Assembly: GCF_000519265.1 (NCBI RefSeq)
Contig: NZ_KI912608.1
Span: 447,665 to 511,664 of the forward strand
Source of the DNA: Desulfonatronum lacustre DSM 10312
GTDB lineage: Bacteria; Desulfobacterota; Desulfovibrionia; Desulfovibrionales; Desulfonatronaceae
DNA: 64,000 bases
Direction of reading: 5' to 3'
In this document: positions 1 to 64,000 of the stretch, piece by piece
Position numbering within the stretch: position 1 is the stretch's first letter
Layout of the letters: every line of letters starts with the position of its first letter
Notes under the pieces: generated by a model
Told to the model about the DNA's origin: nothing
Databases searched by the model: none
Seen by the model: only the letters and a program-made list of their open reading frames with translations
Translations under genes and position numbers: made by a program

Positions 1-552
1 GCCGGACCAGATTTCCATGAACCGCTGGAAGAGCAGGTCGGTCCAGCCGCCGAAATAGCCCTGGACCGCCCCGGCGGCAATGCCGATGACCGTACTGGAA
101 AGGGTCAGGAGCAGGCCGAACAGCACGGAAATCCGAAAGCCATAAATGACCCGGGCCAGCACGTCCCGGCCCTGGTCGTCGGTGCCGAGCCAGTTTTCCC
201 AGCTGGGCGGGGAGGGGGCCGGGACGTCCAGGTTGAAATTCACGGTCTGGTGGCTGTAGGCGATGGGCGGCCAGAGCATCCAGCCCTTTTCCCGGATCAG
301 GTCGGCCACGAACGGGTCGCGATAATAGGCCTCAATGGGGAAGTCCCCGCCAAAGGCGGTTTCCGGATAAACCTGGAAAATTGGGAAGAACCACTGCGCG
401 TCGTAGCGGACCAGGAGCGGCTTTTCATTGGCGATGAAGTCCGCGCCCAGGGTGGTCAGGAACAAGACCAGAAAGATCCACAGCGACCAATACCCGCGCC
501 GGTTCTTCCGGAAATTGGCCCAGCGGCGTTGATTCAGGGGGCTCAGACGCAT
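1..552 (-). CDS. yejE: YejE-type oligopeptide ABC transporter permease (3' part beyond window)
   Basis: The first 184 residues of an inner-membrane permease of the microcin C / oligopeptide ABC importer family. The N-terminus reads MRLSPLNQRRWANFRKNRRG, followed by a hydrophobic segment (YWSLWIFLVLFLTTLG), then a long periplasmic loop with PPSWENWLGTDDQGRDVLAR, the conserved entry to the transport domain in YejE/OppC proteins, and a second membrane segment. It would pair with a YejB permease and a double-ATPase YejF to import peptides. The ATG (550-552) lies 10 bases after the lpxK stop, so the two are probably co-transcribed; no good Shine-Dalgarno is visible. The reading frame stays open to base 1, so the remaining half of the protein is outside the window. 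Confidence 0.9.
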   Translation of the reverse strand, partial: MRLSPLNQRRWANFRKNRRGYWSLWIFLVLFLTTLGADFIANEKPLLVRYDAQWFFPIFQVYPETAFGGDFPIEAYYRDPFVADLIREKGWMLWPPIAYSHQTVNFNLDVPAPSPPSWENWLGTDDQGRDVLARVIYGFRISVLFGLLLTLSSTVIGIAAGAVQGYFGGWTDLLFQRFMEIWSG

Positions 553-562
553 GGGCGGACCA

Positions 563-1645
563 TCATACCTGGGTCAAGCGGCGTTCCAGCCAGTCCTCGA
601 ACCGGGGAGCGTCGGTGGTGAACGGCGCGAATCGGACCGACATGTCCAGGCTCCACCACTGCGGCGCCTGGATCGGCCCTCGGTTCGCCTCCTGTTCCTG
701 GGGCAGTACGTCGCGGATTTTGACGGCGTCCTTGGCCGTGCAGACCAGGTGATCCGTGTTTGCGGTTGCGGCTTTTTGGGCCAGCCGGGCGACGTCCTTG
801 GCGGAAAAGGGATGGTGATCGGCAAAGGCGTCGAAGCGGACCGGCTTGCGGCCCAGGAAGGTTGAAGCCGTGTGCTCCACGGACAACGGGTCGGCCACGC
901 CGCTGAACAGGAGGTAGCGTCCCTCGGCTTGGGAGGGCAGATCATCCCGGCGTTCTCCGGTGCGGAGGTTGGTTAGGAGCAGGGGCAGCGGGGTGAAAAA
1001 AAAGATCGGTTTTTTGTACGTTCCAAGCTGGTGGTCGATCCGTTCCCGTAGGCTGGCGTTCATCATCTTCAGGTCCGGCAGCTTGATCAGGAAGGCGTCC
1101 GCCCGGGACAGAGCGGAGGGGCCTTCGCGCCAGGGGCCGCTGGGCACGACTCTGTTCCAGTCGGTGTCCAGGTCCTGGAGGGTCAGCAGCGCCAAGTTCA
1201 CGTCCCGGGCCACCGCCATGTGCTGCAATCCGTCGTCCAGCAGGAACAGATCCGGTTGCCATGCGTCCCAGGCCCATTTTCCGGCCCGGGCGCGTTTGGG
1301 GTCCACCACGATCCTGGCAGCCGGGTTGGAACGGGCCAGCAGCAATGGCTCGTCACCGGCTTCATGCGGGGAGGCGTCCGATTCGACAAGGAAAGGAAGG
1401 CGGGGAGGATGGGCGCGGTAGCCGCGGGTCAGCAGCACGCATTGCTTGTTGTTCTCCGCGGCCCAATTCAGCAACCAGGCGCAGACCGGGGTCTTGCCCG
1501 TGCCGCCCCAGCGGACGTTGCCCACGCTGATGCAGGGCCGGGGCGGTCGCCATGCGGAGAAAACGCCTCGGACGTAGGCGGCGGCGCGCAGGGCCATCAA
1601 TGCGCGGTACAGCGCGGCAGGTGGGGAGAGGAGACGCATGCGCAA
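563..1645 (-). CDS. lpxK: Tetraacyldisaccharide 4'-kinase
   Basis: A 360-residue LpxK that phosphorylates the 4' position of the lipid A disaccharide at the cytoplasmic face of the inner membrane, the sixth step of the Raetz pathway. It shows the amphipathic N-terminus (LLSPPAALYRALMALRAA), the Walker A loop GNVRWGGTGKTP at about residues 42-53, the LTRGYRA motif after it, and LFLLDDGLQH, the Walker B-like segment typical of LpxK. Length matches the family. It proves an LPS-bearing outer membrane. It sits between fabI upstream and yejE downstream on the same strand. A 109 bp hairpin repeat separates it from fabI, so it may have its own transcript. Confidence 0.95.
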   Translation of the reverse strand: MRMRLLSPPAALYRALMALRAAAYVRGVFSAWRPPRPCISVGNVRWGGTGKTPVCAWLLNWAAENNKQCVLLTRGYRAHPPRLPFLVESDASPHEAGDEPLLLARSNPAARIVVDPKRARAGKWAWDAWQPDLFLLDDGLQHMAVARDVNLALLTLQDLDTDWNRVVPSGPWREGPSALSRADAFLIKLPDLKMMNASLRERIDHQLGTYKKPIFFFTPLPLLLTNLRTGERRDDLPSQAEGRYLLFSGVADPLSVEHTASTFLGRKPVRFDAFADHHPFSAKDVARLAQKAATANTDHLVCTAKDAVKIRDVLPQEQEANRGPIQAPQWWSLDMSVRFAPFTTDAPRFEDWLERRLTQV

Positions 1646-1663
1646 TAGCTCAGTATGGCCGGG

Positions 1664-1772
1664 AAAATCGTGCTCGTGTTCAGCCGGTTGCGGTGTTCGG
1701 AATCGATTTCGATTTCGATTGCGATTGCGATTTCGATAAGGAACACCGCTTTATTGAGCACGAGCACGATTT
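1664..1772. repeat. Family B hexamer hairpin element, copy B1
   Basis: This sequence between fabI and lpxK is bounded by a perfect 14-base inverted repeat, AAATCGTGCTCGTG at 1665-1678 and its complement at 1759-1772. Nested inside is GCGGTGTTC (1690-1698) paired with GAACACCGC (1741-1749). The loop is a run of the hexamer CGATTT with occasional CGATTG. Other copies of the hexamer array occur near 42.8 kb, 46.3 kb and 57.2 kb. In the fabI-lpxK spacer it could act as an mRNA stabiliser or attenuator; that role is inference. Confidence 0.8.
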
Positions 1773-1790
1773 GAGATCGTGGACCAGGTG

Positions 1791-2555
1791 TCACATGCCC
1801 ATGATGTTATAGCCGGCGTCCACGTAGATGGTTTCTCCGGTGATGCAGGTGGAAAAGTCCGAGGCCAGGAACAAGGCCAGACCGGCGGCGTCTTCCTGGG
1901 TCACGTTGCGCTTCAGGGGCGCGCGGTCCTCGACGTGCTTGAAGATCTGCTTCATCCCGGAGATGCCCGAGGAGGCCAGGGTTTTCAGCGGGCCGGAGCT
2001 GATGGCGTTGACCCGGACCCCGCGCGCGCCCATGTCCACGGACAGATAGCGGACGCTGGCCTCCAGGGCGGCCTTGGCCACGCCCATGACGTTGTAGTTG
2101 GGAATGACCTTTTCCGCGCCGTAGTAGCTCAGCGCCATGACCGACCCGCCCTCGGACATCTGGGGCTCGAAGGCCTTGCACAGGGTCACCAGGGAGTAGC
2201 AGGACACGTCCAAGGCCAGGGCGAAGCCGGCGCGGGAGGTGTCCACGTAGCGTCCGGCCAAGTCGTCCCGGTTGGCGAAGGCCACGGAATGGACCAGGAT
2301 GTCCACGCCGCCCCATTTTTCGGCGACAATCTGGGCAGCGGAGGCGATTTCCTCGTCCTTGGTCACGTCGCAGGGAAAAATGAAGTCCCCGCCCAACTCC
2401 TCGTTGATGGGCTCAACCCGTTTGCGGATGGCGGCGTTGACGAAGTTCAGGGCGATGGACGCGCCCTGATTCTTGAAGATCTTGGCGATGGCGTAGGCGA
2501 TGCTGCGATCGTTGGCCACGCCAAAGATCAGTGCCTTTTTTCCGGATACGAGCAT
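1791..2555 (-). CDS. fabI: Enoyl-[acyl-carrier-protein] reductase (NADH)
   Basis: A 254-residue short-chain dehydrogenase that reduces trans-2-enoyl-ACP in the last step of each fatty-acid elongation cycle. FabI features are the N-terminal cofactor site GKKALIFGVANDRSIAYAIA (residues 5-24), the LVHSVAFA strand, and the catalytic Y-x6-K pair Tyr154/Lys161 in NYNVMGVAKAALEASVRYLS. Although an open frame extends upstream into purC, the start chosen here (ATG at 2553-2555) is preceded by GGAG at ideal spacing and gives the standard FabI N-terminus. It lies 67 bases downstream of purC. Confidence 0.96.
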   Translation of the reverse strand: MLVSGKKALIFGVANDRSIAYAIAKIFKNQGASIALNFVNAAIRKRVEPINEELGGDFIFPCDVTKDEEIASAAQIVAEKWGGVDILVHSVAFANRDDLAGRYVDTSRAGFALALDVSCYSLVTLCKAFEPQMSEGGSVMALSYYGAEKVIPNYNVMGVAKAALEASVRYLSVDMGARGVRVNAISSGPLKTLASSGISGMKQIFKHVEDRAPLKRNVTQEDAAGLALFLASDFSTCITGETIYVDAGYNIMGM

Positions 2556-2622
2556 GCGAGTCTCCTTTGATGGTGTTCGCGGGACCGAAAGAATATTCAG
2601 GGAAAGGTTATTGGGAGATGGG

Positions 2623-3522
2623 TCAGGGAAGTTCCAGCCGTTGGCCGGTGAGCATGGCGTAGGCGTCCAGGTAGCGGTCCCGGGTCTGCTCAACGACGTC
2701 CGGGGGCAGGTTCGGGCCGGGCGCTTTTTTGTTCCAGCCGCTTTTGGTCAGCCAGTCCCGCAGGTATTGTTTGTCGAAGCTGGGCTGGGAATGGCCCGGA
2801 GCGTAGCCCTTCTGGGGCCAGAACCGGGAGGAGTCCGGGGTCAGGACTTCGTCGATGAGCAACAGCTCGTCGCCCACGAGACCGAACTCGAACTTGGTGT
2901 CCGCGATGATCAGGCCCAGGCCTTTGGCGTATTCCCGAGCCTGGGAGTAGATGTCCAGGGAAATGCGCTCCACGGCGGCGAACCGCTCCTGCCCCAGGAG
3001 TTCCGCGGCCTTGGCCACGGAGATGTTCTCATCGTGTTCGCCCACCTCGGCCTTGGTGGAGGGGGTGAACAGCGGTGGGATCAGTTCCTGGGATTCCTGG
3101 AGCCCCGAGGGGAGTTGGTGCCCGCAGACCATGCCGGTGTCCTGGTAGTCCTTCCAGCCGGAGCCGGTGATGTAGCCGCGCACGATGCACTCCACCGGCA
3201 GCGGGGCCGCCTTGCGGACCAGCACGGACCGACCTTCCAGTTGGTCCGCATAGGGGTGCAGGGCCTTGGGAAAGTCGGCGACATCGGCGGCCAGGAGATG
3301 GTTGGGGACAACGGCGCGCATCCGATCCATCCAGAACAGGGTGATTTTGTTCAAGACCACGCCCTTGTAAGGGATCGGATCGGGCAGGACCACGTCGAAG
3401 GCGGACATCCGGTCCGTGGTTACGATGAGCAGGGTGTCCGCTGAGACTTCGTAGATGTCTCGAACCTTGCCGCGGGAGAGCAGCTTAATTTCAGGCAGGG
3501 ATGTTTGACTGAGGATTTTCAT
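2623..3522 (-). CDS. purC: Phosphoribosylaminoimidazole-succinocarboxamide synthase
   Basis: A 299-residue SAICAR synthetase that ligates aspartate to CAIR using ATP in de novo purine synthesis. The N-terminal SRGKVRDIYEV glycine-rich nucleotide loop, the DRMSAFDVVLPDPIPYKG signature, VECIVRGYITGSGWKDY, and the C-terminal LIDEVLTPDSSRFW motif (ATP/metal ligands) are all present. Length is that of the eukaryote/Desulfovibrio-like class (about 300) rather than the 237-residue E. coli form. It follows hisD after a 199-base gap and precedes fabI, a mixed housekeeping cluster with no shared pathway. Confidence 0.96.
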   Translation of the reverse strand: MKILSQTSLPEIKLLSRGKVRDIYEVSADTLLIVTTDRMSAFDVVLPDPIPYKGVVLNKITLFWMDRMRAVVPNHLLAADVADFPKALHPYADQLEGRSVLVRKAAPLPVECIVRGYITGSGWKDYQDTGMVCGHQLPSGLQESQELIPPLFTPSTKAEVGEHDENISVAKAAELLGQERFAAVERISLDIYSQAREYAKGLGLIIADTKFEFGLVGDELLLIDEVLTPDSSRFWPQKGYAPGHSQPSFDKQYLRDWLTKSGWNKKAPGPNLPPDVVEQTRDRYLDAYAMLTGQRLELP

Positions 3523-3721
3523 GGTTTTCCGCGATCAGTGGGTTGGGGTTGATGGGCGTTCTTCTTGGTGATTCACGGGCAATACATTGTTGGCGGGAAG
3601 AAAAAAGTCAACTCTTGTCACTCCAAGCACTTGATCCGTCAGTCCGCATGCGTGACGATTTTGGAGCAGTTGCCTCCGTGATTCGGCATTTTGGATGACG
3701 GAGTGCCTGCCTAATGGCGGT

Positions 3722-5023
3722 TCAGCCTCTTTGTAGAACCGAGCGGGCGTGGGCGTCCAGCCCTTCCAGCGTCGCCAGTCGGGCCACGGCCGGGCCGTGT
3801 TCGGCGACATACGCGCACGACGTGGCGATTATGTTGGATTTCTTGATGAAGTTGTCCACGGAAAGGCCGGAAGTGAAGCGAGCCGTGCCCATGGTGGGCA
3901 GGACGTGATTTGGTCCGGCGAAGTAGTCGCCGATGGGTTCCGGGCAGTGATGGCCCATGAATACGGCCCCGGCGTTGCGGATCAGTCCCAGAAGCCGCCA
4001 GGGATCGTCCACGCACAGTTCCAGGTGTTCCGGGGCCAGAAGGTTGATCAACTCCGTGCCGACACGAATGTCGGGCACGAGGATCAGGGCGCCCCAGTCA
4101 GCCAGGGATTGCGCGGCGGTTTCCGAACGCGGGAGTTCCGCCAATTGCCTGGAGAGCGCGGCCTTGACGTTGTCCAGGAGCGACTGGCTGTCGGAGACGA
4201 GGATGGAGGCGGCCAGGGGGTCGTGTTCGGCCTGGGAGAGCATGTCAGCGGCCACCCATTCGGGATTGGCGGAAGCGTCGGCCAGGATGGCGATCTCGCT
4301 GGGCCCGGCGATCATGTCGATGCCAACCTGGCCCACCAGCAGGCGCTTGGCCGTGGTCACGTAGATGTTGCCCGGCCCGGCGATGACGTCCACCGCCGGT
4401 ACCGTCCCGGTGCCGAAGGCCAAAGCGGCCACGGCCCAGGCGCTGCCCAGGCGGTAGACCTCGGTGATGCCCAGCAGGGCCGCGGTGGCCAGGATATAGG
4501 CGTCCAGGGTCCCATCGGCCCGGGGCGGGGAAACCGCGGCCACGGCGTCCACTCCGGCCACCTGGGCCGGAACGGCGTTCATGATCAGGCTGGAAATCAA
4601 GGGCGTGGTCCCGCCCTGGCCCCCGGGAACATACAGGCCCACCCGCTCCACGGGCCGAACCATCTGGCCGAGGATGGTTCCGTCCGGCTTGGTCTGGAAC
4701 CAGGAGCGTTGGACCTGCTGCTCATGAAAACCGCGCACATTGCCGATGGCGGCTTCCAGGATGGCGACGTCTTCCGAAGGGATGGAGGCCAGGGCCGCGG
4801 ACAGATCGGCCTCTGGAACGCGGATCATATCCGCCTGAAAGTCGGGGCAGTCAAAGCGGCGGGTGTAGTCGACCAGGGCCTCGTCCCCTTGTTCCCGGAC
4901 CTGGGTTAAAATGTCGCGAACCCGTTGTTCCATGGAGAGATCCGGACTCCAACGCCCCTTGAGCCAATCATTCAAGGCCCGCCAGTCGTCCTTCGAGGCA
5001 TAGCGTAATTCACGGCACGGCAA
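3722..5023 (-). CDS. hisD: Histidinol dehydrogenase
   Basis: A 433-residue zinc enzyme that oxidises L-histidinol to L-histidine in two NAD-dependent steps. Visible family motifs are VERVGLYVPGGQGGTTPLIS, the VIAGPGNIYVTTAKRLL and DMIAGPSEIAILAD stretches, and the HCPEPIGDYFAGPNHVLPT segment with the catalytic and zinc-binding histidines. The start appears to be TTG at 5021-5023, with AAGGAG eight bases upstream; no ATG fits this frame. Like many bacterial hisD genes outside the his operon, it has no other his gene as a neighbour here. Confidence 0.95.
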   Translation of the reverse strand: MPCRELRYASKDDWRALNDWLKGRWSPDLSMEQRVRDILTQVREQGDEALVDYTRRFDCPDFQADMIRVPEADLSAALASIPSEDVAILEAAIGNVRGFHEQQVQRSWFQTKPDGTILGQMVRPVERVGLYVPGGQGGTTPLISSLIMNAVPAQVAGVDAVAAVSPPRADGTLDAYILATAALLGITEVYRLGSAWAVAALAFGTGTVPAVDVIAGPGNIYVTTAKRLLVGQVGIDMIAGPSEIAILADASANPEWVAADMLSQAEHDPLAASILVSDSQSLLDNVKAALSRQLAELPRSETAAQSLADWGALILVPDIRVGTELINLLAPEHLELCVDDPWRLLGLIRNAGAVFMGHHCPEPIGDYFAGPNHVLPTMGTARFTSGLSVDNFIKKSNIIATSCAYVAEHGPAVARLATLEGLDAHARSVLQRG

Positions 5024-5174
5024 AATGGTGCTCCTTCATGTGGTTGAAAAAAGTATGGGCAAGTATTCGCGTATGCGCATCGGACAAAAGATGGAGGCGT
5101 GAAGCAACGCGGTAAGCGGTTTGAATCGCGGTGGAGGAGGCAGTATGGTCAGTTGGTTGAAGAGGGGCAGCATG

Positions 5175-5387
5175 TCAGACAAGTTTTTTGAACTCGTCAA
5201 CCGTCAACCCCGCATCCCTGATAATTCCGCCCATGGTGAAGGCATCCACGGGATTTGCGCGAGGGATGGTCAGAATCCTCTCGCCGTTGGTCATGGTGAT
5301 ATGTTTTCTTGTTCGAACAACCCGGAAGCCGCATTTTTCAAAAGCTTTAACGGCTCGTTGGTGGTTGATCCCGGCAAGTTTAGGCAT
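5175..5387 (-). CDS. hicA: HicA-family mRNA interferase toxin
   Basis: A 70-residue YcfA/HicA protein of the double-stranded RNA-binding fold. HicA toxins cleave mRNA and are neutralised by HicB. The catalytic histidine sits in the typical strand context (RTRKHITMTNGERILTIPRA), followed by TMGGIIRDAGLTVDEFKKL, which matches the family's C-terminal helix. The gene overlaps the end of the preceding hicB-like gene by eight bases, so the order is antitoxin first, the reverse of the canonical E. coli arrangement. The pair lies between hisD and the terminator of the Mrp operon. Confidence 0.88.
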   Translation of the reverse strand: MPKLAGINHQRAVKAFEKCGFRVVRTRKHITMTNGERILTIPRANPVDAFTMGGIIRDAGLTVDEFKKLV

Positions 5388-5580
5388 GAGCGACTTCTAC
5401 GTACCGTACTTCCTTTTCCGCGGACAGCAAGTCCATGACATGAACATAGTCCTCAATGGCTTCCTTGATATTCTCAAGGGCTTCTTCTTCCGTGGCCCCT
5501 TGCGACCAGCACCCTGGGAGGCCGGGCACCCGAACGGAATATCCTTCATCGGTTTTTTGGATATTTACGGAATATCTCAT
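5380..5580 (-). CDS. hicB: HicB-family antitoxin
   Basis: A 66-residue HicB-like partial RNase H-fold protein. The pattern MRYSVNIQKTDEGYSVRVPG, then PGCWSQGATEEEALENIKEA, is the hallmark of the family. It lacks a C-terminal DNA-binding extension, so autoregulation would need another factor or the complex with HicA. Its stop codon overlaps hicA by eight bases, implying coupled translation. Confidence 0.88.
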   Translation of the reverse strand: MRYSVNIQKTDEGYSVRVPGLPGCWSQGATEEEALENIKEAIEDYVHVMDLLSAEKEVRYVEVAHA

Positions 5581-5629
5581 GTAACGTCCTTTTTCGGCTG
5601 GCTGTGCCCTCTGTGAAGAGTCGGACTTG

Positions 5630-5663
5630 AAAAAACAAACGGGCTTCTTTTACGAAGCCCGCT
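5630..5663 (-). terminator. Rho-independent terminator of the first Mrp operon
   Basis: On the minus strand, GCGGGCTTC, a six-base loop, GAAGCCCGT, then a T-rich tail (TTGTTTTTT). It begins 32 bases after the stop codon of the last Mrp gene at 5695 and is oriented to end that transcript before hicBA. Confidence 0.9.
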
Positions 5664-5694
5664 TGGTGAGGTCAATGTTTGCGGATGGAGGGCA

Positions 5695-7425
5695 TCAGCG
5701 CCAGAGGCTCCAGGCTGCTACGGCAACCGTGACCAGCAGGGTCAGGGTGATGGGCGTGCTCAAGGGCTGACGGTCGGCGTCCGCGTCGAAGTCGCGCAAC
5801 GGTCGATGCAGGGTACGCAAAACATGCATGGGGTCCGAGGAAAGGAAGGATACGAAGTCGGCGAAGCGGAAGCTCAGTCGTTCCGCGGTGTCGAAGAAGA
5901 CGTTCACCCAGCCGATGAAGAACCGGCGCAGGTACGGGGCCAAGCGGCGATAGAACCAGTCCACGTCCAGGGAGATCTTGTCCTTGGGCGTCAGCTTGGC
6001 CCGGACCAGCCAGAACCCGAGGAACGTGAAGATCAGGATCTGAGTGGTTTCCACCAGCAATGGGATGGCGAACGGGGTGAAGTCCATGAAATAGGGCAGT
6101 TCGGCATAGAGCAGCCCGGGAAAGACGCCGTAGATCACGCAGAGCACGGCCACGCCGGTCATGGCCGCGAACATGCCCGTGGGGATGGGCCGCAGCTGGG
6201 CGTGGTGCGTTTTCTCTTCATGGAACCAAGTATAGTAGGGCAGCTTGATGCCGACGGAGAGAAACGTGCCCACGGAAGCGAAGATGAGCAGGAACTTCAC
6301 GGCGTAGGCGGAGCTTTCCCCGGCCGCGGTGATGATCATGGTCTTGCTGATAAAGCCCATGAACAGCGGAAAGCCGGAGATGGACAGAGCCCCGACCATG
6401 TACAGGACCAGGACCCATTTCATCCGCGACGCCAGGGCTCCCAACTCGCTGAGCTTGCTGGTGCCCGCTGCGTAGAGCACGGCGCCGGTGGCCATGAACA
6501 TCAGGGTCTTATACAGGATATTGCTGAAGGCAAAGGCCGCGGCGCCGTTGAGGGCCAATTCCGTGCCGATGCCCACGGCGGCGATCATGTATCCGACCTG
6601 GCTGATGATATGGTAGGAGAGAATTGCCCGAATATCGTTGGCCAAAAACGCGTAACTCACGCCCCAGAGGGCCATGGCCACGCCCATGATCATCAGGATC
6701 GGCCAGCCGGGAAAGAGGACGATGGCCACGTAGACCGCGACCTTGGTGGTGAAGGCGCTGAGAACGCAGGCTCCGGTGATGGTCGCCTTGGGATAGGCGT
6801 CCGGCAGCCAGGCATGCAGGGGGACCATGGCCGCGTTGATCATCACGCCGAAGAACATCAGCCAGGCGGCCAGGGATTCACCGGGAGCGAATCCACTTTC
6901 AGGCAACAAGAGCGAGCCGGTGGACTGGGCGTGGACGATGATTCCCGCCAGCAGGAGACTCCCGCCGAACAGGTGGTACAGCAGGTAGCGCATACCGGCC
7001 TGCTGGGAGGACTTGGTGCGCTGCGCCCAGATCAGATAGGTGGAACCGGCGGCCATGATTTCCCAGCAGACCAGCAGGGTGAAGAAGTCGCCGCAAAAGG
7101 TCACGCCCAGGGCGCCGCCGGCGTACAGCAGGGCCGCGGCCTGTTGCCCGGTTTCGCGCATGTGCAGGGCGTACACCCCGCAGAAAAAGGCGATCAGGGC
7201 GAAGATGATCCCAAAGACCCGACTGAGCTGGGTGACCTGGAGGACCACCAACTCGTAATGGGCAAAGGGCATGGTGACCACGGTTCCCAGGGGAATGGTC
7301 AGGATGAGGATCAACGCGGCGATGGGGAATGCCAGGAAGGCCGCGGGCCGGGCGTTCTTGGGCAACAGGGGCAGGATGATCAGCCCCAGCCACATGACGA
7401 GAACCGGAGGCAGTTCAATGGGCAT
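5695..7425 (-). CDS. Proton-translocating antiporter-like subunit (NuoL/M/N-MrpD family), third in operon
   Basis: A 576-residue polytopic membrane protein of the Mrp/NADH-dehydrogenase antiporter superfamily (PF00361). The core motif around residues 200-235 contains PLHAWLPDAYPKATITGACV, including the conserved channel histidine and the lysine-bearing helix SAFTTKVAVYV, and a second HIISQVGYMIAAVGIGTELA helix matches the second half-channel. After residue about 470 there is an extra amphipathic stretch and a final membrane helix (TLTLLVTVAVAAWSLW), recalling the lateral helix of NuoL/MrpA. It is the last gene of the operon and overlaps the preceding small gene by 11 bases. It most resembles the 498-residue subunit of the same operon. 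Confidence 0.9.
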   Translation of the reverse strand: MPIELPPVLVMWLGLIILPLLPKNARPAAFLAFPIAALILILTIPLGTVVTMPFAHYELVVLQVTQLSRVFGIIFALIAFFCGVYALHMRETGQQAAALLYAGGALGVTFCGDFFTLLVCWEIMAAGSTYLIWAQRTKSSQQAGMRYLLYHLFGGSLLLAGIIVHAQSTGSLLLPESGFAPGESLAAWLMFFGVMINAAMVPLHAWLPDAYPKATITGACVLSAFTTKVAVYVAIVLFPGWPILMIMGVAMALWGVSYAFLANDIRAILSYHIISQVGYMIAAVGIGTELALNGAAAFAFSNILYKTLMFMATGAVLYAAGTSKLSELGALASRMKWVLVLYMVGALSISGFPLFMGFISKTMIITAAGESSAYAVKFLLIFASVGTFLSVGIKLPYYTWFHEEKTHHAQLRPIPTGMFAAMTGVAVLCVIYGVFPGLLYAELPYFMDFTPFAIPLLVETTQILIFTFLGFWLVRAKLTPKDKISLDVDWFYRRLAPYLRRFFIGWVNVFFDTAERLSFRFADFVSFLSSDPMHVLRTLHRPLRDFDADADRQPLSTPITLTLLVTVAVAAWSLWR

Positions 7426-7666
7426 TGGTGTTCACTTCCTGATCGGTATCTTGGTCTTGCTGAAGAGCGTCATAGTAGTTGGGCTTCTGGGCGATGAACA
7501 GGTTCGCGCAGAATTTGGCCACGAATATGAGCACAAGGCTGCCGGCGAACCCAAATACGGCGAAAAAGCCGGGAATGGCTTCCCACCAGTAATGGTGTTC
7601 GATGAATTGGCCAATGACCGAAAGCAAGGTGAGGCCGAGTAGAACGATCCAGTGCCACTTTTTCAT
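7415..7666 (-). CDS. Small two-helix membrane protein of the Mrp operon
   Basis: 83 residues with two predicted membrane helices (WIVLLGLTLLSVIGQFI and FFAVFGFAGSLVLIFVAKF) and a charged C-terminus rich in Asp and Gln. I do not recognise a characterised family member. It overlaps the flanking antiporter genes by 4 and 11 bases, so it is probably a fixed accessory subunit of the complex. The equivalent position in the second Mrp operon of this window has no counterpart. Confidence 0.75.
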   Translation of the reverse strand: MKKWHWIVLLGLTLLSVIGQFIEHHYWWEAIPGFFAVFGFAGSLVLIFVAKFCANLFIAQKPNYYDALQQDQDTDQEVNTNAH

Positions 7667-9198
7667 GGCCAGACTCCCGAAGCGGTGAAGATTGCCGGCA
7701 GCTGGAAGACGCTTTGCGAGATGCCCGCTGCCAGGTCATACATGTTGAGAATAAAATTGGGCTGCAGGCCCAGCACGACGGACAACGTGGCGACGATGCA
7801 GATGGGCACGACCATGAACAGCGAGGCCTCCCCATGCTTTTCCAGGTCCTTGCCGCCGGGGCGGAAGAAAGCCCGCTGAACGATGGGAAAGAAGTAGGCG
7901 GCGTTGAGCAGACCGCTGAGCAGGAAGATGCCCAGGATGATGGTCTGGTCCGCGGCCATGGCCCCCTGACAGAGGAACCATTTACTGACAAAGGCGTTGA
8001 TGGGCGGCACGCCGGCCAGGCCCAGGGCCCCGATGGTGAAGGCCCCCATGGTCCAGGGCATCACCCTGCCGATGCCGTCCAGCTGGGATATCTTGGTCTT
8101 ATGCAAATTGACGTAGATGGCTCCGGCGCAGAAAAAGAGGCAGATCTTGGTCGTGGCGTGGTTGGAGAGGTGCAGCAGCCCGCCGGTGAAGCCCTCGGGG
8201 GTGAGCAGGGCCACGCCGAGCACGATGTAGGACAGGTGCCCCACCGTGGAATAGGCCAGCCGACGTTTCAGGTCGTCCTGGTTCAGGGCGATCAGCGATG
8301 CCAGGATGACCGTGGCTCCGGAGAAGGTGGCCAGGATCAGGTTCAGGCTGAATTCATGCATCACTTCCGGTCCGAAAATGAACCCCACGACCCGGATTAC
8401 GCCGAAAACCCCGGCCTTGACCACGGCCACCGCATGGAGCAGGGCGGAGACCGGTGTCGGAGCGACCATGGCCGCGGGCAGCCAGCTCTGGAGGGGCATG
8501 ATGCCGGCTTTTACGCCCACCCCGGCGATGAACAGGATGAAGACCACCTTGATCAGTACGGGGTCGAGCACGATCCCGCCGAAGATTCCGCCGGGATTGA
8601 AATCCAGCGTGCCGGCGATGGAATAGGTGATCCCGATGGCCGCGATGAGCACCACGCCTGCGGACATGGCGTAGAGCAGATACTGCCGTCCGGAGCGCAT
8701 GGCCTCCTTGTTTTCCTTGTGGATGACCAACGGATAGGTGGCCAGGGACAGGATTTCGTAGAAAATCAAAAAGGTAAGCAGGTTGGCCGAAAAGGCGATG
8801 CCGATGGTGGCCGAGAGGCAGACCGCGAAGCTGGCGAAGTAGCGGGTCTGCTTTTTTTCATTGGCCCCGCGCATGTAGCCGATGGAGTAGAACGAGGTCA
8901 GAATCCACAGGCCCGAAGCGACCACGGCGAAGAGCATGCCCACGGCATCGGCCCGCAGCTTCAGGGCGATGTCCGGAGAGGCCGAGATCTGGACAATGGT
9001 GAATTCCGCCACTTCTCCGGCCATGACGCCGGGCAGCAGGGACAGAACCAACGGGAACTTGATGAACGCCGCGGCCAGGGTCCAGAACTCGCGCATGTTC
9101 GGCCGGTTGGTGCTGGCATAGATCAGCGGGACCGCTGCCAGGGAAACCAGGACCGCCAGAAAGGGAACCGAGGACGTATAGGTGACGATTTCGTGCAT
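7663..9198 (-). CDS. MrpD-type Na+/H+ antiporter subunit (LPAAMVAP subtype)
   Basis: A 511-residue antiporter-like subunit with about 14 membrane helices. The signature QSWLPAAMVAPTPVSALL and the following HAVAVVKAGVFGVIRVVGF include the lysine needed for proton transfer in this superfamily; LKRRLAYSTVGHLSYIVLG is the second conserved helix. The LPAAMVAPxPVSALLHAVAVVKAG signature recurs in the 503-residue subunit of the second operon, so these two look like equivalent modules of the two complexes. It would act in the inner membrane with MrpA-like partners to exchange sodium for protons. Confidence 0.92.
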   Translation of the reverse strand: MHEIVTYTSSVPFLAVLVSLAAVPLIYASTNRPNMREFWTLAAAFIKFPLVLSLLPGVMAGEVAEFTIVQISASPDIALKLRADAVGMLFAVVASGLWILTSFYSIGYMRGANEKKQTRYFASFAVCLSATIGIAFSANLLTFLIFYEILSLATYPLVIHKENKEAMRSGRQYLLYAMSAGVVLIAAIGITYSIAGTLDFNPGGIFGGIVLDPVLIKVVFILFIAGVGVKAGIMPLQSWLPAAMVAPTPVSALLHAVAVVKAGVFGVIRVVGFIFGPEVMHEFSLNLILATFSGATVILASLIALNQDDLKRRLAYSTVGHLSYIVLGVALLTPEGFTGGLLHLSNHATTKICLFFCAGAIYVNLHKTKISQLDGIGRVMPWTMGAFTIGALGLAGVPPINAFVSKWFLCQGAMAADQTIILGIFLLSGLLNAAYFFPIVQRAFFRPGGKDLEKHGEASLFMVVPICIVATLSVVLGLQPNFILNMYDLAAGISQSVFQLPAIFTASGVWP

Positions 9199-9210
9199 TT
9201 TAGTAGTCCC

Positions 9211-10707
9211 TTAGAGCCAGCCGGGGATCATGGGCACGATGAGGTTGGTGACGATCCAGGCGTTGGCGAAGCCCAGCACCAGGAGGCTGATGGCCAGAAA
9301 GAGGGTTGGAATGAGCATGGACGCCGGGGCTTCATTGCGGGCGATGGTCTGTTCGCTGTAGTCCACGCCGCCGGTTTCCTGCGGTTTGAGGTACATCCGC
9401 TCCATCACCCGGAAAAAATAGGCGACGTTGAGAATGGTGCTGATCAGCAGGGCCGTGAGGAAAATCCAGTGGGACTGTTCAATGGCGCCCAGGGCCAGAT
9501 ACCACTTTCCGAAGAAGCCGGCCGTGGGCGGCAGGCCGATCATGGAGATGGCGGCCAGGGTGAAGGCCGCGGACGTCCAGGGCATGGATTTGCGCAGGCC
9601 GTTGGTCATCTGGGGGATGGAACTGTGGCCGAGGCGCAGGCGCATGTTGCCGCTGACCAAAAAGAGGCAGCACTTCATCACGGCATGATTCAGGGCGTGC
9701 AGGATGGCCCCGATGAAGCCCAGGGGCGAGGCCAAGGCGATGCCCACGGCGATGTACCCGACCTGGGCCACGCTGCTGTAAGCCAGCATTCGCTTCAGCT
9801 CGGACTGGCAGATGGCCATGATCGAGCCCCAGATGATTCCAATCGCGCCCAGGTATCCGATGATCGCGAGGATATCCAGTTCGTTGCGCAGATAGTCCGG
9901 GTCCACCACGAAGAACAGGACCCGTAACAGGACATAGGCCGAAACCTTGGTGCCGATGGGCGCGATCAAGGCCGTGGCCGTGGTGGAGGCATGGGTGTAG
10001 GCGTCCGGCAACCAGGCGTGCATCGGAAACAAGGCCATCTTCAGGGCCGTGCCCAGGACGATGAGCACCAGGCCGACGATCACTGCCGGTGAATCCTGGA
10101 CCAGGGGCATCAGCTCGGCGATATCCGCCATGTTCAGGGTGCCGGTGCTGATGAAAATCAGAGCCACTCCCAACAGGTAGAAGGTCGCGCCCACGGTGCC
10201 CATGACCAGGTAGCGGAAGGCCGAGACCACGGCCCGCTTGTCGCCGATGGCGACCAGGGCGTATCCGGCCAGTGCTCCGATCTCCAGGAAGACGTAGAGG
10301 TTGAAGAGGTCGCCGGTCATCACCATCCCGGCCAGTCCGCCCAGGAGGAGCATGGACAGACTGTAGAAGGCGATCTCTTTCTGGGGGATTTCGTATTCCA
10401 CGCTGCGTTTGCCGAAGACCATCACGATGAAGGTCACGCCGCAAAGCAGGGTACAGACAAAGGCGGAGAGGGGGTCCAGGACGAATTCGATCCCGATGGG
10501 CGGCATCCAACCGGCGATGTGGTAGCTGATCCGACCCTGGGCCAGGGTGGCCTGCATGCCGATTACGGAAAAATACAGGGCCAAGGCCGATCCCAGGACC
10601 GCGGTCAGGTGCGCCGCGGCGCGATGCACGGACCCCACCAGGGGGACGAGCATGGCCGCGAAGAGGAACGTGATCGGGATGAGGACGGGAGCTTGGGAGC
10701 TGATCAT
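9211..10707 (-). CDS. mrpD: MrpD-type Na+/H+ antiporter subunit
   Basis: 498 residues, the first of three large antiporter-like subunits transcribed in this operon. It has FPMHAWLPDAYTHASTTATA at about residue 215, a lysine helix (IAPIGTKVSAYVLLRV), and LKRMLAYSSVAQVGYIAVGI in the second half-channel. It starts within mrpC's stop codon region (4-base overlap), the place canonical mrpD occupies after mrpC, which supports the mrpD name. Together with the 511- and 576-residue subunits it gives three ion-translocating modules, one more than the MrpA plus MrpD pair in Bacillus-type complexes. Confidence 0.92.
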   Translation of the reverse strand: MISSQAPVLIPITFLFAAMLVPLVGSVHRAAAHLTAVLGSALALYFSVIGMQATLAQGRISYHIAGWMPPIGIEFVLDPLSAFVCTLLCGVTFIVMVFGKRSVEYEIPQKEIAFYSLSMLLLGGLAGMVMTGDLFNLYVFLEIGALAGYALVAIGDKRAVVSAFRYLVMGTVGATFYLLGVALIFISTGTLNMADIAELMPLVQDSPAVIVGLVLIVLGTALKMALFPMHAWLPDAYTHASTTATALIAPIGTKVSAYVLLRVLFFVVDPDYLRNELDILAIIGYLGAIGIIWGSIMAICQSELKRMLAYSSVAQVGYIAVGIALASPLGFIGAILHALNHAVMKCCLFLVSGNMRLRLGHSSIPQMTNGLRKSMPWTSAAFTLAAISMIGLPPTAGFFGKWYLALGAIEQSHWIFLTALLISTILNVAYFFRVMERMYLKPQETGGVDYSEQTIARNEAPASMLIPTLFLAISLLVLGFANAWIVTNLIVPMIPGWL

Positions 10708-11081
10708 TTCATCCGCTCCAGGAGGGTTGGTTCGTCAAGGGTTTTGAATTCCCGGTAGATGCCGATGAGCAAAGCCAGGGCCACGCCCAGGGTGACCACG
10801 GCCACGACGATGGCGGTAAGCATCAGGGTGTGCGGCAGAGGATTGAGGTAGAGCTCAGGATTTTCCACGCCGTAACGCGGATCCAGGACCGTGACGCCAG
10901 CCCCTTCCTTGTAGGCGCTGACAATCCAGAACAAGATCGTACAGGCCGCGACCACGGACATGCCCAGGACTTTTTTCATCAGATTCTGCTTCATCATCAT
11001 CCCGTAAAGTCCGATGGTGAACGTAGCGGCCAGAAAGATGTAGGCGTAATAGCCTTGGATGAATTCGATCATGGTCAACAT
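10704..11081 (-). CDS. mrpC: MrpC/NuoK-like subunit
   Basis: 125 residues with three membrane helices, the NuoK fold. The conserved end of the second segment and the third helix are visible as NPLPHTLMLTAIVVAVVTLG, the typical MnhC signature. It carries a longer than usual loop (about 15 residues, including VLDPRYGVENPELYL) between helices 2 and 3. It overlaps mrpB upstream and mrpD downstream by a few bases. Confidence 0.92.
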   Translation of the reverse strand: MLTMIEFIQGYYAYIFLAATFTIGLYGMMMKQNLMKKVLGMSVVAACTILFWIVSAYKEGAGVTVLDPRYGVENPELYLNPLPHTLMLTAIVVAVVTLGVALALLIGIYREFKTLDEPTLLERMK

Positions 11082-11545
11082 CCTAACAGGTCGTCGTAAA
11101 TGGAGACGAGCGTTGTCATGACGGTTATGGTTACTCCTACCTCAATCATCAGGATGCCGTAGTAGCGGAGGTAGGCCGGGTCGAGCCATGGCATGGGGAG
11201 AAAGTGGTAGTCCAGAAAGTTGCCTCCGAAGAGAACGGCCACCAGGCCGATTCCCGCGAAGATCAACGCCCCCAGGGCGCTGAGGCGCAGGGTAATCCAA
11301 GAGGGCATGATCGGCTGGGACAGGGAGGTTCCCAGGCTTAAACGCAGCAGCAAAATCGCCGCTGCCAGAAGCACGCCGCCTTGAAAGCCGCCTCCAGGAC
11401 TGTAGTGGCCGTGAAAAAAAACGTACAGGCCGATAAGCAGAATAACGGGGGAGATGCCCCGGCTGGCCAAATGGATGATGGGGCTCTCGGTGGGCGCCAT
11501 CATGGTCGTTTCCTTGCTGCACAATTCCACGTTTCTGCTGCTCAT
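11075..11545 (-). CDS. mrpB: MrpB/MnhB subunit
   Basis: 156 residues with four membrane helices and the MnhB-domain signature FFHGHYSPGGGFQGGVLLAA. The ATG at 11543-11545 overlaps the stop of the preceding gene and has a strong GGAGGAA ribosome site, so the roughly 15-residue N-terminal tail before MMAPTES is probably real. MrpB contributes to the membrane arm of the antiporter alongside MrpC. Confidence 0.92.
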   Translation of the reverse strand: MSSRNVELCSKETTMMAPTESPIIHLASRGISPVILLIGLYVFFHGHYSPGGGFQGGVLLAAAILLLRLSLGTSLSQPIMPSWITLRLSALGALIFAGIGLVAVLFGGNFLDYHFLPMPWLDPAYLRYYGILMIEVGVTITVMTTLVSIYDDLLGC

Positions 11546-11844
11546 GGCTTCCTCCGTCGAACGTTCAGAATGAAGAAGCAGGCGATCCCGCCGGCAAAGA
11601 CGACGATGACCTCGCCCATGGTATCAAATGCCCGGTAGTCGGCGAGGATGACCGTGACCATGTTCGGGGTTTTGGTGTCTTTATAGGCGTGCTGGATGAA
11701 GTAGGTTCCAGCAACCGGTGTGCCCGCGGGGTTGACGTGCTGGTGCACCGGAGCCGTAACGTCGCCCCGGGGCGGCAGGTTCGTGACCGCGATGATCAAA
11801 ATGCCCAGAAAGGCCAGAAGAAGGAAATATTGAAGTGTTTTCAA
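11542..11844 (-). CDS. MbhE-like subunit (detached MrpA C-terminal segment)
   Basis: A 100-residue protein with a membrane helix at each end and a loop containing THVNP-like residues (HQHVNPAGTP) and NMVTVILADYRAFDTMGEV. The last motif is the hallmark of the C-terminal domain of MrpA and of the MbhE subunit of energy-converting hydrogenases. In Bacillus-type operons this segment is fused to MrpA; here it stands alone, as in archaeal and deep-branching bacterial Mrp loci. It overlaps its neighbours by 4 bases on both sides. Confidence 0.88.
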   Translation of the reverse strand: MKTLQYFLLLAFLGILIIAVTNLPPRGDVTAPVHQHVNPAGTPVAGTYFIQHAYKDTKTPNMVTVILADYRAFDTMGEVIVVFAGGIACFFILNVRRRKP

Positions 11845-12086
11845 TCTCGACTCTTCCTTGATGTCATGAGGATGGCGACAATGCTGAACACACCCACGGC
11901 GCCCGCGCCGACCACCGCCTCGGTGAAGGCTACGTCGATGGCCCCCAGGGAGACCATGATCGCCGCGGTGAGAAAGCTGAAGATGGTCAAGATGACCGCC
12001 GCGGCCAGCAGATTGCGGACCGAGAGGCCGACGACCGCGGAAACGATCAGGATTACGAAAAGAAGGAATTCAATCATCCAATGCAT
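11841..12086 (-). CDS. MbhD-like subunit (DUF4040)
   Basis: 81 residues, three membrane helices, with the family core IDVAFTEAVVGAGAVGVFSI at the C-terminal half. This is the MbhD/DUF4040 domain that is otherwise part of the MrpA C-terminus. It lies between mrpG (3-base gap) and the MbhE-like gene (4-base overlap). Confidence 0.88.
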   Translation of the reverse strand: MHWMIEFLLFVILIVSAVVGLSVRNLLAAAVILTIFSFLTAAIMVSLGAIDVAFTEAVVGAGAVGVFSIVAILMTSRKSRD

Positions 12087-12089
12087 GGA

Positions 12090-12410
12090 TCAACCCTCGT
12101 TCTTAGGGTTTCCGTACCAAGGCTTCATGCCGTAGAGCAGGGCGCGGCGGGCCAGGGCATGGGCGGCGACGGGGCTGGTAAAGGCCACGAAGACGATGAT
12201 CAGCAGGAGTTTGGCAGCGTTCAGGGTGAATCCCTCGAATACGGCCAAGCCGGTCAGGAACATCAAGATGCCCAGGGTGTCCACTTTCCCGGAGGCATGG
12301 GCCCGGGTGAAGAAGTCCGGCAGACGATTGATGCCGATGCTGCCCACGAGCATGAAGAACGTTCCACCCAGGACGAGAAGGACGGCCAGTCCGTCTTGAA
12401 GAAAGGTCAT
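12090..12410 (-). CDS. mrpG: MrpG/MnhG subunit
   Basis: 106 residues with three helices and the PhaG/MnhG signature GSIGINRLPDFFTRAHASGK followed by DTLGILMF. The start at 12408-12410 overlaps mrpF's stop; a longer open frame reading back into mrpF is not real. The tail MKPWYGNPKNEG is hydrophilic. Confidence 0.92.
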   Translation of the reverse strand: MTFLQDGLAVLLVLGGTFFMLVGSIGINRLPDFFTRAHASGKVDTLGILMFLTGLAVFEGFTLNAAKLLLIIVFVAFTSPVAAHALARRALLYGMKPWYGNPKNEG

Positions 12411-12679
12411 TTCGCGGCCCTCGCGCTGGAACGAAAATATTTGGCCATGGCGATCACGCCGACGAAGTTCAGGATGGCGTAGCCCAGCGAGATGTCGATG
12501 AACATGTCCAGGCGATCGAACATCAGGCCGAAGAGCAGGATCAGGGTCAGGATCTTCGCTCCGACAGCGGCGGATCCCAGCAGGCGGTCGAAGACCGTCG
12601 GCCCCTTGTAGACCCGATAAAACGGGATCAGCAGGGCAATGCACAGGACCAAGGCGATGGTGATGAAAAAGGTCTGCAT
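12407..12679 (-). CDS. mrpF: MrpF/MnhF subunit
   Basis: 90 residues, three membrane helices, with the MrpF motif FYRVYKGPTVFDRLLGSAAV followed by LDMFIDISLGYAILNFVG. MrpF binds near the sodium path in known structures. It begins immediately after mrpE ends (no gap). Confidence 0.92.
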   Translation of the reverse strand: MQTFFITIALVLCIALLIPFYRVYKGPTVFDRLLGSAAVGAKILTLILLFGLMFDRLDMFIDISLGYAILNFVGVIAMAKYFRSSARAAK

Positions 12680-13255
12680 CTATTTCCCCCGTCCGGAAGT
12701 GATCAGTTCAATATCGCAGCACATGTCCTCACGTTCACACTCCCGCATGTACAGCCGGGCCACCCTGGCTTCCATGTCGCCGCTGACCAGGTCTTCCTCG
12801 GTGTCCCGGGTCAGGGCGTGGACCGTGAACAGATCGTCTTCGATGTCCAGGGTTAAGGTGCCCGGAGTCAGGGTGATGGAGTTGCCGAGAATGACCCGGG
12901 CCAGGACGTTGGGCTGCTTGGAGGTGAAGCGGACGATCATCGGTTCGATGGGCATCTTGGGATGCAGGACCACGTAGGCCACGTAGACGCCGGACTTGAT
13001 GATCTGCCAGACCAGCCAGAACAGATAGACGATCAGCCTGGGGATGATGATCCGGGTCGAGCCGCAAGGTTCGTCCTTGGCCAGGGGGATGGAGTTGAGC
13101 TTGCCGCTGAGCCAGATGACGAAAGCGATGGAGATGGCTCCCCAGAGCAGGTAGATGGCGTCAAGCTTGCCGCTGAGAATCAGCCAGATGGCCGATAGCA
13201 GCAGGATCTGGAGGATCAACCCGCGGTGGCGAAGCCAGAAGGATGTGTTGTTCAT
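12680..13255 (-). CDS. mrpE: MrpE subunit, first gene of the operon
   Basis: 191 residues with two or three N-terminal membrane helices and a cytoplasmic alpha/beta domain. Family features are IKSGVYVAYVVLHPKMPIEP, then NSITLTPGTLTLDIEDDLFT and the VHALTRD strand. The ATG at 13253-13255 is preferred over a TTG 54 bases upstream because it gives the family N-terminus, although no clear ribosome site is visible for either. Being first here, whereas mrpE is last in the second operon, shows the two loci are not a simple duplication. Confidence 0.9.
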   Translation of the reverse strand: MNNTSFWLRHRGLILQILLLSAIWLILSGKLDAIYLLWGAISIAFVIWLSGKLNSIPLAKDEPCGSTRIIIPRLIVYLFWLVWQIIKSGVYVAYVVLHPKMPIEPMIVRFTSKQPNVLARVILGNSITLTPGTLTLDIEDDLFTVHALTRDTEEDLVSGDMEARVARLYMRECEREDMCCDIELITSGRGK

Positions 13256-13340
13256 TGTGCTAAAGGGAAACACCCGGTTGAAAGAGGAACGGTTGCGTTG
13301 CAAGGACAACTTTGCACATTTTGGAACAAGGTGGGCAGGG

Positions 13341-13368
13341 CTTATGTTATTTCAGGGCCTGCTGTCAA
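13341..13368 (-). promoter_or_regulatory. Candidate sigma-70 promoter of the first Mrp operon
   Basis: On the minus strand there is a perfect -35 TTGACA (13363-13368), a 16-base spacer and CATAAG (13341-13346) as the -10 box. It lies about 85 bases upstream of the mrpE start in the divergent region shared with uvrC. This is a pattern match only. Confidence 0.5.
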
Positions 13369-13488
13369 GATTATCAGCCAAAAAAAGGTCATTTATCGAC
13401 TGGATTGTGATTTCGTGGACAAGGGGGCATGCGGGTGGGCGCTATGCCGATTGAAAGGCGCTTTCCGTGGGTGATGGCTCGACCTTGG

Positions 13489-13518
13489 CACGTGAAGATA
13501 CTGCACGTGAAGATACTG
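13489..13518. repeat. Tandem 15-base direct repeat upstream of uvrC
   Basis: CACGTGAAGATACTG occurs twice without a gap, about 85 bases before the uvrC start in the divergent mrpE-uvrC region. It could be a regulator site or a replication slippage product; the sequence does not decide. Confidence 0.7.
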
Positions 13519-13601
13519 GTTGTTGAGGTCAGAGGCTGTCAGCGCTAGTATGCAGTGCTTCTGGTCGTTTTCGTCCACCTTCCTTCACCCCATCGACTTC
13601 C

Positions 13602-15602
13602 ATGACTGAACCAGTTGTTTCGCACCTTGGTCGCCAAGAGCCGCGGTCGTTTTCCCTCTCCCGTGACCATCCCGAAGGCCCCGGCGTCTATCTGTTCAAG
13701 GACGCCAAGGGGCGGATTCTCTATGTCGGCAAGGCCAAGAACCTGCGCCGCCGGTTGGCGTCCTACTTTCGGCCTCCGGCGCAGCTCCCGCTCAAAACCC
13801 GAGCCATGGTCGCCAAATCGGCGGCGGTGGACACGCTGTGCACCACCACGGAGAAGGAAGCCCTGCTCCTGGAGTCCAGCCTGATCAAAAAGCATCGTCC
13901 CCGTTACAACATCTGCCTGCGCGACGACAAGCAGTACGTGCTGTTCAAGCTGGACGCCCAGACCGAATATCCCCGCCTGACCCTGACGCGCAGGGTGCTC
14001 AAGGACGGGGCCCTGTACTACGGCCCGTTCATCTCCTCCCAGGCCGCCCGCCAGACCCTCAAGGCCGTGCACCGCTTGTTCAAACTGCGCCGCTGCAAGG
14101 ACACGGTGTTCCGCAACCGGATCCGGCCCTGCCTTTACCACCACATGGGCCAGTGCCTCGGGCCGTGCGTGCTGGAGGTCTCCAGGGAGAACTACGCGGA
14201 CATGGTCCGCAGGGTGCGGATGTTTCTGGGCGGTCGATCCAAGGAGCTGGCGGCACTTCTCAAGAAGCGCATGCAGGACCACTCCGAACGGCTGGAGTAC
14301 GAAAAGGCCGCGGAGATTCGCGACCTGCTCAAAGGGATTCAACAAACCCTGGAACGCCAGGTGGTCGTGCTGTCCGACGAGTTGGACCGGGACGTGATCG
14401 GCCTGGTCCGCAACGCCCGTGGCGTGGGGCTGAGCGTCCTGTTCATTCGACAGGGGCGGCTTCTGGATAGCAAGAGTTTTTTTTGGCCCGCGGTGGAAGA
14501 GTCTGGAGGTGACGAGCGGGCATCCCTCGGGATGATGGATGGCCTGGAAGTCCAGCTGACCGAGAATGCGGAACACCCTGCAATCAAACAGAGCCAGGCT
14601 GTGGACGGAATGGAGGGTGAAGCGGTCGGCGGTCTGGAGGACGAGGACGGCGGCGGCGAGGTGCTTGAGAGCTTCCTGGTCCAGTTCTATGGCCCGGAGC
14701 GGTTCATCCCGGAGCGGATCGTCCTGCCGACGCGGTTGTCGTCGGGAACCGTGGAGAACGAGTCCATTGTCCAGTTGCTGGCCGAACGCCGCGGTGCGTT
14801 GGTCCGCCTGACCGCGGCCCGGGGCGAGGCCGAGCGGCGGCTGGTGGACATGGCCGAGGCCAATGCGCTGGAAGCCATGAAGCGGAGGGAGCCGGACCTG
14901 GCCGCGCTTTTGGCCGCCGGTCTGCGCCTGGCGACCCCGGTCCGGCGCATTGAGGCCGTGGACGTCTCGCATCTGGGCGGGCAGGGCGTCCGGGTGGGCA
15001 TGGTGGTCTTCGAGGACGGGCGGCCGCGCACGGACGCCTATCGCGTCCACGCCATGCCCGAGCTGGAGGGAACCCATGACGACTACCTGGCCCTGGCCCA
15101 CTGGGCCGAGCGGCGGATCAAGGCCGGGCCGCCGTGGCCGGATTTGCTGCTCATCGACGGCGGCCTGGGGCAGCTCGCCGCCGTGCAGAGAGTCTGTTCC
15201 GCCGCGGGTCTGGAACAAACCTGGAACCTGGCCGCCATGGCCAAGGCAGGCCGCCGGGGCGGGGAACTGGAGGACAAGGTGTTCCGACCGGGCCGCAAGA
15301 ATCCGCTCCCGCTTCGGCCCGGAAGCAGGGAACTGCTTTTTTTGCAGCAGATCCGGGACGCGGCGCATCGGTTCGTGATCTCCCGGCAGCGCCAAGCCCG
15401 GAAACGCAAGGCCCTGGACACCCGCCTGGAAGCCATCCCCGGCGTAGGACCAAAGACCGCCAGACTGCTCTGGAACCACTATCCGGACATCGCGGCCATG
15501 GTCCGGGCCTCCCTGGAAGAGCTGACGGCCCTGCCCGGCCTGGGGGCGGATAAGGCCAGGAAGGTTTATGAGGGGTTGCGGGAAGGCCGGGACAAGGGCT
15601 GA
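13602..15602 (+). CDS. uvrC: UvrABC system protein C
   Basis: A 666-residue excinuclease subunit that makes both incisions in nucleotide excision repair. Domains in order: GIY-YIG nuclease (PGVYLFKDAKGRILYVGKAK, residues 27-46), the Cys-rich region (CLYHHMGQCLGPC), UVR/UvrB-binding motif (LEYEKAAEIRDLL, near 231), the RNase H-like C-terminal nuclease (VDVSHLGGQGVRVGMVVFED and LLLIDGGLGQL) and a helix-hairpin-helix pair (IPGVGPKTARLL, LPGLGADKARKV). An acidic, Gly-rich insertion of about 55 residues (roughly 298-352) interrupts the start of the RNase H domain and accounts for the extra length. It is divergent from the Mrp operon. Confidence 0.96.
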   Translation: MTEPVVSHLGRQEPRSFSLSRDHPEGPGVYLFKDAKGRILYVGKAKNLRRRLASYFRPPAQLPLKTRAMVAKSAAVDTLCTTTEKEALLLESSLIKKHRPRYNICLRDDKQYVLFKLDAQTEYPRLTLTRRVLKDGALYYGPFISSQAARQTLKAVHRLFKLRRCKDTVFRNRIRPCLYHHMGQCLGPCVLEVSRENYADMVRRVRMFLGGRSKELAALLKKRMQDHSERLEYEKAAEIRDLLKGIQQTLERQVVVLSDELDRDVIGLVRNARGVGLSVLFIRQGRLLDSKSFFWPAVEESGGDERASLGMMDGLEVQLTENAEHPAIKQSQAVDGMEGEAVGGLEDEDGGGEVLESFLVQFYGPERFIPERIVLPTRLSSGTVENESIVQLLAERRGALVRLTAARGEAERRLVDMAEANALEAMKRREPDLAALLAAGLRLATPVRRIEAVDVSHLGGQGVRVGMVVFEDGRPRTDAYRVHAMPELEGTHDDYLALAHWAERRIKAGPPWPDLLLIDGGLGQLAAVQRVCSAAGLEQTWNLAAMAKAGRRGGELEDKVFRPGRKNPLPLRPGSRELLFLQQIRDAAHRFVISRQRQARKRKALDTRLEAIPGVGPKTARLLWNHYPDIAAMVRASLEELTALPGLGADKARKVYEGLREGRDKG

Positions 15603-15717
15603 CCCGCCAAACTTCAAGCCAGGGAGATGGCCGTTTCCAAATTGCCGGTTTGTTTCAGATTTATGACTTCAGAGTTCCCTGGATGATTCTCCAAAAATCT
15701 CAAATCAAAAAGAAATG

Positions 15718-15884
15718 GTATCTGCTCAGCACATTTTACGTCCGCTCTTGTTCCGGCAATCGGGGTCGGGGTCGGTATCGGAATCGAAACAGGAAAAATT
15801 AAGAACGCATCCCAGCGTTTTCGATCCCGATTCCGATTCCGATTCCGACCCCGACAACAGCATTGCTTTGTGCTGAGTAGTTAC
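15718..15884 (+). repeat. Family A terminal-inverted-repeat hairpin element, copy A1
   Basis: The ends read GTATCTGCTCAGCACA and TGTGCTGAGTAGTTAC, inverted repeats with two mismatches. Between them, GGGGTCGG-type hexamers on the left face CCGATT/CCGACC hexamers on the right, forming a long imperfect hairpin whose tip is AACGC ATCCC AGCGTT. No open reading frame. Three more copies are at 31277, 50387 and 51758. It lies in the 486-base gap between uvrC and the UPF0173 gene. Confidence 0.9.
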
Positions 15885-15964
15885 AAATCATCAATCCTCA
15901 ATCCTTCCGGTAAATTCAGAACAGTCAACTCCCCTAACTGAGTGTTGAAAAAGTCCTTATCCGG

Positions 15965-16088
15965 CAGTCCGTTCAAAAAAACCAAGTGCAAGGAGCAAAA
16001 AAAGTTCAAGGTCGAAGCGTATTTATTCATACGTGAGAGTTTGAACTTTTTGCAGCGACGCAGCAATTGGGAGTTTTTCAACGGACTG
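15965..16088 (+). repeat. Family C inverted-repeat element, full copy C1
   Basis: The ends CAGTCCGTTCAAAAAAACC (15965-15983) and GAGTTTTTCAACGGACTG (16071-16088) are near-complementary. Internally AAAAAAGTTCAAG faces GTTTGAACTTTTT, with a small central hairpin around CGTATTTATTCATACG. The element abuts the stop codon of the minus-strand gene at 16089, so it may supply that gene's terminator. An internally deleted copy is at 51677 and a degenerate one at 17060. Confidence 0.85.
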
Positions 16089-16823
16089 CTAATCCCCGGC
16101 GAGTCGGGCCACGAAATCCAGGCTCTGCTTGCCCATGATCAGGGTCTGGCCGGGCTTCATGGCGTTGAGCCGCACTTTCGGGGCGTGGATGCCCAATTGT
16201 TCGGCGAAGTTGTCGCAGTTCTGCTCCAGAACCGGGAACGAACCCCAGTGCATGGGCACGACTTCCCCGCACTGGAGCAGGGCGCAGGCCATGGCCGCCT
16301 GCCTGGGGTCCATGGTGAACACTCCGCCGATGGGCAACAGGGCCAGGTCGATGTTGAACATTCGCCCGAAGAGTTCCATGGACGAGAAAATGCCCGTATC
16401 TCCTGCGTGATAGACGCAGGTCCCGTCTTCCAGGGTCAGGATGTAGCCCACGGCCAGACCGGTTTCCGAGGAGTGCTGGGCCTGAACCATGGTCGCCTGG
16501 AGAGTATGGAAGGACACCGTGCCGCCGATGTTCATGCCGATGCCGTTGACCACCTGATCCGCGGGCAGGCCGAGGTTTTTGAGCTTGGCCACGGTTTCCA
16601 CGATGCCCAGCAGGTGCGCTCCGGTTCGTTTGCAGATTTCAACGGCCTGACCGACATGGTCCCCGTGATCGTGGGTGATCAGCACCAAATCCACCTTGTC
16701 CAGGGCTTCGTGCGTGGTTCGCGAGGACGGGTTGCCGTCGAACCAGGGGTCGATCAGCACGCTCAGGCTGGGTGTGACAATCTGAAATGCGGCATGTCCA
16801 TGCCAGATCAATCGATGTTCCAT
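16089..16823 (-). CDS. UPF0173 metal-dependent hydrolase
   Basis: A 244-residue metallo-beta-lactamase-fold protein. It has the zinc motif [11 protein letters not shown] (H-x-H-x-D-H), the downstream ligand region YHAGDTGIF, and [10 protein letters not shown] near the C-terminus, an order characteristic of UPF0173. The substrate of this family is not established. The ATG at 16821-16823 is chosen because AGGAGG lies seven bases upstream; the frame opens 14 codons earlier without a ribosome site. It stands alone between repeats, with no operon partner. Confidence 0.9.
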
Positions 16824-16924
16824 TACGAGCCTCCTGTTGACGTCGAGGTGAAGATCAGAGGGCACTGCGCGGTTTTACATATCCTAAGGAATATGGCTGT
16901 TACTGAAATACCGTTTTTGAATTT

Positions 16925-16974
16925 GGTAGTGCAGGCATCTTGCCTGCACGGACAGGCAGGATGCCTATCCTACC
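16925..16974. repeat. Palindromic repeat in the upstream region of the UPF0173 gene
   Basis: GGTAG and CTACC bracket an internal perfect hairpin TGCAGGCA TCT TGCCTGCA and a second partly matching block GGCAGGATGCC. Alternative pairings are possible. It is a typical small dispersed palindrome; a single copy is seen in this window. Confidence 0.65.
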
Positions 16975-17059
16975 ATTGAGACATGCCTCTTGCCCAGTCT
17001 TGCAGAGCAAAAAGCACGGGTGGGGCAAAAACGGTACATCAGCATCCGCCAACTCCCTA

Positions 17060-17152
17060 AGTCAGCAATTCGTTCAAAACCAGGTGCAGGAGCAAAAAGT
17101 TCAATCGCAGGATGCTATTTTTCATATGCGAGAATTGGAAATTTCTCAATGT
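17060..17152 (+). repeat. Degenerate family C copy C3
   Basis: GTTCAAAACCAGGTGCAGGAGCAAAAAGTTCAA aligns by eye, with gaps, to the left half of the family C element at 15965, and the following TTTTTCATATGCGAGA matches its centre loosely. The right end is decayed. It contains no gene. Confidence 0.5.
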
Positions 17153-17213
17153 ACCTGAGTGTGGAAACTTGAGAGGCGGGTTTGTACCCGAACCCCGATC
17201 CTCATCGCCGGTT

Positions 17214-17495
17214 TCAGTTTTCCCCGGCGATGGCACCTTCTCCTGTTTCATTCGCTTGCGCCCTTCCAGGTAATACCAGCGCAGCGCCTCTCGACGGACC
17301 GCGAACGATCAGGAGCCAGATACGATTGCTTCCACTCCAAATGTCGTTTAAAGGCTTCAGCATTTGGTACATTATCGGTTTTCCGAAGCCAGTACCGGGT
17401 TTGAGGATGGCTTCCCGATACGCGTGATAAGGTTCCGGTGGGACACTGGCCTTCATGACCTTCTCCCATTCGTCAACAGTAATCACGGTTTTCAT
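17214..17495 (-). CDS. Hypothetical protein, possibly truncated
   Basis: A 93-residue open frame starting with MKTVITVDEWEKVMKASVPP. I do not recognise the family. The start is supported by an excellent GGAGGAA ribosome site. The second half (from about residue 55) turns Gly/Ala/Arg-rich and unlike the start, which may mean the original gene was cut and the present stop is accidental. It lies in a repeat-rich, gene-poor stretch next to the integron-type cassette. Either a small real gene or the remnant of a longer one. Confidence 0.4.
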   Translation of the reverse strand: MKTVITVDEWEKVMKASVPPEPYHAYREAILKPGTGFGKPIMYQMLKPLNDIWSGSNRIWLLIVRGPSRGAALVLPGRAQANETGEGAIAGEN

Positions 17496-17509
17496 CCATC
17501 ATTTCCTCC

Positions 17510-17570
17510 GAAGTTGGCTTTATGCCCCGCTCTTGTGGTGATTATATGGCTGCCGCATAAAGCTAACTTC
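17510..17570. repeat. 16-base inverted repeat (stem-loop) upstream of the hypothetical gene
   Basis: GAAGTTGGCTTTATGC (17510-17525) and GCATAAAGCTAACTTC (17555-17570) are complementary at 15 of 16 positions. A further direct copy with three differences (GCATAAAGCTGACCTC) follows at 17579. The left arm adjoins the ribosome site of the minus-strand gene at 17495. It may be an operator or part of an old recombination site. Confidence 0.6.
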
Positions 17571-17746
17571 AGCACAAAGCATAAAGCTGACCTCGGATTT
17601 AGGAAGGATTTGGCAGGCGTTTCTCAATATGCTGAAATAGCATGTCAAATGCGGACAATTTTATCAAAAAGTGCTTGTCAAATCAGCTGGTGTTAAGGCC
17701 GGGAATTTGGAGGGGCGGATTTTTGTGAATTCCGCATAATAACACT

Positions 17747-17753
17747 GTTAGCA
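17747..17753 (+). other. Candidate upstream cassette junction
   Basis: GTTAGCA lies 19 bases before the ATPase start. Cassettes usually begin at GTT a short distance upstream of their gene, so the recombination junction may be between G and TT here. It does not fully match the GTTRRRY core, so this is tentative. Confidence 0.35.
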
Positions 17754-17765
17754 GAGGAAAAATGC

Positions 17766-19022
17766 ATGAGTAATACCCTAAAACCTGGAGATGTATTTGT
17801 CCCAGGCCAATTCCCCATCGAAGAGTCGAATGCCTACGCAGACCGAGGGACTCCCCAAAAAGATACTGCGACGGCTCTAAGGCGGGGTTACGTGCCCTTG
17901 GTATATGGCGGATATGGCGTCGGTAAGTCGAGTATGGTAGCTCGTGTCGCTAAGAGCTTTGAACATGAAAACAAATTGGTTTATGTGGAAACAGTCTACG
18001 CGAAATCGCTTGATGCCATTTTTAAACAGGTTCTTGAAGCGCTTGGCTATGAAGTTACCGTCCAGCGTACGACGCAAAACAACAATAAGACAACATCTAG
18101 TGTAGGAACAGAGGTCGAAGGAGGAGTCTTCCAAGTTCTGAAAGCCAAAGTCAAAGGTGGATTGTCAAAAAGCAGAGAAGACAATCAAACAATCGTTAAT
18201 GAATTAGTTGTCACATCACCTACGGAATCAAAAATAATAGATGTATGCGAAGAGAACGGTATTCTTCTGATTATAGATGAGTTGCATCGAGCTGATCAAT
18301 CACTTACAAATGATCTAAGTGCCTTTTTAAAAGCATATGCAAATAAAAATTGTAAAAAATTTAAAATTGCATTATTGGGTACTGAGAATGAGGCATCTCG
18401 GCTTGTTATTAGTGATCCTGGCACAGATAGGTTGCTGGAAGAAATATCCCTTCCGCCTTTGAGCGCATTGGAGGCGGAAGAAATAATCTCAACTGGCTTT
18501 CCAAGGCTTGAAATAGCAGTTTCACAAGAAGTCAAAGATGATCTTGTTAAGTATTCAGTGGGCTCGCCTTTTGTATTGCAGTTTCTTTGCCTAGAGGTTT
18601 CAGAAGCTAGTGAAGAAGAATCAAAGCGACCGATTCGATATGAAGATATTGAAGTTGCTTTAAAAAATTATGCACGTCGAAAGGCTCAAAGATTAATTCG
18701 AGAATACCGCGCGGCTATAGAAACTAGTGGCGACAAGCGTTATCGAAAGCAGATACTGCTAGCCATGGCAAATAGTGATGATGAATATGTCACTATGGAG
18801 TTTCTTGTCGAGGAGATATCGAAGTCACTTGGTGAGAGCGTTCCCGCCACTGCTCTCTCTGGACCGTTAAGAGCACTTAAAACGGAAAAATATGGCTCAA
18901 TCCTAAGAGATGTAGAGAATCCCGCTGGTGGTGGCAGGCTCTCTAACTATTCTGGATTTTCTGATCCAGCTATGAAGGCGATTATTAGGATGGTAGAAGC
19001 GTCACCTGTCGCAATTGGCTAA
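17766..19022 (+). CDS. AAA+ ATPase carried on an integron-type gene cassette
   Basis: A 418-residue P-loop ATPase of the ORC/AAA_16-like class. Walker A is GGYGVGKSS (residues 48-56), Walker B with a catalytic-type acid is LLIIDELHR (167-175), a sensor-1-like segment is KIALLGTENEASR, and a winged-helix-like C-terminal region follows. The gene is visibly richer in A and T than its neighbours, with codons such as AAA, ATT and TTA that surrounding genes avoid. AGAGGAA precedes the ATG. Its stop codon TAA is the AAC-proximal triplet of an attC site, the standard layout of a mobile gene cassette. Cellular role unknown; lone ATPases of this type are often defence or phage-related, which is inference. 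Confidence 0.85.
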   Translation: MSNTLKPGDVFVPGQFPIEESNAYADRGTPQKDTATALRRGYVPLVYGGYGVGKSSMVARVAKSFEHENKLVYVETVYAKSLDAIFKQVLEALGYEVTVQRTTQNNNKTTSSVGTEVEGGVFQVLKAKVKGGLSKSREDNQTIVNELVVTSPTESKIIDVCEENGILLIIDELHRADQSLTNDLSAFLKAYANKNCKKFKIALLGTENEASRLVISDPGTDRLLEEISLPPLSALEAEEIISTGFPRLEIAVSQEVKDDLVKYSVGSPFVLQFLCLEVSEASEEESKRPIRYEDIEVALKNYARRKAQRLIREYRAAIETSGDKRYRKQILLAMANSDDEYVTMEFLVEEISKSLGESVPATALSGPLRALKTEKYGSILRDVENPAGGGRLSNYSGFSDPAMKAIIRMVEASPVAIG

Positions 19023-19099
19023 CAATACGGTCAACGGGACCGCTTTTCCGCGCCGCCTTCGGCTCTACTCCAAAGCGGCCCGTTACCTCGGCGTTGGGC
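19017..19099 (+). other. Integron attC recombination site
   Basis: An 83-base imperfect inverted repeat starting GGCTAACAA and ending GCGTTGGGC. The right core GTTGGGC fits GTTRRRY exactly; the left core GGCTAAC differs from RYYYAAC at one place. The inner arms AACGGGACCGCTTT and AAAGCGGCCCGTT pair with a single bulged A on the left arm, the extrahelical base that orients strand exchange in attC sites. Spacer sequence and spacing resemble known attC sites (GTCAA on the left, CCTCGG on the right). No integrase gene or attI is seen in this window. Confidence 0.85.
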
Positions 19100-19282
19100 T
19101 TTCCCAAATCACTCCGAGAGGAACCGGAACTATCAACCGTTATACCCCCCCCAAAAAAAAATGGCGGCTATGTCGACTACAACCCCGTTTTCGTCAGCTT
19201 GCGAAGCCGAGCGGTCCAGGCGTTGCTGACCAAATTCCTTGGCGCATCACCTCATTCATCAAGTCAGCTTCAAACGCCTTCC

Positions 19283-19906
19283 TCATTCCCCTGCCAAGCC
19301 AACAGTTATCGCGCGGGAAGAGGGGGCGACGTTGTGCTGTTCACCCCATCTGGGAGTCAGGCTGTGATCGATCCGCAGGGCGTCCAGGATTCGGCCGGCC
19401 AGTTGGTCTACAAGTTCCTGCAAGGTGCGGGGGCGGTGGTAAAAGCCGGGACTGGCCGGCATGACCACGGCTCCGGCGCGGGTTGCGGCGAGCATGTTTT
19501 CCAGGTGTATGGCATTTAAAGGGGTTTCCCTGGCGACGAGAACCAGGGGGCGGCGTTCCTTCAAGGTGACGTCCGCGGCTCTATGGATCAGGTTGTTGCC
19601 CAATCCGTGCGCTATGGCGGCCAGGCTGGCCATGGAACAGGGACAGACCACCATGCCCTGGTGCTGCCAGGAGCCGCTGGCCGGAGGCGCGGCAAGGTCG
19701 TCCTGAGCGTAGCTGCAATGCGCTTTGCCCAGCAGACTCTCCTGGGGCAGGCCCAGTTCCTGGTTCCAGACCAGCCATCCGGCCTGGGATACGATCAGGT
19801 GCAGTTCGCAGAAATTTTGCAGATACCCGGCCAGGGTTTCGGCATAGGCCATGCCGCTGGCTCCGGTGACGGCCAGGACGATGCGGTTTCGCGCGGGTTG
19901 GGACAT
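19283..19906 (-). CDS. ubiX: Flavin prenyltransferase UbiX
   Basis: A 207-residue enzyme that attaches dimethylallyl to FMN, making the prenylated flavin cofactor of UbiD decarboxylases. Family motifs are the N-terminal VLAVTGASGMAYAETL, CPCSMASLAAIAHGLGNNLI with RAADVTLKERRPLVLVARET, and PASPGFYHRP near the end. The start at 19904-19906 gives the standard N-terminus; a longer frame reads back into ubiD. It follows ubiD with an 8-base gap, so the cofactor maker and user are co-expressed. Confidence 0.94.
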   Translation of the reverse strand: MSQPARNRIVLAVTGASGMAYAETLAGYLQNFCELHLIVSQAGWLVWNQELGLPQESLLGKAHCSYAQDDLAAPPASGSWQHQGMVVCPCSMASLAAIAHGLGNNLIHRAADVTLKERRPLVLVARETPLNAIHLENMLAATRAGAVVMPASPGFYHRPRTLQELVDQLAGRILDALRIDHSLTPRWGEQHNVAPSSRAITVGLAGE

Positions 19907-19914
19907 ATTGGAGG

Positions 19915-21324
19915 CTACCTTTGTTGGAGGGTTTGCCAGAGTCGTTGGATGGTCTCGGAGAAGCGCGGATCGGAATGGGTCGGCATGCGCCGGGCCGGAG
20001 GCTTGGCCCGGGCGTCCAGGAGCAGTTTTCCGCCTTGTCCCGGCGTTGTCGATGGATGCCATGGGGCCAGCGGACCCTGAATGCGGACCATGTCGCGGTC
20101 CGGGTCCAGGCAGTTGCCCAGGCGCCAGAGAACCTGGGAAACGTCCGCGCAGTCCACGAATTCATCCACGGCCACCAGAAAGCGAAACCGGCGCAGCTCG
20201 CGTTCCTCGCTCAAGCAACGCAGCAACTCCAACGCATTTGGTGCATCATGCTGGTCCGAGTCCAGGACGACGAACAGAAAGTTTTGGTAGATGCCCTCCA
20301 TGGGCAGGGCGATGTCCCGGATTTCGAGATATGCGGAGCACAGTCGGGCTCGGAGCATCGCTTCCTGGGCCTTGGCCATCCAGGTGCTTTCCGAAGGTGG
20401 TGGGCCGGCGACGATGCACGGCAGGATCGGGGCCGCTGCCTGGGAGATGGCACGTAACCGGAGGACCGGGCAGGGGCGTGGAGTGCTCAGCAGTCCGGTG
20501 TGGTTTCCGAAAGGGCCTTCCAAAGCCCGTTCTTCAGGTAGCGCGTACCCCTCCAGGACAAATTGGCTTGTGGCCGGGACCAGCAGGTCTACTGTGCGGC
20601 AACGGGCCAACGACAGCCGGGTGTTCGTCACGCGGGCCGCGAACTCCAACTCGTCCACCTCCCGCGGCAAGGACAGCCCGCTGGCCAGGAGCACGGACGG
20701 AGGCACGCCCAGGGCCACGGCGACTTCCAGTGGTCGCTTCATCGCTTTGGCCGCTTGAAAATGTTCCGCCGCGTCGCTGCCCGGATGCCAGCCCAAGGTC
20801 GCTCTGGTATTGTCCAGGATTTGGATTCGGTAGATTCCCGCGTTGCGCCGTCCGGTCCGGGGATGCCTGGTTACGACCACCCCGGCCGTCAGACAGGGCC
20901 CGACGTCGCCCGGCCAGAGCGTCATGCGCGGCAGGTGCTGAAAGGTGGCCTCAGGTCCGGTAAGGGAATGTTCCTGGCAGGGCGGTTCATCCACGATGTC
21001 AAAAAAATCATCGTGATGATCCGCATCGCCGGGTGTTTCCAGTGCAAGACTGGATTTGCCCAGAAGAAGGCGGTCAGCCTCGTTCCCGAAGTCTCGGAGC
21101 GAGGCATGGTTCAGGGCCAGGGCGATGCGTTCTTCCGAGGCCAAGGCGTTGGTCAGGATGGGATGCTTCGAGTCGCGGACGTTCCTGAAAAGCAGAGCCG
21201 GTCCTTGCTCGCGTACGGCCATGGCGCTCAGGGCGGCTATTTCCAAGTGGGGGACCACCGGCGCGTCGACGACCATCAGGGCATCGCGTCGGGCAAGTTC
21301 CTCCAGAAAACGCGGTAGGTCCAT
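19915..21324 (-). CDS. ubiD: UbiD-family decarboxylase
   Basis: 469 residues. UbiD enzymes use prenylated FMN to (de)carboxylate aromatic or unsaturated acids; here menaquinone synthesis is the likely pathway, though an aromatic-acid role is possible. Visible features are the NAGIYRIQILDNTRATLGWH block, the EGPFGNHTGLLS motif that carries the catalytic glutamate/arginine network, and a C-terminal LVAVDEFVDCADVSQVLWRL region. The ATG at 21322-21324 (MDLPRFLEELARRD) is preferred to an upstream in-frame start. Paired with ubiX. Confidence 0.92.
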   Translation of the reverse strand: MDLPRFLEELARRDALMVVDAPVVPHLEIAALSAMAVREQGPALLFRNVRDSKHPILTNALASEERIALALNHASLRDFGNEADRLLLGKSSLALETPGDADHHDDFFDIVDEPPCQEHSLTGPEATFQHLPRMTLWPGDVGPCLTAGVVVTRHPRTGRRNAGIYRIQILDNTRATLGWHPGSDAAEHFQAAKAMKRPLEVAVALGVPPSVLLASGLSLPREVDELEFAARVTNTRLSLARCRTVDLLVPATSQFVLEGYALPEERALEGPFGNHTGLLSTPRPCPVLRLRAISQAAAPILPCIVAGPPPSESTWMAKAQEAMLRARLCSAYLEIRDIALPMEGIYQNFLFVVLDSDQHDAPNALELLRCLSEERELRRFRFLVAVDEFVDCADVSQVLWRLGNCLDPDRDMVRIQGPLAPWHPSTTPGQGGKLLLDARAKPPARRMPTHSDPRFSETIQRLWQTLQQR

Positions 21325-21381
21325 GGGACGGAGTGTAGGCGATCCCCGGAAAAAAACCAATCACGGCCAAATTCGAATTCC

Positions 21382-21410
21382 TTGACAATCGTTCAGCCGT
21401 AGATGTAAAT
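21382..21410 (+). promoter_or_regulatory. Candidate tRNA-Arg promoter
   Basis: A perfect -35 TTGACA (21382-21387), 17 bases, then GTAAAT as a weak -10, placing transcription start a few bases before the tRNA at 21423. Confidence 0.5.
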
Positions 21411-21422
21411 GTACCCTCTTTC

Positions 21423-21499
<77 letters not shown>

Positions 21500-21506
21500 A
21501 AAAATC

Positions 21507-21545
21507 AAGGGTTTACGATGAAAAATCGTAAACCCTTTTTTGTTG
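21507..21545 (+). terminator. Rho-independent terminator of tRNA-Arg
   Basis: AAGGGTTTACGAT, a short A-rich loop, ATCGTAAACCCTT and a run of T residues, seven bases after the tRNA CCA end. Confidence 0.92.
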
Positions 21546-21614
21546 TCTTTTCATACCCACCTGCGCGTCAATTGCGGCGATTCAAGTGGAAGATGTTTTT
21601 GAATTTTGAAACGC

Positions 21615-21794
21615 TCAAATAACGCTGAGGTTTTTCAGAATTTTTATAGCCAGTGGTTCTTTGACTTCAGTATGTCTCGGGACAGCTTCCACAACGCCGG
21701 TGCGGGGGTTGATCCACAATGAGTGCGCACTGCCCTCCCTTTTCAGATAGCAACCAGCCATGCGCAGTCTTCGCTCTAAATCTCTTCGCTTCAT
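21615..21794 (-). CDS. hicA: HicA-family toxin, second pair
   Basis: A 59-residue protein that falls below common ORF length cut-offs. Translation begins MKRRDLERRLRMAGCYLKRE and contains the catalytic-histidine strand GSAHSLWINPRTG and then VEAVPRHTEVKEPLAIKIL, the HicA pattern. It starts inside the hicB stop codon (ATGA overlap). It differs clearly in sequence from the hicA at 5175, so this is a second, independent pair rather than a recent copy. Confidence 0.85.
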   Translation of the reverse strand: MKRRDLERRLRMAGCYLKREGSAHSLWINPRTGVVEAVPRHTEVKEPLAIKILKNLSVI

Positions 21795-22009
21795 CCGACC
21801 ATGACCTTTTCCTGGATAGCATCGGCAGGAAGGCCGCGAAGAATGTCCGCCATTCGATCCTCCAGAATCATTTCAATGGCCTGCCGCAAGCTCTCCTTTG
21901 TTTCCTCAATGGTTTCCCCTTGGCCGTTGGCTCCGGAAATCTCCGGGCAGACCGCCCAGTAGCCGCCTTCTGGGGCTTGCTCAATGATGGCTGTTAATTC
22001 AGCTTTCAT
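21791..22009 (-). CDS. hicB: HicB-family antitoxin, second pair
   Basis: 72 residues with the HicB core AIIEQAPEGGYWAVCPEISG, NGQGETIEETKESLRQAIEM. No DNA-binding tail. Located downstream of tRNA-Arg, followed by the overlapping hicA. The same order (antitoxin then toxin) as the first pair. Confidence 0.88.
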   Translation of the reverse strand: MKAELTAIIEQAPEGGYWAVCPEISGANGQGETIEETKESLRQAIEMILEDRMADILRGLPADAIQEKVMVG

Positions 22010-22052
22010 AATTTCCTCACGGTTCGCTGTTTGCAGTGCGCGATATAGGGCC

Positions 22053-22311
22053 CTAATTCAACTCACCCCGAAATTTCCTCGAAAGCCGGAACACAAACAC
22101 CTTGCGCGGCTTCAGGGTGATGACTTCGCTGGTCGCTGGTTGTTGGGTCGGGATGCCATGAAACTCTGTCCTCCCGGCCCAAACATCTGGACGCGGCCTT
22201 ACGAGAATCGGCTTCAGCTATGGTGAATTCATCCTCCAGGGCCGCTCGCTCTCGGATGAACTCGGGGTCATGAACAAAATTTTGGCGGGTCCGCTCATGG
22301 TCATGGTTCAA
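22053..22311 (-). pseudogene. Remnants of small regulatory genes
   Basis: An 82-codon frame starts MNHDHERTRQNFVHDPEFIR and continues ALEDEFTIAEAD, which resembles the N-terminus of XRE-type antitoxins, but then runs into unrelated sequence with no helix-turn-helix. A second frame of the same strand (stop at 22053-22055) encodes EVITLKPRKVFVFRLSRKF, resembling the end of an HU-like DNA-binding protein. Two different gene ends in different frames indicate decay. Confidence 0.5.
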
Positions 22312-22389
22312 GCTCCTTCAGTCCGGCCAGGGCAGGTAGGGTGCGCCGATCCGCACCAGTTGGCAAGTGCACGATGAAGGGAAAAGTGC

Positions 22390-22455
22390 TCACGCAGGCC
22401 TTGGAACGAGCTCCACTTTCAGCTTGGTGCCGGTGGTCTGGGCATATCTGATGTT
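22390..22455 (-). pseudogene. Fragment of an XRE-type antitoxin C-terminus
   Basis: NIRYAQTTGTKLKVELVPRP followed by a stop codon matches the usual end of HigA/XRE antitoxins (…YAQATGTxLKVELVP). An in-frame stop directly precedes it, so only the last 21 codons survive. Confidence 0.5.
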
Positions 22456-22468
22456 CTAGTCTGCACGA

Positions 22469-23185
22469 TCAACAGTCAGCAGCCAACCATTCCAGCAGTT
22501 CCATTGGGGTGCGCAGGACCACGCGTGCACCGGCGGCGCGGAGTTCTTCAGGGCCGCGGAAGCCCCAGGCCGCGCCGAGCGGGGTCATGCCGGCGGCCTG
22601 GGCGGTGCGCATGTCCACATCGGAGTCGCCGAGAAAAAGAATGGCGCCGGGGTGCAGCCCCAGGTGCTCGGCCGTCTCCAGGGCCGTGGTCGGGTCGGGT
22701 TTGCGGGGTTTGTCCGGATGCGCGCCCATGACCACTCGAAAAAGGTTTGCCGAGAAAAAGTGGTCGACCATGGCCAAGGTGGCGTCGTGGGGTTTGTTGG
22801 ACAGTACGGTCATCGGAACGCTCTTGTCCCGCAAGGCGTTCAGGAGGTGGTCGATCCCGTGGTACGGCTTGGTCTTGTTGGCCCATCCGCGGGCGTAGAC
22901 CTCTCGCATTTCCGAAACGATCTCGGCGACCCGCCGATCTTCGCGGCGTTCTTCCTCCGGCATGGCCCGGCGGACCAGCATGGTCACTCCGTTGCCGACG
23001 AATCGCCGGTAGGCGTCCAAGGGGTGCGTGGGCCAGTGGTGCTCGGCCAAAACCGTGTTCATGGCGTCGGCCAGGTCTTCCAGCGTGTCGAGCAGGGTTC
23101 CGTCAAGGTCGAAGATGACGCCTTGGAATGGAGCGGTGGACATCAATGCATCTCCGGTGGAGCGTTGAGGTGTGTCATGGCTCAT
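22469..23185 (-). CDS. gph: HAD-family phosphatase, phosphoglycolate phosphatase-like
   Basis: A 238-residue HAD subfamily IA hydrolase. The nucleophile motif is GVIFDLDGTLLDT (about residues 23-35), motif II is TVLSNKP, motif III lysine lies in HPDKPRKPDPT, and motif IV is ILFLGDSDVDM. The cap domain is the four-helix type of Gph/PGPase. The ATG at 23183-23185 overlaps the stop of the preceding gene (ATGA), suggesting coupling; a second ATG 14 codons later also has a ribosome site. Being last in the wecB-nfr operon, it may act on a sugar phosphate, but Gph-like housekeeping function is equally possible. Confidence 0.85.
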   Translation of the reverse strand: MSHDTPQRSTGDALMSTAPFQGVIFDLDGTLLDTLEDLADAMNTVLAEHHWPTHPLDAYRRFVGNGVTMLVRRAMPEEERREDRRVAEIVSEMREVYARGWANKTKPYHGIDHLLNALRDKSVPMTVLSNKPHDATLAMVDHFFSANLFRVVMGAHPDKPRKPDPTTALETAEHLGLHPGAILFLGDSDVDMRTAQAAGMTPLGAAWGFRGPEELRAAGARVVLRTPMELLEWLAADC

Positions 23186-24285
23186 TCCTGTTTCAGTCCA
23201 GAAATGCCCAGATATGTTACATAGTCGGTATACAAAACCTCGGCGAGGGTGTTGCCAGCCAAGGGGTGGAGGTAATCCGGGATGCTGAAGGCCACGATGT
23301 CGTTGCCCGCGAGGGTTTGGGCCTGGAGCAGTTGTTGTTCGATTCGTTCCATGGGCGCTGGAATAAAGCCGAGGCCGTCTTCCGTCGGGGCGAAGGTTTC
23401 CACGATGACGCGAAGACGCGCGCCGGTCCGTGGGATGGATGCCGCCAAAGCCTCAAGGTATGCCGCTGACTCGGCGTGCAGAAGACGTTCGGTACCCAGG
23501 CCGTCCTGGTACAGCACTTCCGTGATGTTTCCGGACTGAGCCAGGTCGGCCATGAGCGCGGCAAATCCGGCTGGATCGTTGTGTCCGGTGGCGAAGCACG
23601 AGACGGTCACTTCCACTTCCGGGGAGAGTTCGCGCAATCCGTCGGTGAGCCGGGCCAAATGCTTAGTGAGCCGGTTCAGGCGTTCCGGGTCGATCCAGGT
23701 GGCGTCGTCGATTTCCTGTGGAATATAAAAACCCGCGAAAACCGGATCCTTGCCGTATCGCTCGACCAAGGTCCGGGCCAGGGAAAGCTGGTCCTGGAGC
23801 AGGCGGTTCAGGAAGACCTCCACAAGTCCGGCTTCATTCTTGATTTTTTCCCACCAAGCGCGGTCTTCAGTCAGGCCGAAACGGACCGACAGGCCATGCC
23901 GCCTCGCCGCATCGACGAGCAGGTCCACGGCGGGAGCGGGATCGACGCGGTCGTGGGGAACGTCCATGCGCTGGTCAGGGGTCAGTCGCCAGAAAAACGC
24001 CGGTTCGGTGATCAGCGACCACTGGAGGATGATTTCCCGGACTCCCATGGCCTTCAGGTCCGCGCAAAGCGTGTCCCAGGTCTGCTCGGACCATTCGGCG
24101 TGACGGTCCCAGATCTGGATGAAGGTGGCGGAGAAAGCCGGGGGAGAATCGGCCCGGACTGGAAGCGCGCCCCAGGTCAGGGCCAAGCTCGTCAGCAGCG
24201 CCCACCAGGTAACCCGGAGTCTAGAACCGGAACAAAAGTGTCGCGAAAAGGGCGTCGATTTGATCGTCCTGGATGTTGTCCACAT
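23182..24285 (-). CDS. DUF4434 periplasmic TIM-barrel protein of the nfr operon
   Basis: 367 residues from a GTG start, with a hydrophobic export signal (VTWWALLTSLALTWGALPVR) and a likely cleavage after VRADS. The mature part is a glycoside-hydrolase-like barrel: SATFIQIWDRHAEWSEQTWD, then VREIILQWSL and FAGFYIPQEIDDATW, with two adjacent acidic residues in the last motif as possible catalytic groups. This is the DUF4434 pattern. The start codon overlaps nfrA by 65 bases, and a later start cannot be excluded. Its place in the operon suggests trimming or release of the exported polysaccharide, analogous to PgaB or PslG; this is inference. As I recall, the E. coli nfr locus also has a DUF4434-type neighbour (YbcH). 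Confidence 0.8.
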   Translation of the reverse strand: MWTTSRTIKSTPFSRHFCSGSRLRVTWWALLTSLALTWGALPVRADSPPAFSATFIQIWDRHAEWSEQTWDTLCADLKAMGVREIILQWSLITEPAFFWRLTPDQRMDVPHDRVDPAPAVDLLVDAARRHGLSVRFGLTEDRAWWEKIKNEAGLVEVFLNRLLQDQLSLARTLVERYGKDPVFAGFYIPQEIDDATWIDPERLNRLTKHLARLTDGLRELSPEVEVTVSCFATGHNDPAGFAALMADLAQSGNITEVLYQDGLGTERLLHAESAAYLEALAASIPRTGARLRVIVETFAPTEDGLGFIPAPMERIEQQLLQAQTLAGNDIVAFSIPDYLHPLAGNTLAEVLYTDYVTYLGISGLKQE

Positions 24286-27200
24286 TGAATACTCTGCCGA
24301 TTTTGTAGGTCAAAAGGAGTTCCACGCTCTTGCGGGGCAAGGTGTACTTGTCCTCGTCGTACAGGTAGCGGGCCGAAAGGCCGAGGCCGCCTTCGTAAAA
24401 AGAGACGTCGTCGGCCCTGGAGCCTGACCACCATTTGGCGTCGGCAACCAGAAACGGCGTGAGGATCATGTTGTCGTGCACCTTCCAGTTAAAGCCTTGG
24501 CGGCCCTCCACATAGGCGGCCAGTCGGGAGGGAGACTCCAGGTAGGCGTCGACTTCCCCGAACAGAAATGAGTAATTCCAGAACGTTTCATTGGGACGGA
24601 TTCGGTCCGAATCGTCGAACAGGGAAAGCATGGCCCGGGCGACCCAATTGTCTTCGCCCTCCCCGGAAAGAGCAAAGAGCCGTTCCACTCCCAGGTTCAG
24701 GTTGTACTGTTTCAGGGGCTTGTAGCGCAGGCCCAGGGCCGCTTCCCAGGAGTTGTCCCGCACGCGCAGGCTGTCCGGCTCCATGCTCCAGCCCAGTCGC
24801 CCGATGAGCTTGAATATTCGGTGATCCTGGAATCCCCATTCCGGCGGGATCCAGCCGAGTTCGATCCCCGATGACGTACGCAGCACGTCCCGGCCCGGCG
24901 CGGCCAATCCGCCGAGGGTTCCGGTTTTGCCCGAAGTGTAGGTCAGCCAGAAATCCAGGTCCACGGCATTGCGCAAGGCGCGTATTTCGCCGCGCATCCT
25001 CCGGACGTCCTCGGCTACGGCTTGGGCCTGTTCTTCACCTTCCATGGGGCGCAGGGGAGCGTTGTCGATGGCGTCCATGAAGTGCTCCACGGCCTCATCG
25101 TTGTCGCCCTGGCGCATGGCGATGTAGCCCAAATCCTGATGCACCGCGAGGAAGTCCGGCTCGTGCAGGGCTGCTTCGCTCAAAAGAGGCCGGGCTTCGT
25201 CCAGGTGGTCCAGGCCCAGAAATTCGTAGCCCGACGCCATCAGCATCGCCGGCGTTCCGTGCAGGTTGGCGGCTTGCGCGAAAGCTTTGGCCGCGGCTTG
25301 ATGATCTTCCTTGCGACGATAAATCCCGCCCAACTCAAACCAAAGCTCCGCGAGCCGCTCATCGCCGTGCTCTCGATTCTCGGTCCAAGCCAGTGCGTCC
25401 CGATAAAGAGCCTCTGCTTCGTCCAGGCGATCGAGAGCTCCGCTGATTCGCGCCAGTAAGACGATTCCCGGAGGTTGGTCGTGCTCCGGAAAATCGGTTT
25501 GATCCAGAACGCGAAGCAGGTCGTCGGCACGTTTCGCATCCCCACTGGAAAACGAGGCCCTGGCCAGGCGATAGCGTGTTTCCGGGGTGTCTTGCAGTTT
25601 CAGGGCCTGTTCGTACCAGTCGGCGGCCAGATCATGGCGGGCAAGTGCCTCGTTCAGATAGCCTAAAAGCATCAGCACGGGGTACTGTTCTGCTTTCGGC
25701 AACACGCTCAGATCCGTATCCAAATCCGTCTGCCCACGCATGAACGGGGCTTGGCTGAGAGAGTACAGGGCCAGGCCGGGTTGATCGAGGCGTTGATAGG
25801 ATCTGGCCAAGCCGATCCAGGCCATATCTCCGGCGCCAAGCTCGGCCGCCCGGGCAAAGGCGTCCCGAGCCCGGCGGTAAAGGTCCATCGAGGCCAGGGC
25901 ATAACCAAGCCGGAGCATGCGTCCGGGCTGTTCGCCATCTCGAATCACGGCGCGTTCCAGGGCTTGCAGCGCCCGGATGCGCTCGCCTTGGCCGATGAGG
26001 ATGTCCACGGAGGATTCCGCGATTCGAGCGGCTTCTTCCGGTGGGAGACCGGGTTGATCCTCGGCTTGTTCAAGAAAGGCCACGGTTCGTTCCGGCCAGC
26101 CTGGCAGGGCCCGGACTTCTTCCAAGCGGGCCAGGCGCAGCAGAACGTCGGCTCGCTCCGATCCGTCAGCCGCATCCTCCAGAAGAGTGACCAGGACGTC
26201 GCTTGCCTGGTCCGGCCTGTTGCCCTCCAAAAACAATCTCTGTGCGCGTTCCAGGAGGTCCGCTCGCTTTTCCGCGTCCACCGCGGGCAAGTCCGCGGCG
26301 CGGAGCAGGGTCAGCGCCGCGGCGTCCGGACTGCCGACCTGTCGCTGCAGATGCGCCGCGGACTCCATGGCTCGAAGTCGGTCCTTTGGGTCGGCATCGG
26401 TGTTACCGGCCAATTGCAGGGACGTGGCGATGGCTTGGTCCATCCGTCCAGCCCTGGCCCAGAACCCGACGATCATTTCCGCCATGGCGGAATCCTTCAG
26501 TCCACCGGCTTTCCAGGCTTTTTCGTAGTTTTGGGCCGCGATGTCAAAGCGTTCCTCCTTCACGGCCAGCGCACCCAGGGTGGCCCAGGATGCCGGAGTG
26601 AGGTCGTCTTGGGCGGCCTGCTCAAAAGCCAGACTCGCTCCTCGGAAGTCGCCGAGACGCTCGCGGATGACGCCGAGCATGACCAGGGCCCGCTTGCGCT
26701 TTTCCGGGTCGGTGGTCTTTGCGAGGATTTCAGCGTGTTGTTCGGCTTCCTGGAGCTGTCCGAGGTCGAAAAGCAACTGCGCGAGATGCTCGCGGGCTTG
26801 CTGATCACCTGCTTCCACGGCTCGGCGGTAGTGCTCCGCGGCCTCACTGGGAAGGTCGGCGCGCAGAGCCAGTTCGGCCAATCGCGGTTCCAGGCTGGGG
26901 GGGGGCTGGTTCACGGTGGATTGCAGAAGCAGCGATCGTGCTCTTGCGTATTGCCCCACATGGATGGCCTCTTCGGAGGCGGCCGCGAGGGCTTGTTCGC
27001 GGGTTTCCCTGGTTTTGGCCTGGATTGCGGCTGTTTCCAGCGAGTCCAGGGCCAGGGCGTGCTCACCGAGAGCGGAAAGGGCGAATCCTCGGACCAGGTT
27101 CGGTGACCACGAGAGCTCTTCCTGGACTGATCCGTCGAGAAGAGCCAGAACTTGGTGGAAATCCTCCCGAGCCATGGCCCGGTTGACCAGGGTCAGGAGG

Positions 27201-27676
27201 ATGTCGTTGTGTTGTTTCTCGGAGATATCCGCTAAACTCAGGGCCCGTTGAAAATCGACCTGGGCTTCGTCCCAGCGTCCCAGACGGTCCAGTGCCCAGG
27301 CCCGATACAAAAGCGGGACCAGGGCGTTTGGTCGGTTTTCCAGAATCCGACCGGCGTGTTCGACGATTTCAGGGTCATTTCCAAACTGCTCCAGCAAAAC
27401 GATCAACTGGAGCCGTACGTTGTCCTCAATGGGGTCGATGTCCAGCAATGCCCGCAATTCGTTGGCCGCGCCATGAATGTCGCCCTTGGCTTGCAGCCGA
27501 TTGGCCATGTCCTGGTGCGGCCAGGTACGGTTCGTGCGGAGTTCCCGGGCAATGACGCCTTCGCGTTCCCGAGGGATCTCAAACCTGGGAAGTTGTTCCT
27601 CGGCATGCGTGGCCCAAGGGAGGAAAAAAAGGACAAGGCCGAGGAAAAACAAGACGCGAACAAGGAGGTGCTTCAT
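24221..27676 (-). CDS. nfrA: NfrA-like outer-membrane TPR/beta-barrel protein
   Basis: 1151 residues. A signal peptide (VLFFLGLVLFFLPWATHAEE), then about 25 helical TPR-type repeats from residue 45 to 900 (for example ALVPLLYRAWALDRLGRWDE and GIVLLARISGALDRLDEAEA), then a C-terminal region from about 960 with alternating beta strands (WEAALGLRYKPLKQYNLNLG, VELLLTYKIGRVFNV, ending in LLFRF) that ends in phenylalanine as outer-membrane barrels do. The architecture is that of NfrA, the phage N4 receptor component and of BcsC/PgaA-type exopolysaccharide export porins. Starts within the nfrB stop (ATGA). Confidence 0.88.
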   Translation of the reverse strand: MKHLLVRVLFFLGLVLFFLPWATHAEEQLPRFEIPREREGVIARELRTNRTWPHQDMANRLQAKGDIHGAANELRALLDIDPIEDNVRLQLIVLLEQFGNDPEIVEHAGRILENRPNALVPLLYRAWALDRLGRWDEAQVDFQRALSLADISEKQHNDILLTLVNRAMAREDFHQVLALLDGSVQEELSWSPNLVRGFALSALGEHALALDSLETAAIQAKTRETREQALAAASEEAIHVGQYARARSLLLQSTVNQPPPSLEPRLAELALRADLPSEAAEHYRRAVEAGDQQAREHLAQLLFDLGQLQEAEQHAEILAKTTDPEKRKRALVMLGVIRERLGDFRGASLAFEQAAQDDLTPASWATLGALAVKEERFDIAAQNYEKAWKAGGLKDSAMAEMIVGFWARAGRMDQAIATSLQLAGNTDADPKDRLRAMESAAHLQRQVGSPDAAALTLLRAADLPAVDAEKRADLLERAQRLFLEGNRPDQASDVLVTLLEDAADGSERADVLLRLARLEEVRALPGWPERTVAFLEQAEDQPGLPPEEAARIAESSVDILIGQGERIRALQALERAVIRDGEQPGRMLRLGYALASMDLYRRARDAFARAAELGAGDMAWIGLARSYQRLDQPGLALYSLSQAPFMRGQTDLDTDLSVLPKAEQYPVLMLLGYLNEALARHDLAADWYEQALKLQDTPETRYRLARASFSSGDAKRADDLLRVLDQTDFPEHDQPPGIVLLARISGALDRLDEAEALYRDALAWTENREHGDERLAELWFELGGIYRRKEDHQAAAKAFAQAANLHGTPAMLMASGYEFLGLDHLDEARPLLSEAALHEPDFLAVHQDLGYIAMRQGDNDEAVEHFMDAIDNAPLRPMEGEEQAQAVAEDVRRMRGEIRALRNAVDLDFWLTYTSGKTGTLGGLAAPGRDVLRTSSGIELGWIPPEWGFQDHRIFKLIGRLGWSMEPDSLRVRDNSWEAALGLRYKPLKQYNLNLGVERLFALSGEGEDNWVARAMLSLFDDSDRIRPNETFWNYSFLFGEVDAYLESPSRLAAYVEGRQGFNWKVHDNMILTPFLVADAKWWSGSRADDVSFYEGGLGLSARYLYDEDKYTLPRKSVELLLTYKIGRVFNVDNIQDDQIDALFATLLFRF

Positions 27677-29943
27677 GCATCGGTTCCGGAGATACGGGTC
27701 GAAAGAGATTCCAATGTTGCCTGATCGATCACACCCATGTCGGTCAGAATTGTTTCCAGCTGTCTGGTCTTTCTGTTTTGTAAGTGCAGGGCTTCATCCA
27801 GTTGGGCTTGCGTTATGACACCTCGCTCCAGGAGACAGGTTCCCACCGGGGCGATGTCCCGTCCGTTCTCCAAGCATGATTTGAGTTCGCTGAGACTGGA
27901 TCTGTCCAGATGTCCAAGTGCTGTAAAAACTTCTCCGAGACTCCGGTATCCCTTTCGCTGCCTCTTGCGGGCCTCGGCGAGTTGTTCCGGAGTGAGCAGT
28001 TCCAGACGGAGGAGTTCCGCTGTGAGTTTCTCTTCATGCGATTCTCGTGCCAATCGATCGTAGCCAAAGCGTATCGCGAAGGACAGGTCGCCGCGGGTGG
28101 TCAGACGCAACTCGACCGGACGGTCGATGTCGCTCGCCAATTGTCTGATTTCATCGGAGTCCGGCATGGATTCCATGGCCAGGATCAAGCCTCCGTTCGG
28201 GGAGAGACCCACCGGAAAGAGGCGTTGTCGTCGGGCCATGCCGAGCGGGACCATGGCAATGACCTCTTTGTCCACGGCATACGGATCGACGGGGGTAGTC
28301 TGAAGGCTGAGTTGGATCCCCAGGGTCTGTAAAAGTTTGTCCTCTTCAATGACGCCCATGTCCTCCAGGATCGCGCCCAGAGGTTGGCCGGTGGCTTTTT
28401 GACGCTCCAGGGCCGTGTCCAACTGGGCCACGGTCACGAACCGGCGATCCAGCAGCAAGTCGCCCAACCGGCGCCGATAGCGGACCAGTTCTTCTTCACT
28501 CGGGTAGGAGTGGTCGGTCTTGTCCCAGGCCACGGGGGCCCCGGTGAGCAGGTATCGGACGTAAAGCCTGATGGCCCGGATGGTGGCGAAAAAATTGATG
28601 ACGTTGGCCCAGATCAATCGGAAGGGGCTCAGGGCGGCCTGAGCGATGTTATAGGTTCGGGCCACGTACCAGGCCCGCATGCCGAGCTGCCAGAGCAGCA
28701 GGCCAAGGTTGGCCAGCATCAGATGGAAAAGGATCGTTCCGCCGGTGACAACCGGGGGGTAGCGATAGGCGTCGGGGAAGAAATACACGTAGCCCCAGAC
28801 GGCCAGATAGACCGGCACCAGGATGTTGGCCAGCATGTTCACCTGATTGGTGATCAATCCAACCCTGTCCCTGGCCAGCATGTACCGGGTCCAGAATCCG
28901 CCCACCCAGCCGATGGTTTCCCAGGCCTGCAAGGTGATGCCCAAAATCCAGCGTGATTTTTGGCGGACCGCGGTGCGAAAGGTGCTGGGGAAGAATTCCC
29001 GAACGCCGATATAATCCCGCTTGCGGGCAGAATATTCACGGCCGGTCAGGCGGCTTTTTCGGCGCACGGTGCGCTCAAAGGCCACCCGGGAGAATATCTG
29101 GCGCACTCCGGGAACGTCGCCCAGGCGGATGCCGAAGTCGTAGTCTTCGGTCACCGAACCGATGGTGAAAAGGCGATTCTGATTCTTTTGAGCCAGGCCG
29201 AGCAGCAATTTTCTGGAAAAGGCCGTTCCGACTCCGGCGGAGGGGAGGTTCCCGGTGAGCAGCTCCCGGACGACCATGTCTCGGGAGTGGTTCGTGGCGA
29301 ACTCATCCAGGTAGGTGCCCATGGTGAATTGCCACCACTTGGGTTCCATGGGGAGAACCGGAACCTGGACCATGTCCATCCGGGGAATCAGGTAATTGAA
29401 GAGTTTGAGAAGCATGGGATGGAGGATGTCTTCGGAGTCCTCCATGACGATGATCTCGAATTCGGTGCCGTGCTCCTTCTCGTAATGGCGGATGCCCTCG
29501 AAAATCCAGTTCAGGCAGTCGGCTTTGGAGGTCGGACCGTCCTTGGGGCAAACGATGCGCTCCACGTTGCCGAAGCGTTCCCGAACAAGGTCCACTTCCC
29601 GCTGCGTGGCCGGGTCATTGGGATACGTACCGACGAAAAAGACGTAGTTGGAATAGTTGAGCACCTTGATGGAGTTTTCCAGCATGCGACTGATGACCGC
29701 GGACTCATCCCAGCATGGAATCATTATGGCGATGAACTGTTCGGGGCGGCCCGTCAGGTCGGCTTCGGTGAGGTGCTTGGACTTTCGAAACCCGAAGATG
29801 AACACTCGCCGCCAGACTTCAATGCCGATGCGGACCAGGTCGATGAACAGATCGCTGAGCCCGTTCAGAAAAAAGACCAGTCCGAAGACCCACAGGCCGG
29901 CCTTCAGAAAGATGAGCAGAACGGGCAGGAAATCCAGAAGCAT
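27673..29943 (-). CDS. nfrB: NfrB-like inner-membrane glycosyltransferase with MshEN c-di-GMP-binding region
   Basis: 756 residues. N-terminal membrane helices, a family 2 glycosyltransferase with IAIMIPCWDES, the metal-binding acidic motif MEDSED (167-172), TEDYDFG (265-271) and the processive QKSRW motif (328-332), then further helices, then from about residue 480 two MshEN-like blocks (RRRLGDLLLDRRFVTVAQLD and PLGAILEDMGVIEEDKLLQT) and additional copies near the C-terminus. E. coli NfrB is a c-di-GMP-activated transferase using UDP-ManNAc. The ATG at 29941-29943 has GAGG at good spacing and lies four bases after wecB. Confidence 0.9.
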   Translation of the reverse strand: MLLDFLPVLLIFLKAGLWVFGLVFFLNGLSDLFIDLVRIGIEVWRRVFIFGFRKSKHLTEADLTGRPEQFIAIMIPCWDESAVISRMLENSIKVLNYSNYVFFVGTYPNDPATQREVDLVRERFGNVERIVCPKDGPTSKADCLNWIFEGIRHYEKEHGTEFEIIVMEDSEDILHPMLLKLFNYLIPRMDMVQVPVLPMEPKWWQFTMGTYLDEFATNHSRDMVVRELLTGNLPSAGVGTAFSRKLLLGLAQKNQNRLFTIGSVTEDYDFGIRLGDVPGVRQIFSRVAFERTVRRKSRLTGREYSARKRDYIGVREFFPSTFRTAVRQKSRWILGITLQAWETIGWVGGFWTRYMLARDRVGLITNQVNMLANILVPVYLAVWGYVYFFPDAYRYPPVVTGGTILFHLMLANLGLLLWQLGMRAWYVARTYNIAQAALSPFRLIWANVINFFATIRAIRLYVRYLLTGAPVAWDKTDHSYPSEEELVRYRRRLGDLLLDRRFVTVAQLDTALERQKATGQPLGAILEDMGVIEEDKLLQTLGIQLSLQTTPVDPYAVDKEVIAMVPLGMARRQRLFPVGLSPNGGLILAMESMPDSDEIRQLASDIDRPVELRLTTRGDLSFAIRFGYDRLARESHEEKLTAELLRLELLTPEQLAEARKRQRKGYRSLGEVFTALGHLDRSSLSELKSCLENGRDIAPVGTCLLERGVITQAQLDEALHLQNRKTRQLETILTDMGVIDQATLESLSTRISGTDA

Positions 29944-29947
29944 GCGC

Positions 29948-31126
29948 TTATGCCTCAACCTCGGAACAGGTTCCGAAGAAGGTTTCTTCCGGGAGCAGCA
30001 AGGGACGTTCTCCGCGCAGAAAACGCCTGGTCGCCAGGACGATGCGCCGCGATGCCCGGCCGTCGCCGAAGGGATTGCCGGTCCGGCGTATGATTCGGGA
30101 AACCTCGGACCGCTTGGCGAGCACCTCGCCGACGGCTTGAATCACTGTTTGGGGGTCCGTGCCCACTATCCGGGCCTGACCGCAGTCCACGGCCTCGGCG
30201 CGTTCGGTGACGTCGCGGGTGACCAGGACCGGTACGCCGAATGAAGGGGCTTCTTCCTGCACGCCTCCGGAGTCGGTCAGGATCAGTTCGGCTTGGTACA
30301 TCATCCGAACAAATTCCAGGTACGGAACGGACGGGAGCAGAACGATCCGGTCATGGTGTCCGAGGATTTGTCGCGCGGTTTGTTGGACAATCGGGTTGGC
30401 GTGAACCGGAAACACCGCGACCACGTCCGGATGGTCCTGAACGATGGTTTCCACGGCCCGGCAAATATTTTCCAGGCCTCGGCCCCACGATTCCCGGCGG
30501 TGAGCCGTGACCAGAATCAGTCGGCGGCCCTGGAGGCGGCTTTGGACGTCCTGGGCCAGGGGGCCCAGTTTGTCCGCGAAATGCAGCAAGGCGTCCACCA
30601 CGGTATTGCCCGTGACGGCGATGTTCTCCGCTGGGACGTGCTCGGCCAGCAATTCCAAGGCCGCCGAGTCCGTGGGCGCGAAGTGCGGTCCGGTCAGGAT
30701 GGAGACCAGGCGACGATTGGCTTCCTCGGGAAAAGGGTTTTGGAGGTCATGGCTCCGCAGGCCTGCTTCCACGTGTCCCACGGGCACGTGATGATAAAAC
30801 GCGGCCAGGGCCGCGGCCAGGACCGTGCTGGTATCGCCCTGGACCAGGAGCAGATCCGGACGGTGGCTTTTGATTTCCTGGTCCATGACGCGGAGCACGT
30901 CCGCGGATATCTCTGCCAGGGATTGGCCCGGGCGCATGATTTCAAGGTCGCGGTCGGGTTGTAAATCGAAGGAGTCCAGGATCTGCGTCAGCATTTCCCT
31001 GTGCTGTCCGGTACTCAACACCCGGACCGAGAACTCATCGGGGAAGTCGCGAAAAGCGGCGATGACAGGGGCCATTTTCACGGCTTCGGGCCGTGTTCCG
31101 AGAACGATGTCGATGGAGTGGGGCAT
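29948..31126 (-). CDS. wecB: UDP-N-acetylglucosamine 2-epimerase (non-hydrolysing)
   Basis: 392 residues; interconverts UDP-GlcNAc and UDP-ManNAc. Family motifs: VLGTRPEAVKMAPVIAAF at the N-terminus, VQGDTSTVLAAALAAFYH and VGHVEAGLRSHD, LVTAHRRESWGRGLENI, and ILTDSGGVQEEAPSFGVPVL. Length is typical. Four bases separate it from nfrB, so the operon makes its own UDP-ManNAc, matching the wecB requirement of the E. coli Nfr polysaccharide. The sequence before the ATG is C-rich with no recognisable ribosome site, which is odd for the first gene of an operon. Confidence 0.94.
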   Translation of the reverse strand: MPHSIDIVLGTRPEAVKMAPVIAAFRDFPDEFSVRVLSTGQHREMLTQILDSFDLQPDRDLEIMRPGQSLAEISADVLRVMDQEIKSHRPDLLLVQGDTSTVLAAALAAFYHHVPVGHVEAGLRSHDLQNPFPEEANRRLVSILTGPHFAPTDSAALELLAEHVPAENIAVTGNTVVDALLHFADKLGPLAQDVQSRLQGRRLILVTAHRRESWGRGLENICRAVETIVQDHPDVVAVFPVHANPIVQQTARQILGHHDRIVLLPSVPYLEFVRMMYQAELILTDSGGVQEEAPSFGVPVLVTRDVTERAEAVDCGQARIVGTDPQTVIQAVGEVLAKRSEVSRIIRRTGNPFGDGRASRRIVLATRRFLRGERPLLLPEETFFGTCSEVEA

Positions 31127-31276
31127 GGGAAAGGGGTTGGGGTTGGGGGATGGGTGGGGAGGTACTCGCTTGCCGCGTCTTTTCTATTCACTTCTGAACC
31201 GAAACACCAGAGCGTAAGGTGGAGCGAGGTAGAGAAGTGGTCGGGTATCATCTTGTTGCTCGGCGTAGTTTTTTTT

Positions 31277-31449
31277 GTATCTACTCAGCACATTTTGTGT
31301 CCGCCCTTGCTCCAGCAATCGGGGTCGGTATCGGAATCGGAGTCGGAATCGGAACAGGAAGAATTTAGAACGCTTCCCAGCGTTTTCGATCCCGATCCCG
31401 ATTCCGACTCCGACCCCGGCAAAGGCATTACTCTGTGCTGAGTAGTTAC
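31277..31449 (+). repeat. Family A element, copy A2
   Basis: GTATCTACTCAGCACA (31277-31292) and TGTGCTGAGTAGTTAC (31434-31449) are inverted repeats matching at 15 of 16 positions, the best-preserved ends in the window. The inner arms are GGxxTCGG hexamers opposite CCGAxxCC hexamers, with an apical hairpin AACGCT TCCC AGCGTT. T-rich runs flank both sides. It fills most of the gap between wecB and the iron alcohol dehydrogenase. Confidence 0.92.
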
Positions 31450-31590
31450 GTTTTTTTTTTGAGATTCTCCACCGTCGTCTCTGGATTATTCAGTTTTTTT
31501 GCGATAAGACCTTTTTCAGGCTCGAATTCCATTCCCAATCACGTTGTCGTGGCTGGGGGCGCTTTGCGGTCCCGGTTTGGAGGTGCGGCC

Positions 31591-32760
31591 ATGTATCAAG
31601 CTTCCATGGAGAATTTGCGGAAATTCGTGGCCCCGGAGTTTGTTTTCGGGGTGGGGGCGCGTCGGCTTGTCGGGCAGTTTGCCCGGAACTTCTCGGTGCG
31701 GCGTGTTCTGGTGGTGGTGGACGAGGTGGTCGGCGGGCTGCCGTGGACCACGGACGTCCTCGGCAGTCTGGATCAGGCGAATCTGGAGTATCGCATTTTC
31801 TCCGACCTTTCTCCCAACCCTCGGGCGGACGAGGTCATGCGGGGGGCGAGGTATTATCTTCAGGAGGATTGCCAGGCCATCGTCGCTCTGGGCGGCGGCA
31901 GCGCCCTGGACTGTGCCAAGGGGGTCGGCATCGTCTGCGTCAATAATAAGCCTATCCTGGATTTTGAAGGTGTGGACAACGTTCCCGTGCCCGGACCGCC
32001 TTTGATCTGCATTCCCAGCACCGCGGGCAGTTCCGCCGACGTCTCCCAGTTCGCGATCATCACGGACCAGGCGCGCAAGGTGAAAATCGCCATCGTGAGC
32101 AAGGCCATGGTTCCGGATATCGCCCTGATTGATCCGGAAACCACGGTCAGCATGTCGCCGCATCTCACGGCCTGCACCGGCTACGACGCCCTGACCCATG
32201 CTGTGGAAGCCTATGTGTCCAACGCCAGCTCGGCCATTACGGACCTGCACGCCCTGGAGGCCGTCCGCCTGGTCGGCAAGCATTTGCCGCGCGCGGTGGA
32301 GGCACCCCTGGACATGGAGGCTCGGTCCGGAATGATGCTGGCCTCGCTGCATGCCGGGCTGGCCTTTTCCAACGCCAGCCTGGGCGCGACCCACGCCATG
32401 GCCCACAGTCTCGGCGGACTGTTGGATCTGCCCCATGGCGAGTGCAACGCCATTCTGCTCAGCCGGGTGGTGGACTTCAATTTCCAAGCCGTCCCGGATC
32501 GTTATTTGCGGGTGGCTGAAGCCCTGGGGCTGGATTGTCGAGGGCTGGAGGTCGAGGGGCGACGCCAGGCGCTGGTGCAGGGGCTGACGGCGTTGCGCAA
32601 GCAGGTCGGACTGACCAGGGACCTGGAAGAACTGGGCGTCAGTCAAGCGGATATCGAGGGATTGTCCCGGCAGGCCGTGTGCGATCCCTGCATGGTCACC
32701 AACCCTGTCCACCCTGCCGTGGAAGACATCGAACGATTGTATGTCCGAAACTCTGAATAA
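31591..32760 (+). CDS. Iron-containing alcohol dehydrogenase
   Basis: 389 residues of the type III (Fe-ADH) family, which oxidises alcohols or reduces aldehydes with NAD(P). The nucleotide loop is AIVALGGGSALDCAKGVGI; TAGSSADVSQFAI and the metal ligands D-x3-H in TGYDALTHAVEAY plus the two histidines in HAMAHSLGGLLDLPHGECNA are all present. The ATG at 31591 is preceded by TTTGGAGG; an upstream extension of 52 codons reads through repeat flank and is rejected. Its last 20 bases overlap a sensor kinase gene, so this enzyme heads a signalling operon; the substrate may be linked to what that operon senses. Confidence 0.92.
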   Translation: MYQASMENLRKFVAPEFVFGVGARRLVGQFARNFSVRRVLVVVDEVVGGLPWTTDVLGSLDQANLEYRIFSDLSPNPRADEVMRGARYYLQEDCQAIVALGGGSALDCAKGVGIVCVNNKPILDFEGVDNVPVPGPPLICIPSTAGSSADVSQFAIITDQARKVKIAIVSKAMVPDIALIDPETTVSMSPHLTACTGYDALTHAVEAYVSNASSAITDLHALEAVRLVGKHLPRAVEAPLDMEARSGMMLASLHAGLAFSNASLGATHAMAHSLGGLLDLPHGECNAILLSRVVDFNFQAVPDRYLRVAEALGLDCRGLEVEGRRQALVQGLTALRKQVGLTRDLEELGVSQADIEGLSRQAVCDPCMVTNPVHPAVEDIERLYVRNSE

Positions 32761-34504
32761 AACCATCCCGCCGGAAGTCCTTCTCTCCGAGGGCGATGCG
32801 GGCGTCGGTCCTCAAGGGACGACCACGAACCGCGATGCCTTGCGTCGCCGGATCATCGGTCTGGGCGAGGGGTCCATCCATAAAAGCTATTACCCGCAGT
32901 TGCAGCAGCGCTTGCGGGAGCTGCATCGCTTCAAGACCCTGCTGGACGGCAGCAATGAAGGCATTTTTCTGATTCGGTTGCCAAATTCGCTCCAAACGGA
33001 TTCGCGCGAAACGGATTCCGGCGTGCCGGATGGCGACATGCCGGATGTCGACATGGTGGACGTGAACGAATCAGCCTGTGCCCAGCTCGGCTACTCCTGC
33101 CAGGAAATTCTGGAACTCTCATTTTTCGATCTTTTTCCAACCAAGGATCATCGTCGGCTGGAGTCGTTTCTCTCCACCATGGACCAATCCGAGCACGGGC
33201 GGTCCATTATCACGGAGTTCATTCGCTCCAATGGAGAATGTTTTCCCGTGGAAGTCTCCTCGCGGCTGGTCCGGTTCGATCTGGACCCTTACGCCGTGGT
33301 CGTGGCCCGGGACATCACCGAACGGTTGCGCATGGAGGAGGAACTGCAACGAGCCGGAAACCTGGAAGCCCTTGGGGTGCTGGCCGGAGGCATTGCGCAT
33401 GATTTCAATAATTTTTTGACGGCGATCATGAACCAGATTTCCTTGGCCAAGCTGCATTTGGATCAGGCGGATCATGTTCTGGAAAAGTTGACCTACGCGG
33501 AAAACGCCTGCTTGCAGGCCAAAGGATTGACCCAGCAACTGTTGACCTTTGCCAAGGGCGGGGAGCCCGTGCGCAAGATCACTTCCATGGCGAGTTTGGT
33601 CGGCGATGCCTTGCGATTGGTTCTGGCCGGAACCAACGTCAAACCCATGCTGACCATTCCCGATGATTTATGGCTGGTGGACATTGATTCGGGACAGATT
33701 TCGCAGGTTTTGAACAATCTCCTGATCAACGCGGTTCAGGCCATGCCCGAGGGCGGGATGTTGCGCGTGACCGTGCGCAACGTGATACACGCCAAGGGGG
33801 GGGGAGAATCGACGTTCGGAGAGCATTTGCCCCATGGCGACCATCTCTGCGTGACCATCCAGGATAGTGGCCCGGGAATTCCCGAAGAGACGTTGGCCAA
33901 AATTTTCGATCCCTACTTTACCACCAAGCCCCAGGGCAGTGGCCTCGGATTGGCCACTTCCTATTCGATCATCCGGAAGCACGGGGGAACACTCACCGTA
34001 CGGTCCAAGCAGGGACAGGGCGCGACGTTCATGTTTTGCCTGCCCGCCACGCGGTTCGAGACGGATTCGGCTCACAGCCAACCCAGTGAGCCTTTTCACT
34101 CCGCTGAGGTGGCCCATCATATTCTCTTCATGGACGATGACGACATGATTCGCGAATCCATGGGCGAGATTCTGGAGGACATCGGCTATACGGTGACGCT
34201 GGTCCGGGACGGACGAGAGGCCTTGGAGGCGCTGCATCAGGCGCGGGAGGACAACCAGGTGTTCGACGTGGCCATCATGGACCTGACCATTCCCGGCGGC
34301 ATGGGCGGAGCGGAGGCGGTCGGGCGGCTGAAGGCCGTGGATCCGCTGCTCAAAGCCGTGGTTTCCAGCGGCTACAGCACGGCTCCGGCCATGGCCCACT
34401 ATCGGGAATACGGTTTTGACGCCGTGGTGGCCAAGCCCTATACGGTGAACGAGTTGCGAAGCGTTTTGGCTCGATTGTTGAGTGGAGACGAGGAAGAAGG
34501 ATGA
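32741..34504 (+). CDS. Soluble PAS hybrid histidine kinase with C-terminal receiver
   Basis: 587 residues with no membrane helix. PAS domain at about 58-200 (LLDGSNEGIFLI, FVFPVEVSSR-like core), DHp with the phospho-acceptor in GGIAHDFNNFLTAIMNQ (about residue 220), an HATPase (NNLLINAVQAMPEGG N-box, DSGPGIPEE, GSGLGLATSYSIIRKHGG), and a receiver (MDDDDMIRESMGEILEDIGY; phospho-Asp in VAIMDLTIPGGMGG; lysine in VVAKPYT). It starts inside the alcohol dehydrogenase gene (20-base overlap) and its stop overlaps the next start (ATGA). Confidence 0.92.
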   Translation: MSETLNKTIPPEVLLSEGDAGVGPQGTTTNRDALRRRIIGLGEGSIHKSYYPQLQQRLRELHRFKTLLDGSNEGIFLIRLPNSLQTDSRETDSGVPDGDMPDVDMVDVNESACAQLGYSCQEILELSFFDLFPTKDHRRLESFLSTMDQSEHGRSIITEFIRSNGECFPVEVSSRLVRFDLDPYAVVVARDITERLRMEEELQRAGNLEALGVLAGGIAHDFNNFLTAIMNQISLAKLHLDQADHVLEKLTYAENACLQAKGLTQQLLTFAKGGEPVRKITSMASLVGDALRLVLAGTNVKPMLTIPDDLWLVDIDSGQISQVLNNLLINAVQAMPEGGMLRVTVRNVIHAKGGGESTFGEHLPHGDHLCVTIQDSGPGIPEETLAKIFDPYFTTKPQGSGLGLATSYSIIRKHGGTLTVRSKQGQGATFMFCLPATRFETDSAHSQPSEPFHSAEVAHHILFMDDDDMIRESMGEILEDIGYTVTLVRDGREALEALHQAREDNQVFDVAIMDLTIPGGMGGAEAVGRLKAVDPLLKAVVSSGYSTAPAMAHYREYGFDAVVAKPYTVNELRSVLARLLSGDEEEG

Positions 34505-35847
34505 ACGACCGAAAACTTTTTTTGAATCAATATGTGGTTCAGGAGTCGGCGAGCACGCACATGAAAGCAAGTTGGTTGTTGAAGTGGATCCAAGAGGCAG
34601 GGGGACTGTTTGCGCTTTTGCTTTTCGTACTGTTTTTGGGGATTCCGGCCCTGGCCTCCGATGATGAGCCGGAGCCGATCCGGGTGGGCATGTCCGGGGC
34701 GTTCAGCGGGCCGATTCGGGCTCTGGGCATCGAAGTGTACCGCGGGGCCATGGCGTATTTCGAGCATGTCAACCGCCGAGGAGGAATCAACGGTCGGCCC
34801 GTTACCTTTCTGGCTTACGACGATGCGTATGATCCGGCCTTGGCCCTGGAAAACGCGGTCCGGCTGTTGGAGCAGGACCGGGTGGACGCGTTGTTCAGCT
34901 TCGTGGGCACGCCCACCGTGACCCGCGTCCTGCCCCTGCTCAAGGTTTATGACGACAGAGACATTTCTCTATTCTTCCCGGTGACCGGAGCTGAACCTCA
35001 GCGCCAGCCGCCCTATGGCGGTTACGTCTTCAATTTGCGGGCTTCCTACGCTCAGGAAGTGGACGCTTTGGTCCGGGAATTCGTTCGGTTGGGAAAAACC
35101 CGGTTCGCGATCCTTTACCAGGCCGATTCCTATGGCCGCAGCGGTTGGGAGGGGCTGCGCAACGCCTTGCATCGGCACTCGCTCTCCATTGTGGAGGAGG
35201 CCACCTATTCCCGAGGGTTTCGGTTTGAACAAAGCATGGGCAAGCAGGTGGACATTTTGCGCGACGCGGACCCGGACGTGGTCATCAGCATCGCCTCCTA
35301 CGCCGCTGCCGCCGCCTTTATCCGCGAGGCTCGGGACCTGGACTGGGGCGTGCCCGTGGCCAACGTCTCCTTCGTGGCCAGCGAAAGCATGCTGGAGTTG
35401 CTGCTGGAGCAGGAGCGACGTACGGAGCGGAGCTATACCTGTAACCTGGTCAATTCGCAGGTGGTGCCCAGCTACGAGGACTATTCGCTGTGGGGGGTGA
35501 TGGAGTATCGATGGATCATGGATCAGTGCGTCTGTAAGCTGCCCGGGCAACTCGCCCCGGACCATTATGATCCCTTGCCCTACAGCTTCGCCAGCTTCGA
35601 GGGCATGCTCAACGCCAAGGTGTTCACGGAACTCGCGCGGAAAATTCCGTTGGGTGAGCTGGCCGCTGACGAGAATGGTGAGTTTGAAGCCGTCCCTCTG
35701 CTGATCAACCTGGGCATCGGCGCGCCGGTTTTTCTGGGTGCGGGACGTCGTCAGGGAATGGACGCCGTCTATTTCTCCACTGTCCGGGACGGTCGTTTCG
35801 TCCCGCTGCACGACTGGAAGCAATGGTCCGAGGAGGGGCGGCGATGA
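34501..35847 (+). CDS. Periplasmic ligand-binding protein (LivJ/AmiC-like type I fold)
   Basis: 448 residues with an unusually long N-terminus before the hydrophobic export segment ([20 protein letters not shown]); the true start may be the ATG at 34561. The mature protein has the branched-chain amino acid-binding protein pattern [40 protein letters not shown] and [20 protein letters not shown]. No ABC permease or ATPase is nearby; instead the gene is sandwiched between two sensor kinases with 4-base overlaps on both sides, so it probably delivers a ligand to the periplasmic domain of the next kinase, as TorT or LuxP do. Confidence 0.88.
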
Positions 35848-38800
35848 AATCTTCCAAGCTGTTTCGCAAGACGCTCCTGGCCATGATTATTATTTTCGGA
35901 GCCATGGCCACGGTCTCCTCCCTGTACTCCGGATGGACCCTGCACCGGCAGTTGATGCTTGAAAACGAAAGCAAGGGCGTGGCCATTGCCCGAAGTATCG
36001 CCAACTCCAGCACGGAGCTGCTTTTGAATCGGGACGCCGCCACTGTGCAGGCGGTGATCGATCAGTATCTGGAAATCAAAAACGTGGCCTACGTTTATGT
36101 CCAGGATCGCTCTGGGGACGTGATCTCCCATACGTTTACGCCCAGGGCGCCCGAGGAGTTGCTGCGCCTTCGCCCTTCCTCGGTCACTGATCGAATGCCC
36201 TACCATGAAATCGATCTGCAAAAGGTCAAGGTACCGGCCCTGGGCATGGTGTTGGACATCGCGCACCCCATCCTCGGCGGGCTGGCCGGGACCGTGCATG
36301 TGGGCATGGACCTGGACAGTATCAACTCCTTCATCTGGCGGGAAATTCTGTTCCAGCACGGGATGTTCATCTTTTTTTTCGTGGTGGGCATCGGCGTGGC
36401 CTTCATCCTGATGAACCGCATCTCCAGGCCTTTGACCCAACTCTCGGACTATGCCAAGCGCGTGGCTGATCATGAATTCGACGCCCCGCTGCATGTCAGT
36501 TCCAAGGATGAGATCGGGGACCTGGCCGGGACCATGCAACGGATGGCCCGGCATCTGGACGAAATGATCTCCGGACTGCACGGACGGATTCAGGCCGCCA
36601 CGCGGGAACTCCAGGACAACCTGATTTTTTTCAACGCCATCTACATGAACATGGCCAACGGCATGATGGTCTACGACTTGCGGGGCAATCTCCTGCAGTT
36701 CAATCCCGCGGCCCGGACCATGCTGGACTATTCCGAGCAGGAGTTCGCCACCAAAAGTATGGAGGACCTGTTCGGCGGCGATGTCGCGCGGCGGGTGTTC
36801 GAGGAAATGCGGCAATTTGCCGAGCGAACAGAGGCTTCCTCTGATCTCGCGGCGGGTCCTGACGAAAAGCGACGCTATCAGGTGCTGGTTCCGAACAAGG
36901 GCGGCAAAAAGCTGGATATCGAAATCGTGGCCACGATCCTGCGCCTCGGCAACGAGGCGTTCGTGATTCTACTGGTGCGCAACGTCACCTCGGCGAAGCG
37001 TGCGCAACGCGCCCTGAAGCATGCTCATCTGGTGCTTGACCGCCGGGTCAGGGATCGGACCGGCGAGCTTCACTCCGTGGTGGAGCAGCTCAGCCAGGAG
37101 GTGACGGAACGGATGAAGGCCGAGGAGGAGTTGCGCCGGGCCAGGGACGCAGCGGAGGCGGCCAACCGTGCCAAGAGCGAATTCGTGGCCAATATGAGCC
37201 ACGAAATCCGCACTCCGATGAACGGGGTGGTGGGCATGACCGAACTGTTGGCCCGTACCGACCTGAGCGATCAGCAGCGTCATTACACCATGACCGTCAA
37301 GAGATCCGCGGAGGCGTTACTGGGGATCATCAACGACATCCTGGACTTCTCCAAGCTGGAGGCCGGCAAGCTGAGCATTGAATCCATTTCATTCAACCTG
37401 CGGGTCATCGTCGAGGAAATGGCCCACCTGCTGGCGGCCCGGGCCGAGGAAAAGGGCCTGGAGCTGATCATCCGCTATCCCCCGTCGTGTCCGGACCGCT
37501 TCGTGGGCGATCCGGGTCGAATTCGTCAGGTGCTGACCAACTTGCTGGGCAACGCCATCAAGTTCACGGAGCGGGGGCATGTCTATCTGGGCGTGGACTG
37601 CCTGGATCTGGACCAGGGCCGCCACGAATTGCGGATCGCCGTGGAGGACACCGGAATCGGCATTTCCCAGGAGATGGTTGAACGGATATTCGAGTCCTTC
37701 ACCCAGGCGGATCAGTCCACGACCCGAGTCTATGGCGGTACCGGGCTGGGACTGTCCATCTCCCGTCAGATCGTGGAATTGATGGGCGGCAAAATTCAGG
37801 TCCAAAGTCGACTTGGGCAAGGCTCGACCTTTACGATGGTCCTGGAATTGCGCGGGGCCGAACAGGTCGAGATGGACATTCCCCAGGCCGTGGACATGGA
37901 GTCGTTGCGGGTGCTGGTGGTGGACGACAATCCGGTCAACTTGGAAATTTTGGAGGAATTGCTCCAAGGGTGGCGGATTCAGGCCGGCCTGGCCGACTCC
38001 GGAGCGCGGGCCCTTGAACTGCTGCGACAAGGAGTTTCCAACGGCACGCCCTATCAGATCGCGATTCTGGATTTTCACATGCCGGGAATGGACGGGGAGG
38101 AACTGGCTCGGAGGATCAAGGCTGATCCGGACCTGAACCCGACGAAACTCGTTCTGCTCAGCTCCATGGGCAAGCGAGGCGACGCCAAGCGGATGGAGCA
38201 CGTGGGCTTTGCCGCGTATCTGCTTAAGCCGGTGTTGCAGTCGCATCTCTATGATACGTTGACGCTGCTGGCCAGCCGGAAAGGTCGGGACCCGGGCGGC
38301 CTGATCACCCGGCACCGCATCGCCGAGGCCCGGGCGGCCCAAGAGGGACGAGAATCCGGTGGACGGGGCCTGGGGGGCAAAATCCTGCTGGTGGAGGACA
38401 ATCTGGTCAATCAGGAAGTCGCCAAAGGATTACTCAAGGAGATAGGGGCTTCCGTGGACGTAGTCGGTAATGGGCGCGAGGCCGTGGAGGCCGTGCGGGC
38501 CGCAAAGTACGACTTGGTGTTTATGGATTGTCAGATGCCGATCATGGACGGGTTCGAGGCCACCAGGCGCATTCGGGAAGGCGAGTCCGGCGGTCGGCGC
38601 ACGCCCATCGTGGCCATGACCGCCCACGCCATGGAAAAGGACCGGGAGAAATGTCTGGCCGCTGGAATGGATGATTATCTTTCCAAGCCGGTGAAGACCG
38701 GTGACTTAGTCCGTATCCTTGAAAAATATCCGCCTGACCGATCCGATGTGCGCGACACGGACGGGCCTTCACCGCTCGGAGATGCTCGTGGCGATAAAAG

Positions 38801-39401
38801 CGAGGAGGATCAGGACCACGGACATGGCGAGATCATCGACAGGGCCATGGCGCTGTTTATCAAGCATACCCCGGAAATTCTGGCCCAGCTTCTCGCGGCG
38901 GAGGGGAAACGGGATGTGGCCAATGCCCGGATGTGCGCGCATACCCTGAAGGGCAGCGCGGCCAACTTGCGTCTGGAGGACGTTCGCGGGGCGGCCGAAA
39001 ATCTGGAGACGGCCCTGGAGCATGAGGACTGGGCGCAAGTCAAGCCGCTGATCGCCGCGATCCAGGCGCGGGTGGAGGCGATGATCGCGACACGAGCGCC
39101 AAGCGTTCAAGAAGGTGATTTGGAAAAAGTCGACGAGGATCTGGCCGTGCGGGCTTTCGTTTTGGCCGTACGGGACGACCCGTCCGCGGCGACGCACTGG
39201 AATGATCTCCGCAAGGCCTTGAAGTCCAGAAACGTTCGGCGTATCGCGACCCTTGGCGAAGAGCTGACGGTAATGCTCGAAGCCGGGGGACTTCCGGAGG
39301 CCGCGGCCTGGCCTCGTTCCCTGCACGGTCACGCCCGGGACATGGACATGGCCGCCTTGCGCGACGCCTACGCGAAGCTGACTCGGATCGAGGAGTTGTG
39401 A
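35844..39401 (+). CDS. BarA/EvgS-like membrane hybrid kinase (HAMP-PAS-HisKA-HATPase-REC-REC-HPt)
   Basis: 1185 residues. Two membrane helices (about 8-28 and 172-192) bracket a periplasmic sensor of about 140 residues; then HAMP ([20 protein letters not shown]), PAS (about 258-385), DHp with [20 protein letters not shown] (450), an HATPase with [20 protein letters not shown] and [12 protein letters not shown], receiver 1 (phospho-Asp in [12 protein letters not shown], about 741), receiver 2 ([12 protein letters not shown], about 893) and an HPt domain ([14 protein letters not shown], about 1032). GAGGAGGGG precedes the ATG at 35844, which overlaps the binding-protein stop. It completes a four-step phosphorelay in one chain. 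The response regulator it feeds is probably one of the adjacent receivers. Confidence 0.93.
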
Positions 39402-39406
39402 GCACC

Positions 39407-40372
39407 ATGAAGACGGTTTTGATTGCCGATGATTCACCGAGCAACCTGCATTTGTTGCACGATATCCTGACAAAATCCGGTTATGAGGTCTTGGTGGCGG
39501 AAAACGGAGAGGAAGTCCTGGAGATCACCGAAGAAGAGACTCCGGACATTTTTCTGCTGGACATCATGATGCCCGGCATGGACGGCCTGGAGCTGTGTTG
39601 CAGGATCAAATCCATGAGCCGCTTCACGGCCACGCCCATCGTCTTCATCACGGCCAAGAATTCCTCGGAGGACATTGTACGGGGTTTTGCCGCCGGAGCG
39701 GTGGATTATATTCCCAAGCCGTTCAACGAGGCGGAAATCCTGGCCCGGGTGCAGACCCACATCCGTCTGCACGACGTGTTGATGGAACTGGAGCGGTTGC
39801 GGCAACTGGCTCTGGACGCCAATCCCTTGACTCAGTTGCCGGGCAACAATTCCATCGTCAAGGCCATCTCCGAGGCCTTGAATGATCAGCGGCCCCTGAG
39901 CGTGGTCTACGTGGACATCGACAACTTCAAGGCCTTCAACGACAAATACGGGTTCGCTGCCGGTGATCAGGTCTTGCGTTTTACGGCGAACCGGATCGTC
40001 GCGGCGGTGGAAACGGCTTGCGGCAAGGGGCGGATGGTGGGTCACGTGGGCGGCGACGATTTCGTGTTCATTGCTCCCACGGACTGTACCCGGACCGCCG
40101 TGGATCGGCTGATCCGGGATTTCGACGAAGGGATTCGCTCCTTCTACTCTGGAGAAGACCTGGAGAAAGGCGAAATACGGGTCAAGGACCGCAACGGAAA
40201 TCTACGGTTTTTTCCATTGATGACCATCAGCCTGGGAGTGGTGGAAGTGGATAAAAAATCCTTCAGCCATCACTTGGAGGTCTCCGCCATGTGTGCGGAG
40301 GTCAAGAAAGTCGCCAAGAGCATTACGGGAAGTTCTTTTTTTATCAATCGCCGGAGCGCAGTCGGCGATTGA
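39407..40372 (+). CDS. Response-regulator diguanylate cyclase (REC-GGDEF)
   Basis: 321 residues. Receiver: VLIADDSPSNLHLLHDIL, phospho-Asp in IFLLDIMMPGMDG, lysine in YIPKPFN. GGDEF domain: ALDANPLTQLPGNNSI, VVYVDIDNFKAFNDKYGFAA with the metal aspartate, and the active loop as GGDDF, a substitution tolerated in active cyclases. The inhibitory RxxD site usually found five residues before the loop is absent. The ATG at 39407 has GAGGAG 11 bases upstream; a GTG at 39398 is too close to it. As the last gene of the sensory operon it is the natural output, making c-di-GMP on phosphorylation. Confidence 0.92.
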   Translation: MKTVLIADDSPSNLHLLHDILTKSGYEVLVAENGEEVLEITEEETPDIFLLDIMMPGMDGLELCCRIKSMSRFTATPIVFITAKNSSEDIVRGFAAGAVDYIPKPFNEAEILARVQTHIRLHDVLMELERLRQLALDANPLTQLPGNNSIVKAISEALNDQRPLSVVYVDIDNFKAFNDKYGFAAGDQVLRFTANRIVAAVETACGKGRMVGHVGGDDFVFIAPTDCTRTAVDRLIRDFDEGIRSFYSGEDLEKGEIRVKDRNGNLRFFPLMTISLGVVEVDKKSFSHHLEVSAMCAEVKKVAKSITGSSFFINRRSAVGD

Positions 40373-40375
40373 TAA
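40341..40375. other. Perfect 13-base-pair hairpin between convergent genes
   Basis: TTATCAATCGCCG (40341-40353) pairs perfectly with CGGCGATTGATAA (40363-40375) across a nine-base loop. It overlaps the last codons and stop of the diguanylate cyclase gene. There is no T-run downstream on either strand, so it is a transcript-end hairpin rather than a classical terminator. Confidence 0.75.
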
Positions 40376-40394
40376 GGGCGGCTGTCCCGGTCCG

Positions 40395-40790
40395 TCAGAG
40401 CGAAATACTGCCCAGGGCCGTGTCCAGGCCTTCCTTGCTCAACGGCTTGGTCAGATAGCAGGTGGCCATGCCGTGAAAAAAGGCTTGGCAGACATTTTTT
40501 TGGTCCTCAAGGCAGGAGACCATGATCACCTTGACTTCGCTTCCAGGGGGAACGCCGCGGTCTTTTTCCACCTTGCGGATGGCTTTCAGCGCCTCATGAC
40601 CGTCCATGACCGGCATCATGATGTCCATGAGAATCAAGGTGTACGGATCCTGGTCGTCCAGAGCCATGGCGAACGCCTGGACGGCTTCCTCACCGTTGGC
40701 GGCCATGTTGATGTGGGACGCCTTTTCGCGCATGAACGTCTGCATTACCACGCGATTCGCCAAGTCGTCATCGACGATAAGAACCTTCAT
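40395..40790 (-). CDS. Single-domain response regulator
   Basis: A 131-residue CheY-like receiver: KVLIVDDDLANRVVMQTF at the N-terminus, phospho-Asp in LILMDIMMPVMDGHEAL, lysine in CYLTKPLSKEG. AAGGAG precedes the ATG at 40788-40790. There is no output domain, so it probably relays phosphate or binds a partner. Convergent with the diguanylate cyclase; likely a client of the hybrid kinases upstream of it. Confidence 0.88.
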   Translation of the reverse strand: MKVLIVDDDLANRVVMQTFMREKASHINMAANGEEAVQAFAMALDDQDPYTLILMDIMMPVMDGHEALKAIRKVEKDRGVPPGSEVKVIMVSCLEDQKNVCQAFFHGMATCYLTKPLSKEGLDTALGSISL

Positions 40791-40890
40791 AAGCTTGCTC
40801 CTTTGCAAACTGGGGAAACGGCATGATCGGTTTAAAAACCTGGTTTGCTTCCCAAGGCCCGTGAAGTTGCCGTCTTATGCCATTTCTAAT

Positions 40891-41277
40891 TCAAAGCTTC
40901 TCTTTCGCGATATATTTGCGCAAAACCTGTTCCAACTGCTGATAGGTGGTGGGTTTGGCGAGATAGTCATTCATGCCGGAGGCCAGGAATTTTTCCTTGT
41001 CTCCCGGCATGGCATACGCCGTCAGGGCGATGATGGGTGTTTTGGGATTGTATCGGGAGCCGTCGTGGGCCCGGATGATCTCGGTGGCTTCCACTCCGTT
41101 CATGATCGGCAACTGGATATCCATCAGAATGCAGTCCACGGTTTCCTGTTCCAACACTTCCAGGGCCCGTCGTCCGTCTTCGGCCTCACGAACGGTGAAG
41201 CCGCCTTTTTCCAAGAGCTTTTTGAGCGCGAATCTGTTGAGTTGGTCGTCCTCAACCACGAGAATTCGTGCGGACAT
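40891..41277 (-). CDS. Single-domain response regulator
   Basis: A 128-residue receiver: RILVVEDDQLNRFALKKLLE, phospho-Asp in CILMDIQLPIMNGVEA, threonine in IIALTAYAMPGDKEKFLASG and lysine in DYLAKPTTYQQL. It resembles the receivers fused to BarA-like kinases (the same ALTAYAM and GMNDYLAKP patterns), so it may be a detached receiver for the same relay. Transcribed just ahead of the 131-residue regulator with a 100-base gap. Confidence 0.88.
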   Translation of the reverse strand: MSARILVVEDDQLNRFALKKLLEKGGFTVREAEDGRRALEVLEQETVDCILMDIQLPIMNGVEATEIIRAHDGSRYNPKTPIIALTAYAMPGDKEKFLASGMNDYLAKPTTYQQLEQVLRKYIAKEKL

Positions 41278-41569
41278 GATTCTCTACCCTGGTTATTTCT
41301 TGCTCCGTCCAAGGCTTGTCCACCGGACGGAGGTAGGCTAGTTTTTTCAGTAGAGCGCCTTGCTCTGGTTCCCATCGGGCCTTTGCGGGCGTTGGACCGT
41401 TTCTTGCTTGATAACTTGCCAGATAAATGCAGGAGTCGCAAAAAATTTAGTTTAAAACGACTTCACGGCTTCATAAAGGTAATCGCCATAAAACGCAAAC
41501 CTGAGCCACGAGAAGCCGTCCAGGCAACACTCTTTCCGTCGACCGATTGATAATCGTACCCGTCTCACC

Positions 41570-42256
41570 ATGAACGCATCTTACGATGACCGAAACGAAG
41601 CGCATTCGCCCCTGCTTGTGCGCGACCAGCGACTGATCACCTCCTGCGCTCTGGACATCATCTCAGCGGTGGAGCGGACTCGGGGAATGCCCTTGCAGCC
41701 GCGGGACCGGATGGCTCTGAAGCTGTTGACGCCCAGAAATTCGGCTCTGTTGGTTCGGGAAAAGCAGCGACATTTGGGCTGTCGTCAGGTCAGTTTCGAC
41801 ATTAAGACCGACGACCTCGGCCTGGGCTCCTACCAGCTTGTTCCTTCCGGGGTTCATGTTTTGAATCACGAGGGCGTCTGGTGGAGCGACAAGTATGGGG
41901 TCGGGCGGTTTCTCTGGAATCTCTATGTCGGCGAGAATCCTCAGGCCGGGATGATGCGGGTTCTGGAACGTTTGTTCAAGTTCAAGATTTCCGGAGTGTT
42001 CGGCCCTCGGGCAAATTTTTCGGTCCGGGAAAAGACGGGAACCATTGAGGGCGATGTCCGCCCCGACCTGCGGCTGTACATCCACCGCCGCGAAGGAAGC
42101 GTGGAGACGTCCTTGCGGAAGCTGATCAAGGCCCGGGCCATTTTCCGTCCTAAAGACCTGGGGCTCCAGCTCGACGGCAATGAGAACGGCCGAATTGCCC
42201 TCCTGTTCGGCAAGTTCAAACGCTACGCCGTCAGCTTCACCATGCAGAAAATCTAG
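41570..42256 (+). CDS. Conserved-looking hypothetical protein
   Basis: 228 residues, soluble, no signal or membrane helix. I do not recognise the family. Composition and codon use match the neighbours, so it is probably a real gene. Notable segments are VRDQRLITSCALDIISAVER, GVWWSDKYGVGRFLWNLYVG and FGKFKRYAVSFTMQKI. The preceding 292 bases hold no other gene. It ends 80 bases before the ModE-like regulator on the same strand. Confidence 0.65.
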   Translation: MNASYDDRNEAHSPLLVRDQRLITSCALDIISAVERTRGMPLQPRDRMALKLLTPRNSALLVREKQRHLGCRQVSFDIKTDDLGLGSYQLVPSGVHVLNHEGVWWSDKYGVGRFLWNLYVGENPQAGMMRVLERLFKFKISGVFGPRANFSVREKTGTIEGDVRPDLRLYIHRREGSVETSLRKLIKARAIFRPKDLGLQLDGNENGRIALLFGKFKRYAVSFTMQKI

Positions 42257-42336
42257 AACGCACGGCGACCGAAGGTCTGTCCGGGTCAAGAAACCGTCGC
42301 TTGATGTTATGTTTGTATTAGCATATGGAAGTGCCC

Positions 42337-42777
42337 ATGCAAAAAAATACATCTCCGTCCATGCGCCTGCACCTCTGGCTGGAAAACGACCGGGGCGCGT
42401 TGATCGGCCTGGGCCGGGCCATGCTCCTGGTCAGGATCAGGGAATGCGGTTCGTTGCGCCGGGCCGCGGAGAAGCTGGGTATTTCCTACCGGGCGGCCTG
42501 GGGCAAGATTCGGCAGGCTCAGGAGTATCTGGGAGAGGATCTGGTCCGCAAGGAGGGCAAGGGCTATGTGCTCACCGACTTCGGCGAGCACTTGGCCGAC
42601 GGCTTTTTGAAGTGGCACGACGCAGTGGAGCGCTGCGCCCTGGCCTTGGCCCAAGAGCATTTTCCCTGGCCGGTGCTGCCGTATCGTTCTTCGCCCGGCT
42701 CGCCCACACCACCTGCTTTCGGCTCTGTTTCGACACCAACAGATTCCGCTGATGATACGGATTTGCATTCAATATGA
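42337..42777 (+). CDS. ModE-type winged-helix transcriptional regulator (N-terminal domain only)
   Basis: 146 residues containing the ModE/LysR-like winged helix: GRAMLLVRIRECGSLRRAAE, KLGISYRAAWGKIRQAQEYL, then VRKEGKGYVLTDFGEHLADG. There is no molybdate-binding TOBE domain, so it is a MopB/ModE-N type single-domain regulator. The C-terminus is Pro/Ser-rich and probably disordered. The ATG at 42337 has GGAAG upstream; a second ATG 12 bases earlier lacks a ribosome site. It precedes a molybdenum-cofactor-type fusion gene, a fitting target. Confidence 0.82.
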   Translation: MQKNTSPSMRLHLWLENDRGALIGLGRAMLLVRIRECGSLRRAAEKLGISYRAAWGKIRQAQEYLGEDLVRKEGKGYVLTDFGEHLADGFLKWHDAVERCALALAQEHFPWPVLPYRSSPGSPTPPAFGSVSTPTDSADDTDLHSI

Positions 42778-42800
42778 CACGCGAAGACACCGCCATGTTC

Positions 42801-42898
42801 CAAATCGAATCGTGATCGAAATCGTTCTTGAACAAACATATTGCAATACTTCGTGATAACGAGTTTTTTCGATTTCGATTTCGATTTCGATTTCGATC
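42801..42898. repeat. Family B hexamer hairpin element, copy B2
   Basis: ATCGAA/ATCGTG hexamers at 42804-42824 face a run of five CGATTT hexamers at 42869-42896, forming a long hairpin. The left arm continues into TTCTTGAACAAAC, which is shared exactly with copy B4 at 57221. It lies in the 188-base spacer before the FmdE fusion gene. Confidence 0.8.
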
Positions 42899-42965
42899 CG
42901 GACTCTAATGCCTCGTTGACCTGAGCAATATCTTTATTGAAAGCAAGATGGAATAAGGAGCATCC

Positions 42966-44639
42966 ATGACCACTGAAGAGATCGTGAAAGAGACCTCGGA
43001 AGGCCAAGCCGTGTACGTTGGTTCTCAGTCGTTCGACGATTTTGTCTTGCAGGTTCGTGATTTTCACGGATCCGCCGCGCCCGGGCTGGTGCTGGGGGGC
43101 TTCATGGTCGAGGAGGCCCGGCGGCATCTGCCCGAGAATACGCTCTTCGACGCCATCTCCGAAACCACGCACTGTCTGCCGGACGCCGTGCAGCTGCTCA
43201 CGCCCTGCACCATCGGCAACGGCTGGCTGCGGGTGATCAACCTGGGTCGATACGCCCTGACCTTGTACGACAAGTATTCCGGCGGCGGCGTCCGGATTTA
43301 CCTGGACCCGGAAAAGGTCGCCGACTGGTCGGCCATCCGGACCTGGTACATGAAGCTTCTGCCCAAGAAGGAGCAGGACAGCGCGGCCTTGTTCGCGGAG
43401 ATCAAGGCTGCCGGGGCAAGCGTGTGCAGCCTGGAGACGGTTCAAGTGGCCCCTCATCTGATGCAGCGTAAAGGGCGGGGCGGCATCATGGTCTGTCCGG
43501 TCTGCAAGGAGGCCTATCCTCAGCTGGACGGCCGGATCTGCCGGGCCTGCCAGGGGGAAGCCCCTTATGTGCAGAATATGGCCGCCCCGGTGGCGCCCGA
43601 GCCCCGGGCCGTGCCCGTGGACCAGGCCGTGGGCCGCAAGGTCTTGCACGACATGACCCGGATCGAGCCGGGCAAGACCAAGGACGCGGTGTTCGTCAAG
43701 GGCCAGGAGATCAGCGTAGGCGATATCTGCCGGTTGCAGCAGATGGGCCGGATGCGGGTCTATGTCCAGGAGTCCGAAGCTGAATCCGGCGAGGGAGCGG
43801 ACTGGGTGCATGAAAACGAGGCCGCCGAGACCTTTGCCCGGGCCATGGCCGGGGAGGGGGTGGATCTGCGTCTGCCGCCCAGGGAAGGCAAGGTCGATCT
43901 GCTGGCCGCCCGGGACGGGCTGCTCACCGTGGAACGGGATCGGCTGGAAGCCTTCAACTTGGTTCCGGAGGTAATGTGCGCCTCCCGGCACGACGCCGTG
44001 CTGGTCAAGCAGGGCATGACCGTGGCTGGGACCAGGGCCATTCCGCTGTATCTGTCCCGGCATCGGTTTTTGCGGGCCATGAGCGTCTTGGAGCCGGGAC
44101 CGCTGTTTTCCGTCCTGCCGCTGCGCAAGGCCAAGGCCGGCGTATTGGTCACGGGTACGGAAGTGTTTCAGGGACTGGTGGAGGATAAATTCGTGCCCAT
44201 TGTCGGTTCCAAAGTGCAGGCCCTGGGGAGCGAGGTTTTGGCCAGCCGGATCGTCCCGGACAGCAAAGAGGCGATCGTCATCGCGGTCCGAGAGCTTCTG
44301 GATTTGGGCGCGGATCTGCTGATCACCACGGCCGGATTGTCCGTGGACCCGGACGACGTGACCCGCCAGGCCCTGTTGGAAGCCGGAGCCGAGGATATGC
44401 TCTACGGCGCACCCATTCTGCCCGGAACCATGACCCTTTTCGGGCGCATCGGCTCGGTCCGGGTCCTGGGAATTCCCGCCTGCGCGTTGTTTTTCAAGAC
44501 CACCAGCCTGGATCTGTTCCTGCCCAGGCTCCTGGCCGGGCGCAGCGTCAGCCGGAGTGAGCTGGCTCGGATGGGGGCCGGTTCCCTGTGCATGCAGTGC
44601 CGGACGTGTTCTTTCCCCAAATGTCCTTTCGGCAAATAG
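42966..44639 (+). CDS. FmdE / zinc-ribbon / MoCF-domain fusion protein
   Basis: 557 residues. N-terminal FmdE-like domain (about 20-165; LVLGGFMVEEARRHLPENTL, FDAISETTHCLPDAVQLLTP), a zinc-ribbon with four cysteines (CPVCKEAYPQLDGRICRACQ, about 178-200), then from about 230 a MoeA-type region ending in a molybdopterin-binding MoCF domain (VLVTGTEVFQGLVEDKFVPI, LLITTAGLSVDPDDV), and a C-terminal Cys cluster (LCMQCRTCSFPKCPFG). FmdE proteins are linked to molybdenum/tungsten enzymes, and MoCF domains bind the cofactor, so the protein probably serves insertion or maturation of a molybdo- or tungsto-enzyme. Next to a ModE-like regulator. Confidence 0.85.
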   Translation: MTTEEIVKETSEGQAVYVGSQSFDDFVLQVRDFHGSAAPGLVLGGFMVEEARRHLPENTLFDAISETTHCLPDAVQLLTPCTIGNGWLRVINLGRYALTLYDKYSGGGVRIYLDPEKVADWSAIRTWYMKLLPKKEQDSAALFAEIKAAGASVCSLETVQVAPHLMQRKGRGGIMVCPVCKEAYPQLDGRICRACQGEAPYVQNMAAPVAPEPRAVPVDQAVGRKVLHDMTRIEPGKTKDAVFVKGQEISVGDICRLQQMGRMRVYVQESEAESGEGADWVHENEAAETFARAMAGEGVDLRLPPREGKVDLLAARDGLLTVERDRLEAFNLVPEVMCASRHDAVLVKQGMTVAGTRAIPLYLSRHRFLRAMSVLEPGPLFSVLPLRKAKAGVLVTGTEVFQGLVEDKFVPIVGSKVQALGSEVLASRIVPDSKEAIVIAVRELLDLGADLLITTAGLSVDPDDVTRQALLEAGAEDMLYGAPILPGTMTLFGRIGSVRVLGIPACALFFKTTSLDLFLPRLLAGRSVSRSELARMGAGSLCMQCRTCSFPKCPFGK

Positions 44640-44658
44640 CTTTGGGAATCGGATCGTT

Positions 44659-46140
44659 ATGCTGGAACTGACCGTATTTCTCTGTGGGGCCGTGGTGATG
44701 ATCCTGGAGCTGACCGGTTCGCGGCTCATGGCCCCGTTCCTGGGTACGTCCCTGGTGGTCTGGACCGGCCTGATCGGCGTGGTCCTGGCCGCGTTGAGCA
44801 TCGGCTACTGGTGGGGCGGTCGTTTGGCGGACCAGGGACCGACCAGGTCCGGCCTGGCTTGGATCGTCTTCTGGGCCGGGGTGTTGATCGCCTTGACGGC
44901 GGTGCTTCAGGCCCCGGTTTTACGTCTGATCCAGGGCCATGTGCCCGGTCTGCGTCTCGGGGTGCTCCTGGCCACCGTGAGCCTGTTCGGCCCGGCAAGC
45001 ATCCTTCTGGGGATGATCGCCCCCTATGCCGTGAAGATGAAACTGGCCTCCCTGGAGCATTCCGGGGCCGTGGTCGGGCGAATGTACGCCCTGTCCACCA
45101 TCGGCAGCATCGTGGGCACGTTTCTGGCCGGCTTCGTGCTCCTGTCCTTTTTCGGCAGTCTGCCCATTTTGCTGGTCCTGGGCGCGGTCATGGCTCTCTT
45201 GGCCATGGCCTTGTCCCCGCGCTCCGGCATGGTTGTGAAAAGTGCGTTTCTGGCCGTGTTGATCGTGGGCGGATTCCTGCACGTCCAGTATCGCCAGGCC
45301 CTGGCGGCCCAGGGCTACTTTGATCTGGACACGGCCTACAACCGGATCATCGTGGCCGAGGCCGAAGAGGAAAGCTCGGGCCGCCGAATGCGGATCATGT
45401 CCACCGGGCCGGGTTGGCTCCAGTCCGCCATGTACCTGGACGATCCCGTGGAGCTGGCCCTCCCGTACACGCGCTTCTTCCGACTCGCCGAGCTGTACGT
45501 TCCTGATCACCGGCGGGTCCTGATGGTCGGCGGGGGCGGGTACTCGTATCCCAAACATCTGATGCGGACCCGGACGGACCTGGAACTGGACGTGGTGGAG
45601 ATCGACCCGGTCTTCACGAAACTGGCCCGGAATCATTTCGGGTTTGATCCGGACGGGACGCCGGGGCAGCGGATCGAAATCCATCACCAGGACGCCCGCC
45701 GCTTTCTGAATCAGACCCACGCGCCCTACGACGTGATCATTCTGGACGCCTTCAGTTCCCATTATTCCGTCCCCTTTCAACTGACCACCCGCGAGGCCAT
45801 GGCACGCATTTCCGCCAACCTGGCCGACCGCGGGGTGGTCGTGGTCAACCTGATCTCCGCCGTTTCCGGGCCGGACGGGCGCATGCTCCGGGCCCTGCTG
45901 GCGACCATGGACGCCGTGTTCACCCAGGTGGAGACGTTCCTGGTGGCCGATCCCGCCGATCCCGAGCGGGTCCAGAACATCGTCCTGATCGCCGGGAACA
46001 GCCCGTTGCTCGATGTGGACTCAGAGCAAAGCCATTCCAAATTGACCGCCAAACTCGCCCACCGCTGGCCCCGCCCCATCCCTCGCGACATCCCCGTATT
46101 GACCGACGCTCTGGCCCCGGTGGAGCGATATTTGCCCTGA
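44659..46140 (+). CDS. Membrane-anchored spermidine synthase-like protein (fused MFS/SpeE)
   Basis: 493 residues. Six or seven membrane helices in the first 210 residues (LELTVFLCGAVVMILELTGS, LGTSLVVWTGLIGVVLAALS) followed by a cytoplasmic SAM-type Rossmann domain with VLMVGGGGYSYPKHLMRTRT, LDVVEIDPVFTKLARNHFGF and DVIILDAFSSHYSVPFQLTT. The layout is the fused MFS/spermidine synthase family; the aminopropyl acceptor is not proven, and several catalytic acidic positions differ from SpeE. ATG at 44659 lies 19 bases after the FmdE stop; an earlier in-frame start would overlap that gene. Confidence 0.85.
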   Translation: MLELTVFLCGAVVMILELTGSRLMAPFLGTSLVVWTGLIGVVLAALSIGYWWGGRLADQGPTRSGLAWIVFWAGVLIALTAVLQAPVLRLIQGHVPGLRLGVLLATVSLFGPASILLGMIAPYAVKMKLASLEHSGAVVGRMYALSTIGSIVGTFLAGFVLLSFFGSLPILLVLGAVMALLAMALSPRSGMVVKSAFLAVLIVGGFLHVQYRQALAAQGYFDLDTAYNRIIVAEAEEESSGRRMRIMSTGPGWLQSAMYLDDPVELALPYTRFFRLAELYVPDHRRVLMVGGGGYSYPKHLMRTRTDLELDVVEIDPVFTKLARNHFGFDPDGTPGQRIEIHHQDARRFLNQTHAPYDVIILDAFSSHYSVPFQLTTREAMARISANLADRGVVVVNLISAVSGPDGRMLRALLATMDAVFTQVETFLVADPADPERVQNIVLIAGNSPLLDVDSEQSHSKLTAKLAHRWPRPIPRDIPVLTDALAPVERYLP

Positions 46141-46296
46141 CGGGTTCCTCTGGCCGCGATAACTCTATCCTCTGTTGTCACTCTTGCAATTTTCTGCTTC
46201 CTCTCCCCTTGGGCATTTTTGTTCTCTGGAGAATCTCAATATTTTTAGGGGTGTAGATTGCAAGATGCTCAAGAGTCTCCCAGGGTTGGCCAAAAA

Positions 46297-46376
46297 TCAT
46301 CGAAATCGGAATCGCCATCGAAATCGGAAAGTTACCTGAAATCGATTTCGATCACGATTTCGATTTCGATACCGAT
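46297..46376. repeat. Family B hexamer hairpin element, copy B3
   Basis: ATCGAAATCGGAATCG-type hexamers on the left face CGATTTCGAT-type hexamers on the right, with a short asymmetrical loop (AAAGTTACCTG). It lies directly after the stop of the minus-strand PFK-2-like gene (46399) in the 258-base convergent gap with the spermidine synthase-like gene, so it could function as a transcription end structure. Confidence 0.75.
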
Positions 46377-46398
46377 CCAGAGTGCCCGTGGTTCAGGC

Positions 46399-47604
46399 CT
46401 AAAACCGTTTCAGCTCGAAGAGCTTCTTGGTCTGCGTGGAGACAATGTGGAAGTATCTATCCTGGGGGATGAAGATGTAGGGTACGTCTTCCAGGCGGCG
46501 ATAGAGGAAGTACGAGAGGATCATTCGGTTCACGGCCTGATGGCCGATGATCACGATATGCTCCGCCCTGCCGCTGAGATACAAGGCCTTCTTGATGCCG
46601 ATCTGAATTCTGGATTGCAGGGTGACATATCCTTCGCCGCCGGGGTAAATGTAGTGATACTTGTCCATGCTCCGGGCGAGATGGATTTCCGGGTAGCGCT
46701 CCCGAATCTCGTCATAGGTCAGTGCATCGCAGGTTCCGGAACGGATTTCGTCGAATTCCCGCAGGGCGACGTGGGCGCATTCCGCCTGGGCGGCAATGAT
46801 CGGCCGGGCCATCTGGATCGTTCTGCGCTTGGTGCTGGTAAAAATGAATGGAATCCGGGTGGTCCTGAAATGCTCGCCCAGCAACCCGGCCTGGGACAAT
46901 CCCTTTTCAGTGAGGGGCGAGTCCCCCCCGATGCGCCGTTCCTGGTTAAAGTAGGTTTCCCCGTGCCGGATCAGGTAGAGATTCTGGATCATGTCCGAGA
47001 CCAGGATGTCCCGGATGCGGGGATAGTGCGGAATGTTGTCGGTCGTCTTTTCCCGGACCACCCTGTTTTGCAGAGAGTTGAGCACCACGTAGTTGCTCTC
47101 CCTGTCCAAGGGCTCATATCTGTTTGCGTAGAACTGGATGCGATCCGTGAAGCTCTTGATCGCCTCGGGCAAGGTCATGTGCCCGAACTCAGAAATTTTT
47201 GTCTTGTGCGTGATGCTGGTGGTCAGCAATTCCTCGTCGTCGTTGACGCACTCGATGAATAATACAGGGACTTGCTCCATGCCTCGGCGGATAGTGTCTC
47301 GTCGTTCCCGACTGATATTCGTGGCGTCAAGAATGGCGATATCCCCGCCTCCGTCGAGGAATTGACTGGCGGATTGCAAATTCTGGCGCGCGATCCATTC
47401 CCGCAGGCGGACCCCTTCCAGATTGTCGGGGCTGAAGAAGTCGGCGGATGCCGTGTTCTCAGGGAGTATGCTTCGGCGGACCTCCCCGTTGTTGAAGATC
47501 GCAACGTTGAAGTTTTCCGCTTCCAGACTCTCCCGGAGGCGGCAGGCGATGGTGGACTTGCCGCGGGCCGGGAGGCCGACCATGACGATGCAGAGTTTTT
47601 TCAT
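46399..47604 (-). CDS. Bifunctional 6-phosphofructo-2-kinase / fructose-2,6-bisphosphatase homologue
   Basis: 401 residues in two halves. Kinase: CIVMVGLPARGKSTIACRL with Walker A (10-19), ILDATNISRERRDTI (91-105) and VLFIECVNDD. Phosphatase (histidine phosphatase clan): LYLIRHGETYFN (catalytic His214), FDEIRSGTCDALTYDEIRER (284-303), YIYPGGEGYVTLQSR and IIGHQAVNRMILSYFL (353-368). These four phosphatase motifs match the animal/yeast enzyme in order and spacing. Fructose-2,6-bisphosphate is regarded as a eukaryotic glycolytic signal, so a complete bacterial homologue is notable. The N-terminal regulatory region of animal enzymes is missing. No operon partner; pyruvate kinase and trehalose synthesis genes are 13 kb away. 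Confidence 0.9.
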   Translation of the reverse strand: MKKLCIVMVGLPARGKSTIACRLRESLEAENFNVAIFNNGEVRRSILPENTASADFFSPDNLEGVRLREWIARQNLQSASQFLDGGGDIAILDATNISRERRDTIRRGMEQVPVLFIECVNDDEELLTTSITHKTKISEFGHMTLPEAIKSFTDRIQFYANRYEPLDRESNYVVLNSLQNRVVREKTTDNIPHYPRIRDILVSDMIQNLYLIRHGETYFNQERRIGGDSPLTEKGLSQAGLLGEHFRTTRIPFIFTSTKRRTIQMARPIIAAQAECAHVALREFDEIRSGTCDALTYDEIRERYPEIHLARSMDKYHYIYPGGEGYVTLQSRIQIGIKKALYLSGRAEHIVIIGHQAVNRMILSYFLYRRLEDVPYIFIPQDRYFHIVSTQTKKLFELKRF

Positions 47605-48037
47605 GATATTGAAGGAATTCCTGAAGACAATGGCATGTCGCCTTCTTTGTTTCGGGTGAAAAACAAGGAGTAGCTTTCGTTGAACGTCTTGGGTCCGTAT
47701 TTCATTGGCGGCCCATTGCGCAAGGGACGGTTTTGAAACCCGCGCCTACGACCGATCGTGTTTCAAACGATCCGGTTGATCATCCTCCGTCTAGCGCATA
47801 ACCTGCGTTATCTTTTTTTGCGTCTTTCCCGTGATGAAATCGAGCGGCTGAAACAGAGCACGTTCGCGGCCGTTCAAGTCGAAAAGCCCGTCCATGTCCC
47901 GTTCGCGGGACTGAATGGCGGTTTGGTCCGAGGATGACGACGACGTGGAAACGAGAGTGCGTTTGCCCCATGAGTTGATCCAAAGTCGTACACCTGATCG
48001 TATAGTCTGATTTGAATCCGTCAACCAAGGAGGAAGA
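47605..48037. other. Divergent intergenic region without a gene
   Basis: 433 bases between the PFK-2-like gene and the BCCT transporter. Short frames here have no ribosome site or family resemblance. A small inverted repeat ATAAC-CTGC-GTTAT followed by seven T residues (about 47799-47822) is a weak terminator-like element. Promoters for both flanking genes must lie here but none stands out. Confidence 0.5.
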
Positions 48038-50026
48038 ATGGGCAATCCTGGTGAAAGCCAAGACCTGAAACCCCGCGTACAGATCAACCCCCCGGTTTTT
48101 TTCGGATCAGCCGGACTGATTCTGGTCTTCGTGATCTTTGCCATGGTCGCTCCGGAGCGTGCGGGTGCGTTGTTCGGCAACATACAGGGATGGATCGTGC
48201 ATTCGGCCGGCTGGTTCTATGTTCTGGCCGTCGCAACCTTTCTGCTTTTCGTCGTCTACCTGGCTCTGTCCGGATACGGTCGGATCAAGCTCGGTCCGGA
48301 TCACAGCGAGCCGGACTACAGTTACATTTCCTGGTTTGCCATGCTTTTTTCCGCGGGCATGGGCATTGGGTTGATGTTTTTCGGCGTGGCCGAGCCGGTG
48401 ATGCACTATATGAGTCCGCCCGTGGGCGACCCGGAAACCGTGGCCGCGGCCCGGGAGTCCATGAAGATCACTTTTTTTCACTGGGGCGTGCATGCCTGGG
48501 CCATTTACGCCGTGGTGGCCATTTCCCTGGCCTATTTCTCCTATCGCCACGACCTGCCGTTGACCATCCGTTCAGCGTTCTATCCCCTGATCGGCGACCG
48601 GATTTACGGACCCATCGGCCATGCCGTGGACGTGTTCGCCATCCTGGGAACCATGTTCGGGGTGGCCACCTCACTGGGCTTCGGGGCAATGCAGGTCAAT
48701 TCCGGCCTGGAATACCTCTTCGGCGTGCCCAATACGGTCTCTGTGCAGATGACCCTCATCGCGATCATCACGGCCATTGCCATCGTGTCCGTGGTCCTGG
48801 GGTTGGACGGCGGCATTAAACGGCTGTCCGAGCTGAATATGATTCTGGCCGTGGTTCTGCTGGCTTTCGTGCTCGTGGTCGGCCCCACGGTCTTCCTGTT
48901 GCAGACTCTGACACAGAATATTGGGGCCTACGTGGCGGACATCGTGAACACGACCTTCAACCTCTATGCTTATGAGCCCACGGGCTGGATCGGTGGCTGG
49001 ACCCTGTTCTACTGGGGCTGGTGGATCGCCTGGGCGCCTTTCGTCGGCATGTTCATCGCACGGGTCTCCCGGGGCCGGACCATTCGGGAATTCGTCCTGG
49101 GCGTACTGCTGGTGCCCGTTGGCTTCACCTTCATGTGGATGACCTTTTTCGGGAACACGGCCCTGCACATGATCATGGTTCAGGGCGTCACCGGTTTGGG
49201 CGAGGCCGTGGCAGCGGATACTACCATGGCTTTGTTCAATTTCTTCGAACAACTGCCCCTGTCCGGCATCGTCTCGTTGATCGCTACGATTTTGGTGGTG
49301 ACCTTCTTCGTGACTTCGTCGGACTCCGGTTCCCTGGTCATCGACATGCTGGCCTCCGGCGGCGAGGAGGACGCACCGGTCTGGCAGCGCATTTTCTGGG
49401 CCTCCAGCGAAGGCTTCGTGGCCGCGGCCTTACTGTTGGCCGGCGGCCTGGGCGCGTTGCAGACCGCATCCATCGCCAGCGCGTTCCCGTTCACCGTGAT
49501 CATGCTCTTGATGTGCTGGGGACTGTTGCGGGCTTTGCATATCGACGTGGTCAAACGAGCCAGCCTGCGGACCGCCGTGCTCATGCCCCAGGTGGGAACC
49601 AAGCCCATATCCTGGCAGAAACGGCTTACGGCTCTGTTGCACCATCCCACCAAGAACGAGGTGTTGGAGTTCACTCAGGGAACGGCGGCGGATGCGCTGC
49701 GGGAAGTGGCCGACGAACTTGAGCGACGAAACTTCAAGGTCCGGGTGGAGCAGGGTGAGGACGGCCGAGTTTGGCTGGAAGTGCTGCACGGAGAGGAGAT
49801 CGATTTCTTTTATTCCGTGCGTCCCCGAATCTACACCCCGCCGGCTTTTGCCATGCGCGACACCAAGAAGCGACGCGGAGAGAAACTGAAGTTCTATCGC
49901 GCCGAGGTGCATCTCGGCGAAGGTGGCCAGGACTACGACGTGATGGGTTGGACCAAGGAACAGATCATTTCCGACGTGGTCGACCACTATGAAAAGCATC
50001 TGCATTTCTTGCACACGGTGCGGTAA
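48038..50026 (+). CDS. BCCT-family betaine/choline transporter with long C-terminal domain
   Basis: 662 residues with 12 membrane helices. The BCCT signature is plain: YSYISWFAMLFSAGMGIGLM followed by FFGVAEPVMHY, and GWTLFYWGWWIAWAPFVGMF containing the tryptophan box of the substrate site, with ISRV-like IARVSRGRTIREF after it. A hydrophilic C-terminal domain of about 130 residues (from VKRASLRTAVLMPQ) resembles the BetT tail that senses osmotic stress. It imports compatible solutes (betaine or choline) by proton or sodium symport. AAGGAGGAAG precedes the ATG. Two coiled-coil genes follow closely. Confidence 0.94.
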   Translation: MGNPGESQDLKPRVQINPPVFFGSAGLILVFVIFAMVAPERAGALFGNIQGWIVHSAGWFYVLAVATFLLFVVYLALSGYGRIKLGPDHSEPDYSYISWFAMLFSAGMGIGLMFFGVAEPVMHYMSPPVGDPETVAAARESMKITFFHWGVHAWAIYAVVAISLAYFSYRHDLPLTIRSAFYPLIGDRIYGPIGHAVDVFAILGTMFGVATSLGFGAMQVNSGLEYLFGVPNTVSVQMTLIAIITAIAIVSVVLGLDGGIKRLSELNMILAVVLLAFVLVVGPTVFLLQTLTQNIGAYVADIVNTTFNLYAYEPTGWIGGWTLFYWGWWIAWAPFVGMFIARVSRGRTIREFVLGVLLVPVGFTFMWMTFFGNTALHMIMVQGVTGLGEAVAADTTMALFNFFEQLPLSGIVSLIATILVVTFFVTSSDSGSLVIDMLASGGEEDAPVWQRIFWASSEGFVAAALLLAGGLGALQTASIASAFPFTVIMLLMCWGLLRALHIDVVKRASLRTAVLMPQVGTKPISWQKRLTALLHHPTKNEVLEFTQGTAADALREVADELERRNFKVRVEQGEDGRVWLEVLHGEEIDFFYSVRPRIYTPPAFAMRDTKKRRGEKLKFYRAEVHLGEGGQDYDVMGWTKEQIISDVVDHYEKHLHFLHTVR

Positions 50027-50062
50027 AAATGAATCCCGGCAACTGGACAAAAAGGAGAGGCC

Positions 50063-50377
50063 ATGTTTGAAAACCGAGAAGCCTACATTCGCAAGCTGAA
50101 GGCAAAAATCGACGAATGGAACGCCGACATCGACAAGCTGGCGGCAAAGGCCAAACAGGTCAAAGCGGAAAAGGAGATCGAGTACCGCGATCAGATCGAA
50201 GCCTTGCGGGTCAAACGAGACGAGGTGGAGGAGAAGATCGCCGAGTTGCGCAAAGGGAGTGAGGCCGGTTGGGAAGATCTCAGGAAGAACGTGGAACGGT
50301 CCTGGGAAGCGCTGAAGGAGGGGTACTCCGCGGCAAAAGCTCGATATGAGCGGGATGTGGATGATTCCAGGAAGTAG
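50063..50377 (+). CDS. Small coiled-coil protein
   Basis: 104 residues, almost entirely charged helix: KLKAKIDEWNADIDKLAAKA, VKRDEVEEKIAELRKG, NVERSWEALKEGYSAAK. Heptad-like spacing throughout, no signal peptide. Resembles short coiled-coil/apolipoprotein-like stress proteins; function unknown. AAAAGGAGAGG precedes the ATG, and only 36 bases separate it from the BCCT gene, so it is probably co-transcribed with the osmolyte transporter. The exported protein at 50612 looks like a longer relative (the same repeated ...W..L.E....A pattern). Confidence 0.8.
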   Translation: MFENREAYIRKLKAKIDEWNADIDKLAAKAKQVKAEKEIEYRDQIEALRVKRDEVEEKIAELRKGSEAGWEDLRKNVERSWEALKEGYSAAKARYERDVDDSRK

Positions 50378-50386
50378 AATTTTTTA

Positions 50387-50573
50387 GAATCTACTCAGCA
50401 CATTTTGTGTCCGCTCTTGCTCCGGCAATCGGGGTCGGCGCTTCGCTATCGGAGTCGGAATCGAAACAGGAAGAATTGAGAACCCTTCCCAGCGTTTTCG
50501 ATTCCGATCCCGATCCCGATCCCGATTCCGACGCCGACCCCGGCAACAGCATAACTCTGTGCTGAGTAGTTAC
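50387..50573 (+). repeat. Family A element, copy A3 (forward)
   Basis: Terminal repeats CTACTCAGCACA (50391) and TGTGCTGAGTAG (50558-50569). Hexamer arms as in A2, with an extra CGCTTCGCTA block in the left arm that is also found in copy A4. The apical hairpin is weakened (AACCCTTCCCAGCGTT). It separates the two coiled-coil genes. Confidence 0.9.
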
Positions 50574-50611
50574 TTTTTTCATTCCGTAAGCCGAAATAAT
50601 GGGAGGAAGTC

Positions 50612-51154
50612 ATGAAAAAAGGATGGGAAGGAACGATAGGCGTGGTTTTGCTTGCCATGGCGATGATCATTTGTTCGGCTTGGACCGGTTCGGCCCAGAA
50701 TGTTGAGCATGGCCCGGACGCCGTGCCGGTTGAAGCCCCTGGCGAAGCCTCGGTCGAAGCCTCCTTTGAGGAGGTGCGCAAGGAGATGCGGGAGTTGGGC
50801 CAAGCCCTGGGTCGGTATGGGGTGGAGCAGCGGGACAGGGCTCTGGAACGGTCCAAGCCGGCTTTGGAGGATTTGGACCGTCGCCTGGACGCCCTGGAAA
50901 AGTCCATTGAGAACAATTGGGACGAGATGAGCCAAGCCGCTCGGGAGCGTTCGCGCCGAGCGATGCGCGAACTGCGGCGGCAACGGGTAGAACTGGCGGA
51001 AAGGTACGGCGCCCTGAAAAGCTCTTCGGCGGGTGCTTGGGAACAGATGCGGGAGGGGTTTCTGGACGCCTTTTCCGTGCTCAACGAGGCTTGGGAAAAG
51101 TCCATCGAGGAATTCCGCGAACAACGAGACGCGAAGGACGAGGTCAAGTTGTAG
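50612..51154 (+). CDS. Exported coiled-coil protein
   Basis: 180 residues. A signal peptide (TIGVVLLAMAMIICSAWTGS, cleaved after about SAQ) followed by a Pro/Glu linker and a long charged helix (VRKEMRELGQALGRYG, LDRRLDALEKSIENNWDEMS, GAWEQMREGFLDAFS). Regular Trp-containing repeats echo the small cytoplasmic protein at 50063. Probably periplasmic. GGGAGGAAG precedes the ATG. It lies between two inverted family A repeats together with the next gene. Confidence 0.78.
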   Translation: MKKGWEGTIGVVLLAMAMIICSAWTGSAQNVEHGPDAVPVEAPGEASVEASFEEVRKEMRELGQALGRYGVEQRDRALERSKPALEDLDRRLDALEKSIENNWDEMSQAARERSRRAMRELRRQRVELAERYGALKSSSAGAWEQMREGFLDAFSVLNEAWEKSIEEFREQRDAKDEVKL

Positions 51155-51198
51155 CGGGACTGATGAAACCACGAATCAGAATTACAAGGGAAAATCAC

Positions 51199-51672
51199 AT
51201 GCGTAAACGCATTGTTTCGTCCGGGGCCGAGGCCCCCACGACCCCGGAAGGGGAATGGCTGAATCTGGAGGAGGTCGCGGAAGTGGAGATCACCTCCGAA
51301 GACCCGGAGCATCCTGTCGAGCACGCCCTGTTGCCGGGCCATCCCTCTGGGTGGCGGGCCGGAAGACCCGGGGAGCAAACCATAAGGTTCCTTTTCGACG
51401 AACCCCAAAGTATTCGCAGAATCTGGATTCATTTCGAGGAAGCCGAAGTGGAGCGAACCCACGAGTTCGTCCTGCGCTGGTCCGCCGACAACGGCCAGAC
51501 CTTCACGGACATCGTTCGCCAACAGTGGAACTTCAGTCCGGACGGGATGCGGGAGGAAAGCGAAAACATCTACCTGGACGCCTCCGGAGTGACCACCCTG
51601 GAATTGACCATTAAGCCGGACATCAGCGACGAGAACGCCGTCGCCACCCTGGCTCAGTTGCGCATAGGATAG
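51199..51672 (+). CDS. Beta-sandwich (discoidin-like) hypothetical protein
   Basis: 157 residues, no signal peptide. The second half alternates strands in a jelly-roll-like pattern: TIRFLFDEPQSIRRIWIHFE, THEFVLRWSADNGQTFTDIV, YLDASGVTTLELTIKPD. This recalls carbohydrate-binding or discoidin-type domains, but I do not recognise a named family. A start 12 codons earlier (51163) is also possible; neither has a strong ribosome site. It ends just before the deleted family C repeat. Confidence 0.65.
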   Translation: MRKRIVSSGAEAPTTPEGEWLNLEEVAEVEITSEDPEHPVEHALLPGHPSGWRAGRPGEQTIRFLFDEPQSIRRIWIHFEEAEVERTHEFVLRWSADNGQTFTDIVRQQWNFSPDGMREESENIYLDASGVTTLELTIKPDISDENAVATLAQLRIG

Positions 51673-51676
51673 CAGT

Positions 51677-51729
51677 GAAAAACTCCCAATTGCTGCGTCG
51701 CTGCAAAAAGGAGTTTTTTGAACGGACTG
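51677..51729 (-). repeat. Family C copy C2, internally deleted
   Basis: GAAAAACTCCCAATTGCTGC and GTCGCTGCAAAAA are the reverse complement of the right half of copy C1, joined directly to GGAGTTTTTTGAACGGACTG, the complement of its left end. The central 50 bases are missing, leaving a short hairpin just after the stop codon at 51672. Confidence 0.8.
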
Positions 51730-51757
51730 TCGACCAAGGACTTTATCAGCACCCAGA

Positions 51758-51938
51758 GTAACTACTCAGCACAGAGTAATGCCGTTGCCGGGGTCGGCGT
51801 CGGAATCGGGATCGGGATCGAAAACGCTGGGATGCGTTCTCAATTCTTCCTGTTCCGATTCCGACTCCGATAGCGAAGCGCCGACCCCGATCCCGATGGC
51901 CAGATCAAGAACGGACACAAAATGTGCTGAGTAGATAC
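51758..51938 (-). repeat. Family A element, copy A4 (reverse)
   Basis: GTAACTACTCAGCACA (51758-51773) and TGTGCTGAGTAGATAC (51923-51938) match as inverted repeats at 15 of 16 positions. The interior is the reverse complement of copy A3, including the AGCGAAGCG block. It lies 33 bases before the second Mrp operon; its hairpin would be in or near that operon's leader. Confidence 0.92.
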
Positions 51939-51971
51939 CACCTAGATAGACTTTGCCTTGAAAGGCCCCCT

Positions 51972-52271
51972 ATGCAGACATTCTATCTCGGCGTGGCCTG
52001 CTTCCTCCTGCTGACCATGATCGTCGGCCTGATTCGGGTGTTTCGCGGGCCGCGGCAGGAGGACCGGCTGGTGGCCGTCCAACTTTTCGGGACCACGGGG
52101 GTGGCCGTGTTGTTGCTGTTGGCCGCGGCCTTCGATGCCCCGGCCATGCGCAACACGGCCATGGTCTTCGCCGTCCTGGCCGTCCTGGCGGTGATGGCCT
52201 TTGTGCGCGGTTCTCGAGAGCACGACGGGCGCGGCAAGGGTCGCGACTCCGGCGGCGGGGCGGGGGGGTAG
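51972..52271 (+). CDS. mrpF: MrpF-like subunit, second operon
   Basis: 99 residues with three membrane helices. The family motif is degenerate compared with the first operon: GLIRVFRGPRQEDRLVAVQL, then MRNTAMVFAVLAVLAVMAFV. The acidic residue in the second helix (AFDAPAM) is kept. The last 20 residues are Gly/Arg/Lys-rich and hydrophilic. First gene of the second Mrp operon, starting just after repeat A4. Confidence 0.85.
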   Translation: MQTFYLGVACFLLLTMIVGLIRVFRGPRQEDRLVAVQLFGTTGVAVLLLLAAAFDAPAMRNTAMVFAVLAVLAVMAFVRGSREHDGRGKGRDSGGGAGG

Positions 52272-52275
52272 GAGC

Positions 52276-52695
52276 GTGTTCGACGCGGTGGTCTCGGGAT
52301 CGGCTGTTTTGCTCTGCCTGGTGGGAGCATTCTTTTTTCTGGCCGGGACAGTGGGGCTGCTGCGGTTTCCGGACGCCATGAGCCGGATTCATGCCTTGAC
52401 CAAGGCCGACAACCTCGGCCTGGGGCTGATCGCCCTTGCCTTGATGGTAACCAGCGGGTCCGTGAGCACGGCCCTGAAAATTCTCTTGATCTGGCTGGTG
52501 GCCCTGGCGGGCAGTTCATCCATCTGCTTCCTGCTGGGCCGCAACATGTTGGTCCAAGAGCAAGGCGGCGACGATGTCGAAAACCAAACGCCCCGCGATA
52601 CCGGCATCAATTCATTCCATTCCTCAAGCCCCATAAACCCCATTGGTCCTATAGGTCGCATAGGCCCCACAAACCCCAAGAGCCCCACCTCATGA
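52276..52695 (+). CDS. mrpG: MrpG-like subunit with repeat-derived tail
   Basis: 139 residues from a GTG start four bases after mrpF. MnhG signature: FLAGTVGLLRFPDAMSRIHA and KADNLGLGLIALAL. After LLGRNMLVQEQ comes an unusual 35-residue tail ending in SPINPIGPIGRIGPTNPKSP. The DNA of the tail (52625-52690) is a run of CCCCAT/CCTATAGG-like units, unlike membrane-protein coding sequence, so a short repeat seems to have been captured in frame at the gene end. The stop overlaps the next start (ATGA). Confidence 0.82.
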   Translation: MFDAVVSGSAVLLCLVGAFFFLAGTVGLLRFPDAMSRIHALTKADNLGLGLIALALMVTSGSVSTALKILLIWLVALAGSSSICFLLGRNMLVQEQGGDDVENQTPRDTGINSFHSSSPINPIGPIGRIGPTNPKSPTS

Positions 52696-53708
52696 CTCCG
52701 TCCCTGGTTTTTGATTTGCTGCTGGCCGGGGCCCTGCTGCTGGTCAGTTGGCGGTTGCTGCAAGCCTCGGATCTGTTCCAGGCCACGGTGTTGTTCATCT
52801 CCTTCGGGTTGTTTCTGGCCCTGGCCTGGGTGCGCCTTCGCGCCCCGGACATCGCTTTGGCCGAGGCCGCGGTGGGCGCGGGGCTGGCCGGGGTGCTGCT
52901 GTTCGGGACGTTCAAGCGTATCGAGCCCCAGGCTGACCAGGCTGGCCAAACCGGCCAACCCTCTCAAGGGAGCGGCCCCGCTGACGAGCCTTTTGTCGCC
53001 GGGGCCTGCCGACTGGACCGGGCCGCGGCCTGCCCGGGCCGTTTCCACTATCTCCTGGCCGGAGTGGGGGCCGTTGCCCTGACAGCGTTGCTGGTCCTGG
53101 CCGTCCTGGACCTGCCGCGCCACGGGGACGGACTGACCGGGGTCGTGGCCCAAAAACTGGGCTCTTCCGGGGTGGAGCACCCGGTGACCGCCGTGCTGCT
53201 CAACTTCCGGTTGTACGATACCTGGCTGGAGTTGGGCGTCCTGCTTTTGGCCCTGATGGGCGTGTTCGGGGTGCGCGGGGCGCATGACCTGCGCGGGCTG
53301 CCCAAGCGTCCGGCCCCTTCGCCCTTGCCGCGTCGACTGGTGGGCCTATTGGGTCCGTTGGTCGTGATGGTCGCGGCGCACCTGCTCTGGCTGGGAGACC
53401 ACGCTCCGGGAGGAGCCTTTCAGGCCGGAGTGGTCCTGGCAGCCGGGCTGGTCCTGCTGCGCTTGACCGGCTTGTCTTCCGTGGATCGGCTGCCTCGGAC
53501 CGCCTTGCTCTCCTGCGTGGTCGTGGGCTTCGCGGCCATCCTGCTCCTGGCCGTGTTGACCGCGTTTGGACCGCAAAGTTTTCCCCTGGAATACCCGTCG
53601 GCCTGGGCCGGTACGCTGATTCTGGCCTTGGAGGTCGCGGCCACCGTGTCCATCGGCGTGACCCTGGCCGCGCTGGTGGCCGTGGTTTTGGTGGTGGACG
53701 AGCAATGA
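52692..53708 (+). CDS. MbhD-MbhE-MrpB fusion subunit
   Basis: 338 residues combining three subunits that are separate genes in the first operon. Residues 1-75 are MbhD/DUF4040 (LRAPDIALAEAAVGAGLAGV), a Gly/Gln-rich linker follows (about 76-115), 116-195 is MbhE-like (HPVTAVLLNFRLYDTWLELG), and 210-338 is MrpB (GDHAPGGAFQAGVVLAAGLV). The order D-E-B equals the gene order of the first operon. Translationally coupled at both ends by ATGA overlaps. Confidence 0.88.
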   Translation: MTPSLVFDLLLAGALLLVSWRLLQASDLFQATVLFISFGLFLALAWVRLRAPDIALAEAAVGAGLAGVLLFGTFKRIEPQADQAGQTGQPSQGSGPADEPFVAGACRLDRAAACPGRFHYLLAGVGAVALTALLVLAVLDLPRHGDGLTGVVAQKLGSSGVEHPVTAVLLNFRLYDTWLELGVLLLALMGVFGVRGAHDLRGLPKRPAPSPLPRRLVGLLGPLVVMVAAHLLWLGDHAPGGAFQAGVVLAAGLVLLRLTGLSSVDRLPRTALLSCVVVGFAAILLLAVLTAFGPQSFPLEYPSAWAGTLILALEVAATVSIGVTLAALVAVVLVVDEQ

Positions 53709-54073
53709 CCACCTTTCTGGTGTACTCCCTGACCGCGGCCCTGTTGGCGGGCTTGGGCGTCCACGGCTTGATCACCCGCAGGCATCTGCTGCGGGTGATC
53801 ATGGCCCTGAACGTGATCGCGGGAGGGGTGTTTCTGCTGCTGATCAGCACGGCGTATCGTAATCAGGGAGATTTTGCCGACCCCGTGCCCCAGGCCATGG
53901 TCCTGACCGGAATCGTGGTGGCCATCAGCGCCACGGCTTTTGCCCTGGCCCTGTTGCGCCGGATTTACCAGGCTCAACACAAGGGCCTGGCCAGGGAAGG
54001 AGGGCAAAGCAGGGACACGAACAAGGAGTGGTCCGAAGATGCTTCAAGCACGAAGGACGGGCCGATTCCATGA
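53705..54073 (+). CDS. mrpC: MrpC/NuoK-like subunit, second operon
   Basis: 122 residues, three helices. LRVIMALNVIAGGVFLLLIS, then DPVPQAMVLTGIVVAISATA with FALALLRRIYQ is the MnhC pattern. The C-terminus is a hydrophilic tail (about 25 residues, Ser/Asp/Lys-rich) not present in the first operon's copy. ATGA overlaps on both sides. Confidence 0.9.
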   Translation: MTTFLVYSLTAALLAGLGVHGLITRRHLLRVIMALNVIAGGVFLLLISTAYRNQGDFADPVPQAMVLTGIVVAISATAFALALLRRIYQAQHKGLAREGGQSRDTNKEWSEDASSTKDGPIP

Positions 54074-55644
54074 GTCAGGCGGCGTGGATGATTCTGATTC
54101 CGTTCGTGGGCGGCGTGGCCTGCCTGCTGCTCCGGGGCCGGGCCGTGGCCTGGGCCGGACTGGCCGCCTCAGCGGTCACGGCCTGGACCTGTCTGCCGCT
54201 GCTGCGCCATGTCTGGCTCTTTGGCCCGGTCCGGATCGACCTGGGCGGGTGGGCCGCGCCCCTGGGCATCGGGCTGTACCTGGACGGCCTGGGGGCGATG
54301 TTCTTGTTGCTCACTGCTATCGTCGGCCTGCTGGTGGGCGTGTATGCCCTGGCTTTTTTCGGACGGGGACGGGAATACGCACGGATGGAGCCCTATTTCT
54401 GGCCCGTCTGGCTGGTGCTCTGGGGCGGGTTGAACGGCGTGTATCTCAGTGCGGACGTGTTCAACGCCTACGTGCTGTTGGAGATGGTCGGGCTGGGGGC
54501 CGTGGGATTGACCGTGCTTTCCGGGACCAACGACTCCCTGGTGGCCGGGCTGCGCTATCTCTTGGCGACCATGTTCGGGTCGTTGATCTATCTGCTGGGC
54601 GTGGCCCTGCTCTACGCCCAGACCGGTCAGTTGGACATCTTTCTGCTGGCCGAATCCGTGGACGGTTCGTTTCCCGTGCTGGTCGCCTTTGGGCTGATGA
54701 CCGGCGGATTGCTGATCAAGGCCGCGTTGCTGCCGTTTCATTTCTGGCTGCCTCCGGCTCATGCCGGAGCTCCGGCCCCGGTCAGCGCCATCCTTTCCGG
54801 GATGGTGACCAAGGCGTCGTTTTTCCTGTTGTTGCGAATCTGGTTCGTGGTTTTTCCGGACGTCACGGCCCCGGTGGCGGGGCAGTTGCTGGGCGTCCTG
54901 GGGGCCGCGGCCGTGCTCTGGGGTTCCCTCCAGGCCGTGCGTCAGACCCGGTTGAAGCTTCTGGTGGCCTATTCCACGGTGGGCCAACTGGGGTATCTGT
55001 TTTTTGTTTTCGCCCTGCTCACGCCCTCGGGCGGGGCAGCCTGGAGCGAGGGCTGGGCGAGCATGGCCTGGACCGGCACGGTCTTCCATGTCTTTTCCCA
55101 CGGGCTGGCCAAGGCGGCCCTGTTCATGGCCGCGGGCTGTCTGCTGCTGGCCATGGGCACGGACGAACTGGCGGCCATGCGGGACATCGCCGGGCGGTTG
55201 CCCGTGGTCACCTTCACGTTGGGCGTGGCGGGAGTGAGCCTGATGGGCCTGCCGCCCAGCGCCGGATTCGTGGCCAAGTGGATGCTGCTCAAGGCCTCCC
55301 TGGCCAGCGGGCAATGGTGGTGGGCCGTGGTCATCGCCCTGGGCGGCCTGCTCACCGCGGCCTATGTCTTTAAGATTCTTTCATTTACTTTTGTGCCGGT
55401 GGGCGGAGATGATTCAAACGCCGATACGGCTGCCGACGAACGTCAGGTCTCGAGGAATTCCGGCATTCCGGAGCTGGGTCCGGTTCCCGCGTTGATGACC
55501 CTGTCGGCCCTGATTCTGGCCGCGCTTTGCGTGCTGTTCGGATTCCGGGCCGAGGAAGTGATTGCTTTGCTGCTTCGAGACATGGGGCTCGAACCACCCT
55601 TTGATGCGGTGCTGATGGGAAATTTTGGCGGAGGCCGGCCATGA
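54070..55644 (+). CDS. mrpD: MrpD-type antiporter subunit, second operon (first of three)
   Basis: 524 residues, about 14 membrane helices. Core motif: LLPFHFWLPPAHAGAPAPVS, followed by the lysine helix ILSGMVTKASFFLLLRIWFV, and LKLLVAYSTVGQLGYLFFVF in the second half. The acidic residue of the fifth helix is in NAYVLLEMVGLGAVGLT. Starts in the mrpC stop codon, the normal mrpD place. Sequence similarity to the first operon's 498-residue subunit is moderate, so the two are not recent copies. Confidence 0.9.
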   Translation: MSQAAWMILIPFVGGVACLLLRGRAVAWAGLAASAVTAWTCLPLLRHVWLFGPVRIDLGGWAAPLGIGLYLDGLGAMFLLLTAIVGLLVGVYALAFFGRGREYARMEPYFWPVWLVLWGGLNGVYLSADVFNAYVLLEMVGLGAVGLTVLSGTNDSLVAGLRYLLATMFGSLIYLLGVALLYAQTGQLDIFLLAESVDGSFPVLVAFGLMTGGLLIKAALLPFHFWLPPAHAGAPAPVSAILSGMVTKASFFLLLRIWFVVFPDVTAPVAGQLLGVLGAAAVLWGSLQAVRQTRLKLLVAYSTVGQLGYLFFVFALLTPSGGAAWSEGWASMAWTGTVFHVFSHGLAKAALFMAAGCLLLAMGTDELAAMRDIAGRLPVVTFTLGVAGVSLMGLPPSAGFVAKWMLLKASLASGQWWWAVVIALGGLLTAAYVFKILSFTFVPVGGDDSNADTAADERQVSRNSGIPELGPVPALMTLSALILAALCVLFGFRAEEVIALLLRDMGLEPPFDAVLMGNFGGGRP

Positions 55645-57152
55645 CCATGACCTCCTGGCTGCCGTTGATCGTGTTGTGCAGCTCTTTGTTTACCGGGCTG
55701 ATCATCTTTCTCCTGCCTGAGGAGCGTTCCGGGTGGCGGACGGCCCTGAACATGACCGGGGCCACTGTGAAGGTGGTCGGGGTTTTTGTCATGGCCTGGG
55801 GCGTGCTGGTCCAGGGGGCCGTGTACGAAGCGCGCTTCACCATGGGTCTGGGATTCGACTTCGTGCTGCACGTGGACCTGCTGTCCCTGGCCTTTGTCTC
55901 TCTGTCCAGCAATCTCTGGTTCCTGACAACCCTGTATGCCGTGGGTTATCTGAAAGGATCCCGGAACCGGAACCGTTTTTTCGGGTTCTTCAGCCTGTGC
56001 GTAACTGCGTCCACCGGCGTGGCCCTGGCCGGAAACCTGATCACGTTTTTCATCTTCTACGAGTTCCTGACCCTGGTCACCTATCCCTTGGTGGTCCACC
56101 AGGGCACGCCGCAAGCCCTGGCCGCCGGTCGGACGTATCTGTGGTACGCCATGAGCGCGGGGGCCGTGCTGTTTCTGGGCGTGGTCGGGCTTCAAACCTT
56201 GGCCGGTCCCTATGATTTCGTTTCCGGCGGGGTCCTGGGGAGCTTGGAGCACATCGGGCCGTGGGAGGCTCGGATCATCTTCGCCTTGCTGATCTGCGGG
56301 CTGGCCGTGAAGATCGCCTTCGTGCCCCTGCATGGCTGGCTGCCCGCGGCCATGGTCGCCCCGGCCCCGGTCAGCGCCTTGCTGCACGCCGTGGCCGTGG
56401 TCAAAGCCGGTGCTTTCGGCGTGCTCCGGGTGGTTCAGGACGTCTTCGGCAAGGACTTCGCGGCCCAGATCGGGGTGTTGGAGCCCTTGGCCGCCGTGGT
56501 GGTCGCCACGATCCTCTTCGGCTCCCTGCGGGCCTTGATGCAGAATGAACTGAAGCGCCGCCTGGCTTATTCCACGGTCAGCCAAGTGTCCTACATCGCC
56601 CTGGGCGCGGTGATCCTCGGCCCCCTGGCCACGGTGGGCGGGCTGGCCCATCTGGTTCATCAGGGGATCATGAAGATCACCCTGTTTTTCTGCGCCGGTA
56701 TCTTCGCCCGATCCAGGAATATCCACCGCATCGACCAGATGGACGGCCTGGGCCGGACCATGCCCGTGACCATGGCCCTGTTCACCATCGCGGCCCTGGG
56801 CATGATCGGGGTTCCGCCGGTGGCCGGGTTTGTCAGCAAATGGTACCTGGCCCAGGGCGGCATCCAGGCCGGGCAGGATTGGGTGGTGGCGGTCCTGGTG
56901 CTCAGCAGCCTGCTCAACGCGGCCTATTTCCTGCCCATCCTGCACCGGGCCTGGTTTCGGCCCTGCGGAGGAGAGCCGGATCTTGGCGGCGAACAGGCCC
57001 GGTGCGGAATCTGGGAGGCGCCGTGGATGCTCCTGCTGCCCACTCTGGCCACGGCCTTTTTCTCCCTGGCCGCCGGGGTGTTCGCCGGATGGGAGTGGAG
57101 CCCCTTGGGCGTGGCGGAAATGATCACCATGGGTCGGGGGGCTTTTCCGTGA
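55641..57152 (+). CDS. MrpD-type antiporter subunit, second operon (LPAAMVAP subtype)
   Basis: 503 residues. It contains PLHGWLPAAMVAPAPVSALL then HAVAVVKAGAFGVLRVVQD, nearly the same as the 511-residue subunit of the first operon, and LKRRLAYSTVSQVSYIALGA. Other shared stretches include NLITFFIFYEFLTLVTYPLV. These two are the most similar pair between the operons. Overlaps the previous stop by 4 bases; a 189-base spacer with repeat B4 follows. Confidence 0.92.
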   Translation: MTMTSWLPLIVLCSSLFTGLIIFLLPEERSGWRTALNMTGATVKVVGVFVMAWGVLVQGAVYEARFTMGLGFDFVLHVDLLSLAFVSLSSNLWFLTTLYAVGYLKGSRNRNRFFGFFSLCVTASTGVALAGNLITFFIFYEFLTLVTYPLVVHQGTPQALAAGRTYLWYAMSAGAVLFLGVVGLQTLAGPYDFVSGGVLGSLEHIGPWEARIIFALLICGLAVKIAFVPLHGWLPAAMVAPAPVSALLHAVAVVKAGAFGVLRVVQDVFGKDFAAQIGVLEPLAAVVVATILFGSLRALMQNELKRRLAYSTVSQVSYIALGAVILGPLATVGGLAHLVHQGIMKITLFFCAGIFARSRNIHRIDQMDGLGRTMPVTMALFTIAALGMIGVPPVAGFVSKWYLAQGGIQAGQDWVVAVLVLSSLLNAAYFLPILHRAWFRPCGGEPDLGGEQARCGIWEAPWMLLLPTLATAFFSLAAGVFAGWEWSPLGVAEMITMGRGAFP

Positions 57153-57189
57153 ATCGCGGGATTCTTTTGTTTTCGGTTTCTCGATATAT

Positions 57190-57234
57190 TCCGACTGAAT
57201 CGAAATCGAAATCGAAATCGTTCTTGAACAAACC
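57190..57234. repeat. Family B hexamer array, partial copy B4
   Basis: Three and a half ATCGAA hexamers (57199-57220) followed by TTCTTGAACAAACC, the same junction as in copy B2. The complementary arm is missing, so this is a half element. It lies in the only long spacer inside the second Mrp operon (57153-57341). Confidence 0.75.
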
Positions 57235-57341
57235 ACGGAAGGATCGGCCATCCGCAAGGGCGGACACATAGGTCCGCCTCTACGTTACGACGACCTTCCG
57301 CATAGGGCCATCCTGGAAGGAAAGAGAGGCATCCAAACGAA

Positions 57342-59174
57342 ATGATCTGGCTGATCGTCATCGGCTTTCCGCTGCTCTTCTGCTGCCTGCTCGGCCATGT
57401 CCGAACGCGAGGCCTGGCCGCCGGGCCGGGACTTTGGCTGGCGTCGTTGCCGGCCCTGGGGCTCGCTTTGGTCGGCGGAGGCGTGACGCCGGGCGTCTTT
57501 CCGGCCCTGTTTCTGGAAACCATACTGCATTTCGGGACCTATGGGCGAGTTTTTCTGCTTTTGGCCGCCGTGCTCTGGACCGCCGCCGGCCTGTTCGCCC
57601 GGTCAGCGGCGCAAGGCGGGTCCGACGGTCGGGATCGCTTTCGGTTCGCCTTCTTTTTCTTGGTTACCTTGAGCGGCAACATCGGGGTCTGCGTGGCCCA
57701 GGACCTGGCCTCGTTCTATGTCTTTTTCGCCATGATGAGTTTCGCCGCCTACGGGTTGATCATCCACGACCAGACGCCTAGGGCGCTCCATGCCGGGAAG
57801 ATCTATCTGATCATGACCGTGATCGGCGAGGTGCTGCTGGCCGCGGCCTTTTTCTATGCCGGGATCATCGCGGACAGCCTGCTGTTCACGGACGCTGCCC
57901 AGGCCCTGGCAAGCACGGAGGCCGGATGGAACCGAAACACCCTGGTCTTCTCCCTGGCCCTGGTCGGGTTCGGGATCAAGGCCGGGGTGATCGGGCTGCA
58001 TATCTGGCTGCCCCTGGCCCATCCGGCGGCACCCACCGCGGCCAGCGCGGTGCTCAGCGGGGTGATGATCAAGATCGGCCTGCTGGGCTGGCTGCAACTG
58101 TTTCCGCTTTTTGCAGGGCCGGCGGCCTGGGGGATGGTGATGGCCTGGCTGGGATTGTCCGGCGCGGTCTATGCCGCCGCGGTCGGGTTTACCCGGCATG
58201 ACCCAAAGACCATCCTGGCCTATTCCAGCGTCAGTCAGATGGGGCTGATGACCATGGCCGTGGGCTTCGCCCTGGCCGTTCAAAGCCAGGACGGCGGAAC
58301 GTCTCCGGAGGATGCCCTCCTGTCGGCGGGAATGTTGCTGTTCGTGCTGGTCCACGGCCTGGCCAAGGGCGCGCTGTTTCTCGGCGTCGGCGTGGCCAAG
58401 GCGACGCAATGGGGGACGGCCCGGGCGCGGTGGCTCCTGGCCGGCTTGGCCGCTGCCGGGCTGGTCCTGGCCGGAGCGCCGTTCACCGGCGGAGCCCTGG
58501 TCAAGCAGTCCCTGAAATCCGGAGCCGAGCAGTTGTCACCGGTCTGGAGCGGTATTTTCAGCGCCGTGCTGCCCCTGACCGCCGTGGGCACGACCTTGCT
58601 GATGGCCGTGTTCTTTTGGCGGGTCCGGCGAAGCATGGCCGCGGGAGTTGACCGTTCTCAAGTACACGGCGAAGCCGCACAGGAATTGAAGAGCGCGAAG
58701 GCGAGCCGGGGTATGGTTTTGGCCTGGGGCGGTCTGTTGGTCCTGGTGCTTGGGGTGGTTCCTTTGGCGTCTCTTATGGTGCCTGAATCGTTCAATGCAT
58801 TGAATGGCCTTGCCGGAAAAGGCTGGAAAGGCCTCTGGGACGGATTGTGGCCCATTGTCCTGGGATTGGTGGCCGCTGGACTGTTGCTCAGCCTGAACCA
58901 GGGGGGCGGTGAACGCAAAGGGGTGGACGATCTGGTTCTGGAAGTTGTGGAACGGAACGCGACCAGGCTGCATGCCCGGTGGCTGGGCAGCCCGTACTGT
59001 GATCCGGCCTGCGGGACCATTGATTTCGTGGCCTGGTCGGACCGGATTCTGCAAAGCCGGTGGATGCAGACCGTTCCGGATCGGATCGAGCGGCGGCTGC
59101 TGTACTGGCATACCGTGGGCGTGTTGTTCGTCGGGTTTGTATTGGTTTTTCTGGTCTTGACCTGGTTGGGGTAG
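57342..59174 (+). CDS. Long antiporter-like subunit, second operon (third of three)
   Basis: 610 residues. Core: GLHIWLPLAHPAAPTAASAV with the lysine helix LSGVMIKIGLLGWLQLF, and TILAYSSVSQMGLMTMAVGF in the second half-channel. After about residue 480 it has two further helices and an amphipathic region, then a last helix (YWHTVGVLFVGFVLVFLVL), like the C-terminal extension of the 576-residue subunit in the first operon. Begins after a 189-base spacer, with GAGG about 12 bases before the ATG, so it may have separate translation control. Confidence 0.88.
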   Translation: MIWLIVIGFPLLFCCLLGHVRTRGLAAGPGLWLASLPALGLALVGGGVTPGVFPALFLETILHFGTYGRVFLLLAAVLWTAAGLFARSAAQGGSDGRDRFRFAFFFLVTLSGNIGVCVAQDLASFYVFFAMMSFAAYGLIIHDQTPRALHAGKIYLIMTVIGEVLLAAAFFYAGIIADSLLFTDAAQALASTEAGWNRNTLVFSLALVGFGIKAGVIGLHIWLPLAHPAAPTAASAVLSGVMIKIGLLGWLQLFPLFAGPAAWGMVMAWLGLSGAVYAAAVGFTRHDPKTILAYSSVSQMGLMTMAVGFALAVQSQDGGTSPEDALLSAGMLLFVLVHGLAKGALFLGVGVAKATQWGTARARWLLAGLAAAGLVLAGAPFTGGALVKQSLKSGAEQLSPVWSGIFSAVLPLTAVGTTLLMAVFFWRVRRSMAAGVDRSQVHGEAAQELKSAKASRGMVLAWGGLLVLVLGVVPLASLMVPESFNALNGLAGKGWKGLWDGLWPIVLGLVAAGLLLSLNQGGGERKGVDDLVLEVVERNATRLHARWLGSPYCDPACGTIDFVAWSDRILQSRWMQTVPDRIERRLLYWHTVGVLFVGFVLVFLVLTWLG

Positions 59175-59183
59175 GTGGCGGCC

Positions 59184-59735
59184 ATGGCGGAATCGAGAAT
59201 CGAGTCCAGGGATAATTCTTCTGAATCGGCCCGGAGTCCCGAGTGGAGTCTTCCCCGCCCGGGCGGCATCTTGGCCCGGATATTGGGATTCAGCCTGCTC
59301 TGGTGGATTCTGACCGAAGGCGGATCACTCCTTTCCATCCTGGGGCTGCTCGGGGTCGGACTGGCCGTGCTGGCCAGCTTTCGGTTGTTGCCGCCAAGGT
59401 CCTGGCCCCTGCGGCCTTTGGCCGTGGTCCGTTTTTTGCCGTACTTTCTGTGGCAGTCCCTGCTTGGCGGCCTGGACGTGGCCTCGCGGGCCATGCGGCT
59501 TCGGGTGGACCTGACGCCCACCGTGATCACTCACGTCTTTGCTCAGGAATCCGAGTCGGTCCGGGTGCTCTTCCTCTGGGTGGTCAGCCTCCTGCCCGGC
59601 ACGGCCGCCGTGGACCTGCAAGGCGACAAAGCCCGGATCCACGTCCTGGACCAACGTCTCGCGGACTCCGCGACCTTACGGGAGCTGGAACGGAGGATCG
59701 CGGGGATGTTTCAGGGCGGCGGATACGTCGGCTGA
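59184..59735 (+). CDS. mrpE: MrpE subunit, second operon, last gene
   Basis: 183 residues. Two or three N-terminal helices (ILARILGFSLLWWILTEGGS, LGLLGVGLAVLASFRLL) and the MrpE domain with FLPYFLWQSLLGGLDVASRA, TPTVITHVFAQESESVRVLF and LPGTAAVDLQGDKARIHVLD. A hydrophilic 20-residue N-terminus precedes the first helix. A GTG nine bases before the ATG is an alternative start. Its position at the end contrasts with mrpE first in the other operon. Confidence 0.88.
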   Translation: MAESRIESRDNSSESARSPEWSLPRPGGILARILGFSLLWWILTEGGSLLSILGLLGVGLAVLASFRLLPPRSWPLRPLAVVRFLPYFLWQSLLGGLDVASRAMRLRVDLTPTVITHVFAQESESVRVLFLWVVSLLPGTAAVDLQGDKARIHVLDQRLADSATLRELERRIAGMFQGGGYVG

Positions 59736-59818
59736 TCCGGAATGGACGCGTAACTCTTCGGGAAAGGCAACGGTCTGTTGCAGGGCATATATATTTTAAA
59801 ATTCAGTTAGTTATCTTT

Positions 59819-59832
59819 CCATGGCGCCATGG
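59819..59832. promoter_or_regulatory. Perfect 14-base palindrome upstream of the Phd/RelE pair
   Basis: CCATGGCGCCATGG lies 82 bases before the antitoxin start in the 179-base gap after mrpE. Antitoxins of this family bind palindromes in their own promoters, so it may be the operator. A second small hairpin AGACCT-T5-AGGTCT follows at about 59860. Confidence 0.4.
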
Positions 59833-59914
59833 CTGCAAGTCGGGCATCAGCTTGACGAGACCTTTTTTTAGGTCTTATTGGAGAGTTTCAGCTAATAATT
59901 GCAGGAGACATCTC

Positions 59915-60166
59915 ATGCCGACAAATCTCGTTCTCGTGGACACTACGGCCAGCATATCCGATCTCAAGAAAAATCCCATGAAGACCGTGGAGGCGGGAGA
60001 CGGCTTTCCCGTGGCGATTTTGAACCGGAACAAACCGGCCTTTTACTGTGTTCCGTCCAGGGCCTACGAGGCCCTCATGGACAGGCTGGAAGACCTGGAG
60101 TTGAACGCATTGGCCGATGCCCGCAAGGATCAGCCGGAAGTGGAAGTCAGTCTCGATGAATTATAA
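59915..60166 (+). CDS. Phd/YefM-family antitoxin
   Basis: 83 residues, StbD/Phd-like: ASISDLKKNPMKTVEAGDGF, PVAILNRNKPAFYCVPSRAY then EALMDRLEDLELNALADARK. The N-terminal half is the DNA-binding Phd fold and the acidic C-terminus is the toxin-wrapping tail. GGAG precedes the ATG. The gene overlaps the toxin by 11 bases. Confidence 0.9.
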   Translation: MPTNLVLVDTTASISDLKKNPMKTVEAGDGFPVAILNRNKPAFYCVPSRAYEALMDRLEDLELNALADARKDQPEVEVSLDEL

Positions 60167-60437
60167 GCTGCGATTCAAGGAGCAAGCCTTGAAGGAATGG
60201 CAAAAGCTGAGTGAACATCTCCGAGAACAATTCAAACGTAAGCTCCAGGAAAGACTGCGCAACCCACATATTCCAGCTTCTCGTTTGTCCGGAAGCGCGA
60301 ACCGATATAAGATCAAGCTGAAAAGTGCGGGATATCGCCTGGTCTACGAAGTCCGTGACGCGACGCTCGTGATTGTGGTCATCGCAGTGGGGAAGCGTGA
60401 GCGTGGTTCTGTTTACAAGACGGCGGCGAAGCGCTGA
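60156..60437 (+). CDS. RelE/StbE-family mRNA interferase toxin
   Basis: 93 residues: YKLRFKEQALKEWQKLSEHL, EQFKRKLQERLRNP, LSGSANRYKIKLKSAGYRLV, VVIAVGKRERGSVYKTA. The basic residues and the RLVYEV strand are those of ribosome-dependent RelE toxins. Its ATG lies inside the last codons of the antitoxin gene. Confidence 0.92.
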   Translation: MNYKLRFKEQALKEWQKLSEHLREQFKRKLQERLRNPHIPASRLSGSANRYKIKLKSAGYRLVYEVRDATLVIVVIAVGKRERGSVYKTAAKR

Positions 60438-60519
60438 AGCGTGGCTTATCGGGTGATCCATGGTAACTTCCGAAAACCCGCTGTTTGCTTAATTCATATC
60501 CAACTCAGGAGACAACCGC

Positions 60520-61962
60520 ATGAAAACAAAAGTCGTGGTCACGGTAGGGCCGGCAATCGATTCGGAGGACATGCTGCGCCAAATGATCGAGCAAGGGGTG
60601 CGCATCTTTCGGTTGAATTTTTCCCATGGCGACCGGTCCTATTTTGAAACGATCATTGCCCGGTTGAAGAAACTGGAGACCGGGATGGACGTTGCTCTGA
60701 GTCTGTTGCAGGACCTTTCGGGGCCGAAAATCCGGATCGGTGAAATCGCGGACGCTCCCTGGGACGTGCATAAGGATGATTTACTGTACATGGGTCTGCC
60801 GGGTGGGCAAAAAGATATGGAGGCCGTCGGCCAGAGCATCAAAGGATTGCGCTGGGTGGATCTGGATCAGCCGAATATGCTGGAAGTCCTGGAGAGGGGG
60901 GATACGGTGACCCTCAGCGACGGCGGCTTGCAGTTCCAGGTCGTGGAAAAGCCCGACGCCCGGACGGTTCTGCTCAAGGCGCTCAACGCGGGTTTGTTGT
61001 CGTCCAAAAAGGGCGTGGCCTTTCCCGGCAAGGTCAGCCCATTGCCGGCATTCACGCCCAAGGATCGCCAGGACCTGGCCTATGGCCTGGAGTTGGGGGT
61101 GAACGTGGTGGCCTTGTCCTTTGTTCAGGACGCTCAGGACATCCGCTCTCTGATCAACGAGATGGAGCGCCTCGGCCACCGGGTTCCGGTGATCGCCAAG
61201 CTGGAGCGGCGCAACGCCGTGGAGAATCTTCAGGAGATTCTGGAATTGGTGGACGGGATCATGGTCGCCCGGGGCGACCTGGGGCTGGAGTGCCCCCTGG
61301 CCACCCTGCCGGGCTTGCAAAAAGAGATCATCAAAGCCTGCAACCAGGCCGGCAAGCCGGTGATCGTGGCCACCCAGATGCTGCTGTCCATGGTGGACAA
61401 TCCCGTGCCGACCCGGGCCGAGATCACGGACGTGGCCAACGCCATTCACGACGGGACGGACTGCGTGATGCTCTCCGAGGAGACCGCCATCGGCAACCAT
61501 TCCCTGGGAGCGGTGCGGACCATGCGGGAGATCGGCCTGGAGGCCGAGCGCTTCGGCGCGAAACATTATCGGGGGCCGAAAGCGCCCAAGGATCAATCCG
61601 ATCCGGCCTGGTTCCTGGCCTATGCCGCCTGCTTACTGGCGGAAAAAGCCCAGGTTCGCGCTCTGGTGGCCCACAGCATTTCCGGGGCCACGATCCGTCA
61701 TCTCAGCGCTTGTCGCCCGGAACAGCCCATCCACGCCCTCTGCCCGGACTACCCGGCGCGTCAGTTCCTGAATTTCTCCAAAGGCGTCCTGCCGCACTCC
61801 ATCAAGGAACAACTTTCGGATCACCTGGACCGAACCGAGTACTTCGTGGACAGCAACCCGGATTTCTTCGCCACCGGCGAGGCCGTGGTCATCACCGCCG
61901 GCCAGCCCAAACCCCGCCAGGACCGCGTGGCCACGAACCTGGTCAAGATTTACGTGAAGTGA
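60520..61962 (+). CDS. pyk: Pyruvate kinase
   Basis: 480 residues. It converts phosphoenolpyruvate and ADP to pyruvate and ATP. KVVVTVGPAIDSEDMLRQMI, FRLNFSHGD, LLQDLSGPKIRIGE, the active-site lysine motif VIAKLERRNAVENLQEIL, DGIMVARGDLGLECPLATLP and KPVIVATQMLLSMVDNPVPT followed by AEITDVANAIHDGTDCVMLS are all conserved. The C-terminal domain (from about 345) is present for allosteric control. AGGAGAC precedes the ATG. Confidence 0.96.
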   Translation: MKTKVVVTVGPAIDSEDMLRQMIEQGVRIFRLNFSHGDRSYFETIIARLKKLETGMDVALSLLQDLSGPKIRIGEIADAPWDVHKDDLLYMGLPGGQKDMEAVGQSIKGLRWVDLDQPNMLEVLERGDTVTLSDGGLQFQVVEKPDARTVLLKALNAGLLSSKKGVAFPGKVSPLPAFTPKDRQDLAYGLELGVNVVALSFVQDAQDIRSLINEMERLGHRVPVIAKLERRNAVENLQEILELVDGIMVARGDLGLECPLATLPGLQKEIIKACNQAGKPVIVATQMLLSMVDNPVPTRAEITDVANAIHDGTDCVMLSEETAIGNHSLGAVRTMREIGLEAERFGAKHYRGPKAPKDQSDPAWFLAYAACLLAEKAQVRALVAHSISGATIRHLSACRPEQPIHALCPDYPARQFLNFSKGVLPHSIKEQLSDHLDRTEYFVDSNPDFFATGEAVVITAGQPKPRQDRVATNLVKIYVK

Positions 61963-61994
61963 GGGATTCAGGTGCGACTGTGCCTTGTAGCTGA

Positions 61995-64000
61995 TCACAA
62001 CGTAAAGTTCTTCAGCAGCACCCCGGCACCTCGCGGATTGCGGATATTGTAGGTGGCGTGGGACAGGTCGTGGCCGACACGGAGGGTTACGGCATGGTCC
62101 GGTAGGGTTTTGAACATTTCCTCGTCGCTTTCCGCATCGCCCATGGCCAGGATGAAGTCCCACTGTCGCTTGGAGCTGAAGTGCATGGCGGCCACGGCCT
62201 TGCTGATTCCGGCGCTGCGCACTTCGACCACCATGGGGCTTTGCAGGATCTGAATGCCCACGTTGGAGGCCAGTCCTCGCAGGGTTTCAGCCAGTTCCCG
62301 GGCCCGTTGCGCACCGAGGTTGCGATCTGCCTGGCGATAGTGCCAGGCCATGGAAAAGTCCTTGTCCTCGACAAAGGTACCCGGCACCCGTGAGCTGAAA
62401 CGCTCCAGGATCGGGCGGATCTGATCCTTCCATTCGTTGAGCAGGGGGCGGATCATTCGCCACTGGCCGTCGGTCTCCCGAACCCAGACCCCGTGTTCGG
62501 CCACCAGGGCCACGGGCAGGCCGTCCAGACAGCGCTCCAGGTTGTGCCTGTCCCGGCCGCTGAAGATGGCCACCTGGGTCTCGGGCAGGGCGGCCAGGGT
62601 TTGGAGAGTGGCCCGGATTTCCTCCGAAGGGCAGGCCATGGACGGCGCGTCGTGAAAGGGTACCAGGGTGCCGTCGTAGTCCAGCAGCAGCAGGCGGCTT
62701 GAGGCGGACTTGCATTGGCGCACCATCTCCCCGGCTGCGTCGGCGCTGATGAACGTGGACTCCATTTGTTCCTGTTCAGCCTTGACGTGCAGCAGGGAAT
62801 TCATGAAGTCCTCGGCCCAATGGTTGACGTCAAAGCGCTCCAACCGGTTTTTGAGCAGGGTCATGATCCGGCGCTGCTCCTCTTCCGGCGTTTCCAGGGC
62901 CTTGTGAATGGCTTCGGCGAGGTCCGTCAGGCTGTTGGGGTTGACGATCAGGGTCTCTCCCAGTTCGATGGCCGCTCCGGCGGTCTCGCTGAGCACCAGT
63001 ACCCCCAGGTCGTCGGTCTTGGCCGCGATGTACTCCTTGGCGATCAAATTCATTCCGTCGCGCAGCGGAGTGACCAGGGCCACGTCGCTGATGTCGTAGA
63101 GCATGGTCAGTTCGCGCAGCGGGTAGGTGGTGTACTGGTAGATGAGCGGGGACCAGGACAGCTTGCCGAACCGGCCGTTGATCGCCCCCACCAACTCGTC
63201 GATCTGCTTCTTCATCTCCTGGTACTTGCCCACCCCGGTACGGGACGGGACCACCACCAACATCAGGACGACCCGCTCATGCCACTCCGGGTACAGTTCC
63301 AGAAATTTCTCGTACCCCCGCAGCCGGTTGGCGATGCCCTTGCTGTAGTCCAGACGGTCGATGGAAAGCATGATCTTGGTTGATCCCAGAGAATCGCGCA
63401 GTTCGCGTTTTTCATCCTGGGTGCGCTGGTCCCGGGCGGCCTGGGCGAATTTGTGGTAGTCGATGCCCATGGGAAACGTGTCCACCTTGACCAGCCGGTC
63501 CCCGACCATGATCTTGCCCAGATGGTGCTCCAAACCCAGAATGGCCGAGACGCTGCGCAGGAAATGCTGGGAATAGTCATAAGTATGAAAGCCGATCAGA
63601 TCCGAGCCCAAGAGACCTTGCAGCAGACGGGTGCGCCAGGTGCTGGGCAGGAGGCGGAAGATTTCATAGGATGGGAAAGGAATGTGCAGGAAAAAGCCGC
63701 TGGTCACGTCCGGTCTATGGGAACGGATCATCTCCGGCAGGAGCATGATCTGGTAATCATGCACCCAGACCACGTCGTCCGGTTCCAGTTCGGACTCCAC
63801 GGCTTGACGGAAGATGTCGTTGACCTGGACGTAGCTGTCCCAGGACGCCTCATCGAATTCGACATAGGACGGAAAATAGTGGAACAGGGGCCAGAGGGTG
63901 GAGTTGCAGAACCCGAGGTAGAAGCTGTCCATCTGGTCCGGGGTCACGTTGACCGGACATATCCGGAACTTGCCCATGATCCGGGAGGAGAAGTCGAATC
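61995..64000 (-). CDS. otsAB: Bifunctional trehalose-6-phosphate synthase/phosphatase (5' end beyond window)
   Basis: 668 codons visible; the frame is open to the window edge, and about 100 N-terminal residues of the synthase are missing. The GT20 part has [73 protein letters not shown] and [20 protein letters not shown]. After about visible residue 410 comes a HAD trehalose-6-phosphate phosphatase: [27 protein letters not shown], and [14 protein letters not shown]. Fusion of OtsA and OtsB in one chain is common in Deltaproteobacteria. It makes the compatible solute trehalose, consistent with a salt-stressed lifestyle. Convergent with pyk. Confidence 0.94.

Follow-up and report, generated by a model that had tools for sequence, protein, structure and literature searches.

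The wecB-nfrB-nfrA-DUF4434 cassette of Desulfonatronum lacustre: a compact copy of the Nfr sugar-polymer machine and a candidate polymer-cutting role for DUF4434

The locus described here, from Desulfonatronum lacustre DSM 10312, is a compact copy of an already known sugar-polymer machine, the Nfr system. This machine was first met as the receptor of phage N4 in Escherichia coli. We consider, with a probability of roughly 0.8 for the account as a whole, of which cutting by DUF4434 is by itself a clearly less certain part, that the four-gene cassette wecB-nfrB-nfrA-DUF4434 is an Nfr-type synthase-dependent exopolysaccharide system. WecB would produce UDP-ManNAc, and NfrB, activated by c-di-GMP on its MshEN module, would polymerise ManNAc and move the polymer across the inner membrane. 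NfrA would then receive the polymer with its TPR part and export it by its outer-membrane barrel, while DUF4434 (YbcH in E. coli) would cut it in the periplasm, for length control or clearing, like BcsZ, PslG, and PgaB elsewhere. An earlier sequence-only reading had already proposed a polysaccharide system of the Nfr type that includes an epimerase of its own and a c-di-GMP module, and family matches, co-occurrence, and the MshEN positions support it.

The window is the whole stretch of 64,000 nt that was analysed (GCF_000519265.1, contig NZ_KI912608.1, positions 447,665-511,664), and the coordinates below are those of the window.

31126-29948, minus strand: wecB, 392 aa, non-hydrolysing UDP-GlcNAc 2-epimerase (TIGR00236), predicted to supply UDP-ManNAc
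29958-27673, minus strand: nfrB, 761 aa, inner-membrane processive GT2 glycosyltransferase with a C-terminal MshEN c-di-GMP module
28312-28470, minus strand: MshEN unit of NfrB, 53 residues (497-549), the best NF053729 stretch
27676-24221, minus strand: nfrA, 1151 aa, exported TPR protein with outer-membrane barrel (PF13283 plus TPRs), predicted polymer exporter
24285-23182, minus strand: DUF4434 (YbcH family), 367 aa, exported TIM-barrel protein (PF14488), predicted glycoside hydrolase
23185-22469, minus strand: HAD phosphatase, 238 aa, phosphoglycolate-phosphatase-like, an adjacent genus-core gene outside the system
23127-31476, no strand: insert relative to the empty site of the congener G007 (blastn)

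The ORFs and family matches bear out the five minus-strand genes listed by the sequence-only reading, but not their grouping into a single five-gene unit: the unit is four genes, wecB-nfrB-nfrA-DUF4434, without the HAD phosphatase. Similarly, the 4-base junctions it described are exact at nfrB/nfrA and at DUF4434/HAD (with the longest HAD ORF), but not at wecB/nfrB and nfrA/DUF4434, where the longest ORFs overlap by 11 and 65 bases, respectively. A promoter scan of positions 21300-31700 found no sigma-70-like site upstream of wecB; the only one in this region lies within wecB (mean in shuffled sequences: 2.1), a result that carries little weight.

The HAD gene is on the same strand and directly downstream, with a 4-base overlap when the longest ORF is taken, as one would expect of a functional fifth member of the pathway. 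We regard such membership as very improbable, and strongly favour a bystander. All eight genomes of the genus have the gene, six of them without nfrB, so that the seven other congeners all keep it, and it is absent from the 21 other distinct nfr loci (phmmer, E<=1e-5, on stretches reaching a few kb past the trio). In G005 it lies ~13 kb away from the operon, and in G010, where the operon is present, nothing matches the window HAD at E<=1e-20. In G007, it adjoins the Fe-ADH gene that flanks the operon in the window genome (ORF-level blastp), and the site is empty: window positions 22557-23126 and 31477-32859 match at 88% with ~205 G007 bases between them (blastn). The genus-wide presence without nfrB, the absence at other loci, and this empty site led us to reject the HAD protein as a fifth pathway gene. 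The 4-base overlap itself is probably an artefact of the choice of start codon, since the aligned part of ten HAD relatives starts at residues 3-18 of the longest window ORF and the DNA identity with G007 begins at 23126, within its first 20 codons. The protein matches HAD_2 (PF13419, 118.4 bits, cut-off 23.8); its top-scoring families, the phosphoglycolate phosphatase equivalogs TIGR01449 and NF009695, stay below their cut-offs (143.7 vs 180 and 148 vs 225).

The four-gene unit recurs in other genomes. In a sample of 297 genomes of the class, NfrB (E<=1e-100) was found in 20 genomes, in 21 copies, and DUF4434 in the same 20, also in 21 copies. A wecB gene was present in all 20 of these genomes vs 43 of the 277 others (63/297 overall). 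Fisher tests of the association with NfrB give 1.6e-31 for DUF4434 and 2.2e-15 for wecB, values that are uncorrected for phylogeny. The linkage is thus not confined to one genome: nfrB, nfrA, and DUF4434 are consecutive at all 21 other distinct loci, and wecB lies within the stretch at 18 of them (locus L010, which is the same place as L040, was left out). At 5 of these 21 loci, NfrA appears as two ORFs. In the sample of the phylum, 6 of 395 genomes have NfrB; the two outside the class have DUF4434 too, beside NfrA and WecB, and in G393 NfrB is on a different contig from NfrA-DUF4434-WecB. Of the 8 genomes of the genus, 2 carry both nfrB and wecB, and the other 6 lack both. When the ORFs lying up to 4 kb from the nfr loci were clustered, the 12 largest clusters showed no family common to at least three loci, but the clustering was coarse and we conclude nothing from it. 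A viral origin found no support: a scan of viral contigs for NfrB, a weak one with exact back-translated patterns only, gave no match.

This linkage is not new. The E. coli operon contains ybcH, and the accessible parts of PMC8669469 (2021) describe wecB linked to NfrBA-YbcH in a large number of species, delta-proteobacteria among them. We also discarded the idea that DUF4434 is an unusual companion of nfrAB, since E. coli ybcH is itself a DUF4434 gene.

NfrB passes the cut-off of the equivalog NF012033 (625 bits, cut-off 537) and misses that of NF008411 (623 bits, cut-off 1170), which we take as tuned to close relatives of E. coli and not as defining the system. The window protein has the glycosyltransferase motifs DSED, TED, and QKSRW; over 23 rows, D-x-E-D and QKxRW are found in all and TED in 22, the remaining one having AED. 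Its C-terminus matches MshEN (PF05157) and the c-di-GMP motif NF053729, in three stretches (111.7 bits, cut-off 38), and PDB relatives over this part are PilF (6f8l, E=1.5e-13) and MshE (5htl, E=2e-12). The residues that contact c-di-GMP are largely kept, as the sequence-only reading assumed: 13 of the 15 listed MshE positions are conserved, the changes being G18 to R506 and R38 to P526. The E. coli NfrB keeps 11 of the 15, and departs at positions other than those of the window protein. The E. coli protein binds c-di-GMP with a Kd of 1 uM, and N4 plating is lost when its MshEN is mutated (accessible parts of PMC8669469). The window genome has 23 GGDEF matches, and we infer that c-di-GMP activates NfrB in D. 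lacustre. As for the exporter, NfrA matches NfrA_C (PF13283, 76 bits, cut-off 25) at residues 977-1126, as well as several TPR families.

WecB matches TIGR00236 (444 bits, cut-off 210). At E<=1e-40 the window genome has no second match to this protein, and the 6 congeners lacking nfrB have none. By analogy with E. coli, the polymer would be ManNAc-based. What is available of PMC8669469 terms the E. coli product a "putative ManNAc-polymer", and the evidence given there and in the accessible part of PMC8669472 is genetic dependence on WecB. That the E. coli data are of this genetic kind leaves space for a product other than poly-ManNAc, with NfrB using another sugar or a mixture, or with further modification of the product. 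We find this quite unlikely, considering the presence of wecB in 20/20 NfrB genomes of the class and at 18/21 other loci, and the lack of any sugar-nucleotide enzyme among the other genes of the window operon.

The DUF4434 protein matches PF14488 (141.8 bits, cut-off 30), as do all 22 aligned proteins, E. coli YbcH among them, and its start, read by eye, looks like a signal peptide that is seemingly cleavable. Three acids, E191, D261, and E296, are invariant in the 22 proteins, YbcH included. An AlphaFold2 (AF2) model built from three sequences (mean pLDDT 78, with weak loops), which superseded an earlier single-sequence model (pLDDT 58), is a TIM barrel with 8 main strands alternating with helices. 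In this model, E191 (model residue 144, strand 136-146) lies at the C-terminal end of barrel strand 4 and E296 (residue 249, strand 243-249) at that of strand 7. The two glutamates are placed as in retaining glycoside hydrolases. The closest solved relative is PDB 4h41 (profile E=8e-17; Z 23.8, rmsd 3.2 over 270 residues), i.e., BT_0435, a "putative alpha-L-fucosidase" of Bacteroides in which the two glutamates and the QDG motif line up with those of DUF4434, whereas the identity in the structural alignment is 17% and the D193-D194 pair that follows E191 is not kept. GH5 mannanases come next (Z ~18). The fold points to no single clan, because beta-amylase, GH42-type galactosidase, and MANEA chains also score Z 16-18, and the barrel by itself is no proof of catalysis, because Z 8 is reached by 996 of the 998 chains compared, all of them top matches picked by Foldseek itself. 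PslG and PgaB are not among the best 50 structure matches per search, which is no argument against kinship.

The trimming hydrolase put forward by the sequence-only reading has gained support from the invariant acids at the modelled ends of strands 4 and 7, and it is slightly more likely than not that DUF4434 hydrolyses the polymer. At about even odds, DUF4434/YbcH may further be a new retaining glycoside hydrolase family and an obligate cutter of the NfrB polymer, since it occurs in 20/20 NfrB genomes of the class and in both outside it; the E. coli YbcH would then be a poly-ManNAc-type hydrolase. Alternatively, the protein may have no catalytic function and serve in the periplasm as a scaffold or binding protein, leading the polymer on its way from NfrB to NfrA. 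The accessible text of PMC8669469 calls YbcH a "putative scaffold protein", possibly auxiliary and dispensable for N4 infection, and enzymes such as PgaB can additionally bind the porin's TPR domain (PMC5933820, accessible part). We hold a purely non-catalytic role to be somewhat unlikely: the three invariant acids form an active-site-like pattern, two of them sit, in the model, at the ends of strands 4 and 7, and all three are kept even in the distant 4h41. Cutting and guiding may both hold, because PgaB-type enzymes also bind the porin TPR. A literature search, with most subscription journals outside its scope, returned no paper on DUF4434, no description of YbcH as a hydrolase in the titles and abstract openings of the matches listed, and nothing from 2022 on joining NfrA, NfrB, exopolysaccharide, and ManNAc; this silence is no proof that the hydrolase idea is unpublished.

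Compared with known systems, the window has the same three core genes as the nfrB-nfrA-ybcH operon (NGR) of E. coli K-12, in the same order and on a single strand, and the two NfrB share the glycosyltransferase plus MshEN architecture. However, wecB is inside the operon in the window, whereas the ECA operon supplies it in E. coli, and YbcH is described as lacking a cleavage site in the available text of PMC8669469, in contrast to the seemingly cleavable signal peptide of the window protein. As in the window, wecB is beside nfrB in the Nfr cluster of Pseudomonas soli (PMC8669469), and nfrA, nfrB, and wecB are clustered in Achromobacter xylosoxidans (PMC8669472). Some of the wecB-linked Nfr clusters of other bacteria add acetyltransferase, BcsB-like, or GGDEF genes (parts of PMC8669469 and PMC8669472), none of which is among the five ORFs of the window. 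The poly-GlcNAc system PgaABCD resembles this one in its c-di-GMP-dependent GT2, TPR-porin exporter, and periplasmic glycoside hydrolase domain (accessible part of PMC5933820), but no deacetylase or PgaD gene is among the ORFs of the window operon, which has an MshEN module and WecB. Observations that weigh against the overall account are the two changed MshEN positions, the NF008411 score, the dispensability of YbcH for N4, and the splits seen in G393 and in NfrA.

These results present the Nfr machine of D. lacustre as a self-sufficient set of four genes in a bacterium that is not an enterobacterium. Because the set brings the enzyme for its precursor along, it should be possible to transfer it in one piece to a laboratory E. 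coli. What is chiefly gained is a role that can be assigned to DUF4434: its exceptionless co-occurrence with NfrB in the class sample and the pair of glutamates at strands 4 and 7 make polymer cutting by YbcH directly testable. If true, a polymer-cutting YbcH would be a tool for identifying the glycan receptor of phage N4.

The conserved unit consists of four genes, wecB, nfrB, nfrA and a DUF4434 gene, without the HAD gene that follows them. Between 31126 and 22469 the window has five ORFs, all on the minus strand, which Pfam and NCBIfam label as WecB, an NfrB-type GT2 glycosyltransferase with MshEN, NfrA (TPRs and NfrA_C), a DUF4434 protein and a HAD hydrolase. This bears out the gene content of the sequence-only reading (epimerase, GT2 with MshEN, TPR/barrel exporter, DUF4434 and HAD). 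The 4-base junctions it saw throughout are exact at nfrB/nfrA and, given the longest ORF, at DUF4434/HAD; at the remaining two, the longest ORFs overlap by 11 and 65 bases.

NfrB was identified in 7 of 61 near relatives (E ≤ 1e-60) and in 20 of the 297 genomes sampled from the class (E ≤ 1e-100), the window genome being counted in both. We retrieved 16 to 19.5 kb of sequence at each of 20 foreign loci and added two more, one of which, L010, turned out to be the L040 locus again and was set aside; 21 distinct loci remain. At all 21, nfrB, nfrA and the DUF4434 gene are consecutive on one strand, and 18 have wecB within the fetched stretch, so the adjacency of DUF4434 and wecB to nfrAB extends beyond this genome. 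The position of wecB is upstream of nfrB, save at L029 (genome G032), where it comes after DUF4434. No wecB was found in the fetched stretches of L034, L040 and L043, whose genomes (G016, G162 and G118) have it at another place. G162 has two nfrB-nfrA-DUF4434 sets (L040 and L042), with wecB in the fetched stretch of one only. NfrA reads as two ORFs at five loci (L031, L032, L033, L038 and L045). At L031 (10681-15137) and L033 (4420-8855), the TPR and barrel parts are separate ORFs with a 4-base overlap, apparently a genuine split of the gene and not an error.

The co-occurrence of these genes, which the sequence-only reading proposed as a check, holds at the scale of the class. PF14488 (DUF4434) was found in 20 of 297 genomes (E ≤ 1e-8), the same 20 that have NfrB; G162 has both in duplicate. 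WecB occurs in 63 genomes (E ≤ 1e-60), including all 20. Fisher tests of NfrB against DUF4434 and against WecB gave 1.6e-31 and 2.2e-15, on the assumption that all three draws were of one set of 297 genomes and ignoring phylogeny. Of 395 genomes sampled from the phylum, 6 have NfrB (E ≤ 1e-100), and 4 of these 6 are also in the class sample; the two outside the class, G393 and G609, both have DUF4434. In G609, DUF4434 shares the end of one contig (C15) with NfrA, WecB and a fragment of NfrB, and the NfrB of the phylum search reaches the end of another (C254). In G393, DUF4434, WecB and part of NfrA are together at one end of contig C6; NfrB is on C9, 11 kb inside that contig, and no partner was found in 19 kb (E ≤ 1e-5). 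Co-occurrence thus holds in the two genomes; contiguity is absent or hidden from view. Within the genus (8 genomes), nfrB and wecB are present together in 2; the other 6 lack both genes, and one of these 6 (G007) is only 84% complete.

The HAD gene is a neighbour of the operon and not its fifth member, as had been suggested: it had no match at any of the 21 other loci (E ≤ 1e-5, within the few kb covered past DUF4434), and it occurs in congeners lacking nfrB. All 8 genomes of the genus have it, as do 11 of the 12 genomes examined. In four congeners without nfrB (G001, G003, G004 and G006), it adjoins a homologue of the periplasmic-binding protein of window 34501-35847, and no Fe-ADH or kinase match was seen between the two. 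In G005, ~13 kb separate HAD from the nfr operon, and HAD is next to a UbiD homologue. In the window, a tRNA gene (21423-21496, plus strand) lies between UbiD and HAD, followed by a terminator-like hairpin (21507-21537).

In G007, HAD reaches the contig end and is divergent from a homologue of the Fe-ADH gene (window 31435-32760), 264 bases away. Two stretches of the window, 22557-23126 and 31477-32859, match G007 DNA at 88%; in G007 they are just ~205 bases apart, and G007 therefore has an empty site for the nfr insert, whatever the completeness of its genome. The Fe-ADH, hybrid histidine kinase and periplasmic-binding protein genes (window 31435-35847) form a block common to the window and G007. 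The empty site fits either a gain of nfr in the window genome or its loss in G007. The operon occupies different places in two congeners (the window genome and G005), which suggests movement. An interspersed repeat has one of its copies immediately upstream of wecB, next to the insert junction:

Window 15718-15884, 31277-31449, 50387-50573 and 51758-51938: MITE/REPIN-like palindromic interspersed repeat, 167-187 bp

Its terminal inverted repeats are GTAWCTACTCAGCACA / TGTGCTGAGTAGTTAC, and its interior consists of ATCGGG-type hexamers. As RNA it folds to -88 kcal/mol, and an Rfam search gave no match. Window 31250-31470 as a query had at least 60 matches in the window genome, at least 40 in G005, 9 in G006, 7 in G007, 3 in G001, and 1 each in G003 and G004, many of them partial or on the second strand; it had none in G002.

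The c-di-GMP-contacting residues expected in the NfrB C-terminus are largely kept. Using the MshE positions named in the available text of PMC5013675, mapped by a phmmer alignment to the MshE structure 5htl, window NfrB keeps 13 of 15 (R9, L10, G11, D12, L25, L29, Q32, L39, G40, G47, L54, L58 and Q61) and departs at G18 (R506) and R38 (P526). E. coli NfrB, a binder with a measured Kd of 1 uM (PMC8669469, in the part available), keeps 11 in the same alignment, differing at R9, D12, G18 and Q32, the last in a column adjoining a one-residue gap. In MshE, G18 is a turn residue and D12 is unimportant for binding (PMC5013675, same text). The GT motifs DSED, TED and QKSRW are all there. With 23 GGDEF matches in its genome, the organism likely synthesizes c-di-GMP. 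Further degenerate MshEN-like blocks occur at window 27724-28011 (NfrB residues ~650-745); NF053729 matches three stretches of the protein, residues 650-755 align weakly to PilF, and the far C-terminal blocks are visible in E. coli NfrB too. They may serve as a second site for ligand or in dimerisation.

DUF4434 is a predicted glycoside hydrolase, and we base this on its conserved acids rather than on structural Z, since many barrels give good Z. Across 22 proteins (the window, 20 other loci and E. coli YbcH), all matching PF14488, 22 positions are invariant, including Q57, Q88, W89, E191, D193, D194, Q260, D261, G262, E296, F298, F333 and S334. L031 was excluded because a long upstream frame is fused to its ORF; with it, E191, D193, D194, D261 and E296 are still invariant over 23 rows. 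An AF2 model (window protein and two relatives) predicts an eight-stranded barrel (mean pLDDT 78.2, pTM 0.81), in which E191 and E296 (model 144 and 249) would lie at the ends of strands 4 (136-146) and 7 (243-249), and D261 (model 214) after strand 6. Retaining hydrolases of clan GH-A have their glutamates arranged in this way, on strands 4 and 7. The closest solved relative, Bacteroides BT_0435 (4h41; profile E = 8e-17, Z 23.8, rmsd 3.2 over 270), keeps both glutamates and QDG; GH5 beta-mannanases and a GH164 beta-mannosidase come next (Z 17-18).

We found no hydrolase reading of YbcH/DUF4434 in the literature searched. The available text of PMC8669469 has YbcH as dispensable for N4 infection, which fits analogous enzymes: PMC5933820, as far as accessible, reviews BcsZ, PslG, PgaB and AlgL, some of which, e.g., PslG, are likewise dispensable. 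The sequence-only reading had the polysaccharide as undescribed in this bacterium; the gene system is a known one. In its available part, PMC8669469 counts 1,841 homologues of NfrB, spread over E. coli and 406 further species, among which delta-proteobacteria occur occasionally, with wecB linked wherever no other pathway supplies its function; PMC8669472, likewise in part, postulates a ManNAc polymer. Because of these reports, the operon of D. lacustre is a further example of an already described Nfr kind, whose gene linkage was itself already known.
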